The notes under the pieces were generated by a model that worked only from the letters and a program-made list of their open reading frames with translations, was not told where the DNA came from and made no database searches. DNA of 64,000 nt, taken from positions 1-64,000 of the forward strand of contig NZ_JAAVTX010000002.1 in the NCBI RefSeq assembly GCF_012163145.1, read 5' to 3'. Position numbers and translations under genes: made by a program. This document shows, in pieces, positions 1 to 64,000 of this stretch (its first letter is position 1; each line of letters begins with the position of its first letter). The stretch comes from Falsiroseomonas frigidaquae (lineage in GTDB: Bacteria; Pseudomonadota; Alphaproteobacteria; Acetobacterales; Acetobacteraceae).

Positions 1-25
1 CGTCCGCCAGGTCAAACCGCGCCAT
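1..25 (-). CDS. Transposase, IS5-like, N-terminal fragment (cut by window edge)
   Basis: Eight codons are visible (M-A-R-F-D-L-A-D). From memory of IS5-group transposases, which commonly open MARFDL(S/T)DxEW, this is the DDE transposase start. It would cut and re-join the element ends. The gene runs leftwards out of the window, so integrity is unknown. Confidence 0.45.
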
Positions 26-28
26 CCC

Positions 29-53
29 AAGGCTCCCACCAATCAGGAGCCTT
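29..53. repeat. 8-bp inverted repeat (hairpin) before the transposase start
   Basis: Perfect arms AAGGCTCC and GGAGCCTT with a 9-nt loop. It lies immediately upstream of the transposase ATG on the minus strand. Such hairpins near IS ends often hide the ribosome site from transcripts entering from outside; that role is inferred. No T-run follows on either strand, so an intrinsic terminator is unlikely. Confidence 0.5.
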
Positions 54-158
54 GAATCAACCTGGCCGCCGCGCCGCAAGCTTTATGAGTGCAGAGCCTA
101 GACCTTTACCGAGAGAGTGATTCACCGCAACGGCGATGCCGCCTTCGCGGATCACGCT

Positions 159-647
159 CTACGGCCCGCGCGGCGGCAGCGCCGGGGCTTCGGCGGGGCT
201 CGGCTGGCGTTCCAGGCTGGCGAGCAGGTCGCGCATCTCAGCGATCTCACGCATCTGGGTCTCGATGATCCGGTCGGCCAGGTCGCGCACGCGGGGGTCG
301 CGGATGGTGGCGCGGGTGCTGGTTAGCACGGCGATGGAATGGTGCGGGATCATCGCCCGCATCCAGGCCTCCTGCCCCACCGTCGCCTGGCTGCGGACCA
401 GCCAGAGCGAGGCGGCGAAGACCACCACGCCGCCGGCCAGGATCGCCCAGTTGGCGCGGCGGTTCGGGTACATGGTGAACATGAAGCCCATCATGATCAC
501 GGCCATGGTGCCGCCCATCAGCAGCGCCATCCACAGCCGCGTCTGGCTGAAGGCAACGTGGTCCAGCGCCCAGGTGTTCAGGTACATCAGCCCGAACATG
601 ACGAGGGTGGAGGTCGCGATCATCGCGGCGAAGCGGCCATAGCCCAT
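159..647 (-). CDS. DUF305 domain membrane protein
   Basis: 162-residue protein with three predicted membrane segments in the first two thirds, then a soluble tail containing M-I-P-H-H-S-I-A-V-L, the His-His motif of the DUF305 family (ferritin-like, possibly metal binding). The tail ends in a Pro/Ala-rich stretch. It lies 53 bp downstream of the PEPC-like gene on the same strand and may be co-transcribed with it. Function is unknown; some DUF305 proteins occur with copper or silver resistance genes, but nothing of that sort is beside it here. Confidence 0.8.
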   Translation of the reverse strand: MGYGRFAAMIATSTLVMFGLMYLNTWALDHVAFSQTRLWMALLMGGTMAVIMMGFMFTMYPNRRANWAILAGGVVVFAASLWLVRSQATVGQEAWMRAMIPHHSIAVLTSTRATIRDPRVRDLADRIIETQMREIAEMRDLLASLERQPSPAEAPALPPRGP

Positions 648-662
648 GGCGGCGGTCCTTCC

Positions 663-710
663 GGTTCAGCCGAAGCTGAACGAGAGGCACCGCCGCGGGT
701 TCAGCCGAAG
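663..710. repeat. 13-bp direct repeat spanning the stop codon of the PEPC-like gene
   Basis: GGTTCAGCCGAAG occurs at 663-675 and 698-710, 35 bp apart. The second copy contains the TGA stop (minus strand, 703-701) of the PEPC-like gene; the first is a downstream duplicate of the gene end. The same kind of 3'-end reduplication is seen after the RidA and HAD genes. Confidence 0.75.
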
Positions 711-3556
711 GTGCCCACCTCATGCGCAATCGCCGCCGAGCATTCCCGCACCTGGGCAAAGAGCCCGGCCAGCGGGGCGAAGATCGCGGCGTGCTCGGCG
801 GCGTAGGAGGCACCGCCGCGGCCCGGCGCGGGCTCGTGGAAATCCAGGCTGCTCGCCGGGTCCGGCCGGGCCGGGAAGACCTCCGCCAGCAGTGACAGGG
901 CGCGATCGACGTCGAGCTGCAGGATGCCGCGGATCAGCGCCTCCCGCGTCGCGCCGTGGCGGGGGCTGAATTCGGGAATCTGCACCGCCAGCAGCCAGAT
1001 GCGGTGGATCAGCGCCAGCCGCAGCGCATGCAGCAGCACCAGCCGGTCCGGCATGCGCGGCAATTCGGGCCAGGCGGCACGCAGCGCCAGGTGGTCCGAC
1101 TGCAGATGCCGGAACATGCGCCGCACATCGGATGACAGGCCGAGCCGTTCCAGCGCGGCGGCCACATGCATCAGCTCCTCCCGCCTTCCGGGGCGCCGCG
1201 TCGCGCCGGCGCGGTCGAGCCAGGGGCCGGGGTCCAGCGTATCAACCCCGGCCCGCAGCACGCCGAGGTCGGAACAGGCCGCCGCCCGCGCCGCCATGGC
1301 GACGGCGCGGGCGAAGCGCGGACTGCGCGCCAGCATATCCGCGAAGCCATCGGGATTGGCGGCAACGGCGGCGCCAAGGCCGTGCAGCGTATTCGCCAGC
1401 CAGCCCATCTGGTGCAGGATGGCGTTGTTCGGGATGGCGCGAAGCTGGGAGGGGTGGGTGATGCGCGCCGGCCCGCCCATGTCGGATTGCCGCGCCGCCG
1501 GGCGCGAGCCGGTGCGGTCCAGCAGCCCCGGGCCGAAGGCGCCGAGCAGTGCGGCATAGCCCGGATCCTCCACCAGGATCTGCATCTCCCGCCGGATGGT
1601 GGCGAAGAAATCCGCGCCATAGTCGCTTTCCGCATAGATCGGGTCCGGCTCCGCCGCCGGCGGCGCGAAGGCGTGCTCGGCGATGCGAGCGATGGTCGCC
1701 GCGGCCAGGGCCGGGGTGCCGAACAGCAGGTAGCCATCGCCGCCCTGGAAGCTGCTTTCCTCCCGCAGCTTCAGCCCGGCCCGCCCCAGCGCCGCCCGCG
1801 CCTGGGGCGGGGATAGGTAGTCGAGGCGATCCGCCAGGCTATCCGGGTGCCCGCCGCGGCCGATGCTCTCGCCATGGGTGTCGAAGAGCACCAGCTCGAT
1901 CTCGGACAGGCCGTGCCGGCGCAGCTGGTCGGCCAGGCGCAGCTTGAGGCGTTCCGCCAGGTAGCTGGCCGGCAATTGCCCGACATAGCGGCCGGAATCC
2001 GAATAGCCGAATTGCAGGCACAACCGGCCCTGGGCGCGCAGGTAGTCGCGGAAGAAGGGGCTGCGGAGTGCCTCCTCCACCACCTTGTCGCCACGCTCCA
2101 GCGCCTCCGCCGTCTCGAACAAGGGCGAGATCTCGACATGGCGCGCGATGCCCAGACGCTTCGCCAGCCAGAGCGCGCCGAGCAGCGTGTAGCCGCTTTC
2201 CGTCTCCGCGATCAGGAAGCGCACGGGCTGGGAGGCATCGATATGTTTGGTGATCTGCGCCACCGTCATCATCAGCCGCACGGCGGAGGCCTGTTCGGCC
2301 AGCAGCGCGCCGAAATCGACAGGCTGGGCGGTGACCTCCGCCAGCGCCGCATTCACCTGCGCCAGCAGGCCGCGGCGGCTGGCCATGTCGTCCGGGCTGG
2401 CCGTGAGCCCCAGGCGCTGGCGCAGCGCATTGTGGATCTGGCTGGCGTTCAGCCTGGTGTGGGTATGCGCCAGGGCCAACCCATGCGCGGCGAGCCCCGC
2501 CCGCGCGGTGGCCAGGGTCAGCCGCGCCGCATCATCCGGCGCCGCGGCCAGGGCGGCGGGGAACAGGGCGAGCAGCGGGGCAGGGTCGACCAGCGCCGCC
2601 TCCCGATCGCCGATCAGCACCGCGGCGAAATGCTGCACCGCCTCTGGCACCGGGGTCTGGGGTGCCTCCGGCACGGGGGTCTGCGGCAGGGCTTCCAGCT
2701 GGCGGGCGACGGCGGCCTCGGCCTGGGCGGTGCGGGCGGCGAGCGGCGCGGCGCAGTCGCCGAGCGGGGCGAGCTGCGCGGCCAGGCGCTGCAATTGCAG
2801 GCGCTTCATGGTCAGGCGCAGGCCGATCGTGTCCCACCAGCCGATATCGGTGCGGCCATCCGTGTCGTAGCCGACCCAGGAACTCAGCAGGATCGGCGCC
2901 GGCAGCAGCGCCTGCCAGCGATCCCCCCAGATGCCGCGCGCCGCCCGCAGCAGCGCGCCGTTCAGCCCATCCAGCGCATCCCGCCCGCGCTGGATGGCGG
3001 CGACGGCCTGGACGAATTCCTCGGTGAGCGTCGGCGCGGCGGGGCGGTGCGACAGGCCGGCGGGGAAATCGGCGTCGGAAGCCGCGGCGGCCACGGCGGC
3101 GCCGGTGCCGGGGGGCAGGGAGAAGGTGGGGTGGGCGGTGAAGACGGCGGCGAAGCGGGGACGCTCCACAACCTCCCGATACGCGGCGAAGGGCACCGGG
3201 CTGTCCTCCGGATCCGGCCGCACCAGCCGGGCGGCCAGCGCATCCAGCGTGCCGGCGCCGCGATCCAGCCCGACATAGGCGGCCAGCCGCCGGGCGCGGT
3301 CCACGGCGGCGGTATCGGCGAGCCGCGCGATCAGCTCTCCGATCGCGGCCGCATCCAGCCGCCCGTCATCCAGCCGGCGGCTGATGGCGAGCGCGATGAG
3401 CAGGACAGGATCGCCGAAGGGGTCGGTCGCCGCGGCCTCCCGCGCCTCCCGCAGCCGTAGCAGGAGTTCGGAGATGGTTTCGCCGATGCGGTCCGCGTCA
3501 CGCGGCGTGGCGAGGGGGCGGGGTTCGGCGGCGAGCGCCTGTTGCGTCCGGTCCAT
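701..3556 (-). CDS. Divergent phosphoenolpyruvate carboxylase-like protein
   Basis: 951 residues, close to the 880-930 of bacterial PEPC. Family landmarks appear in order: T-A-H-P-T-F (140-145, usually TAHPTE), G-Y-D-T-D-G (229-234, usually GGDRDG), P-L-F-E-T (478-482), Y-S-D-S-G-R (518-523, usually YSDSAK), S-I-G-R-G-G (564-569), and L-R-A-I-P-N further on. PEPC makes oxaloacetate from PEP and bicarbonate. Against E. coli PEPC numbering from memory, His138 and Arg587 are kept, but Lys546 is Arg, His579 is Asp and Arg581 is His, and the C-terminal RNTG is absent. It may therefore be a slow or repurposed member rather than a normal anaplerotic enzyme. An 8-residue repeat (PQTPVPEA, twice, 291-306) interrupts it. 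Confidence 0.75.
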   Translation of the reverse strand: MDRTQQALAAEPRPLATPRDADRIGETISELLLRLREAREAAATDPFGDPVLLIALAISRRLDDGRLDAAAIGELIARLADTAAVDRARRLAAYVGLDRGAGTLDALAARLVRPDPEDSPVPFAAYREVVERPRFAAVFTAHPTFSLPPGTGAAVAAAASDADFPAGLSHRPAAPTLTEEFVQAVAAIQRGRDALDGLNGALLRAARGIWGDRWQALLPAPILLSSWVGYDTDGRTDIGWWDTIGLRLTMKRLQLQRLAAQLAPLGDCAAPLAARTAQAEAAVARQLEALPQTPVPEAPQTPVPEAVQHFAAVLIGDREAALVDPAPLLALFPAALAAAPDDAARLTLATARAGLAAHGLALAHTHTRLNASQIHNALRQRLGLTASPDDMASRRGLLAQVNAALAEVTAQPVDFGALLAEQASAVRLMMTVAQITKHIDASQPVRFLIAETESGYTLLGALWLAKRLGIARHVEISPLFETAEALERGDKVVEEALRSPFFRDYLRAQGRLCLQFGYSDSGRYVGQLPASYLAERLKLRLADQLRRHGLSEIELVLFDTHGESIGRGGHPDSLADRLDYLSPPQARAALGRAGLKLREESSFQGGDGYLLFGTPALAAATIARIAEHAFAPPAAEPDPIYAESDYGADFFATIRREMQILVEDPGYAALLGAFGPGLLDRTGSRPAARQSDMGGPARITHPSQLRAIPNNAILHQMGWLANTLHGLGAAVAANPDGFADMLARSPRFARAVAMAARAAACSDLGVLRAGVDTLDPGPWLDRAGATRRPGRREELMHVAAALERLGLSSDVRRMFRHLQSDHLALRAAWPELPRMPDRLVLLHALRLALIHRIWLLAVQIPEFSPRHGATREALIRGILQLDVDRALSLLAEVFPARPDPASSLDFHEPAPGRGGASYAAEHAAIFAPLAGLFAQVRECSAAIAHEVGTFG
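2641..2688. repeat. 24-bp tandem repeat, two copies, in frame in the PEPC-like gene
   Basis: Copies 2641-2664 and 2665-2688 differ at a few bases and encode PQTPVPEA twice (residues 291-306). They form a Pro-rich insert between conserved blocks, probably a surface loop. Confidence 0.8.
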
Positions 3557-3613
3557 GGTGCGGATGCTGCACCTGCGAAGGGGCCGGACGCCAGCACGGA
3601 ATGCGGCGGCGGC

Positions 3614-4744
3614 TTACAGGCCGCGCAGCACCCCGCAGACATGCGCGACCTGCGCCTCGGTCAGTTCCGGGAACATCGGCAGGCTCATCACCTCCCCGGC
3701 CGCGCGGGCGGTCTCGGCGCAGCCGGCGGGGCCCATCGGCGTGCGGCCGCGATAGGCGGGCTGCAGGTGGACGGGCGCCGGGTAGTGGATGGCGGTGGCC
3801 ACGCCCTCCGCCCGCAGGCGGGCCATCAGCGCGGTGCGGTTCGGCACGCGCAGGACGTATTGGTGATAGACATGCCCGGCATCGGCGCGGCGCACCGGCG
3901 GGGCGATCGGCCCACCGGCCAGCGCCGCGTCATACTGCGCGGCGATCTCCGCCCGGCGGGCATTGGTGGCGTCGAGGTAGGGCAGGCGTACGCGCAGGAT
4001 GGCGGCCTGGATCTCGTCCAGCCGGCTGTTCACTCCGATGGTGTCGCTGATGTAGCGCTCCTTCCAGCCATATTGCCGGATCGCGCCGATGCGGTCGGCG
4101 AGTGCCGCATCATCGGTGGACATCACGCCGCCATCGCCCAGCGCGCCGAGGTTCTTGGTGGGGTAGAGCGAGAAGCAGGCGGCATCGCCCATGGTGCCGA
4201 CCTTGCGGCCCGCGAGCGTCGCGCCATGCGCCTGGGAGCAATCCTCGATCACCATCACGCCGTGTTCCCGGCAGGCGGCGAGCATCGGCTCCAGGTCGCA
4301 GGACTGGCCGTAGAGGTGGACGGGGATGATGGCGCGGATCGGCGGCAGGCCCGGCGGCGGATCGTTCAGCACGGCGACGAGTTCGTCGGCATCCATGGTG
4401 AAGGTGTCCGGGTCGATATCGACCAGCAGCGGCGTCGCGCCCACCATCTCGATCGCCGCCACGGTGGCGACCGCGGTGTGGGAAACGGTGACCACGGTGC
4501 AGCCGGCGCCGATGCCCATGCCGCGCAGCGTCAGCATCAGCGCATCCGTGCCATTGGCGCAGCCCACCGCGCGGGCGGCGCCCTGCCAGGCGGCGAATTC
4601 CTTCTCGAAGGCCGCACCCTCGGCGCCGAGGATGTACCAGCCGGAGCCGAGCGCACGCAGCGCGGCGGCGTCGATCTCGTCCTTGTGGGCGCGGTAGCCG
4701 GCGCCGGGGTCGGCCTGCGGCACGGTAAGGATGGGGGCGTTCAT
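3614..4744 (-). CDS. DegT/DnrJ/EryC1/StrS family sugar aminotransferase
   Basis: 376 residues. A PLP-dependent transaminase that aminates a nucleotide-linked keto-sugar, cytoplasmic. Visible signatures are C-A-N-G-T-D-A-L near 62-69, V-I-E-D-C-S-Q-A-H-G at 165-174 (PLP-ring Asp168), and S-L-Y-P-T-K-N-L-G with the Schiff-base Lys197. The ATG at 4744 opens the conserved part; a longer upstream frame exists but adds only atypical residues. It is 26 bp downstream of the NAD-sugar epimerase and follows the dTDP-glucose dehydratase, so the product is probably an amino-deoxy sugar for surface glycans. The exact sugar cannot be read from sequence. Confidence 0.9.
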   Translation of the reverse strand: MNAPILTVPQADPGAGYRAHKDEIDAAALRALGSGWYILGAEGAAFEKEFAAWQGAARAVGCANGTDALMLTLRGMGIGAGCTVVTVSHTAVATVAAIEMVGATPLLVDIDPDTFTMDADELVAVLNDPPPGLPPIRAIIPVHLYGQSCDLEPMLAACREHGVMVIEDCSQAHGATLAGRKVGTMGDAACFSLYPTKNLGALGDGGVMSTDDAALADRIGAIRQYGWKERYISDTIGVNSRLDEIQAAILRVRLPYLDATNARRAEIAAQYDAALAGGPIAPPVRRADAGHVYHQYVLRVPNRTALMARLRAEGVATAIHYPAPVHLQPAYRGRTPMGPAGCAETARAAGEVMSLPMFPELTEAQVAHVCGVLRGL

Positions 4745-4770
4745 GGCGGCGTTCCCTGGTATGGGCGGGA

Positions 4771-5757
4771 TCAGGCGATGTATTCGGCGAGGCGCGGGCG
4801 GTACCATTCCAGCGAACGGCGCAGCCCCTCATCCACCTCGATGCGAGGCCACCAGCCGGTGGCAGCGCGGAAGGCACGGTCGTCGGCGGCATAGCTGCCG
4901 ATGTCGATCTGCGCCCGGTCGGCCGGGAAGGTCTTGGTCACGAAGCTGCCCTGGCCGCCATTGGCGGCGATCAGGCGCTCCGCCAGTTCATGCAGCGAAA
5001 GTGGCGGCGGACCACCGATGTTGAAGACCTTGCCGTTCACTTCCGGTCTGGAAGCCTGGAGACCCGCGCGCAGGAAGGCATCCGTCACGTCGTCGAGGTA
5101 GGTGAGGTCGCGCAGCTGCTCGCCGCCCCAGACCTCGAATGGATCACCCTCCAGCACCCGGCGGATCCAGATGCCGAGGAAGGTCTGCTTGGCGTCCTTG
5201 ATGCGCAGGCGCGGCCCGTAGCAATTGGTCAGGCGGAGGGATACCACCGGGCGGCCATGCACCCGGTTCTCCAGCAGCCAGTACTGCTCGCCGGCCCATT
5301 TGGACACGCCATTGGCATCCGGCGGGTTCACCGTGTGCTTCTCATCGACCGGCAGGTATTGCGGGCGGCCGTAGAATTGCCGGGTGGAGGCATGCACCAC
5401 GGTGGCCTTCGGCGCCGCCTCCCGCATCACGCCGATCAGCCGCACCTGCGCCACGGCGTTGATGGCGATGTCGGAGACCGGGTCGCGCTGGCCGCCCATG
5501 TGGCTGGTCTGCGCCGCCATGTTGAACAGCACGTCGATGCCGTTGCACAGGCTGTGCAGTTCCGCGTCGCGGATGTCGCCGCGCACCAGCATCACGTTGC
5601 TGCCTTCGAGGTTGAGCGGGTTGGCCCCGCCCTCCGGCTCCATGGCATCGAGCGCCACCACGCGGGCGCCCTCCGCCGCCAGGGCATGGCACAGGCCGCT
5701 GCCGAGGAAGCCGGCGCCGCCCGTCACCAATACGCGCTTGCCGCGCCAGCCATCCAT
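4771..5757 (-). CDS. NAD-dependent epimerase/dehydratase (extended SDR), nucleotide-sugar type
   Basis: 328 residues. N-terminal NAD-binding G-G-A-G-F-L-G (13-19). The usual Y-x-x-x-K active site reads N-G-V-S-K (149-153), so Tyr is replaced by Asn while Lys153 remains. I recall a group of polysaccharide-cluster epimerases with Asn here, so this may be a real subfamily rather than damage. The start at 5757 is chosen because the Rossmann strand (K-R-V-L-V-T-G) begins right after it; the frame extends further upstream through the palindrome at 5789-5822. It probably reshapes a nucleotide sugar before the adjacent aminotransferase acts. Confidence 0.85.
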   Translation of the reverse strand: MDGWRGKRVLVTGGAGFLGSGLCHALAAEGARVVALDAMEPEGGANPLNLEGSNVMLVRGDIRDAELHSLCNGIDVLFNMAAQTSHMGGQRDPVSDIAINAVAQVRLIGVMREAAPKATVVHASTRQFYGRPQYLPVDEKHTVNPPDANGVSKWAGEQYWLLENRVHGRPVVSLRLTNCYGPRLRIKDAKQTFLGIWIRRVLEGDPFEVWGGEQLRDLTYLDDVTDAFLRAGLQASRPEVNGKVFNIGGPPPLSLHELAERLIAANGGQGSFVTKTFPADRAQIDIGSYAADDRAFRAATGWWPRIEVDEGLRRSLEWYRPRLAEYIA

Positions 5758-5788
5758 CTTCGTGACTTCCTCAGTTGCGTCGCCTCGC

Positions 5789-5822
5789 AAGCCCTCTCCC
5801 CCGCTTATGGGGGAGAGGGCTT
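5789..5822. repeat. 14-bp perfect palindrome (dispersed CCCTCTCC.../GGGGAGAGGG element)
   Basis: Arms 5789-5802 and 5809-5822 are perfectly complementary (AAGCCCTCTCCCCC with its complement) around a 6-nt loop. It sits between two same-strand sugar genes. A close relative is at 48558-48585. This motif family is widespread as a mobile REP-like palindrome in GC-rich bacteria; here it may also act as a terminator or processing hairpin. Confidence 0.8.
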
Positions 5823-5828
5823 CAACTC

Positions 5829-6890
5829 CTATCCAGCCTTGCCGAGCCGCTGTCCGGCATACCGCGCCGCCCGAATCGGGCGCCACCAGGCCTCATTCCC
5901 GAGGTACCAGCGCAGCGTGTGCTCCAGGCCGCTTTCGAAATCGTAACGCGCGGTCCAGCCCAGCACCTTTTCCGCGCCGGACGGGTCCATGGCGTAGCGG
6001 AAATCATGCCCCGGGCGGTCCTTGACGAAGGTGATCAGCCGCTCCCGCGGCCCGGCCGGGTCCGGCCGCAGCCGGTCGAGCACGGCGCAGATGGCGCGCA
6101 CCACGTCGAGGTTGCTGCGTTCCTGGCGTGGGCCGATGCAGTAGGTGCCGCCGGGCTTGCCGGCCTGCAGCGCGGCCAGGCACAGCGCCTCCGCATGATC
6201 CTCCACATGGATCCAGTCGCGGATATTGGCGCCGTCGCCATAGACCGGCAGTGGCTGGCCCTCCAGCGCGTTCAGGGAGACCAGCGGGATCAGCTTCTCG
6301 GGGAATTGCCACGGCCCGTAGTTGTTGGTCGTGTTGGAGACGAAGCTCGGGAAGCCGTAGGTGTGGTGCCAGGCCCGCACCAGATGGTCGGACGCCGCCT
6401 TCGACGCGCTGTAGGGGCTGCGCGGGTCGTAGGGGGTGTGCTCGTCGAACGGCTTCGCATCCAGCGTTTCCAGGCTGCCGAACACTTCATCCGTGCTGAT
6501 GTGGTGGAAGCGGAAGCGGGCGCGGGCGGCCTCGGGCAGCGCCGACCAATAGGCGCGCGCGGCCTCCAGCAGCACCTGGGTGCCGACGACATTGGTGCGG
6601 ATGAACTCGGCCGGGCCGTCGATGCTGCGGTCCACATGGCTTTCCGCCGCCAGGTGCATCACTACCTCCGGCTGCCATTGCGCCAGCACGGCGGCCATCG
6701 CCTCCACATCGCAGATGTCGGCCTTGACGTGGACATGGCGGGCATCGCCACGCGCGGCGCCCAGCGCCTCATGGCTCGCGGCGTAGGTTTCCTTGTCGAC
6801 ATTGACCACCACGTGGTCGGTGGTGGCGATCAGGCGGCGGACGACGGCGGAGCCTATGAAGCCCAGGCCGCCGGTCAGCAGGATGTTCAT
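5829..6890 (-). CDS. rfbB: dTDP-glucose 4,6-dehydratase
   Basis: 353 residues, usual length for RmlB/RfbB. It oxidises dTDP-glucose at C4 and removes water to give dTDP-4-keto-6-deoxyglucose, cytoplasmic. Visible are the NAD fold G-G-L-G-F-I-G (7-13), the catalytic trio S-T-D-E-V-F-G (Thr133, Asp134, Glu135) and Y-S-A-S-K (Tyr160, Lys164), plus the family V-N-V-D-K-E-T-Y and E-S-H-V-D-R-S-I blocks. The start at 6890 is immediately before the Rossmann strand. No rmlA, rmlC or rmlD is in the window, so the downstream sugar is probably not rhamnose made locally; it more likely feeds the epimerase and aminotransferase next to it. Confidence 0.93.
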   Translation of the reverse strand: MNILLTGGLGFIGSAVVRRLIATTDHVVVNVDKETYAASHEALGAARGDARHVHVKADICDVEAMAAVLAQWQPEVVMHLAAESHVDRSIDGPAEFIRTNVVGTQVLLEAARAYWSALPEAARARFRFHHISTDEVFGSLETLDAKPFDEHTPYDPRSPYSASKAASDHLVRAWHHTYGFPSFVSNTTNNYGPWQFPEKLIPLVSLNALEGQPLPVYGDGANIRDWIHVEDHAEALCLAALQAGKPGGTYCIGPRQERSNLDVVRAICAVLDRLRPDPAGPRERLITFVKDRPGHDFRYAMDPSGAEKVLGWTARYDFESGLEHTLRWYLGNEAWWRPIRAARYAGQRLGKAG

Positions 6891-7054
6891 GCAGGCTCCT
6901 CGGTCGGCATCACTATCGCGGCCGATTGCGGCAGTCGCGCGGCCAAGCGCGGGCGCCGCGAAGGCCGTCCGCGCAATGTTCCCGCAAAATGCCCGTCGCG
7001 GGCGCCGAGGTCGAGAGGGCCGGGCGGAGACGATCCGTCCCGAGGTCACCCGGC

Positions 7055-7154
7055 GGCGCAGGCCCCAAGGCGCCCTGGTGGCGCAGGCCCCGGGGCGCCT
7101 CGACGGCGCAGGCCCCGGGATGCCTCCGCGGCGCGGGCCTCAGGGCGCCTTGGC
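7055..7154. repeat. 25-bp tandem repeat, four units, running into the 3' end of the RidA gene
   Basis: Units start at 7055, 7080, 7105 and 7130, each opening GGCGC(A/G)GGCC on the plus strand. The last unit covers the final codons and stop of the RidA gene (stop at 7142-7140), so the array is a tandem copy of that gene's end. It fills most of the gap between RidA and rfbB. Confidence 0.8.
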
Positions 7155-7490
7155 GACGCCGGTGATCTCCACCTTCCAGCGCGGATCGACCAGCGCCGCC
7201 TCGATGGTCATGCGGGCGGGCTTGGCGGCGGCGTCCAGCCAGGCATCCCAGGCGCGGTTCATCGCCGGCGCGTCCTTGATATCGGCCAGCACGATGGTGA
7301 CGCTGAGCAGGGCGCGCTTGTCCGTGCCGGCCTCGGCCAGCAAGGCGTCGATCTGCGCCAGGATGTCGGCGGTCTGGCCCTCGGTATCCAGCGTCGCGTC
7401 ATCGGCCACCTGGCCGGCGAGCCAGATCAGCCCCCCACCCACCACGGCGCCGGACAGGCGCTGTTCTTCCGCAATGCGGCGTATCGGCAA
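7140..7490 (-). CDS. RidA/YER057c/UK114 family protein
   Basis: 116 residues. RidA-family trimers hydrolyse reactive enamine/imine intermediates, or related carbamates in sister groups. Visible features are G-L-I-W-L-A-G-Q-V, then D-I-L-A-Q-I-D-A-L-L-A-E-A-G, and near the end V-D-P-R-W-K-V-E-I, with Glu in place of the canonical Arg105 region motif, so classic deaminase activity is uncertain. The start is set at TTG 7490, preceded by a strong GGGGAGG; the only in-frame ATG is 186 bp upstream and gives a non-family N-terminus. The gene end is duplicated in the 25-bp repeat array downstream. Confidence 0.8.
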   Translation of the reverse strand: MPIRRIAEEQRLSGAVVGGGLIWLAGQVADDATLDTEGQTADILAQIDALLAEAGTDKRALLSVTIVLADIKDAPAMNRAWDAWLDAAAKPARMTIEAALVDPRWKVEITGVAKAP

Positions 7491-7791
7491 ATCATCCTCC
7501 CCTGAACCAGGCCGCGATCCGGCCGGCGCCAGCCTGTCACGCGTGCGGCACCGCTGGAAGCCGGTCGTTGCCGTCGGTGGCGCGCCTCGGCCACACTGAT
7601 GGCGGAACGGGAAATTCACCAAGTAATTCCAGGTCAAAAAAATTGCATTATACGAGAAATGCAATTTTATGGACAATCCTCGTCAAATCGGCGTGCCTCT
7701 TTCATTTTCGATGCTCTTGCCGTGGCGGCCGACACAGCCCGCCGGTAGGATGCTGTCGAACCCTGGCACCGGAATTCTGCAGGATGCTGGC
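7491..7791. other. Divergent intergenic region with an AT-rich island
   Basis: 301 bp between RidA (minus) and the exopolysaccharide genes (plus). The segment around 7610-7680 is clearly AT-rich compared with its surroundings and holds the 11-bp inverted repeat at 7639-7668. I see no convincing coding sequence, although a plus-strand frame opens at 7669. Confidence 0.7.
7639..7668. promoter_or_regulatory. 11-bp perfect inverted repeat, candidate operator
   Basis: Arms AAAATTGCATT (7639-7649) and AATGCAATTTT (7658-7668) with an 8-nt spacer, inside an AT-rich island. The position, between divergently read genes and about 125 bp before the first plus-strand start, fits a dimeric regulator site. 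A hairpin role is also possible. No cognate regulator gene is adjacent. Confidence 0.55.
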
Positions 7792-8067
7792 ATGATCGAC
7801 TTGGCGTGTATCCTGTTCAGCAGCGGGCTTTGCCTGCTGGTGGCCTTCCGTGCGGTGCAGCTCGACCGGCTGATCCCGTGGTTCGGCCTGCCCGGCGCCG
7901 CCGCCGAGGCGGGCGCGGTGCCACGAGGGACCGCGGCGCAGCGCCAGGGCCGGCGCACCCGCGCCACCCCGCGCGCCACTGGTGCCGAGGAGCCGGCCGC
8001 CGCTTCCCCTGCCCCCGCCGCGCGTCCGGCCAGCACCGGCTGGAGGGCGCGCATCGATGCTCCGTAG
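7792..8067 (+). CDS. Small membrane protein, function unknown
   Basis: 91 residues. M-I-D-L-A-C-I-L-F-S-S-G-L-C-L-L-V-A-F forms one membrane segment at the N-terminus; the remainder is Ala/Pro/Arg-rich and low complexity. Its stop overlaps the start of the next gene by 11 bp, which suggests translational coupling to the glycan ligase. A longer frame begins at 7669, but the membrane segment starts at the 7792 ATG. No family recognised. It could be an accessory to the ligase, or a leader whose main role is coupling. Confidence 0.55.
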   Translation: MIDLACILFSSGLCLLVAFRAVQLDRLIPWFGLPGAAAEAGAVPRGTAAQRQGRRTRATPRATGAEEPAAASPAPAARPASTGWRARIDAP

Positions 8068-9430
8068 CCTCTATCTCATCTTCGTCTACTGCGCCTTCCT
8101 GGGCCTGGGCGCCCTGGCGCCCTTCGTGTTGAGCCTGGGCTATGTCTGGGTGGACACCTTCCGCCCGCAGCAGATCGCCTACATCCTGCTCAACCAGTTC
8201 CCGGTCTCGGCCTTCATCGGCGCGCTGGCGATCGGCGGCTACCTGGCGGCGGATCGCCGGTCCCCGGCCCCCTTCGGCATGCATGCCGCGCTGACCCTGC
8301 TGTTCGCGGGCTGGATCACGCTGACCACGGTGCAGTTCGCGGTGGCGCCCGAGGCGGCCTGGGACAAGTGGGACTGGGCCTTCAAGACGGTGCTGTTCTC
8401 CGCCTTCATCCCGCTGGTCTTCCGGTCCCTGGTGCAGATCGAGGCCTTCATCGCCACCTATGTGTTCGCGGCCGCCATCCACTTCCTGCCGACCGGCCTG
8501 AAGACCATGATCAGCGGCGGCGGCTACGGCATGGGCCTCGGCGTGGTGCAGGGCAATTCCGGCTTCGGCGAGGGCAGCACCCTGGCCGCGGTCGCGCTGA
8601 TGCTGATTCCGCTGGTCTTCTACCTCCGCAAGCACGGCACGCTGATACCCCGCTCGCCGCTCACCGATGCGATGTTCATCGGCCTCGCCGTGGTGATGGT
8701 GGCCTGCGCCATCGGCACCTATGCGCGCACCGGGCTGATCGGGCTGATCGTGCTGGCCGGCGCCATCTGGTTGCGCTCGGACCGCAAGATCCTCGGCCTG
8801 ATCGTGGGCGCCATAGCGGCGCTGGCCATCACGCATTTCACTTCGGATGACTGGAACGAACGGGTTTCCACCATCAACGAATTCCAGACCGAGGATTCGG
8901 CGCTTGGCCGCATCCTGGTCTGGCAATGGACGCTCGGCTTCGTCTCCGAGAACATCTTCGGCGGCGGCTTCCATTCCTACCAGATCAACGAGATCACCTT
9001 CCCCGGCAACGCCCAGTTCCCCGAAGGCGTGGTGACGCGCGGCAAGGCCTTCCACAGCATCTATTTCGAGGTGCTGGGCGAGCATGGCTGGCCGGGCATC
9101 GCCCTGTTCCTGGGGCTGATCCTGACCAGCTTCCTGTCGCTGCAGAAGGCCGCGCGGATCGGCCGCCGGACGCCCGGAATGGAGAAGGTGAAGGACCTGG
9201 CCTTCGCGCTGCAGGTCTCGCTGGTGGTCATGCTGGCCTGCGGCGCCTTCATCGGCGTCGCCTTCCAGCCGATGCTCTGGTACATCTTCGCCCTGTCCTC
9301 CTGCACGCTGCATTACGCCCGGCGGGCCAGCGCCGCGGTCGCCTCCGGCGATGCGGAGGGCGCGGCGGCGCGCCAGGGCCGACCCGCCCGCACCCGCCCT
9401 GCCGTGGCCACCCGGCTGCGGGCGCAGTGA
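8057..9430 (+). CDS. O-antigen/O-glycosylation ligase family membrane protein (Wzy/WaaL fold)
   Basis: 457 residues with about ten hydrophobic segments and a large periplasmic loop around 290-340, containing the family R-x-x-x-W segment (L-G-R-I-L-V-W) and F-H-S-I-Y-F-E-V-L-G-E-H-G-W-P-G-I. The middle region resembles the putative O-glycosylation ligases linked to exosortase A systems. Such enzymes transfer a lipid-linked glycan to an acceptor at the inner membrane. The window contains no exosortase or PEP-CTERM substrate to prove the link. It overlaps the small membrane protein before it and is followed by an acyltransferase 7 bp after its stop. Confidence 0.8.
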   Translation: MLRSLYLIFVYCAFLGLGALAPFVLSLGYVWVDTFRPQQIAYILLNQFPVSAFIGALAIGGYLAADRRSPAPFGMHAALTLLFAGWITLTTVQFAVAPEAAWDKWDWAFKTVLFSAFIPLVFRSLVQIEAFIATYVFAAAIHFLPTGLKTMISGGGYGMGLGVVQGNSGFGEGSTLAAVALMLIPLVFYLRKHGTLIPRSPLTDAMFIGLAVVMVACAIGTYARTGLIGLIVLAGAIWLRSDRKILGLIVGAIAALAITHFTSDDWNERVSTINEFQTEDSALGRILVWQWTLGFVSENIFGGGFHSYQINEITFPGNAQFPEGVVTRGKAFHSIYFEVLGEHGWPGIALFLGLILTSFLSLQKAARIGRRTPGMEKVKDLAFALQVSLVVMLACGAFIGVAFQPMLWYIFALSSCTLHYARRASAAVASGDAEGAAARQGRPARTRPAVATRLRAQ

Positions 9431-9437
9431 CGGCAGA

Positions 9438-10535
9438 TTGGCCTTGGCAGCAGCGCAGCCCGTAAGGGCCCTCACCTCCGTCCGCGGCATCGCCGCCTGG
9501 TTCGTCGTGGTGTTCCATTTCCGCGAGGCCCTGCCCGCCGCCACGCCCGGCTGGGTGCAGCTGGCCGCGGCGCATGGCTACCTGGCGGTGGACCTGTTCT
9601 TCATGATGAGCGGCTTCGTCATCGCGCTGAACTACGCGAGGCAGTTCGAGGGTGGCGCCGATGCGCGGGGCCTTCTCACCTTCTACGGCTTCCGGCTGGC
9701 GCGGATCTATCCGCTGCACCTGTTCATGCTGCTGGCCTATCTGTCGGTGCCGGCGGCGCTCGTTCTGTTCTCCCGCAGCGGGTTGCCGGAGGCCGGGTTT
9801 GATCCCGAATATTATGTGGCCAGCCTGCTGCTGATCCAGAATTGGGGAATGTTCGACGAGCTGCGCTGGAACATCCCGGCCTGGTCGATCAGCACCGAAT
9901 GGTTCGCCTACCTGGTCTTCCCGCTGCTGGTTCTGGCCATCACCCGGCGGCTGCGGACCGCCGGCGCGACGCTGGCGCTGCTGGGCGGGCTTCTGCTGCT
10001 GCTGGGCGGCGTCACCTGGTGGCAGGGCGGTGGCCTGGGCAGCGACATCCCGCGCTTCGGGCTGCTGCGCTGCGTCATCGAATTCGGCATCGGCATGTGC
10101 ATCCACCGGGTCTGCGCCCTGCGGGGCGGCGCGCCCGCCGCCGGCCCCGCCTTCGCGCTGGGTGCGCTGCTGTGCCTCGGCTCCGTCGCCTTCGTGGCGG
10201 ATTACCTGCTTGCGCCGCTCGGCTTCGTGCTGCTGATCTTCCACCTGCTGGACGGGCGCAACGGCCTGGCGCGGCTGCTGGAGAATCGCGGGCTGGAATG
10301 GCTCGGCCTGGTTTCCTACTCCACCTATCTCAGCCACTACCTGATCAAGGTCTGGGTGAAGTTCCTGCTGGAAGGCCGCGGCTTTCCGGAGGGGCTGCCC
10401 CTGCTGGCCTATCTGTTGGCGACGCTGGCTGCCTCCGCCCTGCTGTTCCACCTGGTGGAGAAGCCCGGCCAGCGCTGGGGCCGGGCGCTGGTGCTGGCGG
10501 CGGGGCAGCCGGTGGGGCGGCTGCGGCGGCCCTGA
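9438..10535 (+). CDS. Acyltransferase 3 family membrane protein (OafA/YrhL-like)
   Basis: About 365 residues, multi-spanning. The start region is typical for the family: R-A-L-T-S-V-R-G-I-A-A-W-F-V-V-V-F-H-F with the conserved His in the first membrane helix, then D-L-F-F-M-M-S-G-F-V. It transfers acetyl or another acyl group to surface sugars. The start is uncertain: TTG at 9438 or 9444 places it just after the ligase stop, whereas an in-frame ATG at 9351 would overlap the ligase by 80 bp. Context points to modification of the same glycan. Confidence 0.88.
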   Translation: MALAAAQPVRALTSVRGIAAWFVVVFHFREALPAATPGWVQLAAAHGYLAVDLFFMMSGFVIALNYARQFEGGADARGLLTFYGFRLARIYPLHLFMLLAYLSVPAALVLFSRSGLPEAGFDPEYYVASLLLIQNWGMFDELRWNIPAWSISTEWFAYLVFPLLVLAITRRLRTAGATLALLGGLLLLLGGVTWWQGGGLGSDIPRFGLLRCVIEFGIGMCIHRVCALRGGAPAAGPAFALGALLCLGSVAFVADYLLAPLGFVLLIFHLLDGRNGLARLLENRGLEWLGLVSYSTYLSHYLIKVWVKFLLEGRGFPEGLPLLAYLLATLAASALLFHLVEKPGQRWGRALVLAAGQPVGRLRRP

Positions 10536-10547
10536 GGCCGCCCGTTT

Positions 10548-10859
10548 TCAGCTCGCGGGGCTCAGCACATGGATGACGCGGCTGGCCACCATGTCCCGCA
10601 CCTTGGCGCCATAGGCCTTCATATGCGGCGCGGCGCCATGCGCGGCCAGGGTCTCGGGGCTGGACCATTTCTCCACCACCACGAAGCTGTCCGGGCCGAT
10701 CGCGGTCTGGATCGGGCCGATGCCGTCGGCATCGATCGCCGGGCCGTATTCCAGGCAGCCTTCCTCGGCCAGCACGGCGGGGATGTTGGCGCGCATCTCG
10801 GCCAGCACGGCGTCCCGCATGCCGGGCTTGGTGGTGATGAAAGCAAGGACGTGGATCAT
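10548..10859 (-). CDS. Putative quinol monooxygenase / ABM-domain protein
   Basis: 103 residues, a single antibiotic-biosynthesis-monooxygenase fold (YgiN-like). Visible are M-I-H-V-L-A-F-I at the start, G-C-L-E-Y in the middle, and F-V-V-V-E-K-W followed by A-A-H-G-A-A-P-H-M. Family members are small cofactor-light oxygenases or dimeric stress proteins. Minus strand, 56 bp downstream of the SDR gene and probably in the same transcript. Substrate unknown. Confidence 0.85.
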   Translation of the reverse strand: MIHVLAFITTKPGMRDAVLAEMRANIPAVLAEEGCLEYGPAIDADGIGPIQTAIGPDSFVVVEKWSSPETLAAHGAAPHMKAYGAKVRDMVASRVIHVLSPAS

Positions 10860-10915
10860 GGCAGCGTTTCCCCTGTTGCAGCCGCCAGCAAGGCAGCCCC
10901 GCGCCGTGGCGTCAA

Positions 10916-11671
10916 TCAGACCAGCCCGCCATTCACATGCAGCACCTGCCCGGTGATGTAGGCAGCCCCCGGCGAGGCGAGGAAGGCCACCGCCTGGGCC
11001 ACATCCGCCGGCGTCCCGAGCCGGCCGAGCGGGATGCGCGACCGCACCGCATCCCACTGCGCCGGCGTCATGGCGGAATGCCCGGCCGCGTCCTTCTGGG
11101 TGAAGCCGGGGGCGACCGCGTTCACCGTGGTGCCGCTGGAAGCCGCCTCCACCGCCAGGGCGCGCACCAGCGCCTCCACCCCCGCCTTGGCCGCGGCGGT
11201 GGCGGGGAACAGCGTGGCATCCGTGCGGAAGACATGTGCGACGAAGGATGAAATGGCGATCAGCCGTGGCGCATCCCCCGCCGCCAGCACCGGCAGCGCG
11301 GCGCGCGCCAGGCGCAGGAAGGCCCAGAGCACGGTGTCCATCGACTGCGCGAAGCCGGCATCGGTCAGCGCCGCCACCGGCGTGCGGTCGGCGAAGCCGG
11401 CATTGGCCACCACCACATCCAGCCCGCCGAAGCGCGCCTGCGCCTGCGCCACCAGCGCCGCCGGCAGCGCCGGGTCGGCGATGTCGCCGAGCGCCACCTC
11501 CGCCAGCCCGCCCGCCGCGCGCACCGCCTCCGCCGTCCGCGCCGCGCCCTCCGCGTTCTTCCGCGTATGCACCAGGATGGCGATGCCCGGCCCGGCCAGC
11601 GCCCGGCAGCAGGCGGCGCCGATGCCGCTGGCGGCGCCGGTGACGAGGATGGTGCGGGGGCGGTCTGTCAT
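10916..11671 (-). CDS. Short-chain dehydrogenase/reductase family protein lacking the catalytic Tyr
   Basis: 251 residues, FabG-like architecture. It has an NAD(P)-binding T-G-A-A-S-G-I-G (near residue 11), N-A-G, and I-S-S (active-site Ser). The expected Y-A-A-A-K reads T-A-A-A-K, with Thr in the Tyr position, confirmed at the DNA level (ACC codon). Lys is kept. The C-terminal G-Q-V-L-H-V-N-G-G matches NAD-dependent SDRs. Without Tyr the normal proton relay is lost, so activity may be altered or absent. The start at 11671 directly precedes the Rossmann strand. Confidence 0.85.
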   Translation of the reverse strand: MTDRPRTILVTGAASGIGAACCRALAGPGIAILVHTRKNAEGAARTAEAVRAAGGLAEVALGDIADPALPAALVAQAQARFGGLDVVVANAGFADRTPVAALTDAGFAQSMDTVLWAFLRLARAALPVLAAGDAPRLIAISSFVAHVFRTDATLFPATAAAKAGVEALVRALAVEAASSGTTVNAVAPGFTQKDAAGHSAMTPAQWDAVRSRIPLGRLGTPADVAQAVAFLASPGAAYITGQVLHVNGGLV

Positions 11672-11801
11672 GCGCGGGCTCCGGTCGAGGCGCGGCATGG
11701 TGCCGCTGCCGGGCGCGGCGCGACAGCCCCCCGGATCGTCACTGTTCCTCCGCGCGGGACTGCGGCAAAGGTCGCGCGACGCCGAAGAAGGATGTGCCCG
11801 G

Positions 11802-12575
11802 ATGATTCCGATCGTGGACCTGACGGGCAAGCGGGGCCTGGTGGTGGGCATCGCCAATGGCCACAGCATCGCCGCCGGCTGCGCCGGGGCCTTCCGCCAG
11901 GCCGGGGCGGAGCTGGCGCTGACCTATCTGAACGACAAGGCGCTGCCCTTCGTGCAGCCGGTGGCGGAGGGTCTGGGCACGGCGCTGCTGCTGCCCTGCG
12001 ATGTCCGCATCCCGGGGCAGCTTGAGGCGGTCTTCGACCGCATCGCAGGCGATTGGGGCCGGCTGGACTTCCTGCTGCATTCCATCGCCTTCGCACCGCG
12101 GGAGGATCTGCACGCCAGCCTGGTGGATTGCTCGGCGGAGGGCTTCGCCATGGCGATGGACGTGTCCTGCCATTCCTTCATCCGGATGGCGAAGCTGGCG
12201 GCGCCGCTGATGACGGAGGGTGGCAGCCTGATGACGGTCAGCTTCTACGGTGCCGACCGGGTGGTGGAGAACTACAACCTGATGGGGCCGGTGAAGGCGG
12301 CGCTGGAATCCAGCGTGCGCTACCTGGCAGCGGACCTGGCGCCACGCCGCATCCGCGCCTTCGCGATCTCGGCCGGCGCCATCCGCACCCGCGCGGCCTC
12401 GGGCATCGACCGCTTCGATGACCTGCTGGACCGGGTGCGGGCGCGCACGCCCTCGGGCCGGCTGGTCGGCATCGAGGATGTGGGGCGGATCGCCGCCTTC
12501 CTGGCCAGCGAGGCGGCGGCGCCGATGAGCGGGTCCGTCGTGCATGCCGACAACGGCGCGCATACGGTGGCGTGA
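11802..12575 (+). CDS. Enoyl-ACP reductase-like SDR (FabI-type)
   Basis: 257 residues. It has the atypical FabI glycine motif (V-V-G-I-A-N-G-H-S-I-A), D-F-L-L-H-S-I-A-F, and the FabI active site Y-N-L-M-G-P-V-K (Tyr and Lys separated by six residues). It reduces trans-2-enoyl-ACP with NAD(P)H in fatty acid synthesis, or a related enoyl substrate. It is divergent from the neighbouring SDR and stands alone, away from other fab genes, so it may be a secondary reductase rather than the housekeeping FabI. ATG 11802 follows a GAAGAAGGA ribosome site. Confidence 0.83.
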   Translation: MIPIVDLTGKRGLVVGIANGHSIAAGCAGAFRQAGAELALTYLNDKALPFVQPVAEGLGTALLLPCDVRIPGQLEAVFDRIAGDWGRLDFLLHSIAFAPREDLHASLVDCSAEGFAMAMDVSCHSFIRMAKLAAPLMTEGGSLMTVSFYGADRVVENYNLMGPVKAALESSVRYLAADLAPRRIRAFAISAGAIRTRAASGIDRFDDLLDRVRARTPSGRLVGIEDVGRIAAFLASEAAAPMSGSVVHADNGAHTVA

Positions 12576-12576
12576 C

Positions 12577-13464
12577 TCAGAAGCCGTAGAGACGCGCCGG
12601 GTTCTCCACCAGGATGCGGTGCAGCGTCGCCGCATCCCCGGCCCAGTCCGCCAGCCGCGCCAGGGCACGCGCATCGTCGATGGGGTGGAAGGGATGCACC
12701 GCATCCGGCGCCAGGCCCGGCCGCACGCCGGAATGCGGGAAGTCGGAGGCCCAGACCACGCGCGCCGGATTGGCCGCGATCAGCGCGCGGGCGATCGGCG
12801 CCATGTCCGCCAGGTCCGGCGCGGCGGACATGCGATGTGCGGCGGAGAGCTTCACATGCACGCAGCCCTGCCGCAGCAGGTCGAGCAGCGCGGCGAAGCC
12901 GGGCTGGCCAATGCCGCCCGCGCCCTGCGCCCGGCCGAAATGGTCCACCACCACGCCGCAGGGCAGGCCGGCGATGTCCTCGGCCAGGGCCGCGATCACC
13001 GGCATTTCCGTATAGACCTGCACATGCCAGCCCAGCGGCGCGACCCGCGCGGCCGCCTCGGCCAGCATGGCGCGCGCCGCGGCGGGATCGGCGCGGCCGG
13101 CGGTGTGCAGGTTGATCCGCACGCCGCGCACCCCGGCGGCGTGCAGGCGGCGCAGCGTGGCATCCTCCGTCGCCGCATCGATCACCGCGACGCCGCGCGC
13201 CCGGGCCGGGCCGAGTTCGGCCAGCGCGCGTTCCATTCCGGAATTGTCGGTGCCATAGGTGCTGGGCTGCACCAGCACCACACGGTCCAGCCCCAGCCCA
13301 TCCAGATGCGCGCGCAGCCCGGCGGCGGTCATCACCCCCGGCGTGTAGCTGCGGGCGGGGTCGAGGAAATGGCCTTCCTCGAAGACATGGGTGTGGCAGT
13401 CGCAGGCGCCCGGAGGCAGGTGGTCGGGCGGCAGGTGGTCGGGCGGCAGGGGTCGGGTGCTCAT
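12577..13464 (-). CDS. Amidohydrolase family protein (2-pyrone-4,6-dicarboxylate lactonase-like)
   Basis: 295 residues, TIM-barrel metal hydrolase. Early D-C-H-T-H-V-F is the metal-binding HxH; later V-V-D-H-F-G-R and W-A-S-D-F-P-H-S supply the family His and Asp. PDC lactonase-type enzymes open lactone or ring acids in aromatic degradation. The N-terminus carries an extra LPPDH repeat encoded by a 15-bp tandem duplication. Convergent with the FabI-like gene (1-bp gap) and divergent from the LysR gene, which may control it. Exact substrate not determinable. Confidence 0.82.
   Translation of the reverse strand: MSTRPLPPDHLPPDHLPPGACDCHTHVFEEGHFLDPARSYTPGVMTAAGLRAHLDGLGLDRVVLVQPSTYGTDNSGMERALAELGPARARGVAVIDAATEDATLRRLHAAGVRGVRINLHTAGRADPAAARAMLAEAAARVAPLGWHVQVYTEMPVIAALAEDIAGLPCGVVVDHFGRAQGAGGIGQPGFAALLDLLRQGCVHVKLSAAHRMSAAPDLADMAPIARALIAANPARVVWASDFPHSGVRPGLAPDAVHPFHPIDDARALARLADWAGDAATLHRILVENPARLYGF
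13415..13454. repeat. 15-bp tandem repeat in the 5' end of the amidohydrolase gene
   Basis: GGCAGGTGGTCGGGC at 13415-13429 and 13430-13444, followed by a partial third copy. In frame it gives L-P-P-D-H twice plus L-P-P near residues 6-18 of the protein. Confidence 0.85.
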
Positions 13465-13553
13465 GCGCGCAGGCTCGCCCCGGCGGCGGCCTCCGTCCAG
13501 ATACGGATCGCGATGGTTTCCATCAACCGGCTTTATGCCCTAGCCTTCCCCCC

Positions 13554-14459
13554 ATGAATCTGCGGCAGTTCGAGGTGTTCCACGCCATCATGCGGACCGG
13601 CACGGTGACCGGCGCCGCGCGGCTGCTGAACGTCACCCAGCCTTCCGTCAGCACCGTGCTGAAGCACCTGGAGGCGCAGCTGCGCTTTCGCCTGTTCAAC
13701 CGCATCGGCGGCCGGCTGCAGCCGACGCCGGAGGCGCAGGCGCTGCTGCCGGACATCGACGCCGTGTTCAGCCGCCTGGCGGCGGTGCAGCGGCTGACGC
13801 AGGACCTGGCGGGCGGGCGGCTCGGTACGCTGTCCGTCGCCGCCGCCTTCCCGATTGCCAATGGCTACATGGCCCGCGCGGTGGCCAGCTTCCTGACCGG
13901 GCGGCCCGGCATGCGGATGGCGCTGCAATCCCTGACCACGCCGCAGGTGGTGGACCGGGTGGCGAGCCGGGAGGTGGAACTCGGCGTGGTGCACGAGCCG
14001 GTCGGCAGCACGGAGGTGGACACCGAATTGCTGCTGCGCAGCGCGCTGGCCGCCGTGCTGCCCGCCACGCACCCGCTGGCGCGGCTGGAGCGGATCCCCC
14101 TGGCGGCGCTGGAGGACCACCCGGTCATCACCTACCTGCCGCAGAACCTGTTCCGCTTCCATGTGGACAAGGCGCTGGCCGAGGCCGGCATCTCGCCGCG
14201 CATCGTGGCGCAGGTTACCGTTTCCCTCACCGGCATCATGCTGGCGCGGCATGGCGCCGGGATCGCGCTGGTCGAGCCGCTGATGCTGCGGAGCCTGGAT
14301 TTCCCCGGGCTGGTGGCCCGCCCACTGGACCCGCCGGTCGCCTTCGAGACGGTGCTGATCCGGCCGCGCGGCACACCGGATTCCACCGTGCTGGCCCGCT
14401 TCGTGGCGCATCTGCGCGACGTGCTGCGGGCGGAGGGTCTGCTGCCGGAAGGTCATTGA
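13554..14459 (+). CDS. LysR-family transcriptional regulator
   Basis: 301 residues. An N-terminal winged helix-turn-helix (M-N-L-R-Q-F-E-V-F-H-A-I-M, then A-A-R-L-L-N-V-T-Q-P-S-V-S-T-V-L-K-H-L-E) is followed by a substrate-binding domain from about 90. LysR proteins usually activate a divergent or downstream operon when a small acid is bound. It heads the aldolase, Bug, dehydrogenase cluster on the same strand and is divergent from the amidohydrolase (89-bp gap); either could be its target. No clear ribosome site before the ATG, so the message may be leader-poor. Confidence 0.9.
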   Translation: MNLRQFEVFHAIMRTGTVTGAARLLNVTQPSVSTVLKHLEAQLRFRLFNRIGGRLQPTPEAQALLPDIDAVFSRLAAVQRLTQDLAGGRLGTLSVAAAFPIANGYMARAVASFLTGRPGMRMALQSLTTPQVVDRVASREVELGVVHEPVGSTEVDTELLLRSALAAVLPATHPLARLERIPLAALEDHPVITYLPQNLFRFHVDKALAEAGISPRIVAQVTVSLTGIMLARHGAGIALVEPLMLRSLDFPGLVARPLDPPVAFETVLIRPRGTPDSTVLARFVAHLRDVLRAEGLLPEGH

Positions 14460-14554
14460 CGGGATCAATGGGTAGCCCAAAGCTTCCTATTGGACGCGGC
14501 CTGCCGGCTGCGCGACCATCCGCGCCAAAGCAACCGCGGATGAGGAAAACGCGC

Positions 14555-15358
14555 ATGGACATCGCCGCCCCGCGCTACGACACCAACTGGCCCTCGATCC
14601 GGGACGAAGTCAGCGCCGAGGAATGGCAGGCGCGCTGCGACCTGGCCGCCTGCTACCGGCTGATCGACGCCTACGGCATGACGGACCTAATCTACAACCA
14701 CATCACGCTCCGCATTCCCGGCACGGAACATCTGCTGATCAACCTGTACGGCCTGCTGTACAAGGAGATCACGGCGACCTCGCTCGTGAAGATCGATGTC
14801 GAGGGCAACATCATCTGGAAGCCGGATACCGACTACGGCATCAACAAATCCGGCTACGTCATCCATGGCGCCATCCACAAGGCGCGGCCGGATGTGGCGG
14901 CGGTGATCCACACGCATACCCGCGCCGGCATGGCCGTGGCGGCGATGAAGTGCGGGCTGCTGCCGCTCAGCCAGACCTCCATCCGCTTCGTCGGCCATCT
15001 CGGCTACCACGACTATGAGGGCCCGGCGGTGGATCTGTCGGAGCGGGAGCGGATCGTCGCCGATCTCGGCCCGCATGATGCGCTGATCTTCCGCAACCAT
15101 GGGCTGCTGACCTGCGGCGCGACGCTTCAGCAGGCCTTCAACACCATGTACCAGCTTGAGATGTCCTGCCGCGCCCAGGTGGATGCGATGAATTCGCGCA
15201 CCGAACTGCTGGTGCCGGATGAGGCGACGCTGGCCAAGACCGCGCATCTGTACCAGCCCGGCGCCCGCCGCCCCTATGGCGTGCTGGAATGGCACGCGAT
15301 GCTGCGGCGCCTCGAAGCTGAGCAGAAGGGCTCCGCCTACCCCCCCTACTGGGCCTGA
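14555..15358 (+). CDS. Class II aldolase/adducin family protein
   Basis: 267 residues. Zinc-dependent aldolase fold: N-H-I-T-L-R-I-P near 46, metal ligands H-T-H (I-H-T-H-T-R-A-G), and R-N-H-G-L-L-T-C-G. Members cleave phosphorylated sugar acids or decarboxylate oxo-tetronates; others are uncharacterised. ATG 14555 has GAGGAAA seven bases upstream, which decides against the longer frame from 14456. First structural gene of the LysR cluster, so it may act on a hydroxy-acid imported by the two receptors downstream. Confidence 0.87.
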   Translation: MDIAAPRYDTNWPSIRDEVSAEEWQARCDLAACYRLIDAYGMTDLIYNHITLRIPGTEHLLINLYGLLYKEITATSLVKIDVEGNIIWKPDTDYGINKSGYVIHGAIHKARPDVAAVIHTHTRAGMAVAAMKCGLLPLSQTSIRFVGHLGYHDYEGPAVDLSERERIVADLGPHDALIFRNHGLLTCGATLQQAFNTMYQLEMSCRAQVDAMNSRTELLVPDEATLAKTAHLYQPGARRPYGVLEWHAMLRRLEAEQKGSAYPPYWA

Positions 15359-15367
15359 GGTTTTCGC

Positions 15368-15387
15368 AATCCGCCGCAGAGCGGATT
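15368..15387. repeat. 7-bp stem hairpin between aldolase and first Bug gene
   Basis: AATCCGC (15368-15374) and GCGGATT (15381-15387) around a 6-nt loop, no T-run. It may adjust expression or RNA stability between aldolase and receptor. Confidence 0.45.
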
Positions 15388-15405
15388 CAAGGGAGGATAC
15401 TGCTT

Positions 15406-16410
15406 ATGAACCCGATCTTCGGGCGGCGCCTGCTGCTGGGCGCCACCGCGGCGACGCTGGCCGCGCGCGGCGCCATGGCGCAGGGCAACGCTACCCAGGG
15501 CAATTGGCCGGACCGGCCGATCCGCTTCGTCGTGCCCTTCGCCGCCGGCGGCAATACCGACGTGCTGGCGCGCCTCTACGGCACCCATATCTCGGCGAAG
15601 CTCGGCCAGCCCATCGTGGTGGAGAACCGCAGCGGTGCCTCCGGCGCGATCGGGACGGAGGCCGTGATCCGGTCCCGCGCCGATGGCACCAGCTTCCTCA
15701 TCGGCAGCCCGGGCTCCATCGTCAACAGCCCGCTGCTGCTGGCGAACAAGCGGTTCGACCCGATCACCGACCTCACCTTCGTCGCCATGTTCGGCCAGGT
15801 GCCGATGGTGATCATCGTCAACCCATCCCTGCCCGTGCGCACGCTGCCGGAACTGGTGGCCTTCTCGAAGGCGCGCCGCCAGGGGGTGACGATCGGCACC
15901 TCCGGCATCGGCGGCGCCAACCACCTGCCGCTGGAATTGTTCAAGGCGGAGACCGGCGCCAACCTGGTGCATGTGCCCTATCGCGGCGGCGGCGCCACGT
16001 TGCCGGATTTCGTCGCCGGCAATGTCGATGGCATCCTCATCGAGCTGTCCAGCGTGCTGGACCTGCACCGCGATGGCCGCGGCCGCATCCTCGGCATCGC
16101 AGCCCCGCAGCGCTCCCCGCAGGTGCCGGAGGTGCCGACCTTCATCGAGGCGGGCTACAAGGATTTCCTCGCCGCCTCCTTCGTCGGGCTCTTCGCACCG
16201 GTCGGCACGCCGGCACCGATCCTCGGCCGTATCCAGGCGCTGGTCGGCGAGGCGGCACGCGATCCCGAGATCCGCGCGCGGCTGGATTCCTTCAGCGTCA
16301 CGCCGCCGACGCCGGAGGAGCTGACCACCGACCATCTCGCCCGCTTCCTGCAGGGTGAATTGGCGAAGGCGCGCCGTGCCATCGAGATCGCGGGCCTCAA
16401 GCCGGAATGA
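15406..16410 (+). CDS. Bug-family (tripartite tricarboxylate) solute-binding protein
   Basis: 334 residues. Tat-like signal (R-R-L-L-L-G-A-T-A-A-T-L-A, cut near A-M-A-Q). Family marks: W-P-D-R-P-I-R-F-V-V-P-F-A-A-G-G-N-T-D, V-V-E-N-R-S-G-A-S-G-A-I-G, H-V-P-Y-R-G-G-G, V-P-E-V-P-T-F-I-E. It binds a small carboxylate or amide in the periplasm and delivers it to a TctAB-type carrier, none of which is in the window. GGGAGG ribosome site upstream; its stop overlaps the dehydrogenase start by 4 bp. Confidence 0.92.
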   Translation: MNPIFGRRLLLGATAATLAARGAMAQGNATQGNWPDRPIRFVVPFAAGGNTDVLARLYGTHISAKLGQPIVVENRSGASGAIGTEAVIRSRADGTSFLIGSPGSIVNSPLLLANKRFDPITDLTFVAMFGQVPMVIIVNPSLPVRTLPELVAFSKARRQGVTIGTSGIGGANHLPLELFKAETGANLVHVPYRGGGATLPDFVAGNVDGILIELSSVLDLHRDGRGRILGIAAPQRSPQVPEVPTFIEAGYKDFLAASFVGLFAPVGTPAPILGRIQALVGEAARDPEIRARLDSFSVTPPTPEELTTDHLARFLQGELAKARRAIEIAGLKPE

Positions 16411-17501
16411 GCGACATGCATCTGGTGCCCGCCGAGACCTGCCGCGCGCAGATCACCTCGGTCCTCACCGCCTGGGGCATGGCGCCGGAGACGGTGCGCG
16501 TGACGGCGGAGGTGATGATCGAGACGGACCTCGCCGGCGTCGACAGCCACGGCATCTCGATGCTGATGGATTACGACGAAAGCCGCCGCAAGGGCCGGCT
16601 GAACCTGCAGGCGCAACCGCGCATCATCCGGGAAAATCCCGTCACGGCGCTGGTCGATGCCGATGCCGGGCTGGGCCACCCGGCCGCCGTCTTCGGCATG
16701 AAGCTGGCGATGGCCAAGGCGAAGGTGGCGGGCGTCGGCGTGGTGACGGTGCGGAACTCCCACCATTTCGGCGCCGCCGGCTACTACGCGGCGCTGGCCC
16801 CGGCGGAGGGGCTGGTCGGCATGGTGACCAGCGCGACGCGCAGCATCTCCGTCGTGCCGACACGCGGTTCCATCCCGCTGCTCGGCACCAACCCGCTGGC
16901 CTTCGCCGCGCCGGCCGGGCGCAACCCGCCGTTCCGGCTCGACATGGCAACCAGCAGCTGCGCCAGCAACAAGGTCAAGGTGCACGACCTGCAAGGCAAG
17001 CCCCTGCCCGCCGGCTGGGTGCTGGACGAGGCCGGCCAGCCGGTGACGGATGCGACGGAGGCCTGGCACCGGCTGCGGGTGACGCATCAGGGCGGGCTGA
17101 CGCCACTCGGCGGCACGCCGGACATGGCCAGCCACAAGGGCTACGGCCTGGCGATGATGGTGCATATCCTGGGCGGCGTGCTCTCCGGCGCCAGCTTCTC
17201 GCCGATCCGCAACCGCACCCAGCGGCCGGAGGATCCGGATAATCTCGGCCATTTCTTCATGGCGATCGACCCGGACTGCTTCCGCGAGGAAGGCGCATTC
17301 GAGGCCGACCTGGACGAGGCGATCGAGGTGCTGCACGCGACGCCGCCTTCCGACCCGGCGAAGCCCGTGCTGGTCGCCGGCGATCCGGAAGTCGCCAGCC
17401 GCGCCCGCCGCCTGGCGGAAGGCATCCCGGTGCCCGCAAGCCTGGCGCGGCAGCTGCGCGGCGTCTGTGAACGCGCCGGGGTGCCGTGCCTGATGCCATA
17501 G
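16407..17501 (+). CDS. Ldh/MDH-type (YlbC/YiaK family) NAD(P)-dependent 2-hydroxyacid dehydrogenase
   Basis: 364 residues. Family signatures: E-T-D-L-A-G-V-D-S-H-G-I-S, V-R-N-S-H-H-F-G-A-A-G-Y-Y (catalytic His), G-T-N-P-L-A-F-A-A-P, and M-A-S-H-K-G-Y-G-L-A. These enzymes (malate, ureidoglycolate, diketogulonate) interconvert 2-hydroxy and 2-oxo acids with NAD(P). A close paralogue is at 45786, also next to a receptor. ATGA overlap with the receptor before it suggests it oxidises the imported acid. Confidence 0.9.
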   Translation: MSDMHLVPAETCRAQITSVLTAWGMAPETVRVTAEVMIETDLAGVDSHGISMLMDYDESRRKGRLNLQAQPRIIRENPVTALVDADAGLGHPAAVFGMKLAMAKAKVAGVGVVTVRNSHHFGAAGYYAALAPAEGLVGMVTSATRSISVVPTRGSIPLLGTNPLAFAAPAGRNPPFRLDMATSSCASNKVKVHDLQGKPLPAGWVLDEAGQPVTDATEAWHRLRVTHQGGLTPLGGTPDMASHKGYGLAMMVHILGGVLSGASFSPIRNRTQRPEDPDNLGHFFMAIDPDCFREEGAFEADLDEAIEVLHATPPSDPAKPVLVAGDPEVASRARRLAEGIPVPASLARQLRGVCERAGVPCLMP

Positions 17502-17529
17502 GCAACGACAAAAAAGGGAGGCAACGACA

Positions 17530-18504
17530 ATGAACATCACCCGACGTGCCCTGGGCGGCCTGGCCGCCGCGGGGCTGGCCGCGCCGGCCCGCGCGCAATC
17601 CGAATTTCCCAGCCAGACCGTCCGCATGATCGTGCCCTTCGCGCCCGGTGGCGCGACGGATGTGGTCGGGCGCATCCTCGCCCCCGGCATTCAGGAGGCG
17701 CTGGGCGGCCGCACCGTGCTGGTCGAGAACCGGGGCGGCGCTGCCGGCGTCATCGGCGCGGAGGCGCTGCTGGGCGCACCGCGGGATGGCCACGCGATGG
17801 CGCTGTTCACCATCACCAACGCGGTGCTGAATGCGGGGCTGATGCGCGACCCGCGGCTGGATCCGCGCACCGCCTTCACCCCCGTGTCGCTGGTCGCGAC
17901 GCTGCCGATGGTGCTGACGGTGGGCAAGCATGTGCGCGCCAATACGCTGCAGGAATTCGTCGCCGTGATGAAGGAGTCGCCGGGCCGCCTGACCTATGGC
18001 TCGGCCGGCGCCGGCAGCATCAACCATCTCGGCGCGCATCTGTTCAACCTGCGCAGCGGGACGCAGGCGGTGCATGTGCCCTATCGCGGTGCCGGGCTGG
18101 TCTATGCCGACCTCATCGCCGGCAATGTGGATTGGCTGGTGGAGGGCATTTCCTCCCAGGCGCCGCATGTCCGTTCCGGCAATGTCCGCGCGCTGGCGGT
18201 GCTGGCGCGGGAACGCAATCCGGCGCTGCCGGACGTGCCGACGGCCATCGAACAGGGTTTCGAGGATTTCGAGATCATGAACATCATGGCGGTCTTCGCC
18301 GCATCCGGCACGCCGGCTTCCGCCATTGCCAGGCTCGAAGGCGCGATCCGCGCCGCCGTCGCCAAGCCCGACCTGGCGCGACGGCTGCGGGAGGCGGGGG
18401 CGGAGCCGGCGGGCAGCACCACGGCGGAGTTGCAGCGCTTCTGGGAACAGCAGCTGGCGCTGTGGCTGCCGGTGGTCGAAGCCTCCGGCGTGCGGCTGGA
18501 CTGA
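17530..18504 (+). CDS. Bug-family solute-binding protein
   Basis: 324 residues. Signal with twin Arg (T-R-R-A-L-G-G-L-A-A-A-G-L-A, cut near A-R-A-Q). F-P-S-Q-T-V-R-M-I-V-P-F-A-P-G-G-A-T-D, V-E-N-R-G-G-A-A-G-V-I-G, H-V-P-Y-R-G-A-G and L-P-D-V-P-T-A-I-E identify the family. Second receptor of the same cluster, so two related substrates or one receptor per product are possible. GGGAGG ribosome site; an 11-bp GGCAACGACAA is repeated just upstream. Confidence 0.92.
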   Translation: MNITRRALGGLAAAGLAAPARAQSEFPSQTVRMIVPFAPGGATDVVGRILAPGIQEALGGRTVLVENRGGAAGVIGAEALLGAPRDGHAMALFTITNAVLNAGLMRDPRLDPRTAFTPVSLVATLPMVLTVGKHVRANTLQEFVAVMKESPGRLTYGSAGAGSINHLGAHLFNLRSGTQAVHVPYRGAGLVYADLIAGNVDWLVEGISSQAPHVRSGNVRALAVLARERNPALPDVPTAIEQGFEDFEIMNIMAVFAASGTPASAIARLEGAIRAAVAKPDLARRLREAGAEPAGSTTAELQRFWEQQLALWLPVVEASGVRLD

Positions 18505-18516
18505 GGGAGCGCGCAG

Positions 18517-19284
18517 ATGCAGTGGCAGGGCGGCGGTTGGGTTCTGGACATCCTCGTGCCGGGCTTTCCCGGCAAGGCGACGCAGCATGGCGGCCTCGGC
18601 TGGAGCACCATCGCGCTGCTGCGCGGCCATGGCCGCATCGTGGTGCTGGATGGCGGCGGCTTCGGCCAGCGGCGCACGCTGGTGGATGCGCTGGCGAAGC
18701 ATGGCGTGGCACCCGGCGAGGTGACGGACCTGCTGCTCAGCCACTCGCATCACGACCATGCGGTGAACTGGCCGCTGTTCCGCCAGGCCCGCATCGCCAT
18801 CGGCCGGAAGGAGATGGCCTGGGCGCTCGGCGTGGAATGGGGCACCACGCCGGTGCCGGAACACACCATCCTGGCGCTGTCCACCTGGCCGACGCTGCAC
18901 CTGGTGGATGAGGGGGACACGGTGCTGCCGGGCATCACCGCGCATCTGGCCCCCGGCCACACGCCGGGCCACCTGATCTTCATCATCGAGGGTGACGGCC
19001 AGGATTGCGTGCTGCTGCAGGACGCCGTGAAGAACCGCGTGGAGCTGACCACGCGGCGCACCGACATGACCTATGACGCTGCGATCAGCCGCGCGACGGT
19101 GGAGATGGTGTGGGAGATCTGCCGCACCCGCCCTGGCTGCCTGCTGATCCCCGGCCATGATTTGCCGATGGTGGTGGAGAATGGCGTGCCGCGCCCGATC
19201 GGCCGTCAGACCTCCGGCATCAAGGCCTGGTTCGGCGACAGCCTGGAGGAGATGACACGCTTCGAACTGGCGCCGCCGGAATAG
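18517..19284 (+). CDS. MBL-fold metallo-hydrolase
   Basis: 255 residues. Two-metal site: H-S-H-H-D-H at about 76-81, G-H-T-P-G-H, L-L-Q-D-A with bridging Asp, and P-G-H-D-L-P. Related to lactonase and quorum-quenching-like hydrolases; a lactone or ester intermediate of the cluster is a reasonable substrate, but the sequence does not say which. Twelve bases after the receptor, with GAGGGAG before ATG. Last gene of the LysR cluster; convergent with the HAD gene. Confidence 0.88.
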   Translation: MQWQGGGWVLDILVPGFPGKATQHGGLGWSTIALLRGHGRIVVLDGGGFGQRRTLVDALAKHGVAPGEVTDLLLSHSHHDHAVNWPLFRQARIAIGRKEMAWALGVEWGTTPVPEHTILALSTWPTLHLVDEGDTVLPGITAHLAPGHTPGHLIFIIEGDGQDCVLLQDAVKNRVELTTRRTDMTYDAAISRATVEMVWEICRTRPGCLLIPGHDLPMVVENGVPRPIGRQTSGIKAWFGDSLEEMTRFELAPPE

Positions 19285-19285
19285 G

Positions 19286-19373
19286 GTTCAGCCGCCCTGT
19301 TCCGCCGGCATCAGCCCTGCCGCTCCGCCGCTTCAGCTCTGCCGCTCCGCCGGCTTCAGCTCTGCCGCTCCGC
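19286..19373. repeat. 22-23-bp tandem repeat, four units, copying the stop-codon end of the HAD gene
   Basis: Units begin about 19286, 19309, 19331 and 19354 (plus strand). On the minus strand each contains GCGGA(G/A)C(G/A)G... followed by GCTGA, the same last codons and TGA as the HAD gene (A-E-R-Q-S-stop). The first gene-proximal unit is the real end, the others are downstream copies filling the gap to the metallo-hydrolase. Confidence 0.82.
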
Positions 19374-20072
19374 GGCATGGGCCGCCGCCAGGGCCGCCAG
19401 GCTGGTGAAGCGGAAATCATGCCCCGCCTCCGCCGGCGGCGTGGCGCCCCAGCCATCCTGGTCGTGCCGCCGGTCGATCCAGGCGGTGGCGAGGCCGGCG
19501 CGGCGGGCCGGGGCATGGTCGTGGAACAGGCTCTGCGCCGTATGCAGGATCTCGCCCTTCCCATGCCCAAGCGCCGCCAGCTTCTCCAGCATATAGGTGA
19601 AATTGCGGTCGGAGGGCTTGTAGCTGCCGATGTCCTGCGCCGTGTAGATCGCGTCGAATTCCACGCCGAGCCGGCGGTTGCTGCCGGCGAAGCTGGTGCG
19701 ATCGACGTTGGACAGGATCACCAGCTTGAAATGCCGCTTGAGGTAGGCAAGCGCCTCCGCGGAATCCGGGAAGGCGGGCCAATCCGGCACGGATGCGCCG
19801 AAGCGACGATGCGCCGCCTCATCCATCGGGACATTCCATTCGCGGGCCAGCCGGCGATGCACTTCGGCCAGCAGGTCGGAGTAGATCATGTCCGGCGTCA
19901 GGGCCTCCTGGTCCGCCTCCAGCCGTGCGAAGGCCTGCAGCGCCGCCTCGCGGCCGATCGCCGTACCGGCACTGGCCAGCAGGGGCTGCAGCGCGGCGTG
20001 GATGCCGCCCTCCCAATCGATCAGCGTGCCGTAGCAGTCGAAGGTCAGAATCCGGAAATCACTCAGTTGCAT
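19356..20072 (-). CDS. Haloacid dehalogenase type II (HAD superfamily hydrolase)
   Basis: 238 residues. HAD motifs in order: F-D-C-Y-G-T-L-I-D-W (nucleophile Asp10), L-S-N-V-D-R (motif II Ser), Y-K-P-S (motif III Lys), and a C-terminal acidic loop. Type II enzymes remove halide from 2-haloacids, but many relatives are phosphatases. Single gene, divergent from the kinase. Its 3' end has been tandemly copied (repeat 19286-19373). Confidence 0.85.
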   Translation of the reverse strand: MQLSDFRILTFDCYGTLIDWEGGIHAALQPLLASAGTAIGREAALQAFARLEADQEALTPDMIYSDLLAEVHRRLAREWNVPMDEAAHRRFGASVPDWPAFPDSAEALAYLKRHFKLVILSNVDRTSFAGSNRRLGVEFDAIYTAQDIGSYKPSDRNFTYMLEKLAALGHGKGEILHTAQSLFHDHAPARRAGLATAWIDRRHDQDGWGATPPAEAGHDFRFTSLAALAAAHAAERQS

Positions 20073-20182
20073 CGCCCTGCCTCTCCCCTATCCCGCGCGG
20101 TGCATCATGAATGGCGGCGGAATCGTGCACAACGGACCCGGCGATTTTCCGGCGCGAGGCTTTCCTTGCGCCGCGGACCGGG

Positions 20183-20207
20183 GGAACTTCGCGTCGTCGC
20201 ATGGGTT
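20183..20207 (+). promoter_or_regulatory. Candidate EcfG-type (general stress sigma) promoter
   Basis: GGAAC (20183-20187), 17-nt spacer, GTT (20205-20207), about 80 bp before the kinase ATG. Alphaproteobacterial EcfG promoters read GGAAC-N16-CGTT from memory; the -10 here is GGTT, one base off. HWE kinases commonly act in that stress response, which makes the match worth noting. No transcript evidence. Confidence 0.4.
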
Positions 20208-20287
20208 GTGCATGAGGCGGAATGCTCCGCGACAGACCCGCCGCGCGCAACGCCGGGGCGAGGCAGGTCCAGGGGAGCCGATATCGT

Positions 20288-23173
20288 ATGAACGAGATGG
20301 ATCGCCCGGGCAGACCCGGGCGCCCGCAGCGCACGCGTCGGCCGCTGGCGCTCAAGGTCCATCTCCTGCTCCTCACCCTGGCGGTTCTGCTTCCCGCCCT
20401 GTTCGCCGGGGGGCTGACGGCCTGGCAGCTTGGCCGCGCATACCGGGAGGTGGTCCAGTCGGCCCTGCAGGGCGGTGCCAGGACGCTGGCCGTGACGATC
20501 GACCGGGAGATTGAGGTTGCCGTCACGGCGGTAAGCTCCCTGGCAGGGTCGCGGGCGCTCCGCGAATTCGCGCAGGCCTGGCCGCAGGCCCAGGATAACG
20601 GGACTCTGTCCGATCTCTATCAGCGCGCGCGCGCCGTCGGCGAGGCGTTCGGTGGCTGGGTGGTCCTGGTCCAGGCGGATGGAAGGCAGGTCTTCAACAC
20701 GCAGCGGCCCCTGAATTCGGAGCTGCCGGTGGCCAAGGGCGTGACTTGGATCGCCCAGGCCATCGATACCGGCGCACCCGTCGTGAGCAATCTCTTCGTC
20801 GGCAGCGTGGCGCAGCGGCGCGTGCTCGCCGTTGTCGTGCCGGTGGATCCAGGGCTCGGAGTTCCCGTGCCGCAGTCCGGCGTGGCACAGCCGGTGCCGG
20901 CTGTGCCGCTCGCGCTGCTCCTCGCCTTCGACCCGAGCCGCCTGGCCAGGCTGCTGACCTATGTCCGCGATGGCGAGATCGCCGGGCTGATCCAGGTGGC
21001 GGACGGCACCATCGTCGCGCGGTCCATCGGCCAAGCCGAGGCGAGCGGCCAGCCGGCGCCGGATTGGGTCGCGGCGCCGCTGCGCGAGCGGGAGATCGGC
21101 CTCGCCTCCGGGTCATCGCTCGAAGGTCCGCCGATCGTCGCGGCCTTCCATCGGCTGGACCGGGTGCCCTGGGCGGTGGTGGTCACCGCCTCTCGCGCCG
21201 AATACCAAGCTGCCTGGCGCACCCCGCTGGAACGGCTGGCCATCGGCGCCGCGGCCCTGATCGCGGCGGCGCTGGCCCTCGCCGGCCTGCTCGCCCGCAG
21301 CCTGCTGCGCCCGGTCCAGGCCCTGGTGCGGGAGGCGGAAGCGGTCGCCGCGGCGGCGCCACCGCCGCCGCCCGCGCCGCCTTCGCCGGTGGCGGAGTTC
21401 GAGGCGCTGCGCCATGCCCTGGCGCGCGCATCCCAGGCCACCCGCGCGCGCGCCGTCTCCGAGGGTCGTGCCGCCGCCGCGGAGGAATCCGCGCAGCTTC
21501 TGCGGTCCGAACGCGATCGCGCCCGGCTGTATTTCGACGTCGCCCATGCGGTGCTTGTGGTGCTTGGCCCGGATGGCACCGTCCGCAGCATCAATCGGCA
21601 CGGTCTTCTCGTCCTGGGGCTCGAGGAGGAGGCGCAGGCCGTGGGGCGCGACTGGTTCGACAGCTTCCTGCCGCATCGGCTGCGCGAGCCGGTACGCGCG
21701 GTGTTCCAGGACATCCTGGCGGGCCGGGCCGTGATACCGGGTTCATATGAGAACCCGGTCCTGCGCGCCGATGGCGAGGAACGCCTGATCATCTGGCGCA
21801 ACACGATCCTGCACGATCCCGATGGCGTGCTGATCGCCGTGGTCGCCTCGGGCGAGGACATCACGGAGCGTCGCGCGACGGAGGCCAGGCAGGTCCTGCT
21901 GATGCGGGAGGTGGACCACCGCGCCAAGAATGCGCTGGCCGTCGTCCAGTCCATCCTGCGGCTTACCCGCGCGGATGGGCAGCAGGATTTCGCGGCGGCG
22001 GTCGAAGGCCGCGTCAATGCGCTGGCGCGCGCGCATACCCTGCTGGCGCGGGAACGCTGGGGCGGCGGCGATCTGCGGGAGCTGATTGAGACCGAACTCG
22101 CGCCCTATGCCGCGGCGGGCCGCCTGCGCCTGGACGGGCCGGCGGTGCGACTGGTGCCGGACGCCGTGCAGCCGGTTTCCCTGGTGCTGCACGAACTTGC
22201 CACCAATGCGGCCAAGCACGGCGCGCTCGCCGCGCCCGGCGGCCACCTGGAGGTGAGCTGGACGATGCGGCCCGAGGGCGGCCTGCGCCTGACCTGGTCC
22301 GAATCCGGCCTGCCGACGGCCCTGCCCGGGCCGCCGCAACGGCGCGGCTTCGGCAGCCGCATGATCATTGCCACCGTGACCGGCCAGCTGCATGGCAGCG
22401 TCACCTTCGGATGGCCCCCGGCGGGGCTGCGCTGCGAGCTGCTGATCGCCCCGGACCGGGTGCTGCCGGTGGCGCCGGAAGGCGAATGGCCGCTGGCACC
22501 GGATGGCGCGGAGCCGGTGGCGCCTGAAGACGCGTGGCCAATGGCGCCTGAAGGCGCGGGGCCAATGGCGCCTGAAGGCGCGGGGCCAATGGCGCCTGAA
22601 GGCGCGGGGCCAATGGCGCCCGAAGGCGCATGGCCAGCGGCACCCGAAGGCGCGGGGCCAGTGGCGCCCGGCGCCGGGCCGCGGCACGGTCCGGACCATG
22701 CTCCGGCCGAGGAACAGGCGCGTCGCAGCCTGCGGCAGAAGCGCATCCTGGTGGTTGAGGACGAGCCGCTGGTCGCCATGGATGTCGAGGCGATCCTGCA
22801 CGGCTTGGGCTGCGAGGTTGTCGGCCCGGCCGCCACCCTGGCCGAGGCCCTGCGCCTGGCGGAGCAGGAGGCGGGGCACCTCGACGGCGCCGTGCTGGAC
22901 GTCAATCTCGGCGGGCACGCGGCGTTCCCGGTCGCGAACCTGCTTGTGCAGCGCGATGTGCCGGTGGTCTTCGCGACCGGCTACAGCGAATTGCCCGGCG
23001 GCTGGACGCCGGAGGGTGGGCAGGGCCGCACCGCGCTGCTGCGCAAGCCGGTGGACCGCGCCGCCCTTACCGCGGCGCTGACCCGCCTGCTGCCGCCATC
23101 CGGGCAACCACAGGCGACGTCCCGCGCAGGACGCCGCCCGCCGCCTGCGGACACGCTGCGTGTCTGTTACTGA
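20288..23173 (+). CDS. HWE-family hybrid sensor histidine kinase with C-terminal receiver
   Basis: 961 residues. Membrane helix about 20-44, periplasmic sensor region, second helix about 316-340, PAS domain, then HWE/HisKA_2 kinase with V-D-H-R-A-K-N (phospho-His544) and H-E-L-A-T-N-A-A-K-H (N box), then G-F-G-S-R-M-I. A linker of eight 8-residue repeats (728-791) joins a receiver domain: V-V-E-D-E-P, phospho-Asp871 in V-L-D-V-N, T-G-Y, L-R-K-P. It autophosphorylates on an unknown cue and can pass phosphate to its own receiver or a partner. The start at 20288 follows GGGGAG; the ORF extends 66 bp upstream without a membrane signal. No cognate output gene adjacent. Confidence 0.9.
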   Translation: MNEMDRPGRPGRPQRTRRPLALKVHLLLLTLAVLLPALFAGGLTAWQLGRAYREVVQSALQGGARTLAVTIDREIEVAVTAVSSLAGSRALREFAQAWPQAQDNGTLSDLYQRARAVGEAFGGWVVLVQADGRQVFNTQRPLNSELPVAKGVTWIAQAIDTGAPVVSNLFVGSVAQRRVLAVVVPVDPGLGVPVPQSGVAQPVPAVPLALLLAFDPSRLARLLTYVRDGEIAGLIQVADGTIVARSIGQAEASGQPAPDWVAAPLREREIGLASGSSLEGPPIVAAFHRLDRVPWAVVVTASRAEYQAAWRTPLERLAIGAAALIAAALALAGLLARSLLRPVQALVREAEAVAAAAPPPPPAPPSPVAEFEALRHALARASQATRARAVSEGRAAAAEESAQLLRSERDRARLYFDVAHAVLVVLGPDGTVRSINRHGLLVLGLEEEAQAVGRDWFDSFLPHRLREPVRAVFQDILAGRAVIPGSYENPVLRADGEERLIIWRNTILHDPDGVLIAVVASGEDITERRATEARQVLLMREVDHRAKNALAVVQSILRLTRADGQQDFAAAVEGRVNALARAHTLLARERWGGGDLRELIETELAPYAAAGRLRLDGPAVRLVPDAVQPVSLVLHELATNAAKHGALAAPGGHLEVSWTMRPEGGLRLTWSESGLPTALPGPPQRRGFGSRMIIATVTGQLHGSVTFGWPPAGLRCELLIAPDRVLPVAPEGEWPLAPDGAEPVAPEDAWPMAPEGAGPMAPEGAGPMAPEGAGPMAPEGAWPAAPEGAGPVAPGAGPRHGPDHAPAEEQARRSLRQKRILVVEDEPLVAMDVEAILHGLGCEVVGPAATLAEALRLAEQEAGHLDGAVLDVNLGGHAAFPVANLLVQRDVPVVFATGYSELPGGWTPEGGQGRTALLRKPVDRAALTAALTRLLPPSGQPQATSRAGRRPPPADTLRVCY
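22469..22672 (+). repeat. 24-bp in-frame tandem repeat array, eight units plus a partial
   Basis: Units from 22469 in steps of 24 bp encode (V/L/M/A)-A-P-(E/D)-(G/D)-(A/E)-(G/W/E)-P. Units at 22541, 22565 and 22589 encode the same peptide MAPEGAGP, with near-identical DNA. The low divergence suggests recent expansion by slippage or recombination. Forms a Pro/Ala/Gly linker between kinase and receiver. Confidence 0.92.
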
Positions 23174-23246
23174 CGCCGCTTGGGCATTGCGGGCCGGAGC
23201 GAACGGGCGGAAGCTGCGAGGCGGCACGCGTAGGGAAACCGAGGCC

Positions 23247-24386
23247 ATGCGGCTGCAGAAGATCGACTCCCCGATGGCCTGGAAAGGGCCGGACATCGAC
23301 TACCGGACGGAGATGATGCACGTCCTCTCGCCGGTCGAGATCGCCGAGATCGATGCGGCGCTGCGGCGCTGCCAGGACCTGGATATCCCGGAGATCACGG
23401 CGGAGCGCTTCCCGGCCCCGGTGCTGGGCGGAACACTGCGGCGGGTCAAGGACGCACTGCTGAACGGCCGTGGCGCCAGCCTGCTGCGCGGCTTTCCGCG
23501 TGAACGCTACACGGCGGATGAGATGGCGCGCATCTATGTCGGGATCGGTGCCCATCTGGGCCGCCCGCTGGCGCAATCCTGGAAGGGGGAGCTGCTGGGC
23601 AGCGTCATCAACATCAGCGACATCGTCGAACGCACCCGCGGCTACAACCAGGCCGGGGAGATGATGTTCCACGTCGATGGCACGGCCTGCGACATCGTAT
23701 CCCTGATGTGCCTGCGCGGCGCCCGCGCCGGTGGGGCCAGCCGCATCGTCAGCGCGGCCGCGCTGCACAACCACCTGCTGGAGACACGGCCGGACCTGCT
23801 GGAAGTGCTGTATCGCGGCTTCCACCATCGCAACCACGAGATGGATGCGCTGCATTCGCCGATGGTGCCGCTGCAGACGGACCATCGTCTGCCCTTCGTG
23901 TCGCAGCGCGATGGCCGCATCACCTGCTCCGCCTCCGGCTGCATCCGCTATGCGGTGGAACAGGGCGGCATCGCCTTCTCCGCGGCGGAGGTGGAGGCGC
24001 TGGAGGAATGGCAGCGCCTGGCGCGGTCGCCGGAATTCCACCTCGACATGGATTTCGAGCCCGGTGACATCCAGTTCCTCAACAACCGCGCCATCCTGCA
24101 TGGCCGCACCGATTACGAGGATGCGGAGGACGTCACGCAGCGGCGCCACCTGATGCGGCTGTGGCTGCATGTGCCGGAATGGCCGGCGCGGGAGCCCGAC
24201 CAGATCTACCTGACGCCGGATTCCTGCGGCCATTGGCAGCACACCAATCGCCGGCCGCTGATGGACCTGCCCGGCAGCTATCTGGCGGAGTTGCGCGCCA
24301 TGCAGGAGGTGCGGATCCGCGACAATTCCGTGCTCGCCATCACGAAATCCGTGCCCAAGGCCTCCGACTGGATCAGGCCCGGCTGA
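23247..24386 (+). CDS. TauD/TfdA-family Fe(II)/2-oxoglutarate dioxygenase
   Basis: 379 residues. Iron ligands: H-V-D at His142 and Asp144 (F-H-V-D-G-T), and distal His285 in I-L-H-G-R-T-D-Y-E-D. R-R-H-L-M-R-L-W-L follows, with the 2-oxoglutarate-binding Arg. It hydroxylates an unknown substrate. Start 23247 is used because residues before M-R-L-Q-K-I-D are not family-like and the frame overlaps the kinase end. Two base pairs before the DUF1810 gene, so probably co-transcribed. Confidence 0.87.
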   Translation: MRLQKIDSPMAWKGPDIDYRTEMMHVLSPVEIAEIDAALRRCQDLDIPEITAERFPAPVLGGTLRRVKDALLNGRGASLLRGFPRERYTADEMARIYVGIGAHLGRPLAQSWKGELLGSVINISDIVERTRGYNQAGEMMFHVDGTACDIVSLMCLRGARAGGASRIVSAAALHNHLLETRPDLLEVLYRGFHHRNHEMDALHSPMVPLQTDHRLPFVSQRDGRITCSASGCIRYAVEQGGIAFSAAEVEALEEWQRLARSPEFHLDMDFEPGDIQFLNNRAILHGRTDYEDAEDVTQRRHLMRLWLHVPEWPAREPDQIYLTPDSCGHWQHTNRRPLMDLPGSYLAELRAMQEVRIRDNSVLAITKSVPKASDWIRPG

Positions 24387-24388
24387 CC

Positions 24389-24820
24389 ATGCCGGACCCC
24401 TTCGACCTGGCGCGCTTCGTGCAGGCGCAGGACCCTGTGATGGCGGCGGTCGAGCAGGAGCTGCGGCAGGGCCACAAGCGCAGCCACTGGATGTGGTTCG
24501 TTTTCCCGCAGCTGCGCGAGCTGGGACGCAGTGCCACCGCACGACATTACGGCATCGGCTCGCTGGCCGAGGCGCAGGCCTATGCGGCGCATCCGCTGCT
24601 CGGGCCGCGGCTGGTGGCGTGCACGGAGCTGGTGCTGGCCGTGCCGGATCGCTCGGTGCACGCGATCTTCGGCAGCCCCGACGACCTGAAGTTCCGCTCC
24701 TGCATGACGCTGTTCAATGCGGCTTGGCCGGAGCAGCCGGTGTTCGGCGCGGCGCTGCGGCGGCATTTCAACAATGCCGCCGATACGCGCACGCTGGAGC
24801 TGCTGGCTTCAGCGCGCTGA
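24389..24820 (+). CDS. DUF1810 family protein
   Basis: 143 residues. Typical DUF1810 marks: D-L-x-R-F-V-x-A-Q-D-P, K-R-S-H-W-M-W-F-V-F-P-Q (conserved), and K-F-R-S-C-M-T-L-F near 100. All-helical; function unknown. Starts 2 bp after the dioxygenase stop and overlaps the end of the CitE-like gene (convergent) by 12 bp. Confidence 0.88.
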   Translation: MPDPFDLARFVQAQDPVMAAVEQELRQGHKRSHWMWFVFPQLRELGRSATARHYGIGSLAEAQAYAAHPLLGPRLVACTELVLAVPDRSVHAIFGSPDDLKFRSCMTLFNAAWPEQPVFGAALRRHFNNAADTRTLELLASAR

Positions 24821-25669
24821 GGCGAGGATGCGCCGGGCGCGGCGCAGGATGGGTTCGTCCACCATGCGGCCATCCACCTCGAAGGATCCACGTCCCCCGG
24901 CTTCCGCCGCCTCCGCCGCCGCGATCTGGCGCCGGGCCAGGTCGAGTTCCTTCTCGCTGGGTGCGAAGCCCTCGTTCAGGATCGGGATCACCGCCGGGTG
25001 GATGCAGCTTCCCCCCGTGAAGCCGGCGCGGCGGGACCGGGCCACCACGTCGCGCAGCTTCTCCTGGTCCCGGAAATCCGCGATGGAGCCAAGCGTGCCC
25101 ATCGCCGCCACGCCCGCCTGCGCGGCGGCCACCGCCATGCGGCGCTTGATCGCGACCATCACCTCGTCATCCGAGGTGCAGCCGATTTCCGCCGCCAGGT
25201 CTTCCGCGCCCACCAGCAGCCCGGCGACCCGTGGGGACGCCGCGCCGATTTCCGCCATGCGGTCGATGGCGGAGGCGCTTTCGATCAGGGGCAGCAGCAC
25301 GCAGCGCGGCGTGGGGCCTTCCAGCTCATCGACGATCTCCGCGAGGAGGCGGACATGGCCGCCATCCATCGCCTTGGTCACCAGGATGCCGTCCACGCCG
25401 CAGGCGATCGCCGCCTCGATGTCCCGCACCGCCATGCGCAGGGGTCGGTTGATGCGGACCAGCACCGCGGAGGGACCGGTGCGGCAGGTGGCCACCGCAT
25501 CGGCCAGCCCGTCCCGCGCCGCATCCTTCTGCGCCACCGGCACGCTGTCCTCCAGGTCGAGGATGATGGCATCCGCGCCCGCGCCCGGCGCCTTGGTGAC
25601 GAAGCGCGGCACATTGGCCGGCACGTAGAGCATGGAGCGCCAGGTGGCGGCGCGTTGGGTCTGGGTCAT
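24809..25669 (-). CDS. CitE-like CoA-ester lyase (HpcH/HpaI family), candidate citramalyl/malyl-CoA lyase
   Basis: 286 residues. Y-V-P-A-N at the start, I-L-D-L-E-D-S-V (metal-binding Asp/Glu), R-I-N (CoA Arg), G-A-E-D-L-A-A-E-I-G and G-S-C-I-H-P match the CitE/citramalyl-CoA lyase group. It would split a 3-hydroxyacyl-CoA into pyruvate or glyoxylate plus an acyl-CoA. Last gene of the MaoC, CoA-transferase, Bug operon, one base after the receptor's stop region, which favours citramalyl-CoA lyase. Substrate is inferred. Confidence 0.88.
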   Translation of the reverse strand: MTQTQRAATWRSMLYVPANVPRFVTKAPGAGADAIILDLEDSVPVAQKDAARDGLADAVATCRTGPSAVLVRINRPLRMAVRDIEAAIACGVDGILVTKAMDGGHVRLLAEIVDELEGPTPRCVLLPLIESASAIDRMAEIGAASPRVAGLLVGAEDLAAEIGCTSDDEVMVAIKRRMAVAAAQAGVAAMGTLGSIADFRDQEKLRDVVARSRRAGFTGGSCIHPAVIPILNEGFAPSEKELDLARRQIAAAEAAEAGGRGSFEVDGRMVDEPILRRARRILASAR

Positions 25670-25670
25670 G

Positions 25671-26639
25671 TCAGTTCGCCGTCACGCCGGCGGCGCGGAT
25701 CAGCTCGCTCCAGCGCGCCACCTCGCTGCGGATCAAGGTGCCGAAGGCTTCCGGCGTGGTGGGGGACGGCTCCGCGCCATCCTGCCGCAGCCGCGCGGAG
25801 ACCTCCGCCGTGTTCAGGCTGGCATTGATCTCGGCATTGAGGCGGCGGATCACCGCATCAGGCGTGCCGGTGGGCGCGGCGATGCCGTACCAGGGCACGG
25901 CGTCGAAGCCCGGCGCCACCGTCTCCGCCGCGGTCTGCAAATCCGGCAGGCTCGGCACGCGCTGGGCGGAGGAGACGCCGAGCGCGCGCAGCAGGCCCTG
26001 GCGGGCCAGCGGCATCACCGTCGGCGCGCCGCCCCAGGTGAGGTCGACATGCCCCGCCACCAGGTCGTTCAGCGCCGGGCCGAGGCCGCGATAGGGCACA
26101 TGCTCCATCTCCAGCTTCGTCGCATGCAGGAAGGCGAGCATGACGGTGTGGCCGGCGCTGCCATTGCCGGCGGTGCAGTAGCGCAGCTTGCCGGGATTGG
26201 CCTTGGCGTAGTCGGCCAGGCCGCGCAGGTCCTGGTAGGGCTGGCGCGGATGCACCACCAGCACGTTCGGCGTGGTGGCGATCATCGCCACCGGCGCGAA
26301 GTCGCGCACCGGGCTGTAGGTGAGATTGGGGTACATGGCGACATTCACCGCCAGCGTGCCGATGTGGCCGAGCAGCAGCGTGTAGCCATCCGCCGCCGAA
26401 CGCGCCACGGCTTCCGACCCGATGGTGCCGCCGGCGCCGCCGCGATTCTCCACCACCACGGGCTGGCCGAGGCGGGGCGAGAGCTGGTCCGCCATGGCGC
26501 GCCCCAGCGTGTCATTCGCCGCCCCCGGCGGGAAGGGCACGATCAGCCGGATCGGCCGGTTCGGCCAGGCGCCCTGCGCCTGCACGGCGGGCGCCGCCAG
26601 CGTGGCGGCGGTGGCGGCGAGAAGCTGGCGCCGGTTCAT
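25671..26639 (-). CDS. Bug-family solute-binding protein (operon-encoded receptor)
   Basis: 322 residues. Short Tat/Sec signal (R-R-Q-L-L-A-A-T-A-A-T-L-A-A-P-A-V-Q-A-Q), then W-P-N-R-P-I-R-L-I-V-P-F-P-P-G-A-A-N-D, V-V-E-N-R-G-G-A-G-G-T-I-G and H-V-P-Y-R-G-L-G. Translationally coupled to the CoA transferase (4-bp overlap). Context predicts a C5-dicarboxylate such as itaconate or mesaconate as ligand; no carrier gene is nearby. Confidence 0.9.
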   Translation of the reverse strand: MNRRQLLAATAATLAAPAVQAQGAWPNRPIRLIVPFPPGAANDTLGRAMADQLSPRLGQPVVVENRGGAGGTIGSEAVARSAADGYTLLLGHIGTLAVNVAMYPNLTYSPVRDFAPVAMIATTPNVLVVHPRQPYQDLRGLADYAKANPGKLRYCTAGNGSAGHTVMLAFLHATKLEMEHVPYRGLGPALNDLVAGHVDLTWGGAPTVMPLARQGLLRALGVSSAQRVPSLPDLQTAAETVAPGFDAVPWYGIAAPTGTPDAVIRRLNAEINASLNTAEVSARLRQDGAEPSPTTPEAFGTLIRSEVARWSELIRAAGVTAN

Positions 26640-27844
26640 GCCGCGCCCCCCTTCCCCATCAGCCGCGCGCGATCTTCCGCGCCATAGCCGAGTTCCGCGA
26701 GGATCTCCTCGGCATGTTCCCCCTGGCGCGGCGCCAGCCGGGATTCCGGCAGGCTGGAGCCCGAGAAGCGGTTTGCGTGTCGCAATCCCAGCATGTTTTC
26801 ATCCTCCCCTTCTTCCTTGGTCAGCACACCGGAGCTCCGCAGTTGCGGATCCTCCAGCAGGCTCGCCAGCGTATTGTAGGGCATGGCGGGCACATCGTGG
26901 CGGCGCAGCAGCGCCACCCATTCGGCGGTGGTCTTCCCGCGCAGCACCTCCGCCCGCAGCGCGAAGTAATCCGCGACATTGGCGAGGCGGGCGGAGACGT
27001 TGCGGAAGCGCGGATCGTCCATCAGCTCCGGCCGCCCGATCGCGGTGAAGAAGCCGCGCGCCTGCGGGTCCGTATTGGCGGAGACGCAGATGTAGCCATC
27101 CTGCGTCTGCATCGGCCGCGCATCGGGCGTCATGATGCGCGGATCGCCGAAGCTGCCCTCGGGGTCGAAGGTGCGCTGGCCGAGATGTTCGGACAGCACG
27201 AAGGCGGCCGCATTCTCGAACATCGGCACCTCGATCGCCTGGCCCTCGCCGGTCGTCGCGCGGGCCACCAGCGCGGCGCAGATGGATTGGGCGGCGATGA
27301 TGCCGACGATGTGGTCCGTCAGCACGAAGGGGGCGAAGCGCGGCTCGCCGATCACCGCCTCCAGGCAGGCGGCGACGCCGGACAGGCCCTGGATGATGGT
27401 GTCGTAGGCCGGCGCGCCATCATAGGGGCCGCCCGTCGCAAAGCCCGCGATGGTGCAATGCACCAGCCGCGGGTTCAGCGCCGACAGCGTCTCCCAGGTC
27501 AGGCCGAGCGAGGCCAGGGCGCGCGGGCGCATGTTGCTGACGAAGACATCGCAGGTTTCGGCCAGGCGGCGGATCACCTCCTGCCCCTCCGGCGCCTTCA
27601 GGTCGAGCACGATGGACCGCTTGTTGCGGTTGAAATGCATGAATTTGGGCGACATGCCCGGCGCATTGGCCGGTGCCTTGCCGCCCAGCTTGCGCATCAG
27701 GTCGCCTTCCGGCGGCTCCACCTTGATGACCTCCGCGCCCTGCTCGGCCAGCAGCAGCGTGGAGGTCGGGCCGACGATGACCCCGGTGCAGTCCAGCACG
27801 CGGATGCCCGCGAGCGGGCCGCGTTTGGTGGCGGGCTGGCTCAC
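26636..27844 (-). CDS. Class III CoA-transferase (CaiB/BaiF), candidate itaconate CoA-transferase
   Basis: 402 residues. Family marks: L-A-G-I-R-V-L-D-C-T, L-A-E-Q-G-A-E-V-I-K-V-E-P-P-x-G-D, N-K-R-S-I-V-L-D-L-K, and F-V-L-T-D-H-I-V-G with the putative catalytic Asp. It moves CoA from succinyl-CoA or similar to a free acid. GTG start at 27844 overlaps the hydratase stop (GTGA), indicating coupling. In P. aeruginosa the itaconate transferase Ict belongs to this class; partner genes here match. Confidence 0.9.
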   Translation of the reverse strand: MSQPATKRGPLAGIRVLDCTGVIVGPTSTLLLAEQGAEVIKVEPPEGDLMRKLGGKAPANAPGMSPKFMHFNRNKRSIVLDLKAPEGQEVIRRLAETCDVFVSNMRPRALASLGLTWETLSALNPRLVHCTIAGFATGGPYDGAPAYDTIIQGLSGVAACLEAVIGEPRFAPFVLTDHIVGIIAAQSICAALVARATTGEGQAIEVPMFENAAAFVLSEHLGQRTFDPEGSFGDPRIMTPDARPMQTQDGYICVSANTDPQARGFFTAIGRPELMDDPRFRNVSARLANVADYFALRAEVLRGKTTAEWVALLRRHDVPAMPYNTLASLLEDPQLRSSGVLTKEEGEDENMLGLRHANRFSGSSLPESRLAPRQGEHAEEILAELGYGAEDRARLMGKGGAA

Positions 27845-28725
27845 ACCATCTCGCCCGGCTCGGCGGCGGCTTCGGCCTGCGCCACGATCCTGCCCGCCTC
27901 GTTCAGCGCCCAGAGCGAGAGGCTGCCATCCTCCGCCCGCTTGCAGCGCAATTCGCCGGTGCGGTTGACGAAGAAGGGGTTCACGTTGCGCACGGAGAAG
28001 CGGCCGAGCCTGCCGCCCGGCAGGTTGCGGCGTGCCATCTCATGCAGGAACAGCGCATGCAGGCCGCCATTCACGACCAGGCCGGGGTAGCCTTCCTCCT
28101 GCGTCGTATAGGGCTGGTCGTAGTGGATGCGGTGGCCGTTATAGGTCAGCGCGGAATAGCGGAAGAGATGCGTCGTCTCCGGCGCATAGACCTGCGTCTC
28201 GTCCGGGGTGGGCAGTTCGACGGGCGCCTCGGCCTTGGGCGGCGCGCCGGCGCCGGGCCTGGCTTCCTCGCGATAGACGATGTCGTGCAGCTCGGTCAGC
28301 ACCGGCTTGCCATCCATCTCCACCACATGATCGACACGGACAAAAATCATCTGCCCGGTGCGGCCGGTCTTCGGCGTGATCGAGGCGATGGTGGAGGTGC
28401 GGCGGATTTCCGCGCCGATGGTGATCGGCGCCAGGTAGCGCAGCCGGCGGCCGGCGAACATGCGGCGCGGCAGCGGCACCGGCGGCAGGAAATCGCCCTT
28501 CCGCGGGTGGCCATCCGGGCCGAGCTGGGACTGGCGGGCGATGGGCGCGAAGAACACGGAATGCCAGCCTTCCGGCAGCGCATCGCCGCGGCGGTACTGC
28601 ATCGGGTCCTGGTCGAGCAGGGCGGCCAGGCGGCGGACGATGGGCAGCGCCACCTCATCCTCCAGCACTTCCTGGCGGCCGATCCAGCCGGACATGTCGC
28701 CGGGCTGCGCGTGCGTATCGGGCAT
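27841..28725 (-). CDS. MaoC/FAS1-like dehydratase, candidate itaconyl/mesaconyl-CoA hydratase
   Basis: 294 residues in two hot-dog halves. The N-terminal FAS1-like region ends about 150; the C-terminal half has A-L-T-Y-N-G-H-R-I-H-Y-D, the MaoC hydratase signature with Asp/His pair, then G-L-V-V-N-G-G-L. It adds water to an enoyl-CoA of a short dicarboxylate. First gene of the minus-strand operon and divergent from the LysR gene, the same arrangement I recall for ich and its regulator in Pseudomonas itaconate degradation. Confidence 0.85.
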   Translation of the reverse strand: MPDTHAQPGDMSGWIGRQEVLEDEVALPIVRRLAALLDQDPMQYRRGDALPEGWHSVFFAPIARQSQLGPDGHPRKGDFLPPVPLPRRMFAGRRLRYLAPITIGAEIRRTSTIASITPKTGRTGQMIFVRVDHVVEMDGKPVLTELHDIVYREEARPGAGAPPKAEAPVELPTPDETQVYAPETTHLFRYSALTYNGHRIHYDQPYTTQEEGYPGLVVNGGLHALFLHEMARRNLPGGRLGRFSVRNVNPFFVNRTGELRCKRAEDGSLSLWALNEAGRIVAQAEAAAEPGEMV

Positions 28726-28793
28726 TGTGGTTTCCTCCAGCCGGAAGTCTTGCCCCGGCGGCGCGCCGCGTCCAATGCAATATGGTGACTGCG

Positions 28794-28812
28794 TGATGCG
28801 TCCGATGCATCA
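28794..28812. promoter_or_regulatory. Inverted repeat in the divergent hydratase/LysR gap, candidate LysR site
   Basis: TGATGC (28794-28799) and GCATCA (28807-28812) around 7 nt. It is in the 86-bp intergenic space, as expected for LysR activator sites, and touches the first possible LysR ATG, so the second ATG at 28821 may be the true start. Confidence 0.5.
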
Positions 28813-29786
28813 TGTTCGCCATGTATCTCGACCTGCCGGGGCTGGAGGCGTTCATCGCCGTGGCCGAACTCGGCTCCTTCCGCCGTGCCGCCAGCCGGCT
28901 CGGCCTCAGCCAGCCGGCGCTGACGCGGCGCGTGCAGCGGCTGGAGGGGGTGACGGGGGCAGAACTGCTGGACCGCCGCGCCCAGCCGATCCGCCTGACC
29001 GCCGCCGGCACATCCCTGCTGCCGGAGGCGCAGGAGGCGATCGCGCGGCTGCGTGAGGCGATGCGCCGGGCGGTGGACCCGGATCGTGGCCAGCGCGTGG
29101 AGATCGGCTGCCTGCCGACGCTCGCCGTGCGGCACCTTGGGCCAGTCCTGGCCGCGCATGCGCGGGCTTGGCCGGATTCCGAGGTGGTGGTGCATGAAAG
29201 CTCGGCCACCGAGATCCGCAGCATGCTGGAGGCCAACCGGATCGATTTCGCGCTGGCCGCGATCGGCGCGGAGCGCTGGAACGTGGAGCGCGTGCCGCTA
29301 TTCGACGAGCCCTTCTTCCTGGTGGTGCCGGCGGATCATCGCCTGGCGCAGCGCGGGTCCGCGGCCTGGGCGGAATTGCGCGACGAGAAGATGGTCTCCA
29401 CCCATGCCATCAGCGAGAACCGGCGGCTGGTCGATGCGGCGCTGGACCAAGCGCGGGTGCCCACGACCTGGCGCGTCGAGGTGCGACACCTGGCCACGGC
29501 GATCGCCATGGTGGCGGCCGGCGCCGGCATCGTCGCATTGCCCGCCTCCGCCCTGCCGGAGCCGCTGCCGGCCAGCCTGGCGACCCTGCGGCTGGTCCGC
29601 CCGGCGCTGACCCGGCGCGTCGGCCTGCTTAGCCCGCGGGAACGCCAGCTTTCGCCTGCGGCGCGTAACCTGATGAGCAGTATCGTGGAGGCGCTTCGTC
29701 GCGCCGATGGCGCGCCAAGGGCCCGGGCGGAGGCGGCGCCGAAGGCTCGGCGCGGGGGTTTACGCAAGGCGGCGCCGGCCGGATAA
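28812..29786 (+). CDS. LysR-family transcriptional regulator of the hydratase operon
   Basis: 324 residues. HTH region: L-D-L-P-G-L-E-A-F-I-A-V-A-E-L-G-S-F-R-R-A-A-S-R-L-G, then S-Q-P-A-L-T-R-R-V-Q-R-L-E. Effector domain about 95-290 and an Ala/Arg-rich tail. Divergent from the hydratase with a palindrome between, so it probably controls the four-gene operon, and itself, in response to a CoA-pathway acid. Starts at 28812 or 28821; the latter clears the operator. Confidence 0.9.
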   Translation: MFAMYLDLPGLEAFIAVAELGSFRRAASRLGLSQPALTRRVQRLEGVTGAELLDRRAQPIRLTAAGTSLLPEAQEAIARLREAMRRAVDPDRGQRVEIGCLPTLAVRHLGPVLAAHARAWPDSEVVVHESSATEIRSMLEANRIDFALAAIGAERWNVERVPLFDEPFFLVVPADHRLAQRGSAAWAELRDEKMVSTHAISENRRLVDAALDQARVPTTWRVEVRHLATAIAMVAAGAGIVALPASALPEPLPASLATLRLVRPALTRRVGLLSPRERQLSPAARNLMSSIVEALRRADGAPRARAEAAPKARRGGLRKAAPAG

Positions 29787-29814
29787 ACCGCGCATCCAGG
29801 AAGAAGACCCGATC

Positions 29815-30753
29815 ATGCCACTCGATGTCACTGCCAAGGGCGTCTACGTCATCGCGCCGACGCCGTTCCACCCGGATGGGCGCGTCGACGAGTCCAGCCT
29901 GGACCGGATGACGGATTTCTTCCTCGGCGCCGGCTGCGCCGGCATGACCATCCTCGGCGTGATGGGGGAGGCACCGAAGCTGGATGGCGCGGAATCGCTG
30001 GAACTCAGCCGCCGCATCATCCGCCGCGCCGCGTCGGCCGGCATCATCGTCGGCGTCACCGCCCCGGGCTTTGCCGCCATGCGGTCCCTCGCACGCGGCG
30101 TGATGGATGCCGGCGCGGCCGGCGTGATGATCGCCCCCCCGAGCCATCTGCGCCATGACGAGGCGATCATCGGCTATTTCCACCAGGCGATCGAGGCGAT
30201 CGGCCCGGACATCCCCTGGGTGCTGCAGGATTATCCGCAGCTGTTCCAGGTGCAGATGACGCCCGGCATCATCCGCCGCATCGTCAGCGACCTGCCCTCC
30301 TGCGTCATGCTGAAGCATGAGGATTGGCCGGGGCTGGAGAAGATCTCCGCGCTGCGCGGCTTCCAGGCGGATGGCTCGATGCGGCCGATCAGCATCCTCT
30401 GCGGCAATGGCGGCATCTTCCTGGATTTCGAGATGGCGCGCGGCGCCGATGGCGCGATGACCGGCTACGCCTTCCCGGACATGCTGGTGGAGCTGGTGAA
30501 GCTGTCCCAGGCGGGAGAGCGCGACCGCGCGCATGACCTGTTCGACGCGCACCTGCCGCTGATCCGCTACGAATTGCAGCCGGGCGTCGGGCTGGCGGTG
30601 CGGAAATACGTGCTGATGCGCCGTGGCGTCATCGCCTCCGACGCGCAGCGCCGGCCGGCCTCCGCCATGTCGGCCACGGCGCGGCAGGAGGTGGAATACC
30701 TGCTGTCCCGCCTGGCGCGGCACGATGCGCGGGCGAAGCTGCCGCCAGTCTGA
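29815..30753 (+). CDS. Dihydrodipicolinate synthase (DHDPS)/N-acetylneuraminate lyase family aldolase
   Basis: 312 residues, TIM-barrel class I aldolase. P-T-P-F near 14, G-V-M-G-E-A replacing the usual G-x-x-G-E, D-Y-P-Q-L (the active Tyr region), and V-M-L-K-H-E-D with the Schiff-base Lys. G-N-G-G-I-F follows. DapA proper is usually about 290 residues, so this is more likely a paralogue acting on a keto-acid sugar or C5/C6 acid. Start 29815 has AGGAAG upstream. Only 28 bp after the LysR gene, same strand. Confidence 0.83.
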   Translation: MPLDVTAKGVYVIAPTPFHPDGRVDESSLDRMTDFFLGAGCAGMTILGVMGEAPKLDGAESLELSRRIIRRAASAGIIVGVTAPGFAAMRSLARGVMDAGAAGVMIAPPSHLRHDEAIIGYFHQAIEAIGPDIPWVLQDYPQLFQVQMTPGIIRRIVSDLPSCVMLKHEDWPGLEKISALRGFQADGSMRPISILCGNGGIFLDFEMARGADGAMTGYAFPDMLVELVKLSQAGERDRAHDLFDAHLPLIRYELQPGVGLAVRKYVLMRRGVIASDAQRRPASAMSATARQEVEYLLSRLARHDARAKLPPV

Positions 30754-30761
30754 GACGGCCT

Positions 30762-31559
30762 TCAGACTGAAGGCGGCAGGGGCGCGTCGGGCAGCACCAG
30801 CAGGTGGCCCTGCGAGCAGCGTTCGACGCGCCCGGCAACGCCATAGACCGCGGCCAGAAGGCCCGGCGTCAGCGTCGCCTCCGGCGTGCCATCGGCCTGC
30901 ACGGCGCCCTGGCTCAGCGCCACCACGCGGTCGGCGAAGCGCGCGGCAAGGCCAAGGTCGTGCAGCACCACCACGCCGATCACCGCCTCCTCCCGCACCA
31001 TGCGGTGCACCAGGTCCATGACGGAAAGCTGGTGCCGCAGGTCCAGCGCGCTGGTGGGTTCGTCCAGCAGCAGCACATCCGGCCGGCGCACCAGCGCCTG
31101 CGCCAGGCCGACAAGCTGGCGCTGGCCGCCCGAGAGCCGGTCCAGCGACAGCAGGGCCAGGTCGGCGATCTGCAGCCGCTGCAGCAGGTCCAGCGCGCGG
31201 CGCGTCGCCTCCGCCCCGCTGACCGGCCTGTCGCCCGGAACGGCGCGCAGGGCGCCGACCAGGGTTTCCAGCACGGTCAGCGCAACGCCGCCCGGCAGGC
31301 CCTGCGGCATGTAGGCCAGATGGCGCGCGCGGTCCGGAATTCGCATCGCCAGCAGGTCCTGCTCGCCCAGCCGCACCACGCCGCGGGTGCGCGGCACCAG
31401 CCCCGCCATGCCGCGCAGCAGGGTGGATTTGCCGGCGGCATTGGGGCCGACCAGCGCGGTCAGCGTGCCGGGGCGCAGCGGTGGCAGGTTCAGCCCCTCC
31501 ACCACCACGCGGCTTCCATAGGCGACGCGCAGCCCCTGGATGGTCAGGTCGGGCTTCAC
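30762..31559 (-). CDS. Iron-siderophore ABC transporter ATP-binding protein (FecE/FepC-like)
   Basis: 265 residues. Walker A G-P-N-A-A-G-K-S-T, Q-loop Y-M-P-Q-G, signature L-S-G-G-Q-R-Q, Walker B L-L-L-D-E-P-T and H-switch V-L-H-D-L. Powers uptake of a ferric siderophore with the permease and binding protein upstream. GTG start at 31559 overlaps the permease stop by 4 bp. Last gene of the operon. Confidence 0.92.
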   Translation of the reverse strand: MKPDLTIQGLRVAYGSRVVVEGLNLPPLRPGTLTALVGPNAAGKSTLLRGMAGLVPRTRGVVRLGEQDLLAMRIPDRARHLAYMPQGLPGGVALTVLETLVGALRAVPGDRPVSGAEATRRALDLLQRLQIADLALLSLDRLSGGQRQLVGLAQALVRRPDVLLLDEPTSALDLRHQLSVMDLVHRMVREEAVIGVVVLHDLGLAARFADRVVALSQGAVQADGTPEATLTPGLLAAVYGVAGRVERCSQGHLLVLPDAPLPPSV

Positions 31560-32626
31560 GCCATGCGTCCGCGGCCGAGCACCAGCGCCAGGAAGACCGG
31601 CACGCCGATCAGCGCGGTGACGATGCCGATCGGCAGCATCAGCCCCGGCACCGCCAGCTTGCCGATCACCGAGGCCAGCGCCAGCAGCAGCGCACCGCAC
31701 AGGGCGGAGGCCGGCAGGAAGAAGCGGTGATCCTCCCCCACCAGCAGCCGCGCCGCATGCGGGCCGACCAGCCCGACGAAGCCGATGGTGCCGACGAAGG
31801 CGACCGACAGCCCGGCCAGCAGGCTGACGCGCAGCAGCGCACCGCGCCGCGTCGCCGCGGTATCGACGCCGAAGGATCGCGCACGGTCCTCGCCCAGGCG
31901 CAGCGCCGTCAGCCGCCAGGCGGCCCGCGCGGTGAAGGGCAGCACCAGCGCCATCGCCGCGGCCAGGGCGCCGACCTGCGGCCAGCTCGCCCGGCTCAGG
32001 CTGCCCATGGTCCAGAACACCAGCTGCTGCAGCGCCTGTTCGGTGGCGAGGAATTGCAGCAGCGCCACCAGCGCGTTGAAGGCGAAGACCAGCGCGATGC
32101 CGAACAGCACCAGCGCCTGCACCCCCGCCCCGCGCAGCCGCGCCAGGCCGAGCAGCAGCGTCATGGCGCCGAGCGAGAACAGGAAGGCGTTGGCCGGCAC
32201 CAGCCAGGCCTGCGGCACGAAGGGCACGCCGCTGCCCAGCACCAGCGCCAGCGCCGCACCCAGCGAGGCGGCGGAGGACACGCCGAGGGTGAAGGGGCTG
32301 GCCAGCGGGTTGTCCAGCACCGTCTGCATCTCCGCCCCCGCCAGTGCCAGCGCGGCGCCGACCAGGATCGCCATCAGCGCCTGCGGCAGGCGCACCTGCC
32401 AGATGATCAACCCGTTCATGCCCTCTGCCCCCGGCCCCGTCGCACCCGGCCCGGCCAGCAGGGTCTGCAGCACCGTGCCGAGCGACAGCCTCGCCGGGCC
32501 GGTGGCGACATCCAGCAGGAAGGCCAGGACCAGCCCCGCCGCCAGCAACACCAGCAGCGTGGCGCGGCGCAGCAGCAGCCGGCGGTAGCCGGCCTCGGCA
32601 TGCCCGATCTCGGCGTGGATGCTCAT
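31556..32626 (-). CDS. FecCD-family iron-siderophore ABC transporter permease
   Basis: 356 residues, about nine to ten membrane helices, with the FecCD marks G-A-A-L-A-L-A-G-A-E-M-Q, N-P-L-A-S-P-x-x-L-G-V-S-S-A-A and G-x-I-x-F-V-G-L-V-G-P-H. Only one permease gene is present, so the channel is likely a homodimer as in BtuC. ATG 32626 overlaps the binding-protein stop (ATGA). Confidence 0.92.
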   Translation of the reverse strand: MSIHAEIGHAEAGYRRLLLRRATLLVLLAAGLVLAFLLDVATGPARLSLGTVLQTLLAGPGATGPGAEGMNGLIIWQVRLPQALMAILVGAALALAGAEMQTVLDNPLASPFTLGVSSAASLGAALALVLGSGVPFVPQAWLVPANAFLFSLGAMTLLLGLARLRGAGVQALVLFGIALVFAFNALVALLQFLATEQALQQLVFWTMGSLSRASWPQVGALAAAMALVLPFTARAAWRLTALRLGEDRARSFGVDTAATRRGALLRVSLLAGLSVAFVGTIGFVGLVGPHAARLLVGEDHRFFLPASALCGALLLALASVIGKLAVPGLMLPIGIVTALIGVPVFLALVLGRGRMA

Positions 32627-33729
32627 CCGGACGCCAGGTCCACCCAATAGGTGCCCTGCATCGGGATGGACAGAAATCGGCGGTTCAGCTCCGCCACCGT
32701 CGCCGCCGGGTCGAGCGTCGCGAAGCGTTCCGGATGCAGGGCGCGGGCCAGCGCCTCCACCGCCACGACATGCGCGGGGGTGTCGTTGAAGCCGTGCCAC
32801 ATGGCATGCGCGCGGCCGGCGGCGACGGCGGGCAGGCCGACAAGGTGTTCCCGTTGTAGCACCGTGCGCAGCCCGTCCCGCGCCGCCTGCGGGCTGACGC
32901 CGCTGCCCATGGCGATGCCGCCGCGCGTCGCGAAGGGGCCTGCGGTGGCGACATAGACATCCGGGCTGCGCGAAAGCACCTGCTCCAGGGACACGGTGCC
33001 GGCCAGGCCGGGCAGCACCTCCGCCCCCAGGTTGATGCCGCCGGCGCGCTGGACGAAGGAATCGAAGACGCCGCGGCCTGGGGAGGCGCAGCAGGGCGTG
33101 CCGCCCGCATGGGCGTGGATGAAGATGCGCGGCCGCGCCGCGACGCCGGCCAGCCCGGCATCGACCTGCGCCAGATGTTCGGTGTGGAAGCTGGCGAATT
33201 CGCGCGCCCGGTCCTCCGCGCCGATCAGCGCGCCGAGGATGGCCATGCTGCGCAGCGCGTCGCGCAGCGGGTCGGCGAAGAAATCGATCACCAGCGTCGG
33301 GATGCCGTAGCTGCCGAGCCGGTCCGCCAGCGCCCCGGCATCGCCGCCGGAGGCGCCGCCCCGGCTCAGCACCACCGCATCCGGCCGTGCCGTCAGGATG
33401 GCCTCGACGGAGAGCGTGTCGAGCGTGTTGCGGCCGACCAGCGGTACCGCATCGGCGGCCGGGAAGCGGGCGCGCACCGGGGCATAGTCCGGCGGGTTCA
33501 TCTGCCGCAGGTCGCCGGACCAGCCGACGAGCAGGGAAACCGGATCGGGATGCAGCAGCGCCAGGGCCAGCACATGCCGGCCCTGGCCGAGCACCAGCCG
33601 GCGCGCCGGGCCGGGCAGCGAAACCTCCCGCCCCAGCAGGTCCGTGATGCGGCGTGGCGCCTGGGCGCGGGCGGCGCCGGCAATGCCGGCGAAGGCGACG
33701 GCCAGCGCGCGGCGGGTCAGCTTGCTCAT
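32623..33729 (-). CDS. Periplasmic siderophore-binding protein of an ABC transporter (FepB/FhuD fold)
   Basis: 368 residues. Signal M-S-K-L-T-R-R-A-L-A-V-A-F-A-G-I-A-G-A-A-R-A-Q-A, then D-L-L-G-R-E-V-S-L-P and R-P-D-A-V-V-L-S of class III binding proteins. It receives the ferric siderophore from the outer-membrane receptor and docks on the permease. Coupled to neighbours by ATGA overlaps on both sides. Confidence 0.88.
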   Translation of the reverse strand: MSKLTRRALAVAFAGIAGAARAQAPRRITDLLGREVSLPGPARRLVLGQGRHVLALALLHPDPVSLLVGWSGDLRQMNPPDYAPVRARFPAADAVPLVGRNTLDTLSVEAILTARPDAVVLSRGGASGGDAGALADRLGSYGIPTLVIDFFADPLRDALRSMAILGALIGAEDRAREFASFHTEHLAQVDAGLAGVAARPRIFIHAHAGGTPCCASPGRGVFDSFVQRAGGINLGAEVLPGLAGTVSLEQVLSRSPDVYVATAGPFATRGGIAMGSGVSPQAARDGLRTVLQREHLVGLPAVAAGRAHAMWHGFNDTPAHVVAVEALARALHPERFATLDPAATVAELNRRFLSIPMQGTYWVDLASG

Positions 33730-34601
33730 GCTGCGGCGTCCTGATTGCGGTTGTGGCCGGCCGCTTCCTCCCGCGCGACGGCGTGGTAGTCGGCGTCGCG
33801 GTCGTGGTCGAGCTGGCGGCCGTATTCCGTCTCGCTCATGCCGAGCTTCCAGTAGCCGATCACCAGCATGCGGCGACGATCGACGCCGCAGCTGTCGCGC
33901 AGATGCGCGCGCAGGGCGCGGGCGGCGGTGGATTCGGTGCCGACCCAGGCGAAGACATCCTCGCCCGGCGCGATCGCCAGCGCCTGCACGGCGCGGACCA
34001 GCGCATCACTATGCGGGTCGGCATGCAGCCAGGTCACGCTGACGCCCGGCGGGTGACGCAGCCCCACCTGTTCCTGCGGCCCCGGCACCTGCAGGAAGGC
34101 CTCGCCGCGCGCCTCGGGCGGCAGTGCCGCCAGGATGTTGGTGATGGCGGGCAGCGCCGTATGGTCGCCAGCCAGGATGGTGCGCGCCGCCGGGCGCACG
34201 GTGCGGCCACCTAGGCCCGCCACCCCCACCGCATCGCCAGGCCGCGCGCGGGCGGCCCAGGCGGAGGCGACACCCTCATCCCCATGCAGCACGAAGTCGA
34301 TGTCCAGCTCGCCGGCCAGCGGGTCGATGCGGCTGACGGTGTAGGTGCGGATGACGGGTTTCAGCGCGTCCTCCACCCACACCGGCTTGCCGTCCGCACC
34401 GCGTGGCGGCAGGTGAAGCGGCACCCCGGGGCGCGGCGGCAGCAGCAGCTTCAGGTTGGGCCCGCCATCGAGCCCCGGCCCCTCCGGCCCGCCCAGCGTG
34501 ATGCGGCGCAGCCCCGGCGTGACGGCGGCGGCGCGCAGCACGGCAAGGCGACGCATGCCACGCCAGCGCGCGGTCCAGGGCTGGGCGGGGTGCTCGGTCA
34601 T
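33726..34601 (-). CDS. Siderophore-interacting protein (FAD ferric-siderophore reductase, ViuB-like)
   Basis: 291 residues. FAD-binding R-T-Y-T (V-I-R-T-Y-T-V-S-R) and D-F-V-L-H-G-D-E-G typical of the SIP family, G-D-H-T-A-L-P-A-I, and Y-W-K-L-G-M-S-E-T-E-Y near the C-terminus. It reduces Fe(III) in the imported complex to release iron in the cytoplasm. Start at 34601 after the esterase (10-bp gap); 4-bp overlap with the binding-protein gene. Confidence 0.92.
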   Translation of the reverse strand: MTEHPAQPWTARWRGMRRLAVLRAAAVTPGLRRITLGGPEGPGLDGGPNLKLLLPPRPGVPLHLPPRGADGKPVWVEDALKPVIRTYTVSRIDPLAGELDIDFVLHGDEGVASAWAARARPGDAVGVAGLGGRTVRPAARTILAGDHTALPAITNILAALPPEARGEAFLQVPGPQEQVGLRHPPGVSVTWLHADPHSDALVRAVQALAIAPGEDVFAWVGTESTAARALRAHLRDSCGVDRRRMLVIGYWKLGMSETEYGRQLDHDRDADYHAVAREEAAGHNRNQDAAA

Positions 34602-34611
34602 GGGGCGGGGG

Positions 34612-35415
34612 TCATAGGGCGGGGTCCAGGGCGAAGCGGAGGGAGCGGGACAGCGCGGCGGGCAGCACGGAGCCGTGGTTCTCGCCGGGAAACGCAACCT
34701 CCCGCACCGTGTCCAGCACAGGGGCCAGCGTGGTCGCGAAGGCGCTGGCGCGCGCGCCCAGCTGGCGGGCGGCGAGCCGCGCCTGGCGGTCCGGCGGCAT
34801 CGCCGGGTCGTGGCTCTCCAGCCCGCCATGGGTGACCAGCAGGCGCAGCCCGGCGGCGGCGGCCGGCGGCGCGGCGGCGAAATCGGCCGCCTGGCGCAGC
34901 ACCTCCCCCTCCCCCCACCACAGCGAGGGGCTGGCGGCGATGTGGTGGCGGAACAGGCCGGGGCGGTGCAGCAGGGTCCAGGCGACGCAGAGCCCGCCGA
35001 GGGAATGGCCGAAGATCGCGCGGTTGCCGGCATCCAGCGGAAATTGCGCGGCGATGGCCGGCAGGATCTCCGCCTCCAGCAGCGCGATGAAGGCGGCGAC
35101 GCCGCCGCTGCCCGGCGGGCCATCCGGCAGCGGCGGCGTGTAGTCGCGCTGCCGACCGACCGGATCGTGCGGCGCATCGCCGGCATGGCCCAGACCCACG
35201 ATCAGCGCCGGGCCGACATGGGTGGCCTCCGCGCGACCGGATTGCAGGCGCAGCGCCGCGACGGCCGTGGCGAAGGTGGCGTTGCCATCCAGCAGCAGCA
35301 GCAGGCGATGCCCGGCCGGCGGCGGCGGGGTGTCCGGCCAGGCGACCAGCAGCCGGTGGCCGGCGACATCCCGCGCCAGGCTGCGCGGCAGCCGGACCGC
35401 GTCCTCGGCTACCAA
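34612..35415 (-). CDS. Alpha/beta-hydrolase, putative siderophore esterase (Fes/IroE-like)
   Basis: 267 residues of the esterase-D fold. F-G-H-S-L-G-G-L-C (nucleophile Ser), Asp in the V-T-H-G-G-L-E region and a late G-E-N-H-G-S-V (catalytic His). It probably cleaves an ester-linked siderophore after uptake to free iron. TTG start 35415 overlaps the receptor stop by 7 bp; the upstream codons encode no signal peptide, so action is cytoplasmic. Confidence 0.83.
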   Translation of the reverse strand: MVAEDAVRLPRSLARDVAGHRLLVAWPDTPPPPAGHRLLLLLDGNATFATAVAALRLQSGRAEATHVGPALIVGLGHAGDAPHDPVGRQRDYTPPLPDGPPGSGGVAAFIALLEAEILPAIAAQFPLDAGNRAIFGHSLGGLCVAWTLLHRPGLFRHHIAASPSLWWGEGEVLRQAADFAAAPPAAAAGLRLLVTHGGLESHDPAMPPDRQARLAARQLGARASAFATTLAPVLDTVREVAFPGENHGSVLPAALSRSLRFALDPAL

Positions 35416-37655
35416 CGCATCCGCAGCCCGGCCAGCACGGTGCGGCCATTGCCGAAATAGCAGTTGGTCACCGAGTTGCAGCTCGCGATGTATTCCTTGT
35501 CCGCGATATTCGCCGCGTTCAGAGACAGCTCCACGCCGCGGGCGCGTTCGAAGCGGGCGCCGAGGTCGTAGCGGATGGCGGCATCGAACAGCGTCACGTC
35601 ATCCACCTCGAAGGTGTTCGTGTCGTTGCCGTAGGTCGAGCCGATGTAGCGCACGCCGCCGCCAAGGCCGAGGCCACGCAGCGGGCCTTCGGTGAAGCGG
35701 TAGTTGGCCCAGCCGCTGGCGATGTGGTTCGGCACCTGCGGCACCCGGTTGCCGGTAACGCCGGCGGTGGTGGAGCGGGTGATCTCGGCATCGATGTAGG
35801 CGTAGGTGCCGATCAGGTCGAGGTTGTCGTCCAGGCTGGCGCGGCCCTCCAGCTCGATGCCCTGGGAGCGGATCTCGCCGGTCGGCGTCGAGTAGGTGGC
35901 GTACACCGTGTCGGCGGTCAGCACGTTCTGCTGGCGGATGTGGAAACCGGCGAGCTGCACGAAGCTGTCCATGCCGGGCGGCTGGAACTTCACACCCACC
36001 TCGTACTGCTCGCCCGTCGTCGGATCGAAGGTGCCGCCGCCCCGCTGCGGCGCGGCGGTGCCGGTGTTCGGCAGGAAGGAAGTCGAGTAGCTGGCATAGG
36101 GCGCCAGGCCATTGTCGAACAGGTACAGCGCGCCGGCGCGCCAGGTCACTTCCTGGTCGAGCTGCGAGAGCTGCGTGGCGTTGGCGCCGCTGGCCTGGTG
36201 GGTGGTGGTGCCGATGCGGGCGCTGTCAAAGCGGACACCCAGATTGAAGCGCCAGCGGCCGAGCGCCATCTGGTCCTGCGCGTAGAAGCCGAGCTGGTCC
36301 AGCTCCTGGTTGGTCAGGCCGTTCAGGCCCGTGTTGATCTGCGGATTGGCGGTGAAATAGACCGGGTCGAACAGGTCGATGGTCGAGACCGCGGTGCTGC
36401 TGCCCTGGCGGGTGCGCGCGGAATTGCGGAACCAGTCCACGCCGAACAGCGCGGTGTGGCGCAGCGCGCCGGTGCGGAAGGTGGCCTGCGCCTGGTTGTC
36501 CAGCGCATAGGCATTGGAATGGTCGGAGACGAAGCTGGCCAGGCGGGTGCCGGTACGCTGGTTGGCAATGCTGCGGATCGACAGCACCTTCACCTCCGCA
36601 TCGATATGCGCGTAGCGGAAGTTCTGCCGCAGGGTCCAGGTGTCATCGACCCGGTGCTCGAACTGGTAGCCGATCGAGGCCTGGGTGCGGTTGAACACGT
36701 CGTAGGATGGGTCGCCGCCGAAGAAGTTGCGGCCGATGCGGCCATTCGGGTTGGCCAGCACCGTGCCGGTGGCGGGCACGAAGTTGTAGAAGCCGCCCTC
36801 CGGGTCGTTCTGATAGGAAGCCAGGAAGGTCAGCGTGGTGTTGTCGCCGGGCCGCCAGGTCAGTGACGGCGCGATTGCGATGCGCTGCTCGCCGACATGG
36901 TCCACCTGGTTCTCCGCCGTACGGGCGATGCCGGTCAGGCGGTACTGGAAGCGGCCATCCTCCGTTGCCGGGCCGCCGAAGTCGAAGGCGGTCTGCAGCA
37001 GCGCATCGGTGCCGGCTTCCAGCCGCACCTCGTTCACCGGCGTCGCGGTGGGGCGGCGGCTGACCAGGTTGACGAGGCCGCCGGCACCGGTCTGGCCGTA
37101 CAGGACGGAGGCCGGGCCGCGCAGCACCTCGATCCGCTCCAGCAGCCAGGGGTCGGTGTTGGGCACGCCGAAGGCGCCGCCGCGGCCCTGGCGCAGGCCG
37201 TCCAGGTAGTTGACGAAGGCCGCCGCCGTGCCCTGGCCGCCGAAGCCGCGCACGAAGACGCTGTCATAGCGGGCGGAGGGCCGCACCTCCGGCAGCACAC
37301 CGGCGGTGTAGCGCAGCGCCTGGGCCACGCTGGCAGCGCCCTGGTCGTCGATCTGGTCGCGGGTGACGACGCCGATGGATTGCGGCGCCTCGATCAGCGG
37401 CGTGTCGGTCTTGCTGCCGGTGGTGGTGACGCGGGCGACGTAGCCGGGCACCGGCTCCCAGGCACGCCAGGCGGTGGCCTGGACCTCCACCGAGGGGAGT
37501 TGCAGCACCTCGCCGGCCGGCGCGGCCGTCTCCGCCCCGGGCAGGACGGTCTGCGCGAAGGCGACGGGTCCAGCCAGCAGCCCAGGCAGGAGCACGGACA
37601 GGCCGAGCGGCAGCGCAACGGGTGAGGCCAGGCGCATGGCGCGGCGGTACTGCAT
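35409..37655 (-). CDS. TonB-dependent siderophore receptor
   Basis: 748 residues from ATG 37655. Signal V-A-L-P-L-G-L-S-V-L-L-P-G-L-L-A-G-P-V-A-F-A-Q, plug domain S-K-T-D-T-P-L-I-E-A-P-Q-S-I, L-R-Y-T-A-G-V, and a 22-strand barrel ending R-M-R-W with the C-terminal aromatic. No STN signalling domain is seen, so no direct sigma-factor signalling. Outer-membrane import of a ferric siderophore needs TonB/ExbBD, absent here. The start is placed at 37655 rather than 37718 because the longer frame would translate the iron-type operator. Confidence 0.92.
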   Translation of the reverse strand: MQYRRAMRLASPVALPLGLSVLLPGLLAGPVAFAQTVLPGAETAAPAGEVLQLPSVEVQATAWRAWEPVPGYVARVTTTGSKTDTPLIEAPQSIGVVTRDQIDDQGAASVAQALRYTAGVLPEVRPSARYDSVFVRGFGGQGTAAAFVNYLDGLRQGRGGAFGVPNTDPWLLERIEVLRGPASVLYGQTGAGGLVNLVSRRPTATPVNEVRLEAGTDALLQTAFDFGGPATEDGRFQYRLTGIARTAENQVDHVGEQRIAIAPSLTWRPGDNTTLTFLASYQNDPEGGFYNFVPATGTVLANPNGRIGRNFFGGDPSYDVFNRTQASIGYQFEHRVDDTWTLRQNFRYAHIDAEVKVLSIRSIANQRTGTRLASFVSDHSNAYALDNQAQATFRTGALRHTALFGVDWFRNSARTRQGSSTAVSTIDLFDPVYFTANPQINTGLNGLTNQELDQLGFYAQDQMALGRWRFNLGVRFDSARIGTTTHQASGANATQLSQLDQEVTWRAGALYLFDNGLAPYASYSTSFLPNTGTAAPQRGGGTFDPTTGEQYEVGVKFQPPGMDSFVQLAGFHIRQQNVLTADTVYATYSTPTGEIRSQGIELEGRASLDDNLDLIGTYAYIDAEITRSTTAGVTGNRVPQVPNHIASGWANYRFTEGPLRGLGLGGGVRYIGSTYGNDTNTFEVDDVTLFDAAIRYDLGARFERARGVELSLNAANIADKEYIASCNSVTNCYFGNGRTVLAGLRMRW

Positions 37656-37691
37656 GAAGGGGACCCCAAGTCCAACGGGAGAGGCCGCCTT

Positions 37692-37714
37692 ATCGCAAAT
37701 GCGATTTATTCGCA
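37692..37714. promoter_or_regulatory. Candidate Fur/iron-responsive operator before the siderophore operon
   Basis: AT-rich block with ATCGCAAATGCGAT (37692-37705, perfect palindrome) and TGCGATTTATTCGCA (37700-37714, 5-bp arms). On the minus strand the second reads TGCGAATAAATCGCA, one base off the alphaproteobacterial Fur pattern TGCRAATNATTYGCA as I remember it. Located 37-59 bp before the receptor ATG, it would repress all six genes when iron is high. Confidence 0.65.
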
Positions 37715-37727
37715 ACATACCGCCGCT

Positions 37728-38612
37728 TCAGCCCGGGCGATCCTCGGGCGGCGGTTCGCCCGTCATCCGCTCCAGTTCCGCATTCAGCACCGCCCCGAGC
37801 AGCGCCGCCGCGGCCGAGAGCCAGAACCATGTCATGCAGCCGATCACCGCGCCGAGCGGCCCATAGGCGCCATCGCGGCCGCCGAACCGCCCGACATACC
37901 AGGAATAGGCGGCCGAGCCGGCGAGCCACAGCAGCGTCGCCACGGTGCTGCCCCAGCTCACCCAGCGCCAGGCCGGTTCCGCCTGGCACGGCCCGTAGCG
38001 GTACAGCAGCGCCAGGAACAGCGCCACCGCGGCGATCAGCAGTGGCCAGCGCACAAGCCGCAGCGCCAGATCCGCGGCGCCATCCAGCCCGATCAGCTGC
38101 AAGGCCAGCGGCAGGCCGACCACCGCGGCCATCGCCAGCGCCGTCAGCAACAGCCCACCCAATGTGAAGGCCAGCGCCAGCAGGCGACGCGCCAGCCAGC
38201 CCCGCGTCTCCTCCGCCCCGCGCACATGGTTCAGGGCACGCAGCAGCGCGCGCATCGCCCGGTTGGCGCTCCACAGCGCCACGGCCAGGCCGGCGGCGGC
38301 GCCGAGGCCCAGCGCATCGCGGTCCTGCCGCGCCAGCCGTTCCAGCAGGCTGCCGACCAGCTGCGCGGTCTCCTCCGGGATCACAGGGGTGAACTGCATG
38401 AGATCCTGCGTCGCCCGGGCCGGATCGAAGATCAGGCCGGACAGCAACACCAGCGCCGTCAGCGCCGGGCCGAGGCCAAGCAGCATGAAGAAGGCGACGC
38501 CGCCGGCCTCGTCCAGCACATGCTGGCGCGAGGATTCGCGCAGCGTGCGCCAGGGCAGGCGCCACCAGGACGCCCCCTGCCGGCCACGCGCGCCTGCAAC
38601 CAGGGGCGGCAT
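37728..38612 (-). CDS. YihY/BrkB-family inner-membrane protein
   Basis: 294 residues with six to seven membrane helices. Opening segment D-E-A-G-G-V-A-F-F-M-L-L-G-L-G-P, then Y-R-Y-G-P and the late Y-G-P-L-G-A-V-I-G-C-M-T-W-F-W motif of the BrkB family. Function is not settled; members were once thought to be ribonuclease BN. Start is set at 38612 (M-P-P-L-V-A-G); a longer frame to 38744 would overlap the microprotein gene on the opposite strand. Confidence 0.85.
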   Translation of the reverse strand: MPPLVAGARGRQGASWWRLPWRTLRESSRQHVLDEAGGVAFFMLLGLGPALTALVLLSGLIFDPARATQDLMQFTPVIPEETAQLVGSLLERLARQDRDALGLGAAAGLAVALWSANRAMRALLRALNHVRGAEETRGWLARRLLALAFTLGGLLLTALAMAAVVGLPLALQLIGLDGAADLALRLVRWPLLIAAVALFLALLYRYGPCQAEPAWRWVSWGSTVATLLWLAGSAAYSWYVGRFGGRDGAYGPLGAVIGCMTWFWLSAAAALLGAVLNAELERMTGEPPPEDRPG

Positions 38613-38651
38613 CAGGCGCTGACCCTGAGACGCATCTGGAAGGAGACCACC

Positions 38652-38726
38652 ATGTTCAGACTTATCCGCAACATCGCCATCCTGCGCGGCCTCTGGGGCA
38701 TGTTCCGGCGCAGCCGCCGTCGCTGA
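38652..38726 (+). CDS. 24-residue cationic hydrophobic microprotein
   Basis: ATG at 38652 is preceded by a strong ribosome site (GGAAGGAGA, about 6-10 bp upstream) and ends at TGA 38726. The peptide begins M-F-R-L-I-R-N-I-A-I-L and ends R-R-S-R-R-R: a short amphipathic or single membrane segment with seven Arg. It lies between the divergent start of the BrkB gene and the end of the RND gene. Such tiny proteins may be membrane-associated modulators or toxins; no family recognised. Confidence 0.6.
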   Translation: MFRLIRNIAILRGLWGMFRRSRRR

Positions 38727-38740
38727 GGGCGGCGACATGC

Positions 38741-41700
38741 TCATTCCGCCGGCTGCGCTTCCGGCGGACGCCCCGCTTCCTCCTGCCTGCGCAGTTCCGC
38801 CGCGCGGGCACCGGGGGCGGCGGTGAAGCGGGCCAGCAGCACATAGCCCACCGGCACCACGAACAGGGTCAGCAGCGTGCCCAGCGTCAGGCCGCCGGCG
38901 ATGATCAGTCCGATGGTGCTGCGCGATTCGGCGCCGGCCCCGCTGGCCAGCGCCAGCGGCAACGCGCCCAGGATGCTGGCCGCGGTCGTCATCAGGATCG
39001 GGCGCAGCCGCAGCGCCGCCGCATCCTCCGCCGCCTGGGCCGGCTCCATCCCCTGGTCGCGAAGCTGGTTGGCGAATTCCACCAGCAGGATGCCGTTCTT
39101 CGCCACCAGCCCCACCAGCAGGACCATGCCGATCTGGCTGTAGATGTTCACCGTAAGCCCCGCTGCGAGCAACGTCAGCAGCCCGCCGGCCACCGCCAGC
39201 GGCGCCGCCGTCATCACCACCAGCGGGTGGATGAAGCTCTCGAACTGCGCCGCCAGCACCAAGAAGGTCAGCACCAGCACCAGCGCGAAGATCACCAGGA
39301 TGGCCTGGCCGGTTTCCTGCAGGTCCAGGCTTTCACCGAGCCAGCGCAGCGTCGCCTCGGGCGGCAGGGCCTCGGCGGCGGCGGCCTCGGCCTCCTCGAT
39401 GGAAGCGCCGAGCGTTGTGCCGGGGACCAGGTTGGCGCCGATCTCCACCGCGGCCAGCCGGTCCACGCGGCGCAGTTCCTGCACCGTGCCGACCTCGCGC
39501 AGCTCCACCACCGAAGACAGCGGAATCAGCTCGCCGTTGCGGGCGCGGAGGTAGGCGTTGCGGATATCGCCCGGCGCCGCCCGCGCCGCCGGCTCGGCGC
39601 CTAGGATCACCTCGTACTCCTCGCCACGGTCCAGCCATTGCGTCACCTCGCGGTCGCTGAACAGCACGCCCAGCGTCTCGCCGATCGTCGCGGCATCCAG
39701 CCCGAGCACAGCAGCGCGGTCACGGTCGATGCGGATCTCGAGCTGCGGCTTGGTCGGCTTGTAGGAGGTATCGAGCGCCACCAGCCCCGGAATGTCACCG
39801 CTGCGCTCCAGCATGGTGGCACCCCATTCGCGCACCCGTTCCCGCTCCGTCCCCGCCACGGCGAAGCGGAACTGGCGGCCGCTGCGGCGCTGGCCGAGCT
39901 TGGGCGGCGCGACGGCGAAGGCGCGGATGCCGGGGATGGCGGCCAGCCGGCCGCGCAGATCCGCCACCAGCGCCGCCTGCCCCAGATCCCGGTCGCCCCA
40001 GGGCTTCAGCCGCAGGATGACGATGGCGCGGTTGGTCTGCGCCGCGCCGCCACGCCCGGGGGCGACGATGCTGAGGAATTCCTCGGCCGGGCCGTCATCG
40101 CCGACCAGCGGCGACAGCGCCGCCTCGATCCGCTCCACAGCCGCCAGCGTGTCCGGGTAGCCGGCGCCCTGCGGGCCTTCGGCGATGATCAGCACCGCGC
40201 CGCGATCCTCATCCGGCGCCAGTTCCTGCGGCAGCGCCACCCAGGCCAGCCCGCCCGCCCCGGCGAAGGCGAGGCCGCCCAGCAGCACCAGGGCCGGCCG
40301 CGCCAGCAGCCGGCGCAGCGCCGCGCGGTAGTGGTCCCGCAGCCAATGCTGGGCGCGCAGGCTGGCGCGCGCGACGCGGCCATCATGTTCTGCACCCGCA
40401 AATAAGCGAGCCGAAAGCAGCGGCGCCAGCGTCAGCGCGGCAGCGGTGGAGAACACCACGGTCGCCGCCAGCATCACCGCGAATTCCGCGAACAGCCGCC
40501 CGACATTGCCCTGCAGGAAGGCCAGCGGCAGGATCACGGACAGCAGCGCGGCGGAGGAGGCGAAGACCGCGAAGCCCACCTGCCGCGTCGCCCGCACCGC
40601 GGCCAGCAGGATCGGCTCGCCTTCCTGCTGCCGGCGGCGGATGTTCTCCAGGATCACCACGGCGTCGTCGACGCAGAAGCCGATGGCCAGGATCACCGCC
40701 AGGATGGTCAGGACATTGATCGAATAGCCCAGCGCCGCCGCCACCGCGATGGCGGGGATGATGGAGGCCGGGATGTTCAGCGCCGGGATCAGCGTGGCGC
40801 GCAGTGAGCCGAGGAACAGGTAGATGACCAGCACGATGATGCCGATGGTCAGCGCCAGGGTCCAGGCGACGTTGGCCAGCGTCTCCCGGATGAACAGCGC
40901 CTCGTCATAGGACAGTTCCAGCCGCACGCCCGGCGGCAGCGCGCCGGCCAGCCGCTCCGCCGTCTCCGCGATGCCGCTGGACACTTCCAGCGCATTGGCA
41001 TCGGCGCGGCGCAGGATGCCGATGGCGATTGCCTGTTCCCCGCCGACACGGAAGGCGGAGCGATAATTCTCCACGCCGATCTCGACCCGCGCCACGTCGC
41101 CGAGGCGGACACGGCCGGTACCCTCCCCCTCCCGCAGCACCAGGGCGGCGAATTCCTCGGCCGAGCCCAGCCGGGTCAGCGCCCGCAGCGTCAGTTCCTG
41201 CCGGCCGGTTTCCAGGCGGCCGGCCGGCACTTCCAGGTTCTCGGCGCGCAGCCGGTTCGCCACATCCACCGGCGTCAGCCCGCGCGCCGCCAGCGCCGGC
41301 TGGTCGAGCCAGATCCGCATGGCGTAGCGGCGTCCGCCAAAGATCTCGACGCCCGCCACGCCCGGCACGATGCCCAGCGCATCCACCAGGCGGCGCTCGG
41401 CGAGATCCGTCAGCTCGGCCGTATCAAGCCCCTCGGCGCGGAGGGTGAGGTACATCACCGCATCCTCGTCGGCCGAGGCTTTTTCCACCACCGGGTCCTC
41501 GATGCCGTCGGGCAGGTCGCGGCGCGTCGCGGCGACCTTGTCGCGCACCTCGGCGGCGGCGGCGTTCAGGTCCGTGCCGGTGTTCAGCTCGATGATGACG
41601 ACGGAGGATTCGTCGCGGGTGATGGAGCGGATGATGCGGATGCCGGCGATGCCGGACAGGCTGTCCTCGATGTTGCGCGTCACCTCGCGCTCCACCACCT

Positions 41701-41872
41701 CGGCCGGGGCGCCGGTGTAGAGGGTGCGGACGGAAACGACCGGCGGGTCCACATCCGGGTATTCGCGCACCGAAAGCGTGAAGGCCGCACCGATGCCGAT
41801 GGCGATCAGCAGCAGGTTGAAGGCCAATGCGGCGACGGGGCGCAGCACCGGCAGGTCGAAGGCGCTGCGCAT
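38741..41872 (-). CDS. RND efflux transporter permease (AcrB/MexF family)
   Basis: 1043 residues, usual HAE-RND size, twelve membrane helices. Proton relay D-D in G-F-C-V-D-D-A-V-V-I-L-E-N and Lys in G-L-V-A-K-N-G-I-L-L-V-E-F. Large periplasmic loops include Y-T-G-A-P-A-E-V-V-E. Pumps drugs or other toxic compounds out with the adaptor upstream. Its ATG overlaps the adaptor stop by one base. No outer-membrane TolC-like gene is here, so that part must be encoded elsewhere. Confidence 0.95.
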   Translation of the reverse strand: MRSAFDLPVLRPVAALAFNLLLIAIGIGAAFTLSVREYPDVDPPVVSVRTLYTGAPAEVVEREVTRNIEDSLSGIAGIRIIRSITRDESSVVIIELNTGTDLNAAAAEVRDKVAATRRDLPDGIEDPVVEKASADEDAVMYLTLRAEGLDTAELTDLAERRLVDALGIVPGVAGVEIFGGRRYAMRIWLDQPALAARGLTPVDVANRLRAENLEVPAGRLETGRQELTLRALTRLGSAEEFAALVLREGEGTGRVRLGDVARVEIGVENYRSAFRVGGEQAIAIGILRRADANALEVSSGIAETAERLAGALPPGVRLELSYDEALFIRETLANVAWTLALTIGIIVLVIYLFLGSLRATLIPALNIPASIIPAIAVAAALGYSINVLTILAVILAIGFCVDDAVVILENIRRRQQEGEPILLAAVRATRQVGFAVFASSAALLSVILPLAFLQGNVGRLFAEFAVMLAATVVFSTAAALTLAPLLSARLFAGAEHDGRVARASLRAQHWLRDHYRAALRRLLARPALVLLGGLAFAGAGGLAWVALPQELAPDEDRGAVLIIAEGPQGAGYPDTLAAVERIEAALSPLVGDDGPAEEFLSIVAPGRGGAAQTNRAIVILRLKPWGDRDLGQAALVADLRGRLAAIPGIRAFAVAPPKLGQRRSGRQFRFAVAGTERERVREWGATMLERSGDIPGLVALDTSYKPTKPQLEIRIDRDRAAVLGLDAATIGETLGVLFSDREVTQWLDRGEEYEVILGAEPAARAAPGDIRNAYLRARNGELIPLSSVVELREVGTVQELRRVDRLAAVEIGANLVPGTTLGASIEEAEAAAAEALPPEATLRWLGESLDLQETGQAILVIFALVLVLTFLVLAAQFESFIHPLVVMTAAPLAVAGGLLTLLAAGLTVNIYSQIGMVLLVGLVAKNGILLVEFANQLRDQGMEPAQAAEDAAALRLRPILMTTAASILGALPLALASGAGAESRSTIGLIIAGGLTLGTLLTLFVVPVGYVLLARFTAAPGARAAELRRQEEAGRPPEAQPAE

Positions 41873-42996
41873 CAGCGTTCCGCCACGGCGGCGGGTGAAG
41901 CGGCCTGGACGCGGGCGCCGTCCTGCAGGCCCTGCAGGCCTTCCAGCACCACCTCGGTACCGGCCATCAGCCCGTCCTGGATCTCCATCCGCTGCGGCGT
42001 GCGCTGGCCGATCCGGACCTGGGTGCGGCGGGCGACGCCGTCCTGCACGCGGAAGACGAAATGCTGCGGCCCCTGCATCACCACGGCGCGGGGCGGCACG
42101 GTGACGGCCTGTTCCACCACCTCCGCCGCCACCGTGGCCTGCATCAGCATGCCGGGGCGCAGGCGGCGGTCCAGATTGGGCAGCCGGGCCACTACGGTCA
42201 CGGTCCGCAACGCCGGATCGACGCGCGGGGCGATGACCTGGACCCGGCCCTCGAATTCACGGCCCGGCATGGCGGAGGAGGTGGCGATCACCGTGGCACC
42301 CACTTCGACCCGCCCGATCTCCTGCTCCGGCACCGCGAAATGCAGTTCGATCGGGTCCACCGCATCCAGCGCCACCAGCGGCGTGCCAGGCTGCACCAGG
42401 GCACCGACGCTGACCTGCTTCAAGCCCAGCCGCCCATCGAAGGGCGCGACGATGCGCGACTGCGACAGGCGCGATTCCGCGGCGGCGGAGCGGGCCTCGG
42501 CCCCGGCCAGGCGCTGGCGCAGGTCGGCCACGTCACCGCGCGGCGCGAAGCCGCCCCGGGCGAGGCGGGAGGAACGAGAAAGCTGCTGCTCAAGCTCCGT
42601 CGCCTCGGCCTGGGCGGCGCGCAACTCGGCCTCCGCGGCACCGGGGTCCAGGGTGACCAGCACCTCGCCCTGCGCCACTTCCGCGCCTTCCTCGAAGCTC
42701 AGCTCGGTGACCCGGCCGGTGATCTCGGCGGCCAGCATGATGCTGCTGCTGGCCTGGACGGTGCCGAGTGCCTGCACCTGCCGCACCAGGCGCGCCGCCT
42801 CCGCGGTGGCGAGCACCACCGGGGTGGGTGGTGGCGCGGCGGGTTCGGCGCGGTCCTCGCTGGTGGAGGGCCAGAGGAAATACCAGGCGACCAGGCCGGC
42901 CAGGGCCAGGGCGGCGAGCACAGCCAGCAGGCGGCCACCGCCGGCGGCGGCGGAGCCCTGCCGCCCCGTTTCGTGGTCGTCCTGGGATGCTGCCAT
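41872..42996 (-). CDS. RND efflux periplasmic adaptor (membrane fusion protein)
   Basis: 374 residues. N-terminal membrane anchor (about 20-45), then lipoyl halves (V-Q-A-S-S-S-I-M-L-A-A-E-I-T-G-R-V and I-V-A-P-F-D-G-R-L-G), a coiled-coil between them, and beta-barrel and membrane-proximal domains. Links the inner-membrane pump to an outer-membrane channel. Forty-four bases after the IclR gene on the same strand. Confidence 0.93.
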   Translation of the reverse strand: MAASQDDHETGRQGSAAAGGGRLLAVLAALALAGLVAWYFLWPSTSEDRAEPAAPPPTPVVLATAEAARLVRQVQALGTVQASSSIMLAAEITGRVTELSFEEGAEVAQGEVLVTLDPGAAEAELRAAQAEATELEQQLSRSSRLARGGFAPRGDVADLRQRLAGAEARSAAAESRLSQSRIVAPFDGRLGLKQVSVGALVQPGTPLVALDAVDPIELHFAVPEQEIGRVEVGATVIATSSAMPGREFEGRVQVIAPRVDPALRTVTVVARLPNLDRRLRPGMLMQATVAAEVVEQAVTVPPRAVVMQGPQHFVFRVQDGVARRTQVRIGQRTPQRMEIQDGLMAGTEVVLEGLQGLQDGARVQAASPAAVAER

Positions 42997-43040
42997 TGGC
43001 GGTGCAACGGAGTGGCAAGCGGGAAGTTCCCCGGCCCGGC

Positions 43041-43892
43041 TCAGGCCAGCCGGGCGGAAACCTGCGCCGCGCAGGCCTGCAGCCGCTGCAACAGCAGGGC
43101 TGGATCCTCCCCCGGATAGGCTTCTGCCGGCATGATCCGGGTGAGGCTGCCGGCGACCTGCGCGCCGTCACGCGACCGCACCGGCACGGAAACCGCCGCC
43201 AGATGCCGGTTGAAGCGGCCGACGGTGGTGACCTGGCCATCCCGCCGGATGCCCGCCAGGCGCTGGCGCACCGCAGCCCAGTCCGCCCCCAGCCCCGCCG
43301 CCGCCATTTCCGCTTGGCGCTGCACGAACAGGGCGCGGATGCGCGGCGTCGGCAGGCTGGCGAGGATGACCAGCGAGGCGGCGCCCTGGAACAGCGGCAG
43401 CGGCAGTCCCCGGGCGCGCAGGATGCTGATGCGGCGGCCGCCGGCCTCGATCGCCTCGGGCCCCTCACGGTGCACGCAGAGCACCTTGTCGCGGTACAGG
43501 CTGCACAGCAGGACCATACTGTTGGGCATCTCCGCCGCCAGTTCCGGCAGCACCGCCTCGCCCGCCTGCAGCAGCGGGTCGGCGATCCGCATCAGCCGCT
43601 CCAGCTCGACGATGCGGGGGCCGAGCGAGTAGCGGCCCTGGGATGCCTGGGCGAGCAGCCCGGCATCGCACAGCGCCTTCACGTAACGATAGGCGGTGGA
43701 TTTCGTGTAGCCGAGCCGCGCCTGCAGATCATCCACCCGGATCACCGGCTGGTCCGGGGTGAACTGGTCCAGCACCTCCAGCATCCGCACCAGGCTGCCC
43801 GGCGCGGCCACCGCGGGCGCTTCAACGGGCACCTCCGGCGTGGCTCCGGGCAGCATCTCGGTACGTATCTGGGATGGCGTCTGGGAGGACAT
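43041..43892 (-). CDS. IclR-family transcriptional regulator (paired with TauD-like operon)
   Basis: 283 residues. Winged HTH R-V-D-D-L-Q-A-R-L-G-Y-T-K-S-T-A-Y-R-Y-V (about 50-70), then the IclR effector domain. Divergent from the dioxygenase at 44036 with a 19-bp palindrome in the gap, and also just upstream of the RND adaptor on its own strand. It most likely regulates the dioxygenase operon; control of the pump is possible. Confidence 0.9.
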   Translation of the reverse strand: MSSQTPSQIRTEMLPGATPEVPVEAPAVAAPGSLVRMLEVLDQFTPDQPVIRVDDLQARLGYTKSTAYRYVKALCDAGLLAQASQGRYSLGPRIVELERLMRIADPLLQAGEAVLPELAAEMPNSMVLLCSLYRDKVLCVHREGPEAIEAGGRRISILRARGLPLPLFQGAASLVILASLPTPRIRALFVQRQAEMAAAGLGADWAAVRQRLAGIRRDGQVTTVGRFNRHLAAVSVPVRSRDGAQVAGSLTRIMPAEAYPGEDPALLLQRLQACAAQVSARLA

Positions 43893-43946
43893 GACGAGCT
43901 TGATACCGCGAATGGGGGTTGCGAGCGACGGGGGTGCGGGCTTAAC

Positions 43947-43965
43947 TTTCCCAAAATGTGGGAAA
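43947..43965. promoter_or_regulatory. 19-bp palindrome, candidate IclR operator
   Basis: TTTCCCA (43947-43953) and TGGGAAA (43959-43965) with AAATG between, in the 143-bp space between the divergent IclR and dioxygenase genes. Size and symmetry match IclR-family operators. Confidence 0.6.
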
Positions 43966-44035
43966 CGGCGCTGTTCCTGCCAAGGTGAAACTGGCAGTTC
44001 AGCGTCGGCCCGAGAAACTGGTCAGGAGGAAACCC

Positions 44036-44941
44036 ATGCCCGATATCCGCCCCACCGGCGATGTGCTTGGTGCGACCGTCACCGGCATCGACCTGTCCCG
44101 CCCGATGTCCGACGGCGACTTCGCCGTCATCCTGCGCGCCCTGGGCGAGCACGGCGTGCTGCGTTTCCCGGAGCAGCTTCTGGAACCGGCGGCGCTGCGT
44201 GACTTCTCGGCCCGCTTCGGCAGCATCCAGGCCTCCGTCACCGGCAAGTTCCAGGACCCGCAGGTGCCGGAAGTCGGCATTCTTTCCAACATCGTCGAGG
44301 ACGGGAAGCCGATCGGCATCGCCGATGCCGGCCAGGACTGGCACACCGACATGTCCTATCGCGACACGATGGGCTTCGTGAACGTGCTGAACGCGCACAA
44401 GGTGCCGGTGCGCGACGGCAAGCCGCTGGGCAACACGCTTTTCGCCAATATGCATGCAGCCTATGAGGCGCTGGACCCCGCCCTGAAGCAGCGGCTGGAC
44501 GGCATGACCGCCACGCACGACTTCAACAAGTTCTGGGAAGGCATGCTGGCCAAGGGCAGCGGCCGTGGCCCGCTGACCGCCGCGCAGCGCGCCAGCCGCC
44601 CGCCCTCGGTCCATCCGGTCTTCCTGACGCATCCGATCACCGGCCGGAAGGTGCTGTACTGCAACCCCGGCTACGCGATGCGGATCAACGAGCTGGACGA
44701 GGCCGAGAGCGACCGGGTGCTGGAGCAGCTCTTCGCGCATCAGCTGGAGAAGCGTTTCATCTACACCCATGTCTGGGCGGAGCGTGACCTGCTGATCTGG
44801 GACAATATCGGCACGCTGCACAACGCCCTGCCGGATTACCGTGCCGATGAGCCGCGCATGATGAAGCGCTGCCAGGTGATGGCCGACCGCGTCTTCCAGC
44901 CTGGCTTCATGCCCCAGCCGGCGATGGCCGCCGCACGATGA
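44036..44941 (+). CDS. TauD/TfdA-family 2-oxoglutarate dioxygenase
   Basis: 301 residues. Iron ligands in D-W-H-T-D-M-S-Y and the distal G-T-L-H-N-A, followed by D-E-P-R-M-M (oxoglutarate Arg). H-D-F-N-K-F-W in the middle is shared with its paralogue at 50382. Oxidises an organic substrate to start its degradation. AGGAGGA seven bases before ATG 44036. ATGA overlap with the hydrolase gene after it. Confidence 0.92.
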   Translation: MPDIRPTGDVLGATVTGIDLSRPMSDGDFAVILRALGEHGVLRFPEQLLEPAALRDFSARFGSIQASVTGKFQDPQVPEVGILSNIVEDGKPIGIADAGQDWHTDMSYRDTMGFVNVLNAHKVPVRDGKPLGNTLFANMHAAYEALDPALKQRLDGMTATHDFNKFWEGMLAKGSGRGPLTAAQRASRPPSVHPVFLTHPITGRKVLYCNPGYAMRINELDEAESDRVLEQLFAHQLEKRFIYTHVWAERDLLIWDNIGTLHNALPDYRADEPRMMKRCQVMADRVFQPGFMPQPAMAAAR

Positions 44942-45789
44942 AGCTGCTCAGCTTCGAGACCGCCGCCGGCGCCAGCTACGGCGCCGCGGTAGCCGGCGGC
45001 GTGGTCGATCTCGGTCGTCGCCTGGGCACGCGCTACCCATCGCTCCGGGCGCTGCTGGCCGGCGGCGCGCCGGCGCTGGAAGCCGCCCGCGCGGAGCAGG
45101 GCGTGGACCATGCGCTGGATGCCGTGGCCTTCCTGCCGGTGGTGCCGGATGCGAAGAAGATCATTGGCATCGGCCTCAACTACCGGTCCCATGTGGCGGA
45201 GGAATCCGGCCGCGCACCGCCGCCCTTCCCGCGCGTCTTCGGCCGTTGGAACGATTCGGTGGTGGGCCATGGCGCGGCGCTGTGGCGGCCCAAGGCGTCG
45301 GAGCAATTCGACTATGAGGGTGAGCTGGCGCTTATCATCGGCAAGCCGGGCCGCCACATCGCCAAGGACCGCGCCTTCGACCACATCGCCGGCTATGCCT
45401 GCTTCACCGATGGCAGCCTGCGCGACTGGCAGCAGCACACCACCACCTCCGGCAAGAACTTCTACCGATCCGGCGCCTGCGGCCCGTATCTGGTGACGGC
45501 GGATGAGGTGGGGGATGCGACGAAGCTGACCCTCGTCTCCCGCCTGAACGGGAAGGAGGTGCAGCACGCCTCCACCGGCGACCTGATCTACGACATCCCG
45601 ACGCTGCTCGCCTATGTCTCCGCCATCACACGGCTGGAGCCGGGCGACATCATCGCCACCGGCACGCCGGAAGGTGTCGGCTCCCGCCGCACGCCGCCGC
45701 TGTGGATGCGCGCCGGCGATGTCTTCGAGGTGGAGATCACCGGCCTCGGCACGCTGCGCAACCCCGTGGTTGAGGAACAGGAAGCATGA
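44938..45789 (+). CDS. Fumarylacetoacetate hydrolase (FAH) family protein
   Basis: 283 residues. I-G-I-G-L-N-Y-R-S-H-V-A-E, metal ligands in F-D-Y-E-G-E-L-A-L-I (Glu, Glu) and F-T-D-G-S-L-R-D-W-Q (Asp), and G-D-I-I-A-T-G-T-P-E-G-V-G. FAH enzymes split C-C bonds or decarboxylate oxo-diacids. Coupled by 4-bp overlaps to the dioxygenase and the dehydrogenase; probably acts after the dioxygenase opens or hydroxylates the substrate. Confidence 0.92.
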   Translation: MKLLSFETAAGASYGAAVAGGVVDLGRRLGTRYPSLRALLAGGAPALEAARAEQGVDHALDAVAFLPVVPDAKKIIGIGLNYRSHVAEESGRAPPPFPRVFGRWNDSVVGHGAALWRPKASEQFDYEGELALIIGKPGRHIAKDRAFDHIAGYACFTDGSLRDWQQHTTTSGKNFYRSGACGPYLVTADEVGDATKLTLVSRLNGKEVQHASTGDLIYDIPTLLAYVSAITRLEPGDIIATGTPEGVGSRRTPPLWMRAGDVFEVEITGLGTLRNPVVEEQEA

Positions 45790-46895
45790 GCGCCACCACG
45801 GCGGAGGCCCGGCTGATGGTGCCGGCGGAGCGTGTGCACGCGCAGATCCTGGCCATTCTCAATAGCTGGGGCATGGCGGAGGATCTGGCGGCGACGACGG
45901 CGGAGATGATGGTCGAGACCGACCTGCTCGGCGTGGATTCGCACGGCATCTCTATGCTGATGACCTATGAGGCGCGGTACCGGGAGGGCAAGCTGGACCT
46001 GCAGGCCCGCCCGCGCATCATCCGCCAGGGGCCGGCGACGGCGCTGGTGGATGCGGGCGCGGGGCTCGGCCACCCGGTTTCCGTCTTCGCCATGAACCTG
46101 GCGGTGGACAAGGCCATGCAGACCGGCGTGGCGGTGGTGGGCGTGCGCAATTCCCACCACTTCGGCGCGGCCGGAATCTATGCGCGCCTCGCGGCGAAGC
46201 GCGGCGCGGTCGGCATGGTCACCAGCGCCACGCGCGGCATCTCCATGGTGCCGACGGGTGGCGCGGTGCCGGTGCTCGGCACCAATCCTCTGGCCTTCGC
46301 CGCCCCCACCGGGCGCAACCCGCCCTTCGTGCTGGACATGGCCACCACCACGGTCGCCGCAGGCAAGGTGAAGGTCTACCACCTGAACGACCGCCCGGTG
46401 CCGGCCGGCTGGGTGATGGACGGCGCCGGCGCCAGCGTCACGGACCCGCACCTCGCGCATGAATTCGTCATGCAGCGCCCTGAAGGCGGGCTGACTCCGC
46501 TGGGCGGCACGCCGGAGATGGCGAGCCACAAGGGCTACGGCCTGGCGATGATGGTGCACATCCTGGGCGGCACGCTGGTCGGCGCCAGCTTCTCGCCGAT
46601 CCGCAACCGCACGCAGTCGGAGAAGGACCCGGACGGGCTCGGGCATTTCTTCATGGCGTTGAATCCTGCGGCGTTCCGCGAGGAGGGCGAATTCGAGCAC
46701 GATCTCGATGAGGCCATCGACGTGCTGCGCGCCACGCCGGCCGCCGATCCGGCCCGCCCGGTACAGGTGGCCGGCGACCCGGAGGAAACGGCACGGGCCC
46801 GGCGCCTGCGGGACGGCATTCCGGTGCCGCCCGCGCTGGACCGCCATATCCGCGCGATCTGCGAGCGCGGAGGTGCCGCATACCTGCTGGGCTGA
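45786..46895 (+). CDS. Ldh/MDH-type 2-hydroxyacid dehydrogenase (YiaK-like)
   Basis: 369 residues and a close relative of the enzyme at 16407: E-T-D-L-L-G-V-D-S-H-G-I-S, V-R-N-S-H-H-F-G-A-A-G, G-T-N-P-L-A-F-A-A-P-T, A-S-H-K-G-Y-G-L-A. NAD(P)-linked oxidation or reduction of a hydroxy acid made by the preceding enzymes. ATGA overlap with the FAH gene. Confidence 0.9.
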   Translation: MSATTAEARLMVPAERVHAQILAILNSWGMAEDLAATTAEMMVETDLLGVDSHGISMLMTYEARYREGKLDLQARPRIIRQGPATALVDAGAGLGHPVSVFAMNLAVDKAMQTGVAVVGVRNSHHFGAAGIYARLAAKRGAVGMVTSATRGISMVPTGGAVPVLGTNPLAFAAPTGRNPPFVLDMATTTVAAGKVKVYHLNDRPVPAGWVMDGAGASVTDPHLAHEFVMQRPEGGLTPLGGTPEMASHKGYGLAMMVHILGGTLVGASFSPIRNRTQSEKDPDGLGHFFMALNPAAFREEGEFEHDLDEAIDVLRATPAADPARPVQVAGDPEETARARRLRDGIPVPPALDRHIRAICERGGAAYLLG

Positions 46896-46926
46896 CGCGA
46901 CAAGAAACAAGACAGGGAGAGAAACG

Positions 46927-48528
46927 ATGAAGACCGGAACCCTCAAGACGCTGTTGCTGGCCGGCTGCGTGCTCGGCGCGGGCGTCGTGCAGACGGCCGG
47001 CGGGCAGAGCGCGGGCGCGCAGACGCTGCGCATGGCGGTGGGCGCGCAGGTCACGTCGCTGGACCCGCACTACCACAACATCTCCCCCAACAACGCCTTC
47101 GCCGCGACGATCTTCTCCAACCTGATGGAGATGGACCCGAATTCGCGCCCCGTGGCGGCGCTGGCCGAAAGCTGGCGGCCGATCGGCGAGGATGTGTGGG
47201 AATTGAAGCTGCGCGCCGGCGTGACCTTCCACGACGGCACGCCCTTCACCGCGGATGATGTGGCCTTCACGCTGGACCGCATCCCGAAGGTGGTGAACAG
47301 CCCCGGCTCCTTCCGCACCTACACCCATTCGATCATCGGCGTGGAGGTGGTGGACCCGCTCACGGTGCGGCTGCAGACGCGCGGGCCCGACCCGGTGCTG
47401 CCCGCCAACCTGTCCCAGGTGCCGATGCTGTCGCGCAAGATCCATGAGGGCGCCAGCACGGAGGATTTCAATTCCGGCCGCCTCGCCATCGGCACCGGCC
47501 CGTTCCGCATCATCGGCGGCCGGTCGCCGGACCGGATCGAGCTGGAGCGCAACGACAGCTATTGGGACGGGGCGGAACCGTGGCAGCGGGTGGAATACCG
47601 CATGGTGACCAACGCCGCCGCGCGCACCTCCTCCCTGCTCGCGGGCGACGTGGATTTCATTGACCAGGTGCCGACGGCCGACCTGGCGCGGATGCGGCGG
47701 GACGAGAGCATCCGCATCTCGGAAATCGACAGCCTGCGCCTGGTGTATTTCCACTTCGACCACATGCGGGACGGGCCTTCGCCGTTCATCACCGACAACG
47801 CCGGCCAGCCGCTGCCGCGCAACCCGCTGCGCGATGTGCGCGTGCGCCGCGCGCTGGCGCTGGCGGTGGACCGCGCCGCAATCGTCGAGCGGGTGATGGA
47901 AGGCAATGCGGCGGCGATCAACCAGTTCATGCCGCCGGGCGCCTTCGGCCACGCGCCGGAACTGGCGCCGCCGCCGCCGGCCGACCCGGCCCAGGCACGC
48001 CGCCTGCTGGCCGAGGCCGGCTACCCGGAGGGCTTCCGCATTACGCTGCACGGCCCGAATGACCGCTACCCGAACGATGCGCGCATCGTGCAGGCAGTGG
48101 CGCAGATGTGGTCGCGCATCGGCGTTCGCACCGCGGTGGATGTGCAGCCCTTCTCCAGCTTCGTGACGCGCGCCTCGCGGCAGGAATTCTCGTCGTTCCT
48201 CGTCTCCTGGGGCAGCTCGACGGGCGAGCCTTCCGGCGGCATGCGCTCGGTGCTCGCGACCTTCGATCGGTCGCGCGGCATGGGCGCGGTCAATCGCGGC
48301 CGCTACTCCAATCCGGAATTCGATGCACTGCTGATGCGCGGCATGCGGGAGCTGGATGACGCGAAGCGGGAGGCGCTGCTGCAGGAGGCGATGCGCATGG
48401 CGATGGCCGACCAGGCGATCATCCCGACGCATGTGCAGCGCAATGTCTGGGCGATGCGACAGGGCTTCGCCCACACGCCGCGCACGGATGAGCGGACCCG
48501 GCCGCAGGATGTGCGCCCGGCCAACTGA
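46927..48528 (+). CDS. ABC transporter substrate-binding protein, family 5 (DppA/OppA type)
   Basis: 533 residues. Signal K-T-L-L-L-A-G-C-V-L-G-A-G-V-V-Q-T, and the SBP_bac_5 marks V-T-S-L-D-P-H-Y-H, T-F-H-D-G-T-P-F-T-A-D-D-V-A-F-T and R-L-A-I-G-T-G-P-F-R. Binds peptides or similar solutes in the periplasm. No DppBCDF partners in the window. End of the dioxygenase operon (31-bp gap), followed by a terminator. A paralogue is at 54650. Confidence 0.92.
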   Translation: MKTGTLKTLLLAGCVLGAGVVQTAGGQSAGAQTLRMAVGAQVTSLDPHYHNISPNNAFAATIFSNLMEMDPNSRPVAALAESWRPIGEDVWELKLRAGVTFHDGTPFTADDVAFTLDRIPKVVNSPGSFRTYTHSIIGVEVVDPLTVRLQTRGPDPVLPANLSQVPMLSRKIHEGASTEDFNSGRLAIGTGPFRIIGGRSPDRIELERNDSYWDGAEPWQRVEYRMVTNAAARTSSLLAGDVDFIDQVPTADLARMRRDESIRISEIDSLRLVYFHFDHMRDGPSPFITDNAGQPLPRNPLRDVRVRRALALAVDRAAIVERVMEGNAAAINQFMPPGAFGHAPELAPPPPADPAQARRLLAEAGYPEGFRITLHGPNDRYPNDARIVQAVAQMWSRIGVRTAVDVQPFSSFVTRASRQEFSSFLVSWGSSTGEPSGGMRSVLATFDRSRGMGAVNRGRYSNPEFDALLMRGMRELDDAKREALLQEAMRMAMADQAIIPTHVQRNVWAMRQGFAHTPRTDERTRPQDVRPAN

Positions 48529-48557
48529 GCTCCGGTTGGTAAGGCCCCCTCACCCAA

Positions 48558-48591
48558 CCCTCTCCCCCCATGCGGGGGGAGAGGGCTTTTT
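48558..48591. terminator. Bidirectional intrinsic terminator / REP-like palindrome
   Basis: 12-bp perfect stem (48558-48569 and 48574-48585, CCCTCTCCCCCC/GGGGGGAGAGGG) with loop ATGC, then CTTTTTG. Between the convergent receptor gene and beta-lactamase-like gene. Shares its arms with the palindrome at 5789-5822. Confidence 0.75.
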
Positions 48592-48598
48592 GTGCCTG

Positions 48599-49441
48599 CT
48601 AGCGCAGGGCGTCCCAGCAGCCGCGCGCGATGCGGCCGATGCTGGCGAAGGAGGCGGCGAAGCCGGGCAGGCCGTCCGGCATCGTCTCCGGCACCCAATC
48701 CGTGGCGGCGGCCAGGATGAACAGGGGCTTGCCGCCATCGAAGACGATGCCTGCATCCATCCGCCCGCGCCGGCCGCGCCCGGTCTTGTGCGCGACCTTC
48801 GTGCCATAGGGCAGCAGCGAGGGAATCAGGTTCCGCAGGATCTGCCAGCTCAGGATATCCATCGCCAGGCGGCAGAGCTCCGGCGAGCTGCCCAAGCGCT
48901 TCGCCACGGCCGCATCCTCCGTCCCGCGCAGGATCAGGTCCAGCAGCAGCACCTGGTCCGATTGCGTTGTCGTCGCCACCGCCTCCGGCGGATGATCCCA
49001 GCCGATGCCGAGCGGCGGGATCAGGCCACGATGGTCGGTGCCCTGCATGCCGATGCCGCGGCAATAGTCGGTCATCGTCTCCGGCCCCAGCCGTTCCAGC
49101 ACCGCCTGGGTGCAGACATTGTCGCTGGTGATCATCATGTTCACGATCACGTCGCGCAACGGGATAATGCAGCCCGGCGTCATGTAGCGATAGGTGCCAG
49201 AGGCAACGTCCTTCTGCAGCCGCGCCTCGATCTCCACCGGATCATCCAGCCGCAGCTTGCCTTCATGCACCGCGGCCAGCGCCGCCATCATGATGGAGAT
49301 CTTGCGTACGCTGGCGGAGGGCATCGGCACATCGCCCTCATGATGCGCCTCCGCGTCGCGGCGCAGATCCTTCACGTGCCAGCGCGTGGTGAAAGGGTAG
49401 GAATCGCCGATCGTCTTCAGCCGTGCGGCCAGGTCTTGCAT
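48599..49441 (-). CDS. Serine hydrolase of the class A beta-lactamase fold
   Basis: 280 residues. Active Ser in S-V-R-K (SxxK), then T-S-D-N (SDN) and H-K-T-G (KTG). The omega-loop shows no ExxLN motif with the deacylating Glu, and no signal peptide precedes the conserved part, so it is probably a cytoplasmic esterase or peptidase rather than a resistance beta-lactamase. Convergent with the receptor gene; 65 bp upstream of it is the second IclR gene end. Confidence 0.82.
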   Translation of the reverse strand: MQDLAARLKTIGDSYPFTTRWHVKDLRRDAEAHHEGDVPMPSASVRKISIMMAALAAVHEGKLRLDDPVEIEARLQKDVASGTYRYMTPGCIIPLRDVIVNMMITSDNVCTQAVLERLGPETMTDYCRGIGMQGTDHRGLIPPLGIGWDHPPEAVATTTQSDQVLLLDLILRGTEDAAVAKRLGSSPELCRLAMDILSWQILRNLIPSLLPYGTKVAHKTGRGRRGRMDAGIVFDGGKPLFILAAATDWVPETMPDGLPGFAASFASIGRIARGCWDALR

Positions 49442-49506
49442 GGTGTTCTCCTCTCCACCACCAACCTAGCCAGCGCATGGCGCGCGCACCAGACAGCGCG
49501 CGCAGA

Positions 49507-50262
49507 TCAGCGTCGATCCGTGGAAAGCGGGCGCAGCGTCGCGATCTTCTCCCGCATCAGGCGCAGGATGCCGCCGCGGCTGCGCCGCATGCGCGCGAGC
49601 GGCCCGCTGACGGCGACAGCCAGCGGGCGATGCCCTTCCGTCACCGGCAGGGCCATGCTCAGCATCATCGTATCCGGCACCACCGCGCCCTCGCTGCGCG
49701 CATGGCCCTGCACACGAATTTGCGCCAGCTCCGCCAGCAGCGGCGCCACCGCCAGCGGCACGGCGCCGCGCCCTGCATTGATGCGCCGCAGCAGCCGCGC
49801 CACCTCCGCGTCGCTCTGCTGTGCCAGCAGCACCTTGCCGGCGGCAGGCAGGAAGATCGGCCGGCGCGAGCCGGGCTTGATGTGGAAGCGCACCGGGCGG
49901 ATGGATTGCAGGATGCGGATGTAGTCCACGTATTCGCCGTGCTGCATCGCCAGTACGATCGTCTCCCCCGTCTCCGCCTGCAACTCATCCATCAGGCGCG
50001 GGATGCCGCCTTCCTCGGCGAAGAAGCGATCGAAGATCCAGGTGCCGAGCACGGCGAAGCGGATGGTGGGCTGGTAGTCCCGCGCGCGTGGCTCGTATTC
50101 CAGGTAGCCCAGCGACAGCAGCGATTTCAGCAGGACCGAGGTCGAGCTCAACGGGAAGCCAAGCGCCGCGGCAACCTCCGTCACTGTGGCTGGCGCATGG
50201 CGATGGGCGAAGAACTCGAAGATCTCCAGCACCCGGCCCGCGGATTTCACCACGCCATCCAT
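49507..50262 (-). CDS. IclR-family transcriptional regulator (paired with second TauD-like gene)
   Basis: 251 residues. HTH T-V-T-E-V-A-A-A-L-G-F-P-L-S-S-T-S-V-L-L near 26-45, then IclR effector domain with D-Y-I-R-I-L. Divergent from the dioxygenase at 50382 (119-bp gap carrying a 12-bp palindrome). Likely local regulator of that gene and the two receptors after it. Confidence 0.9.
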   Translation of the reverse strand: MDGVVKSAGRVLEIFEFFAHRHAPATVTEVAAALGFPLSSTSVLLKSLLSLGYLEYEPRARDYQPTIRFAVLGTWIFDRFFAEEGGIPRLMDELQAETGETIVLAMQHGEYVDYIRILQSIRPVRFHIKPGSRRPIFLPAAGKVLLAQQSDAEVARLLRRINAGRGAVPLAVAPLLAELAQIRVQGHARSEGAVVPDTMMLSMALPVTEGHRPLAVAVSGPLARMRRSRGGILRLMREKIATLRPLSTDRR

Positions 50263-50305
50263 CCTCGCCTCCCGCTCGGCACCGCTTCATATATGTGGAA
50301 TCGGC

Positions 50306-50317
50306 GCAGCATGCTGC
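50306..50317. promoter_or_regulatory. 12-bp perfect palindrome, candidate IclR operator
   Basis: GCAGCATGCTGC lies between the divergent IclR gene and the dioxygenase. An AT-rich CATATATG sits just beside it (about 50288-50295). Either could be part of the operator or promoter. Confidence 0.45.
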
Positions 50318-50381
50318 AACGGCGGTTGACCCGCGACCGGGGCTCGGGGAGCCTCCCGCGCAAGATGAGGGAGGATGCCCG

Positions 50382-51260
50382 ATGCAGGTCATTGCAAATC
50401 AGGGCGGAGTCGGCGCAACGGTACGCGGCGTGGACCTCGCCCGGCCGCTGACGGATGCCGATTTCCGCGCGCTGCTGCGCGCGCTTGGCACGCATGGCGT
50501 GCTCTGCGCGCCGGACCAGTCGCTGGAAGCACCGCAGATCAGTGCGTTGGGCAGCCGCTTCGGCACGCTGGAGCACAACGTCGCCAACATGTTCCACCCG
50601 GACGGCCATCCGGAGGTGATGATCCTGTCCAACGTGGTGCAGGACGGCAAGCCGGTCGGGCTGAACGATGCCGGCCAGGGCTGGCACACCGACATGAGCT
50701 ATTCCACGGAGATCGCGCTCGCCAACATCCTGCACGCCAAGCAGGTGCCGGTGCGCGACGGGCGACCGCTGGGCGACACGCAGTTCCTCGACATGCATGC
50801 GGCCTATGCGGATCTGCCGGCGGAGGTGAAGCAGCGCCTGGAAGGCCGCACCGCGATCCACGACTTCAACAAGTTCTGGGAGATGATGCGCCAGCGCCCC
50901 GGCTCCACCCGGCCACCGCTGACCGAGGAACAGCTCCGCCGCAAGCCGCCGGTGAGCCAGCCGATCTTCCGCACCCACCCCATCACCGGCCGCCGCGTGC
51001 TGTACTGCAACCCCGGCTATGCGATGCGGATCGAGGGCATGGAGGAGGCGGAGAGCGACGCCATGCTGGACTTCCTGTTCCGCCATCAGTCGCAGGAGAA
51101 GTACCTGTACTCGCATCGCTGGACGCCGGGCGACGTGCTGATGTGGGACAACATCGCCACGACGCACAACGCCGTCGCGGATTACCGTGCCGATGAGCCA
51201 CGCTACATCCTGCGCGTGCAGGTGATGGCGACACTGGACTACGCGCGCCTGGCGGCCTGA
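50382..51260 (+). CDS. TauD/TfdA-family 2-oxoglutarate dioxygenase (paralogue of the 44036 gene)
   Basis: 292 residues. Iron ligands G-W-H-T-D-M-S-Y and A-T-T-H-N-A, with D-E-P-R-Y (oxoglutarate Arg), and H-D-F-N-K-F-W as in the paralogue. GAGGGAGG ribosome site. First gene of the second IclR module; substrate probably related to that of the first. Confidence 0.91.
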   Translation: MQVIANQGGVGATVRGVDLARPLTDADFRALLRALGTHGVLCAPDQSLEAPQISALGSRFGTLEHNVANMFHPDGHPEVMILSNVVQDGKPVGLNDAGQGWHTDMSYSTEIALANILHAKQVPVRDGRPLGDTQFLDMHAAYADLPAEVKQRLEGRTAIHDFNKFWEMMRQRPGSTRPPLTEEQLRRKPPVSQPIFRTHPITGRRVLYCNPGYAMRIEGMEEAESDAMLDFLFRHQSQEKYLYSHRWTPGDVLMWDNIATTHNAVADYRADEPRYILRVQVMATLDYARLAA

Positions 51261-51298
51261 AGACCAGGGCGCCAACAAAAACAGGGGGAGAAACAATA

Positions 51299-52270
51299 AT
51301 GAACATCACCAGGCGACAGGCCGGCGCGGGCCTGCTCGGCGCGCTTGCGCTGCCCGGATTTGCACGGGCGCAGAGCTTTCCGAGCCGCACCATCCGCCTC
51401 GTCGTCGGCTTCGCCGCCGGTGGGCCGACCGACGTCATCGCGCGCGTGGTGGCGCAGGACATGTCGGCCAGCCTGGGCCAATCCGTCATCGTTGAGAACC
51501 GCACGGGTGCGAATGCCCTGGTGGCGACGGAGGCGGTGGCGCGGGAGCAGGCGGATGGCTACACGCTGATGGTGACCACGCTGTCGCACAGCGTGAATTC
51601 CATCCTGCTGCCGAATGCGCGCTACCATCCGCTGCGCGACTTCGCGCCGGTCAGCCTGCTGGCCGTGCTGCCGCTGATCGCGGTGACCGGCGCCACCACC
51701 CCGTACCGCACGCTGGCGCAGCTTGTGGATGCGGCGAAGGCGAAGCCGGGCGAGGTGACCTATGGCTCCGCCGGCAATGGCGGCTCCGCGCATCTGGCCG
51801 CCGCGCTGCTGGCGGTGCAGTCCGGCACGGAGATGACGCATGTGCCCTTCCGCGGCAACGCGCCGGCGCTGACGGAGGTGATGTCGGGCCGCGTCTCCTT
51901 CATGTTCTATCCGATGATCGGCCTGGCGGATCACATCGCGCGCGGCTCGCTGCGCCCGCTCGGCGTATCCACCGCGGAACGCAGCCCGGATTATCCGCAG
52001 GTGCCGACGATGCGGGAGATCGGCTATCCGGGCTTCGAGGATTACAGCCAGGGCCTCGGCATCGCCGCCCCCGCCGGCACGCCGGAACCCGTGGTGGCCA
52101 GGCTCAACGCCGCGGTCCGCGCCTCGCTGGAAAAGCCGGAGACGAACCAGCGGCTGAAGTCGCTGGGCGCCATCGTCACCGCCTCCACCCCCGCGGAATT
52201 CGGTGCCTTCCTGGAACGCGACCTGGACCGCTGGCGCCGCGTGATCGAAGCGGCCAAGATCACGGGCTGA
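51299..52270 (+). CDS. Bug-family solute-binding protein
   Basis: 323 residues. Tat-like T-R-R-Q-A-G-A-G-L-L-G-A-L-A-L-P-G-F-A-R-A-Q signal; F-P-S-R-T-I-R-L-V-V-G-F-A-A-G-G-P-T-D, V-E-N-R-T-G-A-N-A-L-V, H-V-P-F-R-G. Periplasmic receptor for an organic acid, perhaps the dioxygenase substrate. GGGGGAG ribosome site; 38 bp after the dioxygenase. Confidence 0.92.
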   Translation: MNITRRQAGAGLLGALALPGFARAQSFPSRTIRLVVGFAAGGPTDVIARVVAQDMSASLGQSVIVENRTGANALVATEAVAREQADGYTLMVTTLSHSVNSILLPNARYHPLRDFAPVSLLAVLPLIAVTGATTPYRTLAQLVDAAKAKPGEVTYGSAGNGGSAHLAAALLAVQSGTEMTHVPFRGNAPALTEVMSGRVSFMFYPMIGLADHIARGSLRPLGVSTAERSPDYPQVPTMREIGYPGFEDYSQGLGIAAPAGTPEPVVARLNAAVRASLEKPETNQRLKSLGAIVTASTPAEFGAFLERDLDRWRRVIEAAKITG

Positions 52271-52304
52271 AGGCCGCGATCGAGGGCCAGGAGGAGACAC
52301 CGAC

Positions 52305-53273
52305 ATGCTGATGCGCCGCACTCTGCTGGGGGGCCTGGCCCTGCCGCTGGTCGCAACCCGGGCTCGCGCCCAGGTCTGGCCGGACCGGCCGGTCCGGCTG
52401 GTGGTGCCCTACGCCGCTGGCGGCCCGACGGACACGGTGGCGCGGCTGCTGGCGGAACGCCTCTCCGCCAGCCTGCCGCAGCGCGTGGTGGTGGAGAACC
52501 GCGCCGGCGGCGGCGCGCTGATCGGGACGGAGGCGGTGGCGCGCGCGCCGAAGGATGGCAGCACGCTGCTGTTCACCACCGTGGTGCATGCCGTGCACCG
52601 CGCGCTGCACGGCACACGGCTGACCTTCGATCCCACCGCCGATTTCGCGCCCGTGGCGCTGGTTGGCGTGGTGCCGCAGGTCATCATGGTGCCGCCCGAA
52701 AGCCCGGTGCGGGACGTGCCCGGGCTGCTGCGCTACCTGCGCGACGGCCAGCACGCCTATGGCAGCAGCGGTGCCGGCGGGTCCTCGCATCTCGGCGTCG
52801 AACTGCTGAAGAGCATGACGGGCGTGCGGGCGGAGCATGTGCCCTATCGCGGCACGGCGCCCGCCGTGGTGGACCTGATCGCCGGACGCATCGCGCTGGT
52901 GATGGACAGCGTCGCGACCGGTGCGGCGCAGGTGCGCGGCGGCACGCTGCGCGGCATCGCCACCACGGGCCCACGCCGTTCCTCCGCCCTGCCCGACCTG
53001 CCGACGGTGGCGGAGACGGTGCCGGGCTTCGCGGCCACAACCTGGAACGCCGTGCTGGCGCCCTCCGGCACGCCGGATGCGACGCTGGCAGCAATCTCGG
53101 AAGCCGTTACCGCCGCGCTGGGCGAGCCGGCCCTGCAGGCGCGCCTGACCGAGCTGGGCGTCGAGGTGCCGCCGGCCGCGGAGCGCAACATCGCGGCGGC
53201 ACGGCAATTCGTCGCCGCGGAAACCGCGAAGTGGGAGAAGCTGATCGCCGAGGCCGGCATACGCGCCAGCTGA
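52305..53273 (+). CDS. Bug-family solute-binding protein
   Basis: 322 residues. Signal M-R-R-T-L-L-G-G-L-A-L-P-L-V-A-T-R-A-R-A-Q; W-P-D-R-P-V-R-L-V-V-P-Y-A-A-G-G-P-T-D, V-V-E-N-R-A-G-G-G-A-L-I-G, H-V-P-Y-R-G-T. AGGAGGAG ribosome site. Tandem with the preceding receptor; the pair suggests two related ligands. Convergent with the DadA-like gene, 2-bp gap. Confidence 0.92.
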   Translation: MLMRRTLLGGLALPLVATRARAQVWPDRPVRLVVPYAAGGPTDTVARLLAERLSASLPQRVVVENRAGGGALIGTEAVARAPKDGSTLLFTTVVHAVHRALHGTRLTFDPTADFAPVALVGVVPQVIMVPPESPVRDVPGLLRYLRDGQHAYGSSGAGGSSHLGVELLKSMTGVRAEHVPYRGTAPAVVDLIAGRIALVMDSVATGAAQVRGGTLRGIATTGPRRSSALPDLPTVAETVPGFAATTWNAVLAPSGTPDATLAAISEAVTAALGEPALQARLTELGVEVPPAAERNIAAARQFVAAETAKWEKLIAEAGIRAS

Positions 53274-53275
53274 CC

Positions 53276-54556
53276 TCAGAAGCGCTCCGCCGCATAGGGC
53301 GCAAGATCCCGGTTGCTGGGCTGGCCGAGGATGGAAGGGGCCAGCAGCTCGGCCGTCGGTGCGGAGCCGGTCAGGCCGAGATGCCCATGGCCGAAGGCGA
53401 ACCACAGCCCGGGCACGCGCTGCGCCGGGCCGATCACCGGCACCGAATCCGGCAGGCAGGGGCGGTGGCCCATCCAGAAGCCATCCGCCTGGGTCACCTG
53501 CGCGTCCGGGAACACCGCCGCCAGATCGTCATACAGCAGCTTCGCGCGGGCCGCGTCCGGCGCACGGTCCAGCCCGCCGAATTCCACCGTGCCAGCGACG
53601 CGCAGCGCATTCTCCATCGGCGTGATGAACACCTTGCGGTCGGCCGGGATCACCGGGCGGGTGAGGCTGATGCCGGATTGCGTCAGGTCCACATGGTAGC
53701 CGCGCTGCGATTCCAGCGGGATGCGGTAGCCGAGCGGCGCCGCCAGCCGCGCGGACCAGGCGCCAGCTGCCAGCACCACCGTATCCGCCGCATGCAGCGC
53801 GCCAGCCCCCGTCGCGCCGCTGATGCGGCCATCCGCCACCGTCAGCGCGACGATGCGATCGCGCAGGATCGTGCCGCCCGCCTGCTCCAAGGCCTGCGCC
53901 AATGCGCGAACGTAGCGGAGTGGGGAGGCGCAATGCGCGTGGTCCGGCAGGAACATCGCAAGCTGGTAGGCGGGGCCGACCGAAGGCTCCAGCGCCAGGA
54001 TGCCGGCGCGGTCCAGCTGTTCCAGCCTGGCGCCATGCGCGCGGCGGATCTCCCAGGCCGCTGCGTCCTTCGCGAGCTGCGCCGCATTCCGGTAGAGGTA
54101 GAGCTGGCCATGCGGACGCAGCAATTCCGGCGCACCGATCTCCTGTGCCAGAGCGTGGTGCTGCTCCGTCGCGAGATGCAGCAGCCCGTCGAGTGCCGCG
54201 GTCGCGCGCAACACCGCGGCGGGGCGCGCCGCGGCGACGAAACGGGCGAGCCAGGGGGCGGCGCGCAGCCAGTAGCTGGCAGGCACATGCAGCGGCGCGG
54301 CGCGGTCCAGCAGCATGCGCGGCACCTGGCGCAGCAGGCCCGGCATCGCCAGGGGCGCCACGGAGCTGGAACTGATGGCGCCCGCATTGCCGAAGCTGGC
54401 GCCACCCTCACCCGGCGGCTCGGCATCCACGACCGTGACCGTGGCGCCGCCGCGTCGCAGGCGCCACGCGAGCGCCAGCCCGACGATCCCGGCGCCGATG
54501 ACCAGAACCCGGCCTGGCGGTGCGGCTGGCAGGGCTACAGAATTGTTCAACGACAT
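53276..54556 (-). CDS. FAD-dependent D-amino-acid dehydrogenase-like oxidoreductase
   Basis: 426 residues, DadA family. FAD fold V-L-V-I-G-A-G-I-V-G-L, D-A-E-P-P-G-E-G-G-A-S-F-G-N-A-G, and late G-H-R-P-C-L-P-D-S-V-P-V-I-G and G-H-G-H-L-G-L-T. Oxidises D-amino or N-methyl-type amines to oxo acids, passing electrons to the membrane chain. Start 54556 chosen (GGGGAG adjacent); another ATG in frame is at 54586. Lies 3' of the receptor gene at 54650 with a hairpin between. Confidence 0.87.
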   Translation of the reverse strand: MSLNNSVALPAAPPGRVLVIGAGIVGLALAWRLRRGGATVTVVDAEPPGEGGASFGNAGAISSSSVAPLAMPGLLRQVPRMLLDRAAPLHVPASYWLRAAPWLARFVAAARPAAVLRATAALDGLLHLATEQHHALAQEIGAPELLRPHGQLYLYRNAAQLAKDAAAWEIRRAHGARLEQLDRAGILALEPSVGPAYQLAMFLPDHAHCASPLRYVRALAQALEQAGGTILRDRIVALTVADGRISGATGAGALHAADTVVLAAGAWSARLAAPLGYRIPLESQRGYHVDLTQSGISLTRPVIPADRKVFITPMENALRVAGTVEFGGLDRAPDAARAKLLYDDLAAVFPDAQVTQADGFWMGHRPCLPDSVPVIGPAQRVPGLWFAFGHGHLGLTGSAPTAELLAPSILGQPSNRDLAPYAAERF

Positions 54557-54572
54557 CTCCCCGCCTCGAATC

Positions 54573-54601
54573 CCGGCAGCGTGCAATGCGCGCTGCCGGG
54601 G
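54573..54601. repeat. 10-bp stem hairpin between receptor and DadA-like genes
   Basis: CCCGGCAGCG (54573-54582) and CGCTGCCGGG (54592-54601), 9-nt loop, no T-run on the minus strand. May be an RNA-processing or attenuating hairpin in the receptor-to-oxidase transcript. Confidence 0.55.
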
Positions 54602-54649
54602 TGCAAGACAAGGGTACGGCCTGGGCTTAGCGCGACGTGCGGCGCACCG

Positions 54650-56257
54650 TCAGCGTTGGGTGCGCCGCACCGCCGTGGGGTCGTTCCGCTCATCCGCACG
54701 CGCGGTGTAGGTCAGGTCCCGGCGCATGGCCCACAGCGCGTTCTGCAGGTACAGCGGCACCAGCGCGACATCATCGATCGCGGCCAGGCTGGCCTGTTGC
54801 AGCAGGCGGTCGCGCTTGGCGTCATCCATCTCCCGCTCCGCCTCGCCGGTCAGCCGGTCCACCTCGGCGTTGCTGTAATGCGTGCGATTGGCGGCGCCAT
54901 GCCCACGGTCCCGGTTGCGGGTGCGGAGCACGGAGTTCAGCAGCACGGAGGCATCGCCGGTGGAGTTGCCCCAGGTCAGCAGCGCGGCCGGAAATTCCCG
55001 CCGCGTGGCGCGGCCGATGAAGGTGGCATAGGGCTGCGCCTCCACCGTCGTGCGCACGCCGATGCGGGTCCACATCTGGCCGATCGCCTGCACCACGCGG
55101 GAATCGTTCATGTAGCGGTCATTCGACCCCGCGAGGGTGATCTGGAAGCCCTGCGGATAGCCCGCTTCCGCCAGCAGGCGGCGCGCCGTATCCGCATCCG
55201 CCGTCGGGACCGGGTGGTTGTCGATATGGCTGAAGGCGCCGGGCGGCATGAACTGGCCAGTGGCGAGCGCGGCCTTCTGCATCACGCGTTCCACGATCAG
55301 GCGCCGATCGATCGCCAGCGACAGCGCCTTCCGCACCCGCTGGTCCGCCAGCGGGTTGCGCTGGAGCGGGCCGCCATCGGCGGCGGCCATCTGCGGCACC
55401 GGCGGCGTGCGTTCCGCATCGAGCGTGATGTACATGACGCGGAGGCTGGTGGTCTCCGCCACGCGGAAGCGGTTGTCAGCGCGCAGGCGGTCCAGGTCCG
55501 CGGTCGGGATCTGGTCGATGAAATCCACGTCTCCGGCCAGCAGGGCCGCGGTGCGCGCGCCGTCATTCGAGATCATGCGGTAGTTCACGCTGGCCCATTC
55601 GGGCTTCTCGCCCCAATAGGCCTCGTTGCGCGTCACCTCCAGCCGGTCTCCGGGCGTGTAGCTGGAGAAGCGGAACGGACCGGTGCCGATGGCGACCCGG
55701 CCACTGTTGAAATCCGCGGTCGTCGCATCCGCATGCAGCCGCCGGCCGAGCATGGGAACCTGGCTGAGATAGACCGGCAGCAGTGGCGAGGGCGCCCGCG
55801 TATACAGCCGCACGGTGCGTGCATCCACAACCTCCACCCGGCTGACGGGACGAATATGGGTGGTGAAGGATGCACCGGGCCCGGTGATGGTCGGGATGCG
55901 CTCCAGCGTGAAGGCAACATCATCCGCCGTGAAGGGCGTGCCATCATGGAAGCGGATGTTCTCGCGCAGCCTGAACTCCCAGCCCTCCTCGCCCATCGCC
56001 CGCCAGCTCTCGGCGAGCCCCGGGCGAAGCTGCGCCTGCGCGTCGGTGGTCAGCAGCGTGTCGAACAGCATTTGCGACACTTCGCTGTTGCTGCGCAGCA
56101 AATGGTAATGCGGGTCGATGGAGGAGACGGGCGAGCCGATGCCCATGTTGAGGGTCTGCGCGGCCGCCATCCCGGCGCTGAGCGGCAGCGCCGCCAGCGC
56201 CGCGATCACGTGGCGCAAGGCGCCGGACCGAGTGCTGCGACGAACATGTTGGCGCAT
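54650..56257 (-). CDS. ABC transporter substrate-binding protein, family 5 (DppA/OppA type)
   Basis: 535 residues, paralogue of the 46927 product: signal A-A-L-A-A-L-P-L-S-A-G-M-A-A-A-Q, V-S-S-I-D-P-H-Y-H, R-F-H-D-G-T-P-F-T-A-D-D-V-A-F-T, V-A-I-G-T-G-P-F-R. No membrane or ATPase partners here. GGGAGGGAA ribosome site before 56257. A TetR-type palindrome lies 56 bp upstream, matching two others nearby, so it belongs to that regulon. Confidence 0.92.
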   Translation of the reverse strand: MRQHVRRSTRSGALRHVIAALAALPLSAGMAAAQTLNMGIGSPVSSIDPHYHLLRSNSEVSQMLFDTLLTTDAQAQLRPGLAESWRAMGEEGWEFRLRENIRFHDGTPFTADDVAFTLERIPTITGPGASFTTHIRPVSRVEVVDARTVRLYTRAPSPLLPVYLSQVPMLGRRLHADATTADFNSGRVAIGTGPFRFSSYTPGDRLEVTRNEAYWGEKPEWASVNYRMISNDGARTAALLAGDVDFIDQIPTADLDRLRADNRFRVAETTSLRVMYITLDAERTPPVPQMAAADGGPLQRNPLADQRVRKALSLAIDRRLIVERVMQKAALATGQFMPPGAFSHIDNHPVPTADADTARRLLAEAGYPQGFQITLAGSNDRYMNDSRVVQAIGQMWTRIGVRTTVEAQPYATFIGRATRREFPAALLTWGNSTGDASVLLNSVLRTRNRDRGHGAANRTHYSNAEVDRLTGEAEREMDDAKRDRLLQQASLAAIDDVALVPLYLQNALWAMRRDLTYTARADERNDPTAVRRTQR

Positions 56258-56313
56258 CTGCTGTTCCCTCCCGCGGCGCCATTCCGGCGCTCCTGTGTGC
56301 GACTGATCGGATG

Positions 56314-56329
56314 CCGACCGATCGGTTGG
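56314..56329. promoter_or_regulatory. TetR-type operator, copy A
   Basis: CCGACCGATCGGTTGG, near-perfect palindrome, 56 bp before the receptor gene start (minus strand). Identical to copy B over at least 17 bp. Confidence 0.7.
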
Positions 56330-56440
56330 TTCCCGCAGACTATGCGCCCGCCGCCGCTGCCGCAAGCCATGAGGATGAAGGCGGGGCATGAGTCGGGGGC
56401 GTCTTGCGTGGCGATGCCGGATGACGCTATGCGATCAGCA

Positions 56441-56456
56441 CCGACCGATCGGTTGG
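56441..56456. promoter_or_regulatory. TetR-type operator, copy B
   Basis: CCGACCGATCGGTTGG, 54 bp before the Bug gene at 56511. With copy A it brackets the divergent space between two receptor genes. Confidence 0.7.
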
Positions 56457-56510
56457 TCCAGATGCGGCGCCGTCGAAGGAGCGTCGCCGGAACGGGGAAA
56501 GAGCATCGAC

Positions 56511-57518
56511 ATGACCGGAAAGCACCACGAGAAGGGTGGCATTGGCCGACGCGGCGCATTCGCGGCCGCTGCCTCGCTCGCCACCGCCGCCCTGCTGCCA
56601 CGCGGCAGCCTGGCGCAATCCTACCCGACCCGGCCGGTCCGCATGATCGTGCCCTTCGTACCAGGTGGCGGCGCCGACCTGACCGCCCGCTTCGTGGCGG
56701 AGCCGTTGGGCGCGGAGCTCGGCCAGACCGTGGTGGTGGAAAATCGCGGTGGCGCCGGCGGCACGATCGGCACCGCCGCCGTGGCCCAGGCCCCGGCGGA
56801 TGGGTATACGCTGCTGTACGGCACGCCGGGACCGCTGGTGACGAACCGCTTCCTGATGGCGAACCTGCCCTACGACCCGGACCGCGACTTCGCGCCGGTC
56901 AGCCTGCTGACGCAGGGCGCCTATCTGATGGTGGTGAACAAGGACGTTCCGGCGCGCAGCGTCTCGGATCTGATCGCGCTGGCGAAGGCGCGGCCCGGCG
57001 AGCTGACCTTCGCCAGCTCCGGCATCGGCGCGGGCAGCCACCTGTCGGGTGAATTGCTGTGCATGCAGGCCGGCATCCGCATGTCTCACGTGCCCTATCG
57101 CGGCACCGGCCTGGCGCTGCAGGATGTGGCGGCCGGGCGCGTGGACGTCTCCATCGACACCTACGGACCGATGATCCCGCTCATTGAGGCCGGCAATTTG
57201 CGTCCCATCGCCGTGACCAGCGCCCGCCGGTCGCCCGATCTGCCGAACGTGCCGACGGTGGCGGAGACGCTGCCGGGCTTCGAGGTGACGGTGATGAACT
57301 ACGTCTGCGTCCGCTCCGGCACGCCGCAGCCCATCATCCAGCGGCTGAACCAGGCGCTGGTGAAGGTGCTTGCGGACCCGGCGCTGCGTGAGAGAATGCG
57401 GGCGGCCGGCGCATCTCCGCCGGTCTCGAGCACACCGGAGGAACTGGGTGGCCTACTCCGAACCGAAGTCGCGAAGTGGGGTGAAGTCATCCGCCGCGTG
57501 GGCATCACCCCGCGCTAG
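56511..57518 (+). CDS. Bug-family solute-binding protein (TetR regulon)
   Basis: 335 residues. Twin-Arg signal G-R-R-G-A-F-A-A-A-A-S-L-A-T-A-A, then Y-P-T-R-P-V-R-M-I-V-P-F-V-P-G-G-G-A-D, V-V-E-N-R-G-G-A-G-G-T-I-G and H-V-P-Y-R-G-T-G. Start 56511 follows GGGGAAAG; the frame extends upstream across operator B, which argues against an earlier start. Its 3' end overlaps the TetR gene. Confidence 0.92.
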   Translation: MTGKHHEKGGIGRRGAFAAAASLATAALLPRGSLAQSYPTRPVRMIVPFVPGGGADLTARFVAEPLGAELGQTVVVENRGGAGGTIGTAAVAQAPADGYTLLYGTPGPLVTNRFLMANLPYDPDRDFAPVSLLTQGAYLMVVNKDVPARSVSDLIALAKARPGELTFASSGIGAGSHLSGELLCMQAGIRMSHVPYRGTGLALQDVAAGRVDVSIDTYGPMIPLIEAGNLRPIAVTSARRSPDLPNVPTVAETLPGFEVTVMNYVCVRSGTPQPIIQRLNQALVKVLADPALRERMRAAGASPPVSSTPEELGGLLRTEVAKWGEVIRRVGITPR

Positions 57519-58215
57519 GGCAAAGCCACGCCAGGTCGCCGCGCCCCTTGCGGCGGACGATCTGGCCGGCCTGCTGGGGCTTGACGGCAATGGCGAGGTG
57601 CCGAGCGGCCGCATCATCCAGATCTATGAAGTCGCCTGCCGGCAATTCGCGCAACGCGGCTTCGATGGCGTCTCGATGCGCGACATCGCCGCAGAATGCG
57701 GGATCTCGAAGGCGACGCTGTACCATTATTTCCCGGACAAGGATTCGATCCTGCGCCCACTCGCCATGGGCGCGACGAAATCGATCTACCTGCATGTGGC
57801 GCGGCATGATGATGTCACGCTGCCGGCGGTGGACCGGCTGCGGCGCTTCGTCGTGGAGACTGCGACCTTCTTCGAGGCCTTCCGCTGGGCCTGGATCGCC
57901 GGCTCCACCGCCTTCTGGTCGGATCCGGAGGCCAGGGCGCGCAAGGAACGCATCGCCTGGCGCGACCGTTACGAGCAGTTGCTGCGGGACATCCTGCAGG
58001 CCGGCATCGAGGCCGGGGAATTGCGCAGCACGGATGTGAAGATTGCCGGGCGTCTTGTGCTCGGCACGATCAACTGGATGCCGCGCTGGTACAACCCGGC
58101 CGGCCCGCTCAAGGCGCCGGAGATCGCAGGCCAGTTCTGCGACATGCTGCTGGATGGCCTGCGCGCCGAGGCGCCGAAGAAGGCGACGCGCCGCAACGTG
58201 AAGGCCGCGGACTAG
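57481..58215 (+). CDS. TetR-family transcriptional regulator (KstR2-like)
   Basis: 244 residues from GTG 57481. HTH F-A-Q-R-G-F-D-G-V-S-M-R-D-I-A-A-E-C-G-I-S-K-A, then T-L-Y-H-Y-F-P-D-K-D of the TetR core, and a helical ligand domain. The start is uncertain: GTG 57481 overlaps the Bug gene by 38 bp, an ATG at 57370 would overlap it by 149 bp. Predicted repressor acting on the three palindromes at 56314, 56441 and 58266; ligand is probably an acyl-CoA of the downstream pathway. Confidence 0.88.
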   Translation: MKSSAAWASPRARAKPRQVAAPLAADDLAGLLGLDGNGEVPSGRIIQIYEVACRQFAQRGFDGVSMRDIAAECGISKATLYHYFPDKDSILRPLAMGATKSIYLHVARHDDVTLPAVDRLRRFVVETATFFEAFRWAWIAGSTAFWSDPEARARKERIAWRDRYEQLLRDILQAGIEAGELRSTDVKIAGRLVLGTINWMPRWYNPAGPLKAPEIAGQFCDMLLDGLRAEAPKKATRRNVKAAD

Positions 58216-58265
58216 GCAAGGCGCATCTTCGCCACTTGCGCGACGCCCCGCGCGCGCATAGCCTC

Positions 58266-58281
58266 CCGACCGATCGGTCGG
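58266..58281. promoter_or_regulatory. TetR-type operator, copy C (perfect palindrome)
   Basis: CCGACCGATCGGTCGG, a perfect 16-bp palindrome 26 bp before the enoyl-CoA hydratase ATG, one base different from copies A and B. Likely controls the whole beta-oxidation operon. Confidence 0.72.
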
Positions 58282-58307
58282 TTTCAGAGCCAGGAGGAAG
58301 AAGCGCC

Positions 58308-59078
58308 ATGTCGTCGGATGTCGTGAAGCTGGAAGTCTCGGACTACGTGGCGGTGGCGACGCTGAACCGGCCGCCGGTCAATGCCGTGAATGCCGAGATG
58401 CGCAACCGCATCATCGAGATCTTCGACGAGGTGACGGACCGCGACGACATCCGCGTGGTGGTGCTGACCGGCCAGGGCAAGATCTTCTGCGCCGGCGCCG
58501 ACCTGAAGCAGCGGCCGGACCCGACCAAGGCCGGCACCTTCTGGCACCACAACCGCATCACGCGGGAAACCGGCAATGCCATCAAGGAATGCGCAAAGCC
58601 GGTGATCGCAGCGGTGAACGGCGCAGCGCTCGGCGCGGGCTTCGGGCTGATGGCCGCCTGCGACATCATGCTGGCCTCCGACACCGCCGTGTTCGGCATG
58701 CCGGAGATCGATGTCGGCCTGGCGGGCGGCGCCGCGATGATCAACGAGCTGTTCGGCAAATCCTATGCGCGCCGCCTGATGTTCACCGGGGACCGGCTAC
58801 CGGCCAGCGACCTGTACCGGCTCGGCGTCATCGATTCGGTCTGGCCGGTGGAGGAGCTGATGCCCGCCGCCATGGCGATGGCCACGCGCATCGCGCAGAA
58901 GAGCCCGCTCGGCATCAAATACGCCAAGAACAGCTGCAACATGGTGGAGCTGATGCCGGCGAAGGACGCCTATCGCTTCGAGCAGAACTTCACCTACGAG
59001 CTGGCGAAGACGGAAGATGCGAAGGAGGCCCGCGCCGCGCAGCTCGAGAAGCGCAAGCCCGTCTTCAAGGGCCGCTGA
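58308..59078 (+). CDS. Enoyl-CoA hydratase/isomerase (crotonase family)
   Basis: 256 residues. Oxyanion-hole segments C-A-G-A-D-L-K-Q and A-A-V-N-G-A-A-L-G-A-G-F-G-L, then D-I-M-L-A-S-D-T-A-V-F-G-M-P-E-I. Adds water to a 2-enoyl-CoA or isomerises it. AGGAGGAAG ribosome site. First of four coupled genes; ends one base before the dehydrogenase ATG. Confidence 0.9.
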   Translation: MSSDVVKLEVSDYVAVATLNRPPVNAVNAEMRNRIIEIFDEVTDRDDIRVVVLTGQGKIFCAGADLKQRPDPTKAGTFWHHNRITRETGNAIKECAKPVIAAVNGAALGAGFGLMAACDIMLASDTAVFGMPEIDVGLAGGAAMINELFGKSYARRLMFTGDRLPASDLYRLGVIDSVWPVEELMPAAMAMATRIAQKSPLGIKYAKNSCNMVELMPAKDAYRFEQNFTYELAKTEDAKEARAAQLEKRKPVFKGR

Positions 59079-59079
59079 G

Positions 59080-60252
59080 ATGGAAGTGGATTACGAGGCC
59101 TTCCGGCGCGAGGTGACGGAGTTCGCGCAGACGCGCTGCCCGCCCGAAATCCGCGCCGTCGTCGCCACCTATCGCAAGCTGTCGCGCAAGATCTGGCAGC
59201 CCTGGCAGCAGATCCTGCACGCGCATGGCTGGGGCGCGCCGAGCTGGCCGAAGCAGTTCGGCGGCACCGGCTGGGACCCGCAGCAGCGGCACATCTTCGA
59301 CGAGGTGATGGCGGAGAATGACTGCCCGCCGCAATACCATCACGGGCTGCGCCACATCGGCCCGGTCATCATCGAATTCGGCACGCCGGAGCAGCAGGCG
59401 CGCTTCCTGCCCGGCATCCTCAGCGGCGAGGACTGGTGGTGCCAGGGCTATTCCGAACCCGGCGCCGGGTCGGACCTTGCCTCGCTGCGCACCGCGGCGC
59501 GACGGGAGGGCGATGAATACATCGTGGACGGCCAGAAGACCTGGACCTCCCACGCGCATGAGTCGGATTGGATGTACACGCTGGTCCGCACCTCCAAGGA
59601 GGCGAAGAAGCAGCAGGGCATCACCATGCTGCTGATCCCGCTGAACTCGCCCGGCATCACCATCCGCCCGATCCGCACCATCGATGGCTGGCACCATGTG
59701 AACGAGGTGTTCCTCGACAATGTGCGCGTGCCGGTCGCCAACCGGATCGGCGAGGAAGGCAAGGGCTGGACCTATGGCAAGTTCCTGCTGGAGCGCGAGC
59801 GCCTCGGCGGCGCCAATGTCGCACCGGCGCTGAAGAACCTGGAGCGCACGCGCGAACTGGTCGCGCAGGAGTTGGCCGGCGAGACGCATCGTGCGAAGCG
59901 TGCGGCGCTGGAACTTCGGCTGCTGCTGGCGGAGGCGGAACTGCGCGGGGCGCTGGCGCTGGGCAAGGAAGCGGTGGCGGCGGTGATGGAAGGCCGGCCG
60001 CTCGGCCTGTTGCCCTCGGTGCTGAAGCTCTCCACCAGCGTCACGCACCAGCATGTGGCGGAGGTGGCTATGGATGCCGTCGGCGAACGGCTGGCGCCGC
60101 GCTTCCGCCGCATCGATGGCAGTGGGCCAAATGCCGAGGCGCCGGGCATCGAGTGGGTGCAGAACTACATGTATATGCGCGTGCGCACGATCTATGGCGG
60201 CAGCAGCGAGGTGCAGAAGAACGTGATCGCCAAGCAGCTTTTCGGGTCCTGA
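59080..60252 (+). CDS. Acyl-CoA dehydrogenase, large subunit-like
   Basis: 390 residues. FAD/substrate marks W-C-Q-G-Y-S-E-P-G-A-G-S-D-L-A-S, T-W-T-S-H-A-H, and late I-Y-G-G-S-S-E-V-Q-K-N. Oxidises an acyl-CoA to the 2-enoyl-CoA. Immediately followed (4 bp) by a second, shorter acyl-CoA dehydrogenase, so the two probably form a heteromeric enzyme as in pimeloyl-CoA dehydrogenases. Confidence 0.92.
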   Translation: MEVDYEAFRREVTEFAQTRCPPEIRAVVATYRKLSRKIWQPWQQILHAHGWGAPSWPKQFGGTGWDPQQRHIFDEVMAENDCPPQYHHGLRHIGPVIIEFGTPEQQARFLPGILSGEDWWCQGYSEPGAGSDLASLRTAARREGDEYIVDGQKTWTSHAHESDWMYTLVRTSKEAKKQQGITMLLIPLNSPGITIRPIRTIDGWHHVNEVFLDNVRVPVANRIGEEGKGWTYGKFLLERERLGGANVAPALKNLERTRELVAQELAGETHRAKRAALELRLLLAEAELRGALALGKEAVAAVMEGRPLGLLPSVLKLSTSVTHQHVAEVAMDAVGERLAPRFRRIDGSGPNAEAPGIEWVQNYMYMRVRTIYGGSSEVQKNVIAKQLFGS

Positions 60253-60256
60253 CGCC

Positions 60257-61327
60257 ATGCCCTTCACCGCAAGCCCGCTGGTCGGCGGCGATGCCTATGA
60301 GATGGCCCAGCGCCTGGCGCTCGAGGTCGATGCGGAGCTTTCCGCGCTGTCTGACGCGGGCGAGCAACTGGCCTGCCTGCGCCGGCATTGGGATGCCATC
60401 GCCGGCCTTGGCTGGATGGCGACCATGGTGGCCGAGGATGCGGGGGGCGCGGGCGGCGACCTGTCCGACGTCGCGGCGCTGGCCTGTGGTGCCGGGCGCG
60501 GCGGCCTGCCGCTGCCCATAGCCACCGCCTGCGTCGTCGCCCCTGCCCTGCTGGCCGCTGCGGGCGCGCGCGACATGCTCGCGCAGGTGGCGGAGGGTGC
60601 CGCGCGGATCTGCGTGATTCTGCCCGATGCCGCGCAGGATCCCGGCGCGACGAGGCTGAGCTTCGACCGGACGCTGGAAGGCGGCGTGGTCGGCGTGGAG
60701 ACACCGCCGGATCCGACGCATCTGCTGCTGGCCACGAAGGCGGGTGAGCTTCTGCTGCTGTCGGTCGACTCGCCCGGCATCACCCGAAGCCTCTCGATGC
60801 GGATCGACGGGCGGCTCGCCGCCGATTGGCATTTCGTGGGCGTGGCGGTGGCGCAGGAGCAGGTGCTGGCGCGCGGCATCGCCGACCAAGCGGATCGTGC
60901 CCGCGACCTCGGCGCGCTGATCACCTGCGTCGAGGGTGTCTCCGCCATGGGCGCGATCATTGAGCAGACCATCGCCTTCCTATCCGACCGCGTGCAGTTT
61001 AACGCGCCGCTCGCCTCCTACCAGGCGCTACGCCATCGCGTGGCGGAGATGTATGTGGAGTACGAGAACCTGCGCGGCCTGGTGGCGCATGCGCTGCGTG
61101 AGGCCGCGGCGACGGATGCGCTGCCCTGGCGCGATATCGCGCTGGCCAAGCTGCGGCTCGGCGAGGCCGGGCGTCTGGTGGCGCATGAGACCATCCAGAT
61201 GCATGGCGGCATGGGCCTGACCGAGGGTGTCGCCGCCATCCGCCTGGCACGCCGCGTGATGATGGCTGAGTTCGAGTTTGGCGACCGCAGCTTCCAGGCA
61301 GACCGCCTGCTGGCGCAGGTCGCGTGA
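60257..61327 (+). CDS. Acyl-CoA dehydrogenase, small subunit-like
   Basis: 356 residues. Diverged N-terminus, but the C-terminal helix bundle keeps A-Y-Q-A-L-R-H-R-V and Q-M-H-G-G-M-G-L-T-E-G-V. Such shorter partners often lack one catalytic function and complement the larger subunit. Same operon, 4 bp after the first dehydrogenase. The next gene starts at its stop. Confidence 0.88.
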   Translation: MPFTASPLVGGDAYEMAQRLALEVDAELSALSDAGEQLACLRRHWDAIAGLGWMATMVAEDAGGAGGDLSDVAALACGAGRGGLPLPIATACVVAPALLAAAGARDMLAQVAEGAARICVILPDAAQDPGATRLSFDRTLEGGVVGVETPPDPTHLLLATKAGELLLLSVDSPGITRSLSMRIDGRLAADWHFVGVAVAQEQVLARGIADQADRARDLGALITCVEGVSAMGAIIEQTIAFLSDRVQFNAPLASYQALRHRVAEMYVEYENLRGLVAHALREAAATDALPWRDIALAKLRLGEAGRLVAHETIQMHGGMGLTEGVAAIRLARRVMMAEFEFGDRSFQADRLLAQVA

Positions 61328-61338
61328 CGGGGACCACG

Positions 61339-63417
61339 ATGCACCAATTGGAGAAGATGTTCCGCCCCGCCTCGGTCGCGGTGATCGGCGCCTCGAACGA
61401 TCCCGACAAGCTGGGCGGCCGCACGCTGCTGCATCTGCGGGAACTCGGCTATCGCGGCCGCATCTACCCGATCAACGTCACCGCAAAGCAGGTCCAGGGC
61501 CTGCCCGCCTGGCCGAGCGTGCGCGACCTGCCAGAAGTGCCAGATTCGGCATTGATGCTGCTGCCCGCGCCGCTGGTGGAGCCGGCGCTGGAGGAATGCG
61601 CGGCGAAGGGCATCCTGCATGTGCAGGTGCTGTCCTCCGGCTTTGCCGAGGAGGGCGCAGAAGGGGCCGCGATGCAGGACCGCGTGGCGGCGCTGGCGCG
61701 CCGGCATGGCATGCGGATCACGGGGCCGAATGCGCTGGGCAGCATCAGCCCGCCGGATGGCTTCTTCGGCACCTTCTCCTCCCTGCTCGCCACCGCGCAG
61801 CCGGGGCCGGGCGTGATCGGCGTGGCCACGCAGAGCGGCGCCTATGGCAGCCACATCTACGCCGCGGCACATCTGCGCGGCATCGGTATCAGCCGCGCCA
61901 TCGCCACCGGCAACGAAGCCGATATCGATGTCGCCGCGGCCATCGACTACCTGGCGGAGGATGCGGGCACGCGGGTGATCTGCGCCTCGCTCGAAGGCTG
62001 CAAGGATGGCGCGGCGCTGCGGCGCGCGCTGCTGAAGGCGGCGGCGGCGCGCAAGCCCGTGATCATCATGAAGGTCGGCACCACGGAGGTCGGCGCCGCG
62101 GCGGCCGCCACGCATACCGGGTCGCTGGCCGGCGAGGATCGCATCTTCAGCGCGGTGTTCCGCGAATGCGGCGCCTATCGCGCCCAGTCGATCGAGGAGA
62201 TGATCGACATTGCCTATCTCTGCGCCATCGCGCCGCTGCCGCCGAATGATGCGGTGGGCGTGCTGACCGTCTCCGGCGGCATCGGCGTGCTGATGGCGGA
62301 TGCCTGCATCGAGGCGGGGCTCTCCGTGCCGCCGATGCCGGATGCCGCCATGGCGCGCATCCGCGAGATCCAGCCCGTCGCCGGCGGCCGCAACCCGATC
62401 GACACGACGGCGCAGCTCAATGGCCGCATGCATGTCTTCGAGGCGATCAGCCAGGAGATGCTGCGTGGTGCGGAGCTGGGCTGCTTCCTGTTCTACCTGG
62501 CGCATCTCGGCCGCAACGTGCCGCGCTTCCCGCCGCTGGAGCAGACGCTGGCCGCGCTGCGCCAGGCGGCGCCGGATCGGCTTGTCGTGGCGGTGATGAC
62601 CTCGGTCGAGGAAATCCGCACGCGGCTGGAAGCGCTGGGCGTGCCGGTGTTCGAGGATCCGACCCGCGCCGTGAAGGCGGTGACCGGCGCCGCGCGGCTG
62701 CGCGCCTTGCAGGCAGCGGCTACGGCGCCGAAGGATGTCGCAGCCGCCGCGCCCCGCCATGTCGCCGCGGGGAACGAGGCCGCGGCCAAGGCGCTGCTCG
62801 CCGAGATCGGCGTGAAGGTTCTGCCCGAGCACGTTTGTGCGGAAGCCGGGCAGGCCGTGCTCGCGGCAGACGCTGTTGGTTATCCCGTCGTGATGAAGAT
62901 CCTGTCCGACGACATCCCGCACAAGACGGAGATCGGCGGCGTGCTGCTGAACCTGCCGGATGCGGATGCGGTGCGGCAGGGCTTCACGACGCTGATGCAG
63001 CGCGCCGGCGCCGCCCGCCCGGATGCGAAGCTGGATGGCGTGCTGGTGGCGCCCATGGTTCGCGGCGGTGTCGAGACCATCATCGGCGTGCAGCGCGACC
63101 CGATCTTCGGGCCGATGGTGATGTTCGGCCTCGGCGGCGTCTCCGTCGAGCTGTTCCGCGACGTCGCCTTCGCCTCCGCGCCGCTGACGCCGGAACGTGC
63201 GGCGGCGCTGGTGGAGTCCGTGCAGGGCGCACGGCTGCTGGCGGGCTGGCGCGGGGCGCCGGCGCTGGACAAGGCGGCGCTGGTGCAGGCGCTGTGTGCC
63301 GTTGCCGCCTTCGCGGCGGCCCAGCCGGGGATCGAGAGCATCGAGATCAACCCCTTCCTGGTGCAGGCGCAAGGCGGCGTGGCGCTGGACGCGCTGGTGG
63401 CGATGCGCGCGCCGTAG
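61339..63417 (+). CDS. NDP-forming acyl-CoA synthetase (acetate-CoA ligase family)
   Basis: 692 residues. CoA-binding N-terminal Rossmann domain (S-V-A-V-I-G-A-S-N), succinyl-CoA-ligase-like middle with A-T-H-T-G-S-L-A-G (phospho-His), and a C-terminal ATP-grasp domain (P-V-V-M-K-I-L-S-D-D-I-P-H-K-T-E-I-G-G-V). Activates a carboxylic acid to its CoA thioester with ATP giving ADP and phosphate. ATG 61339 has GGGGA upstream; a GTG at 61324 (overlapping the previous stop) is an alternative start. Confidence 0.92.
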   Translation: MHQLEKMFRPASVAVIGASNDPDKLGGRTLLHLRELGYRGRIYPINVTAKQVQGLPAWPSVRDLPEVPDSALMLLPAPLVEPALEECAAKGILHVQVLSSGFAEEGAEGAAMQDRVAALARRHGMRITGPNALGSISPPDGFFGTFSSLLATAQPGPGVIGVATQSGAYGSHIYAAAHLRGIGISRAIATGNEADIDVAAAIDYLAEDAGTRVICASLEGCKDGAALRRALLKAAAARKPVIIMKVGTTEVGAAAAATHTGSLAGEDRIFSAVFRECGAYRAQSIEEMIDIAYLCAIAPLPPNDAVGVLTVSGGIGVLMADACIEAGLSVPPMPDAAMARIREIQPVAGGRNPIDTTAQLNGRMHVFEAISQEMLRGAELGCFLFYLAHLGRNVPRFPPLEQTLAALRQAAPDRLVVAVMTSVEEIRTRLEALGVPVFEDPTRAVKAVTGAARLRALQAAATAPKDVAAAAPRHVAAGNEAAAKALLAEIGVKVLPEHVCAEAGQAVLAADAVGYPVVMKILSDDIPHKTEIGGVLLNLPDADAVRQGFTTLMQRAGAARPDAKLDGVLVAPMVRGGVETIIGVQRDPIFGPMVMFGLGGVSVELFRDVAFASAPLTPERAAALVESVQGARLLAGWRGAPALDKAALVQALCAVAAFAAAQPGIESIEINPFLVQAQGGVALDALVAMRAP

Positions 63418-63474
63418 CGGCTGCCGTGGCACCGATGTTGCTTGGTCCCGCCAGGACTCAGCAACAGGGTGGCC

Positions 63475-64000
63475 ATGGCCTCGCTCTCCGACTCCCGCGC
63501 GCCCACCAACCCGGTTGCCGCGCGGCTCAATCCCGCCACGCGTTTCTTCAGCCTGCTGTGCGGCTGGTGGCTGCTCGGCTACAGCCTGCTGGTCTGCGCC
63601 GACCTGGTTGCGCGGCGCTATTTCGGCGTGTCGCTGCAGGGCACGGATGAGATCGGCGGCTATACGCTGGCGGCGCTGGCCGCCTTCGGCTTCGGGCATA
63701 CGCTGGTGGTGCGCCGGCATACGCGGATCGACCTGTTCCTGTCGCGCATGCCGGCCGTGGCGCGGTCCGTGCTGCATGTGGTGGCGGCGCTGGCCATCGC
63801 TGCCTTCGCGGTCTTCGCCGCCAGCCGCGGCTGGGCGGAGGTTGCGGACAGCATCGAGTTCATGTCCGTCTCCACCAGCCCCTTGCAGGTGCCGCTGTGG
63901 ATTCCGCAGGGCGTCTGGTTTGCCGGCCTGGCGCTGTTCGGCCTGGTGGCGCTGGTGCTGGCGATGCACGCGGCGTCGCTGCTGATGCGCGGCCGGGTGC
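63475..64000 (+). CDS. TRAP transporter small permease (DctQ family), cut by window end
   Basis: About 175 visible residues, no stop before the edge. A leading R-A-P-T-N-P-V-A-A-R-L-N-P segment, then four membrane segments; the family marks G-T-D-E-I-G-G-Y-T-L-A-A-L-A-A-F-G-F-G-H-T and R-R-H-T-R-I-D-L-F are clear. It assembles with a DctM large permease and DctP receptor, expected just past the window. Starts 58 bp after the synthetase gene, so it may import the acid that the operon degrades. Confidence 0.85.
   Translation, partial: MASLSDSRAPTNPVAARLNPATRFFSLLCGWWLLGYSLLVCADLVARRYFGVSLQGTDEIGGYTLAALAAFGFGHTLVVRRHTRIDLFLSRMPAVARSVLHVVAALAIAAFAVFAASRGWAEVADSIEFMSVSTSPLQVPLWIPQGVWFAGLALFGLVALVLAMHAASLLMRGRV

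Follow-up and report, generated by a model that had tools for sequence, protein, structure and literature searches.

A predicted PfmR-type TetR regulon linking two solute receptors to CoA-linked degradation in Falsiroseomonas frigidaquae

The structure 3VPR is that of PfmR, a TetR-family protein of Thermus thermophilus (PMC10636190). Its consensus site was derived by in vitro selection and reads (a/c)Y(g/t)A(A/C)YGryCR(g/t)T(c/a)R(g/t), the protein binding the consensus site with a KD of 2 nM (PMC7022988). PfmR is described as a repressor whose sites often lie over mapped +1 positions, and SbtR, another TetR protein of Thermus, is described as binding some of the same sites (PMC7022988); therefore the operator word alone does not name its protein. 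From the Burkholderiales it is reported that deletion of the repressor FadP improved growth on adipate (PMC12543098).

The stretch of DNA analysed here, 64,000 nucleotides of Falsiroseomonas frigidaquae and called the window below, carries the following genes:

54650..56257, minus strand: family-5 extracellular solute-binding protein (SBP_bac_5, here SBP5), 535 aa, Pfam PF00496, E 7.9e-82
56511..57518, plus strand: Bug/TctC receptor, 335 aa, Pfam PF03401, E 2.2e-61
57481..58215, plus strand: TetR-family regulator, predicted PfmR type (TetR_N and TetR_C_24), start uncertain
58308..59078, plus strand: enoyl-CoA hydratase/isomerase (ECH), Pfam PF00378, E 2.7e-53, NCBIfam NF005073 above cut-off
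59080..60252, plus strand: acyl-CoA dehydrogenase (ACADa), recognised by Pfam, PimC-like and below the PimC family cut-off
60257..61327, plus strand: acyl-CoA dehydrogenase partner (ACADb), of which Pfam recognises the C-terminal domain only
61339..63417, plus strand: fused NDP-forming acyl-CoA synthetase (ACS; CoA-binding, Succ_CoA_lig and ATP-grasp_5 domains), alternative start GTG 61324
63442..64000, plus strand: DctQ, TRAP small permease, Pfam PF04290

The family-5 receptor gene is flanked by a DAO-type oxidoreductase gene and by the Bug gene, and no permease gene was found directly beside it on either side. The matches of the regulator to TetR_N (PF00440, E 7.5e-19) and TetR_C_24 (PF17932, E 4.6e-25) both pass the Pfam cut-offs and place it in the TetR family, in agreement with the initial annotation, which had located a TetR-family gene between the palindromic sites described below. 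No ATG start was found for this gene; the furthest-upstream plausible start is GTG 57481, which overlaps the end of the Bug gene, and a later GTG is possible. The gene is probably carried on a common transcript with Bug. Between Bug and TetR no operator was seen directly before TetR, so any autoregulation would go via the Bug promoter. Behind DctQ, beyond the window, follows DctM (Pfam PF06808), and in this genome the ECH operon appears to continue into these TRAP permease genes. In the retrieved stretches of 25 relatives no TRAP permease genes were found (at least 40% identity over 100 aa), and as none turned up there behind ACS they were left out of the conserved module. Several Bug genes are present near the window locus alone, and an IclR-family gene lies about 6 kb away. 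When plasmids were searched, 139 records matched in part and none of these covered 80% of the query; among the matches listed, those annotated were Bug-type receptors.

Three candidate operators were located in the window:

56314-56329, minus strand: operator 1, exact match, before the family-5 receptor gene; its minus strand reads CCAACCGATCGGTCGG
56441-56456, plus strand: operator 2, exact match, before Bug-TetR
58266-58281, plus strand: operator 3, perfect palindrome, before the ECH operon

The initial annotation had described a 16-bp palindrome occurring twice between the two receptors and a perfect version before the enoyl-CoA hydratase operon. Both copies between the receptors are where it put them and read CCGACCGATCGGTTGG, but they are imperfect palindromes, self-complementary at 14 of 16 positions; the copy at 58266-58281, CCGACCGATCGGTCGG, is indeed fully self-complementary. 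The proximity of the three near-identical sites to start codons was likewise confirmed, with 56 nt from operator 1 to the chosen start of the family-5 receptor (ATG 56257, minus strand), 54 nt from operator 2 to that of Bug (ATG 56511) and 26 nt from operator 3 to that of ECH (ATG 58308). The start codons of the receptors are choices, since both reading frames remain open farther upstream.

When up to three mismatches were allowed, the window contained 7 matches against 3.5 expected, a count reached in 16 of 100 shuffles and hence not unusual; as such loose counts do not exceed the shuffles, only exact or near-exact counts are informative. The exact 16-mers occur at three places in the genome (6,082,652 bases, 97.9% complete), all of them at the window module, so that the random genomic scatter which the initial annotation had named as speaking against a regulon was not seen. 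About 0.01 matches per form of the site would be expected from base composition, and the reversed control word gave 0 matches in the same 6,082,652 bases. The degenerate word YCGACCGNNCGGTYGR has six genomic sites (7 forward matches, two of them overlapping), three at the window and three on another contig (C14), in a paralogous TetR/CoA-catabolism cluster, with none elsewhere in the genome; its reversed control gave 4 forward matches. As this word was constructed from the known sites, their recovery is no test, and only the absence of others tests it. The genome-wide scan proposed at the outset thus returned exact sites only at the module and the degenerate form only in two TetR/CoA clusters.

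By sequence, the closest solved structure to the window TetR is 3vpr (E 6.2e-34), the next being 4w1u (E 9.9e-19); with a profile of 32 sequences the values were 7.3e-54 for 3vpr and 6.5e-36 for the next structure. Site 3 agrees with the PfmR consensus at all 16 positions, and sites 1 and 2 each agree with it at 15 of 16. Judged from these comparisons, the window TetR is probably a PfmR-type regulator, PfmR being its closest relative with a solved structure. KstR identity was considered and rejected, the curated model NF033703 scoring 22 bits against a cut-off of 280; among the models reported for the protein there was none for KstR2. It is very probable, in our estimate, that this adjacent PfmR-type TetR represses both receptors and the ECH operon via the three operators, an acyl-CoA being the putative inducer.

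The occurrence of the site was then compared across the Acetobacteraceae. Of 200 genomes of the family, 7 contain the exact word, at 11 places altogether, and 2 have matches to the reversed control; 9 of the 11 places are at the homologous gene module. A TetR ortholog (at least 55% identity) is present in 6 of the 7 palindrome genomes, compared with 10 of 200 overall (hypergeometric 1.8e-8, or 3.0e-7 when the present genome is left out). One exact site outside the module (G175, contig C23) stands before another NDP-forming acyl-CoA synthetase, followed by a MaoC gene, and fits the regulon; the exact palindrome in G060 does not fit it, being at an unrelated place near frames that resemble transposases by eye. 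With one mismatch allowed, TetR clusters account for 14 places in 14 genomes, 13 of them at the module and 1 at the C14 cluster; a further 11 places in these genomes lie outside such clusters, which is about the control level (7 forward, 11 reverse).

Relatives of the TetR protein were collected with one genome per species, 84,980 species yielding 329 relatives, of which the best 80 gave 79 loci. Twenty-five of these (L063-L087) belong to the Acetobacteraceae in the broad sense, with TetR proteins 53-92% identical. Nine of the 25 records also occur in the 200-genome palindrome counts, and because of this overlap and of shared descent among the loci the counts overstate the number of independent events. 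The module recurring in the family has the composition SBP5/Bug/TetR/ECH/ACAD/ACAD/ACS. In a motif-free count over the 200 bp upstream of SBP5, Bug or ECH, ACCGATCGGT was one of the top-ranking ten-base words; it was present there in 12 of 15 loci and was never seen in the remainder of those 15. A site precedes SBP5 in 10 of the 11 relatives having it (reversed control 0/11; the miss is L077), Bug in 11 of 12 (control 0/12; the miss is L069) and ECH in 9 of 15 (control 1/15). Five of the six ECH misses (L080, L082, L083, L085 and L086) have ECH directly behind Bug, where it should need no promoter of its own, and in the sixth (L070) ECH is preceded by a perfect palindrome, CCAACCGATCGGTTGG, that lies under the counting threshold. 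Seven of the 25 orthologs (L073, L075, L078, L079, L081, L084 and L087) showed no site in the 300 bp before TetR, and at the same seven loci no SBP5, Bug or ECH was found at the identity cut-offs. L072 gave a weak match only. Some of these stretches are short, and in L073 and L078 sites are placed before other Bug or ACAD genes. The local TetR regulon linking two receptors with CoA-linked degradation, as the initial annotation had put it, is thus borne out at the sequence level by the genome scan, the sites of the relatives and the kinship to PfmR.

The second trio of sites, on contig C14, raises the question of which repressor reads the operators. The order of this cluster is site, thiolase, FadB-like protein, two acyl-CoA dehydrogenases, a Bug-like stretch and acyl-CoA synthetase, followed by TetR (56% identical to that of the window), a 20-bp site, CoA-transferase, ECH, hydrolase, site and Bug. 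A TTG...TA pattern is found upstream of all three sites, and one of them is the perfect 20-bp palindrome TCGACCGACCGGTCGGTCGA. The helix-turn-helix stretches of the window and C14 proteins are SMRDIAAECGISKATLYHYFPDKDS and SMRDIAQECGISKATLYHYFPDKDS, respectively, and differ by one residue, which we take to be outside the recognition helix by its usual limits. With identical recognition helices, cross-talk between the two repressors is likely. In Roseomonas oleicola (L064) C14-type genes adjoin window-type genes, and in L076 a TetR of the C14 clade (support 100/98) is found at a window-type module with the same sites; in the TetR tree L088 and L092 form long branches of unusual make-up, and their placement was not used.

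It might then be supposed that the window sites are read mainly by the C14 paralog, or equally by both repressors. The single differing residue, the three C14 sites with the same kind of core and the arrangement in L076 speak in its favour; in many relatives, however, the TetR genes nearer that of the window stay beside the sites, and the 20-bp palindrome at one C14 site hints at partial specialisation, so that we regard this explanation as unlikely. A shared regulation of the window and C14 clusters is plausible, and reading of the same core by both proteins would have made the repressors exchangeable over evolution, as L076 suggests. It is tempting to speculate that the two PfmR-type paralogs, with the same recognition helix, run both clusters as one regulon of six operators, a possibility to which we give slightly less than even weight. 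The window cluster would then provide receptors, acyl-CoA synthetase, dehydrogenases and hydratase, and the C14 cluster would bring thiolase, FadB-like hydratase/dehydrogenase, CoA-transferase and further receptors. Each repressor could respond to a different acyl-CoA, and the resulting two-input switch would govern both the periplasmic capture and the degradation of one class of acids.

Repression by the adjacent TetR is further consistent with the position of the operators relative to promoter-like elements, which in the window were predicted as follows:

56337..56365, minus strand: promoter of the family-5 receptor, -35 TTGCGG (56360-56365), -10 TAGTCT (56337-56342), spacer 17
56404..56433, plus strand: promoter of Bug-TetR, -35 TTGCGT (56404-56409), -10 TATGCG (56428-56433), spacer 18
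58236..58264, plus strand: promoter of the ECH operon, -35 TTGCGC (58236-58241), -10 TAGCCT (58259-58264), spacer 17

A strict sigma-70 consensus scan found no promoter at the window. With a pattern defined as TTG, 18-22 bases and (C/T/A)TA, ending within 20 nt upstream of the operator, a promoter-like element was present in 31 of 41 gene-oriented sites, the three of the window included, and 10 were without it; it turned up in 1 of 41 flipped downstream flanks and, after base shuffling of the flanks, in 0.4 of 41. The 41 sites share descent. The window operators begin 2-8 nt past the predicted -10 boxes, the distance for operator 3 being 2 nt. Since the pattern lies just upstream, the transcription start should fall within the operators, in line with what is described for PfmR, and the +1 positions of the window, placed from the predicted promoters, should be at or inside them. 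It is general knowledge that some TetR-family proteins activate, and the adjacent TetR might bind the sites as an activator or dual regulator. Operators that begin so close behind the predicted -10 boxes (2-8 nt) are, however, in a position suited to blocking, and PfmR, with a similar site position, is described as a repressor (PMC7022988); we therefore consider activation very unlikely.

The gene order of the relatives bears on the identity of the binding protein. In loci with Bug-TetR ahead of ECH (the window, L063, L064, L066, L067, L069 and L070), the ECH operon has an operator of its own. In the Belnapia/Paeniroseomonas type (L080, L082, L083, L085 and L086) ECH comes directly after Bug and TetR is last; here all 5 loci are without the ECH operator, and all 5 keep two sites in the SBP5/Bug gap. 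In L071 and L074 a site is found 143 and 96 bp, respectively, before the TetR match, with the promoter pattern in L071 only, and neither locus showed an SBP5, Bug or ECH gene of the module type. These sites before TetR, in loci where those genes were not found, point to TetR as the binder. A different, unlinked regulator could in principle bind the sites, the TetR gene being a passenger that senses something else; many regulators read palindromes, and there is the IclR-family gene some 6 kb away. This is highly improbable in our view, as sites and TetR remain together across the differing gene orders and L071 and L074 keep the site before TetR without the module genes. That the palindromes, being self-complementary and GC-rich, are repeats or RNA-structure parts between genes is scarcely credible, since they are few with exact copies absent elsewhere in the genome, come after promoter-like elements, move with the genes in rearranged loci and agree with a consensus measured for a TetR-family protein, while no terminator-like site was found at them.

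Outside the family, 7 of 7 Bordetella/Achromobacter loci among the 79 have ACCGACCGGTCGGT between TetR (37-39% identical) and a homologous divergent operon of two Bug genes, ECH, two ACAD and ACS, with a single operator in the TetR/Bug gap. Thirty-one distant loci, mostly of Gemmatimonadota and not counting the 16 loci L123 and L127-L141, showed no operator enrichment: a core score of 9/10 was reached in 3 of 31, compared with 0 of 31 for the reversed control and 17 of 620 shuffled sequences. The distant loci being unconvincing, the claim is limited to Acetobacteraceae and Bordetella/Achromobacter.

For regulation by the adjacent TetR the following mechanism is proposed. A dimeric repressor (57481-58215) would bind the three operators, with the core GACCG-NN-CGGTY, just downstream of the -10 boxes. 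Without inducer it would block RNA polymerase at the transcription start of three units, namely the family-5 receptor gene, the Bug-tetR transcript and the ECH-ACADa-ACADb-ACS(-DctQM) operon, and by repressing the second of these TetR would limit its own synthesis. An acyl-CoA that the pathway makes from its substrate would bind the TetR_C_24 domain and release the repressor, whereupon capture, activation and beta-oxidation would be switched on together. Binding, dimerisation, repression, operon structure, the +1 position, the acyl-CoA inducer and autoregulation are what we infer from the genes and sites described.

Among solved structures the best match of the Bug receptor is 5oei (E 1e-67), with BugD and a terephthalate receptor close behind; 5oei is, we believe, the dicarboxylate receptor AdpC. 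AdpC is described as an orphan receptor for pimelate, and an adipate-bound structure is cited (PMC8102459). ACADa has its highest score on the PimC model, below the cut-off, and the best NCBIfam scores of ACADb are to IpdE2 and PimD, neither reaching the cut-off. A PimCD-type dicarboxyl-CoA dehydrogenase in the sense of the curated equivalogs was rejected, with 332 of 624 bits for pimC_large and 81 of 653 bits for pimD_small. A PimCD-like pair has been tied to C8-C12 dicarboxylic acids in beta-proteobacteria (PMC12543098). From the PimC-like dehydrogenase together with the dicarboxylate-type Bug receptor one may guess at a medium-chain dicarboxylic acid as substrate, a guess that will rather miss than hit, and guess at a medium-chain dicarboxylic-type acyl-CoA as inducer.

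In the literature, judged by titles and largely outside subscription papers, no such regulon was found described for Roseomonas-like bacteria or for the Bordetella module. The predicted PfmR-type repressor regulon is well supported; the switch is of an ordinary kind and is well conserved alongside its genes. The points of interest are the joining of two receptor families under one regulon and the paralogous second operator trio. Bug receptors are numerous in such bacteria and, to our knowledge, few of them have known ligands. A conserved operator tying two receptors to one degradation operon predicts a common pathway and makes the ligand search direct, as the compound sought is the one that lifts repression. 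The PfmR operator word would moreover be extended from Thermus to the Pseudomonadota, and the window and C14 proteins, as naturally occurring paralogs, lend themselves to studies of how specificity diverges.

The nearest described system is the regulon of PfmR (TTHB023) in Thermus thermophilus HB8, the operator consensus of which is common with the window sites. Among its putative targets are acyl-CoA dehydrogenases, a protein related to acyl-CoA ligases and a beta-ketoadipyl-CoA thiolase (PMC7022988), to be compared with ECH, two ACAD and ACS behind site 3. Unlike that of PfmR, the window regulon appears to include a pair of periplasmic receptors, each belonging to another transporter family, and its repressor gene seems to share a transcript with a receptor gene; the two hosts belong to different phyla. 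KstR2, a repressor of mycobacterial and rhodococcal catabolism, provides the second-best structure by sequence (4w1u, E 1e-18), below PfmR, and ACADb has its best NCBIfam score, below cut-off, with IpdE2. The inducer of KstR2 is a CoA thioester, and we know of no receptors in its regulon. FadP of Burkholderiales is likened to the window TetR by description, being also a TetR-type repressor of beta-oxidation operons (PMC12543098). In Ralstonia solanacearum FadP is described as controlling 12 operons (PMC12543098), whereas the predicted window regulon comprises three local operators and the paralogous trio.

The module of L076, an Acetobacteraceae locus (10001-18686), is of the same type as that of the window, with sites before the SBP5, Bug and ECH genes, and its TetR falls in the C14 clade, the tree group of the paralogous TetR encoded on contig C14 of the window's genome; it looks as if the repressors had been swapped. 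The window's genome thereby has a second TetR cluster, likewise with three predicted sites (L035, on contig C14, 9639; L036, 2618 and 5549), which stand 5' of thiolase, CoA-transferase and Bug genes. One of them is a perfect 20-bp palindrome containing two overlapping registers.

An exact copy of the 16-base operator word was found on contig C23 of the family genome G175 (L055, about 6443), where it precedes a further acyl-CoA synthetase of the NDP-forming type, with a MaoC-type gene behind that; this locus could be a distant member of the regulon. In three distantly related Gemmatimonadota MAGs, palindromes ending in CGTTCA, such as TTGAACGACCGTTCAA, lie about 110-120 bp upstream of the TetR match (L110, 9892; L106, 5902; L099, 5804) and may represent a shifted operator word.

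Of the second acyl-CoA dehydrogenase of the window (60257-61327) Pfam recognises solely the C-terminal domain, and the top NCBIfam score, under the cut-off, is that of IpdE2; the protein is perhaps a partner subunit in a heteromeric enzyme. Near the regulon the window also contains:

49507-50262, IclR regulator, near the two receptor genes below
50373-51260, TauD-family dioxygenase, adjoining these receptor genes
51299-53273, two more Bug/TctC receptor genes, consecutive
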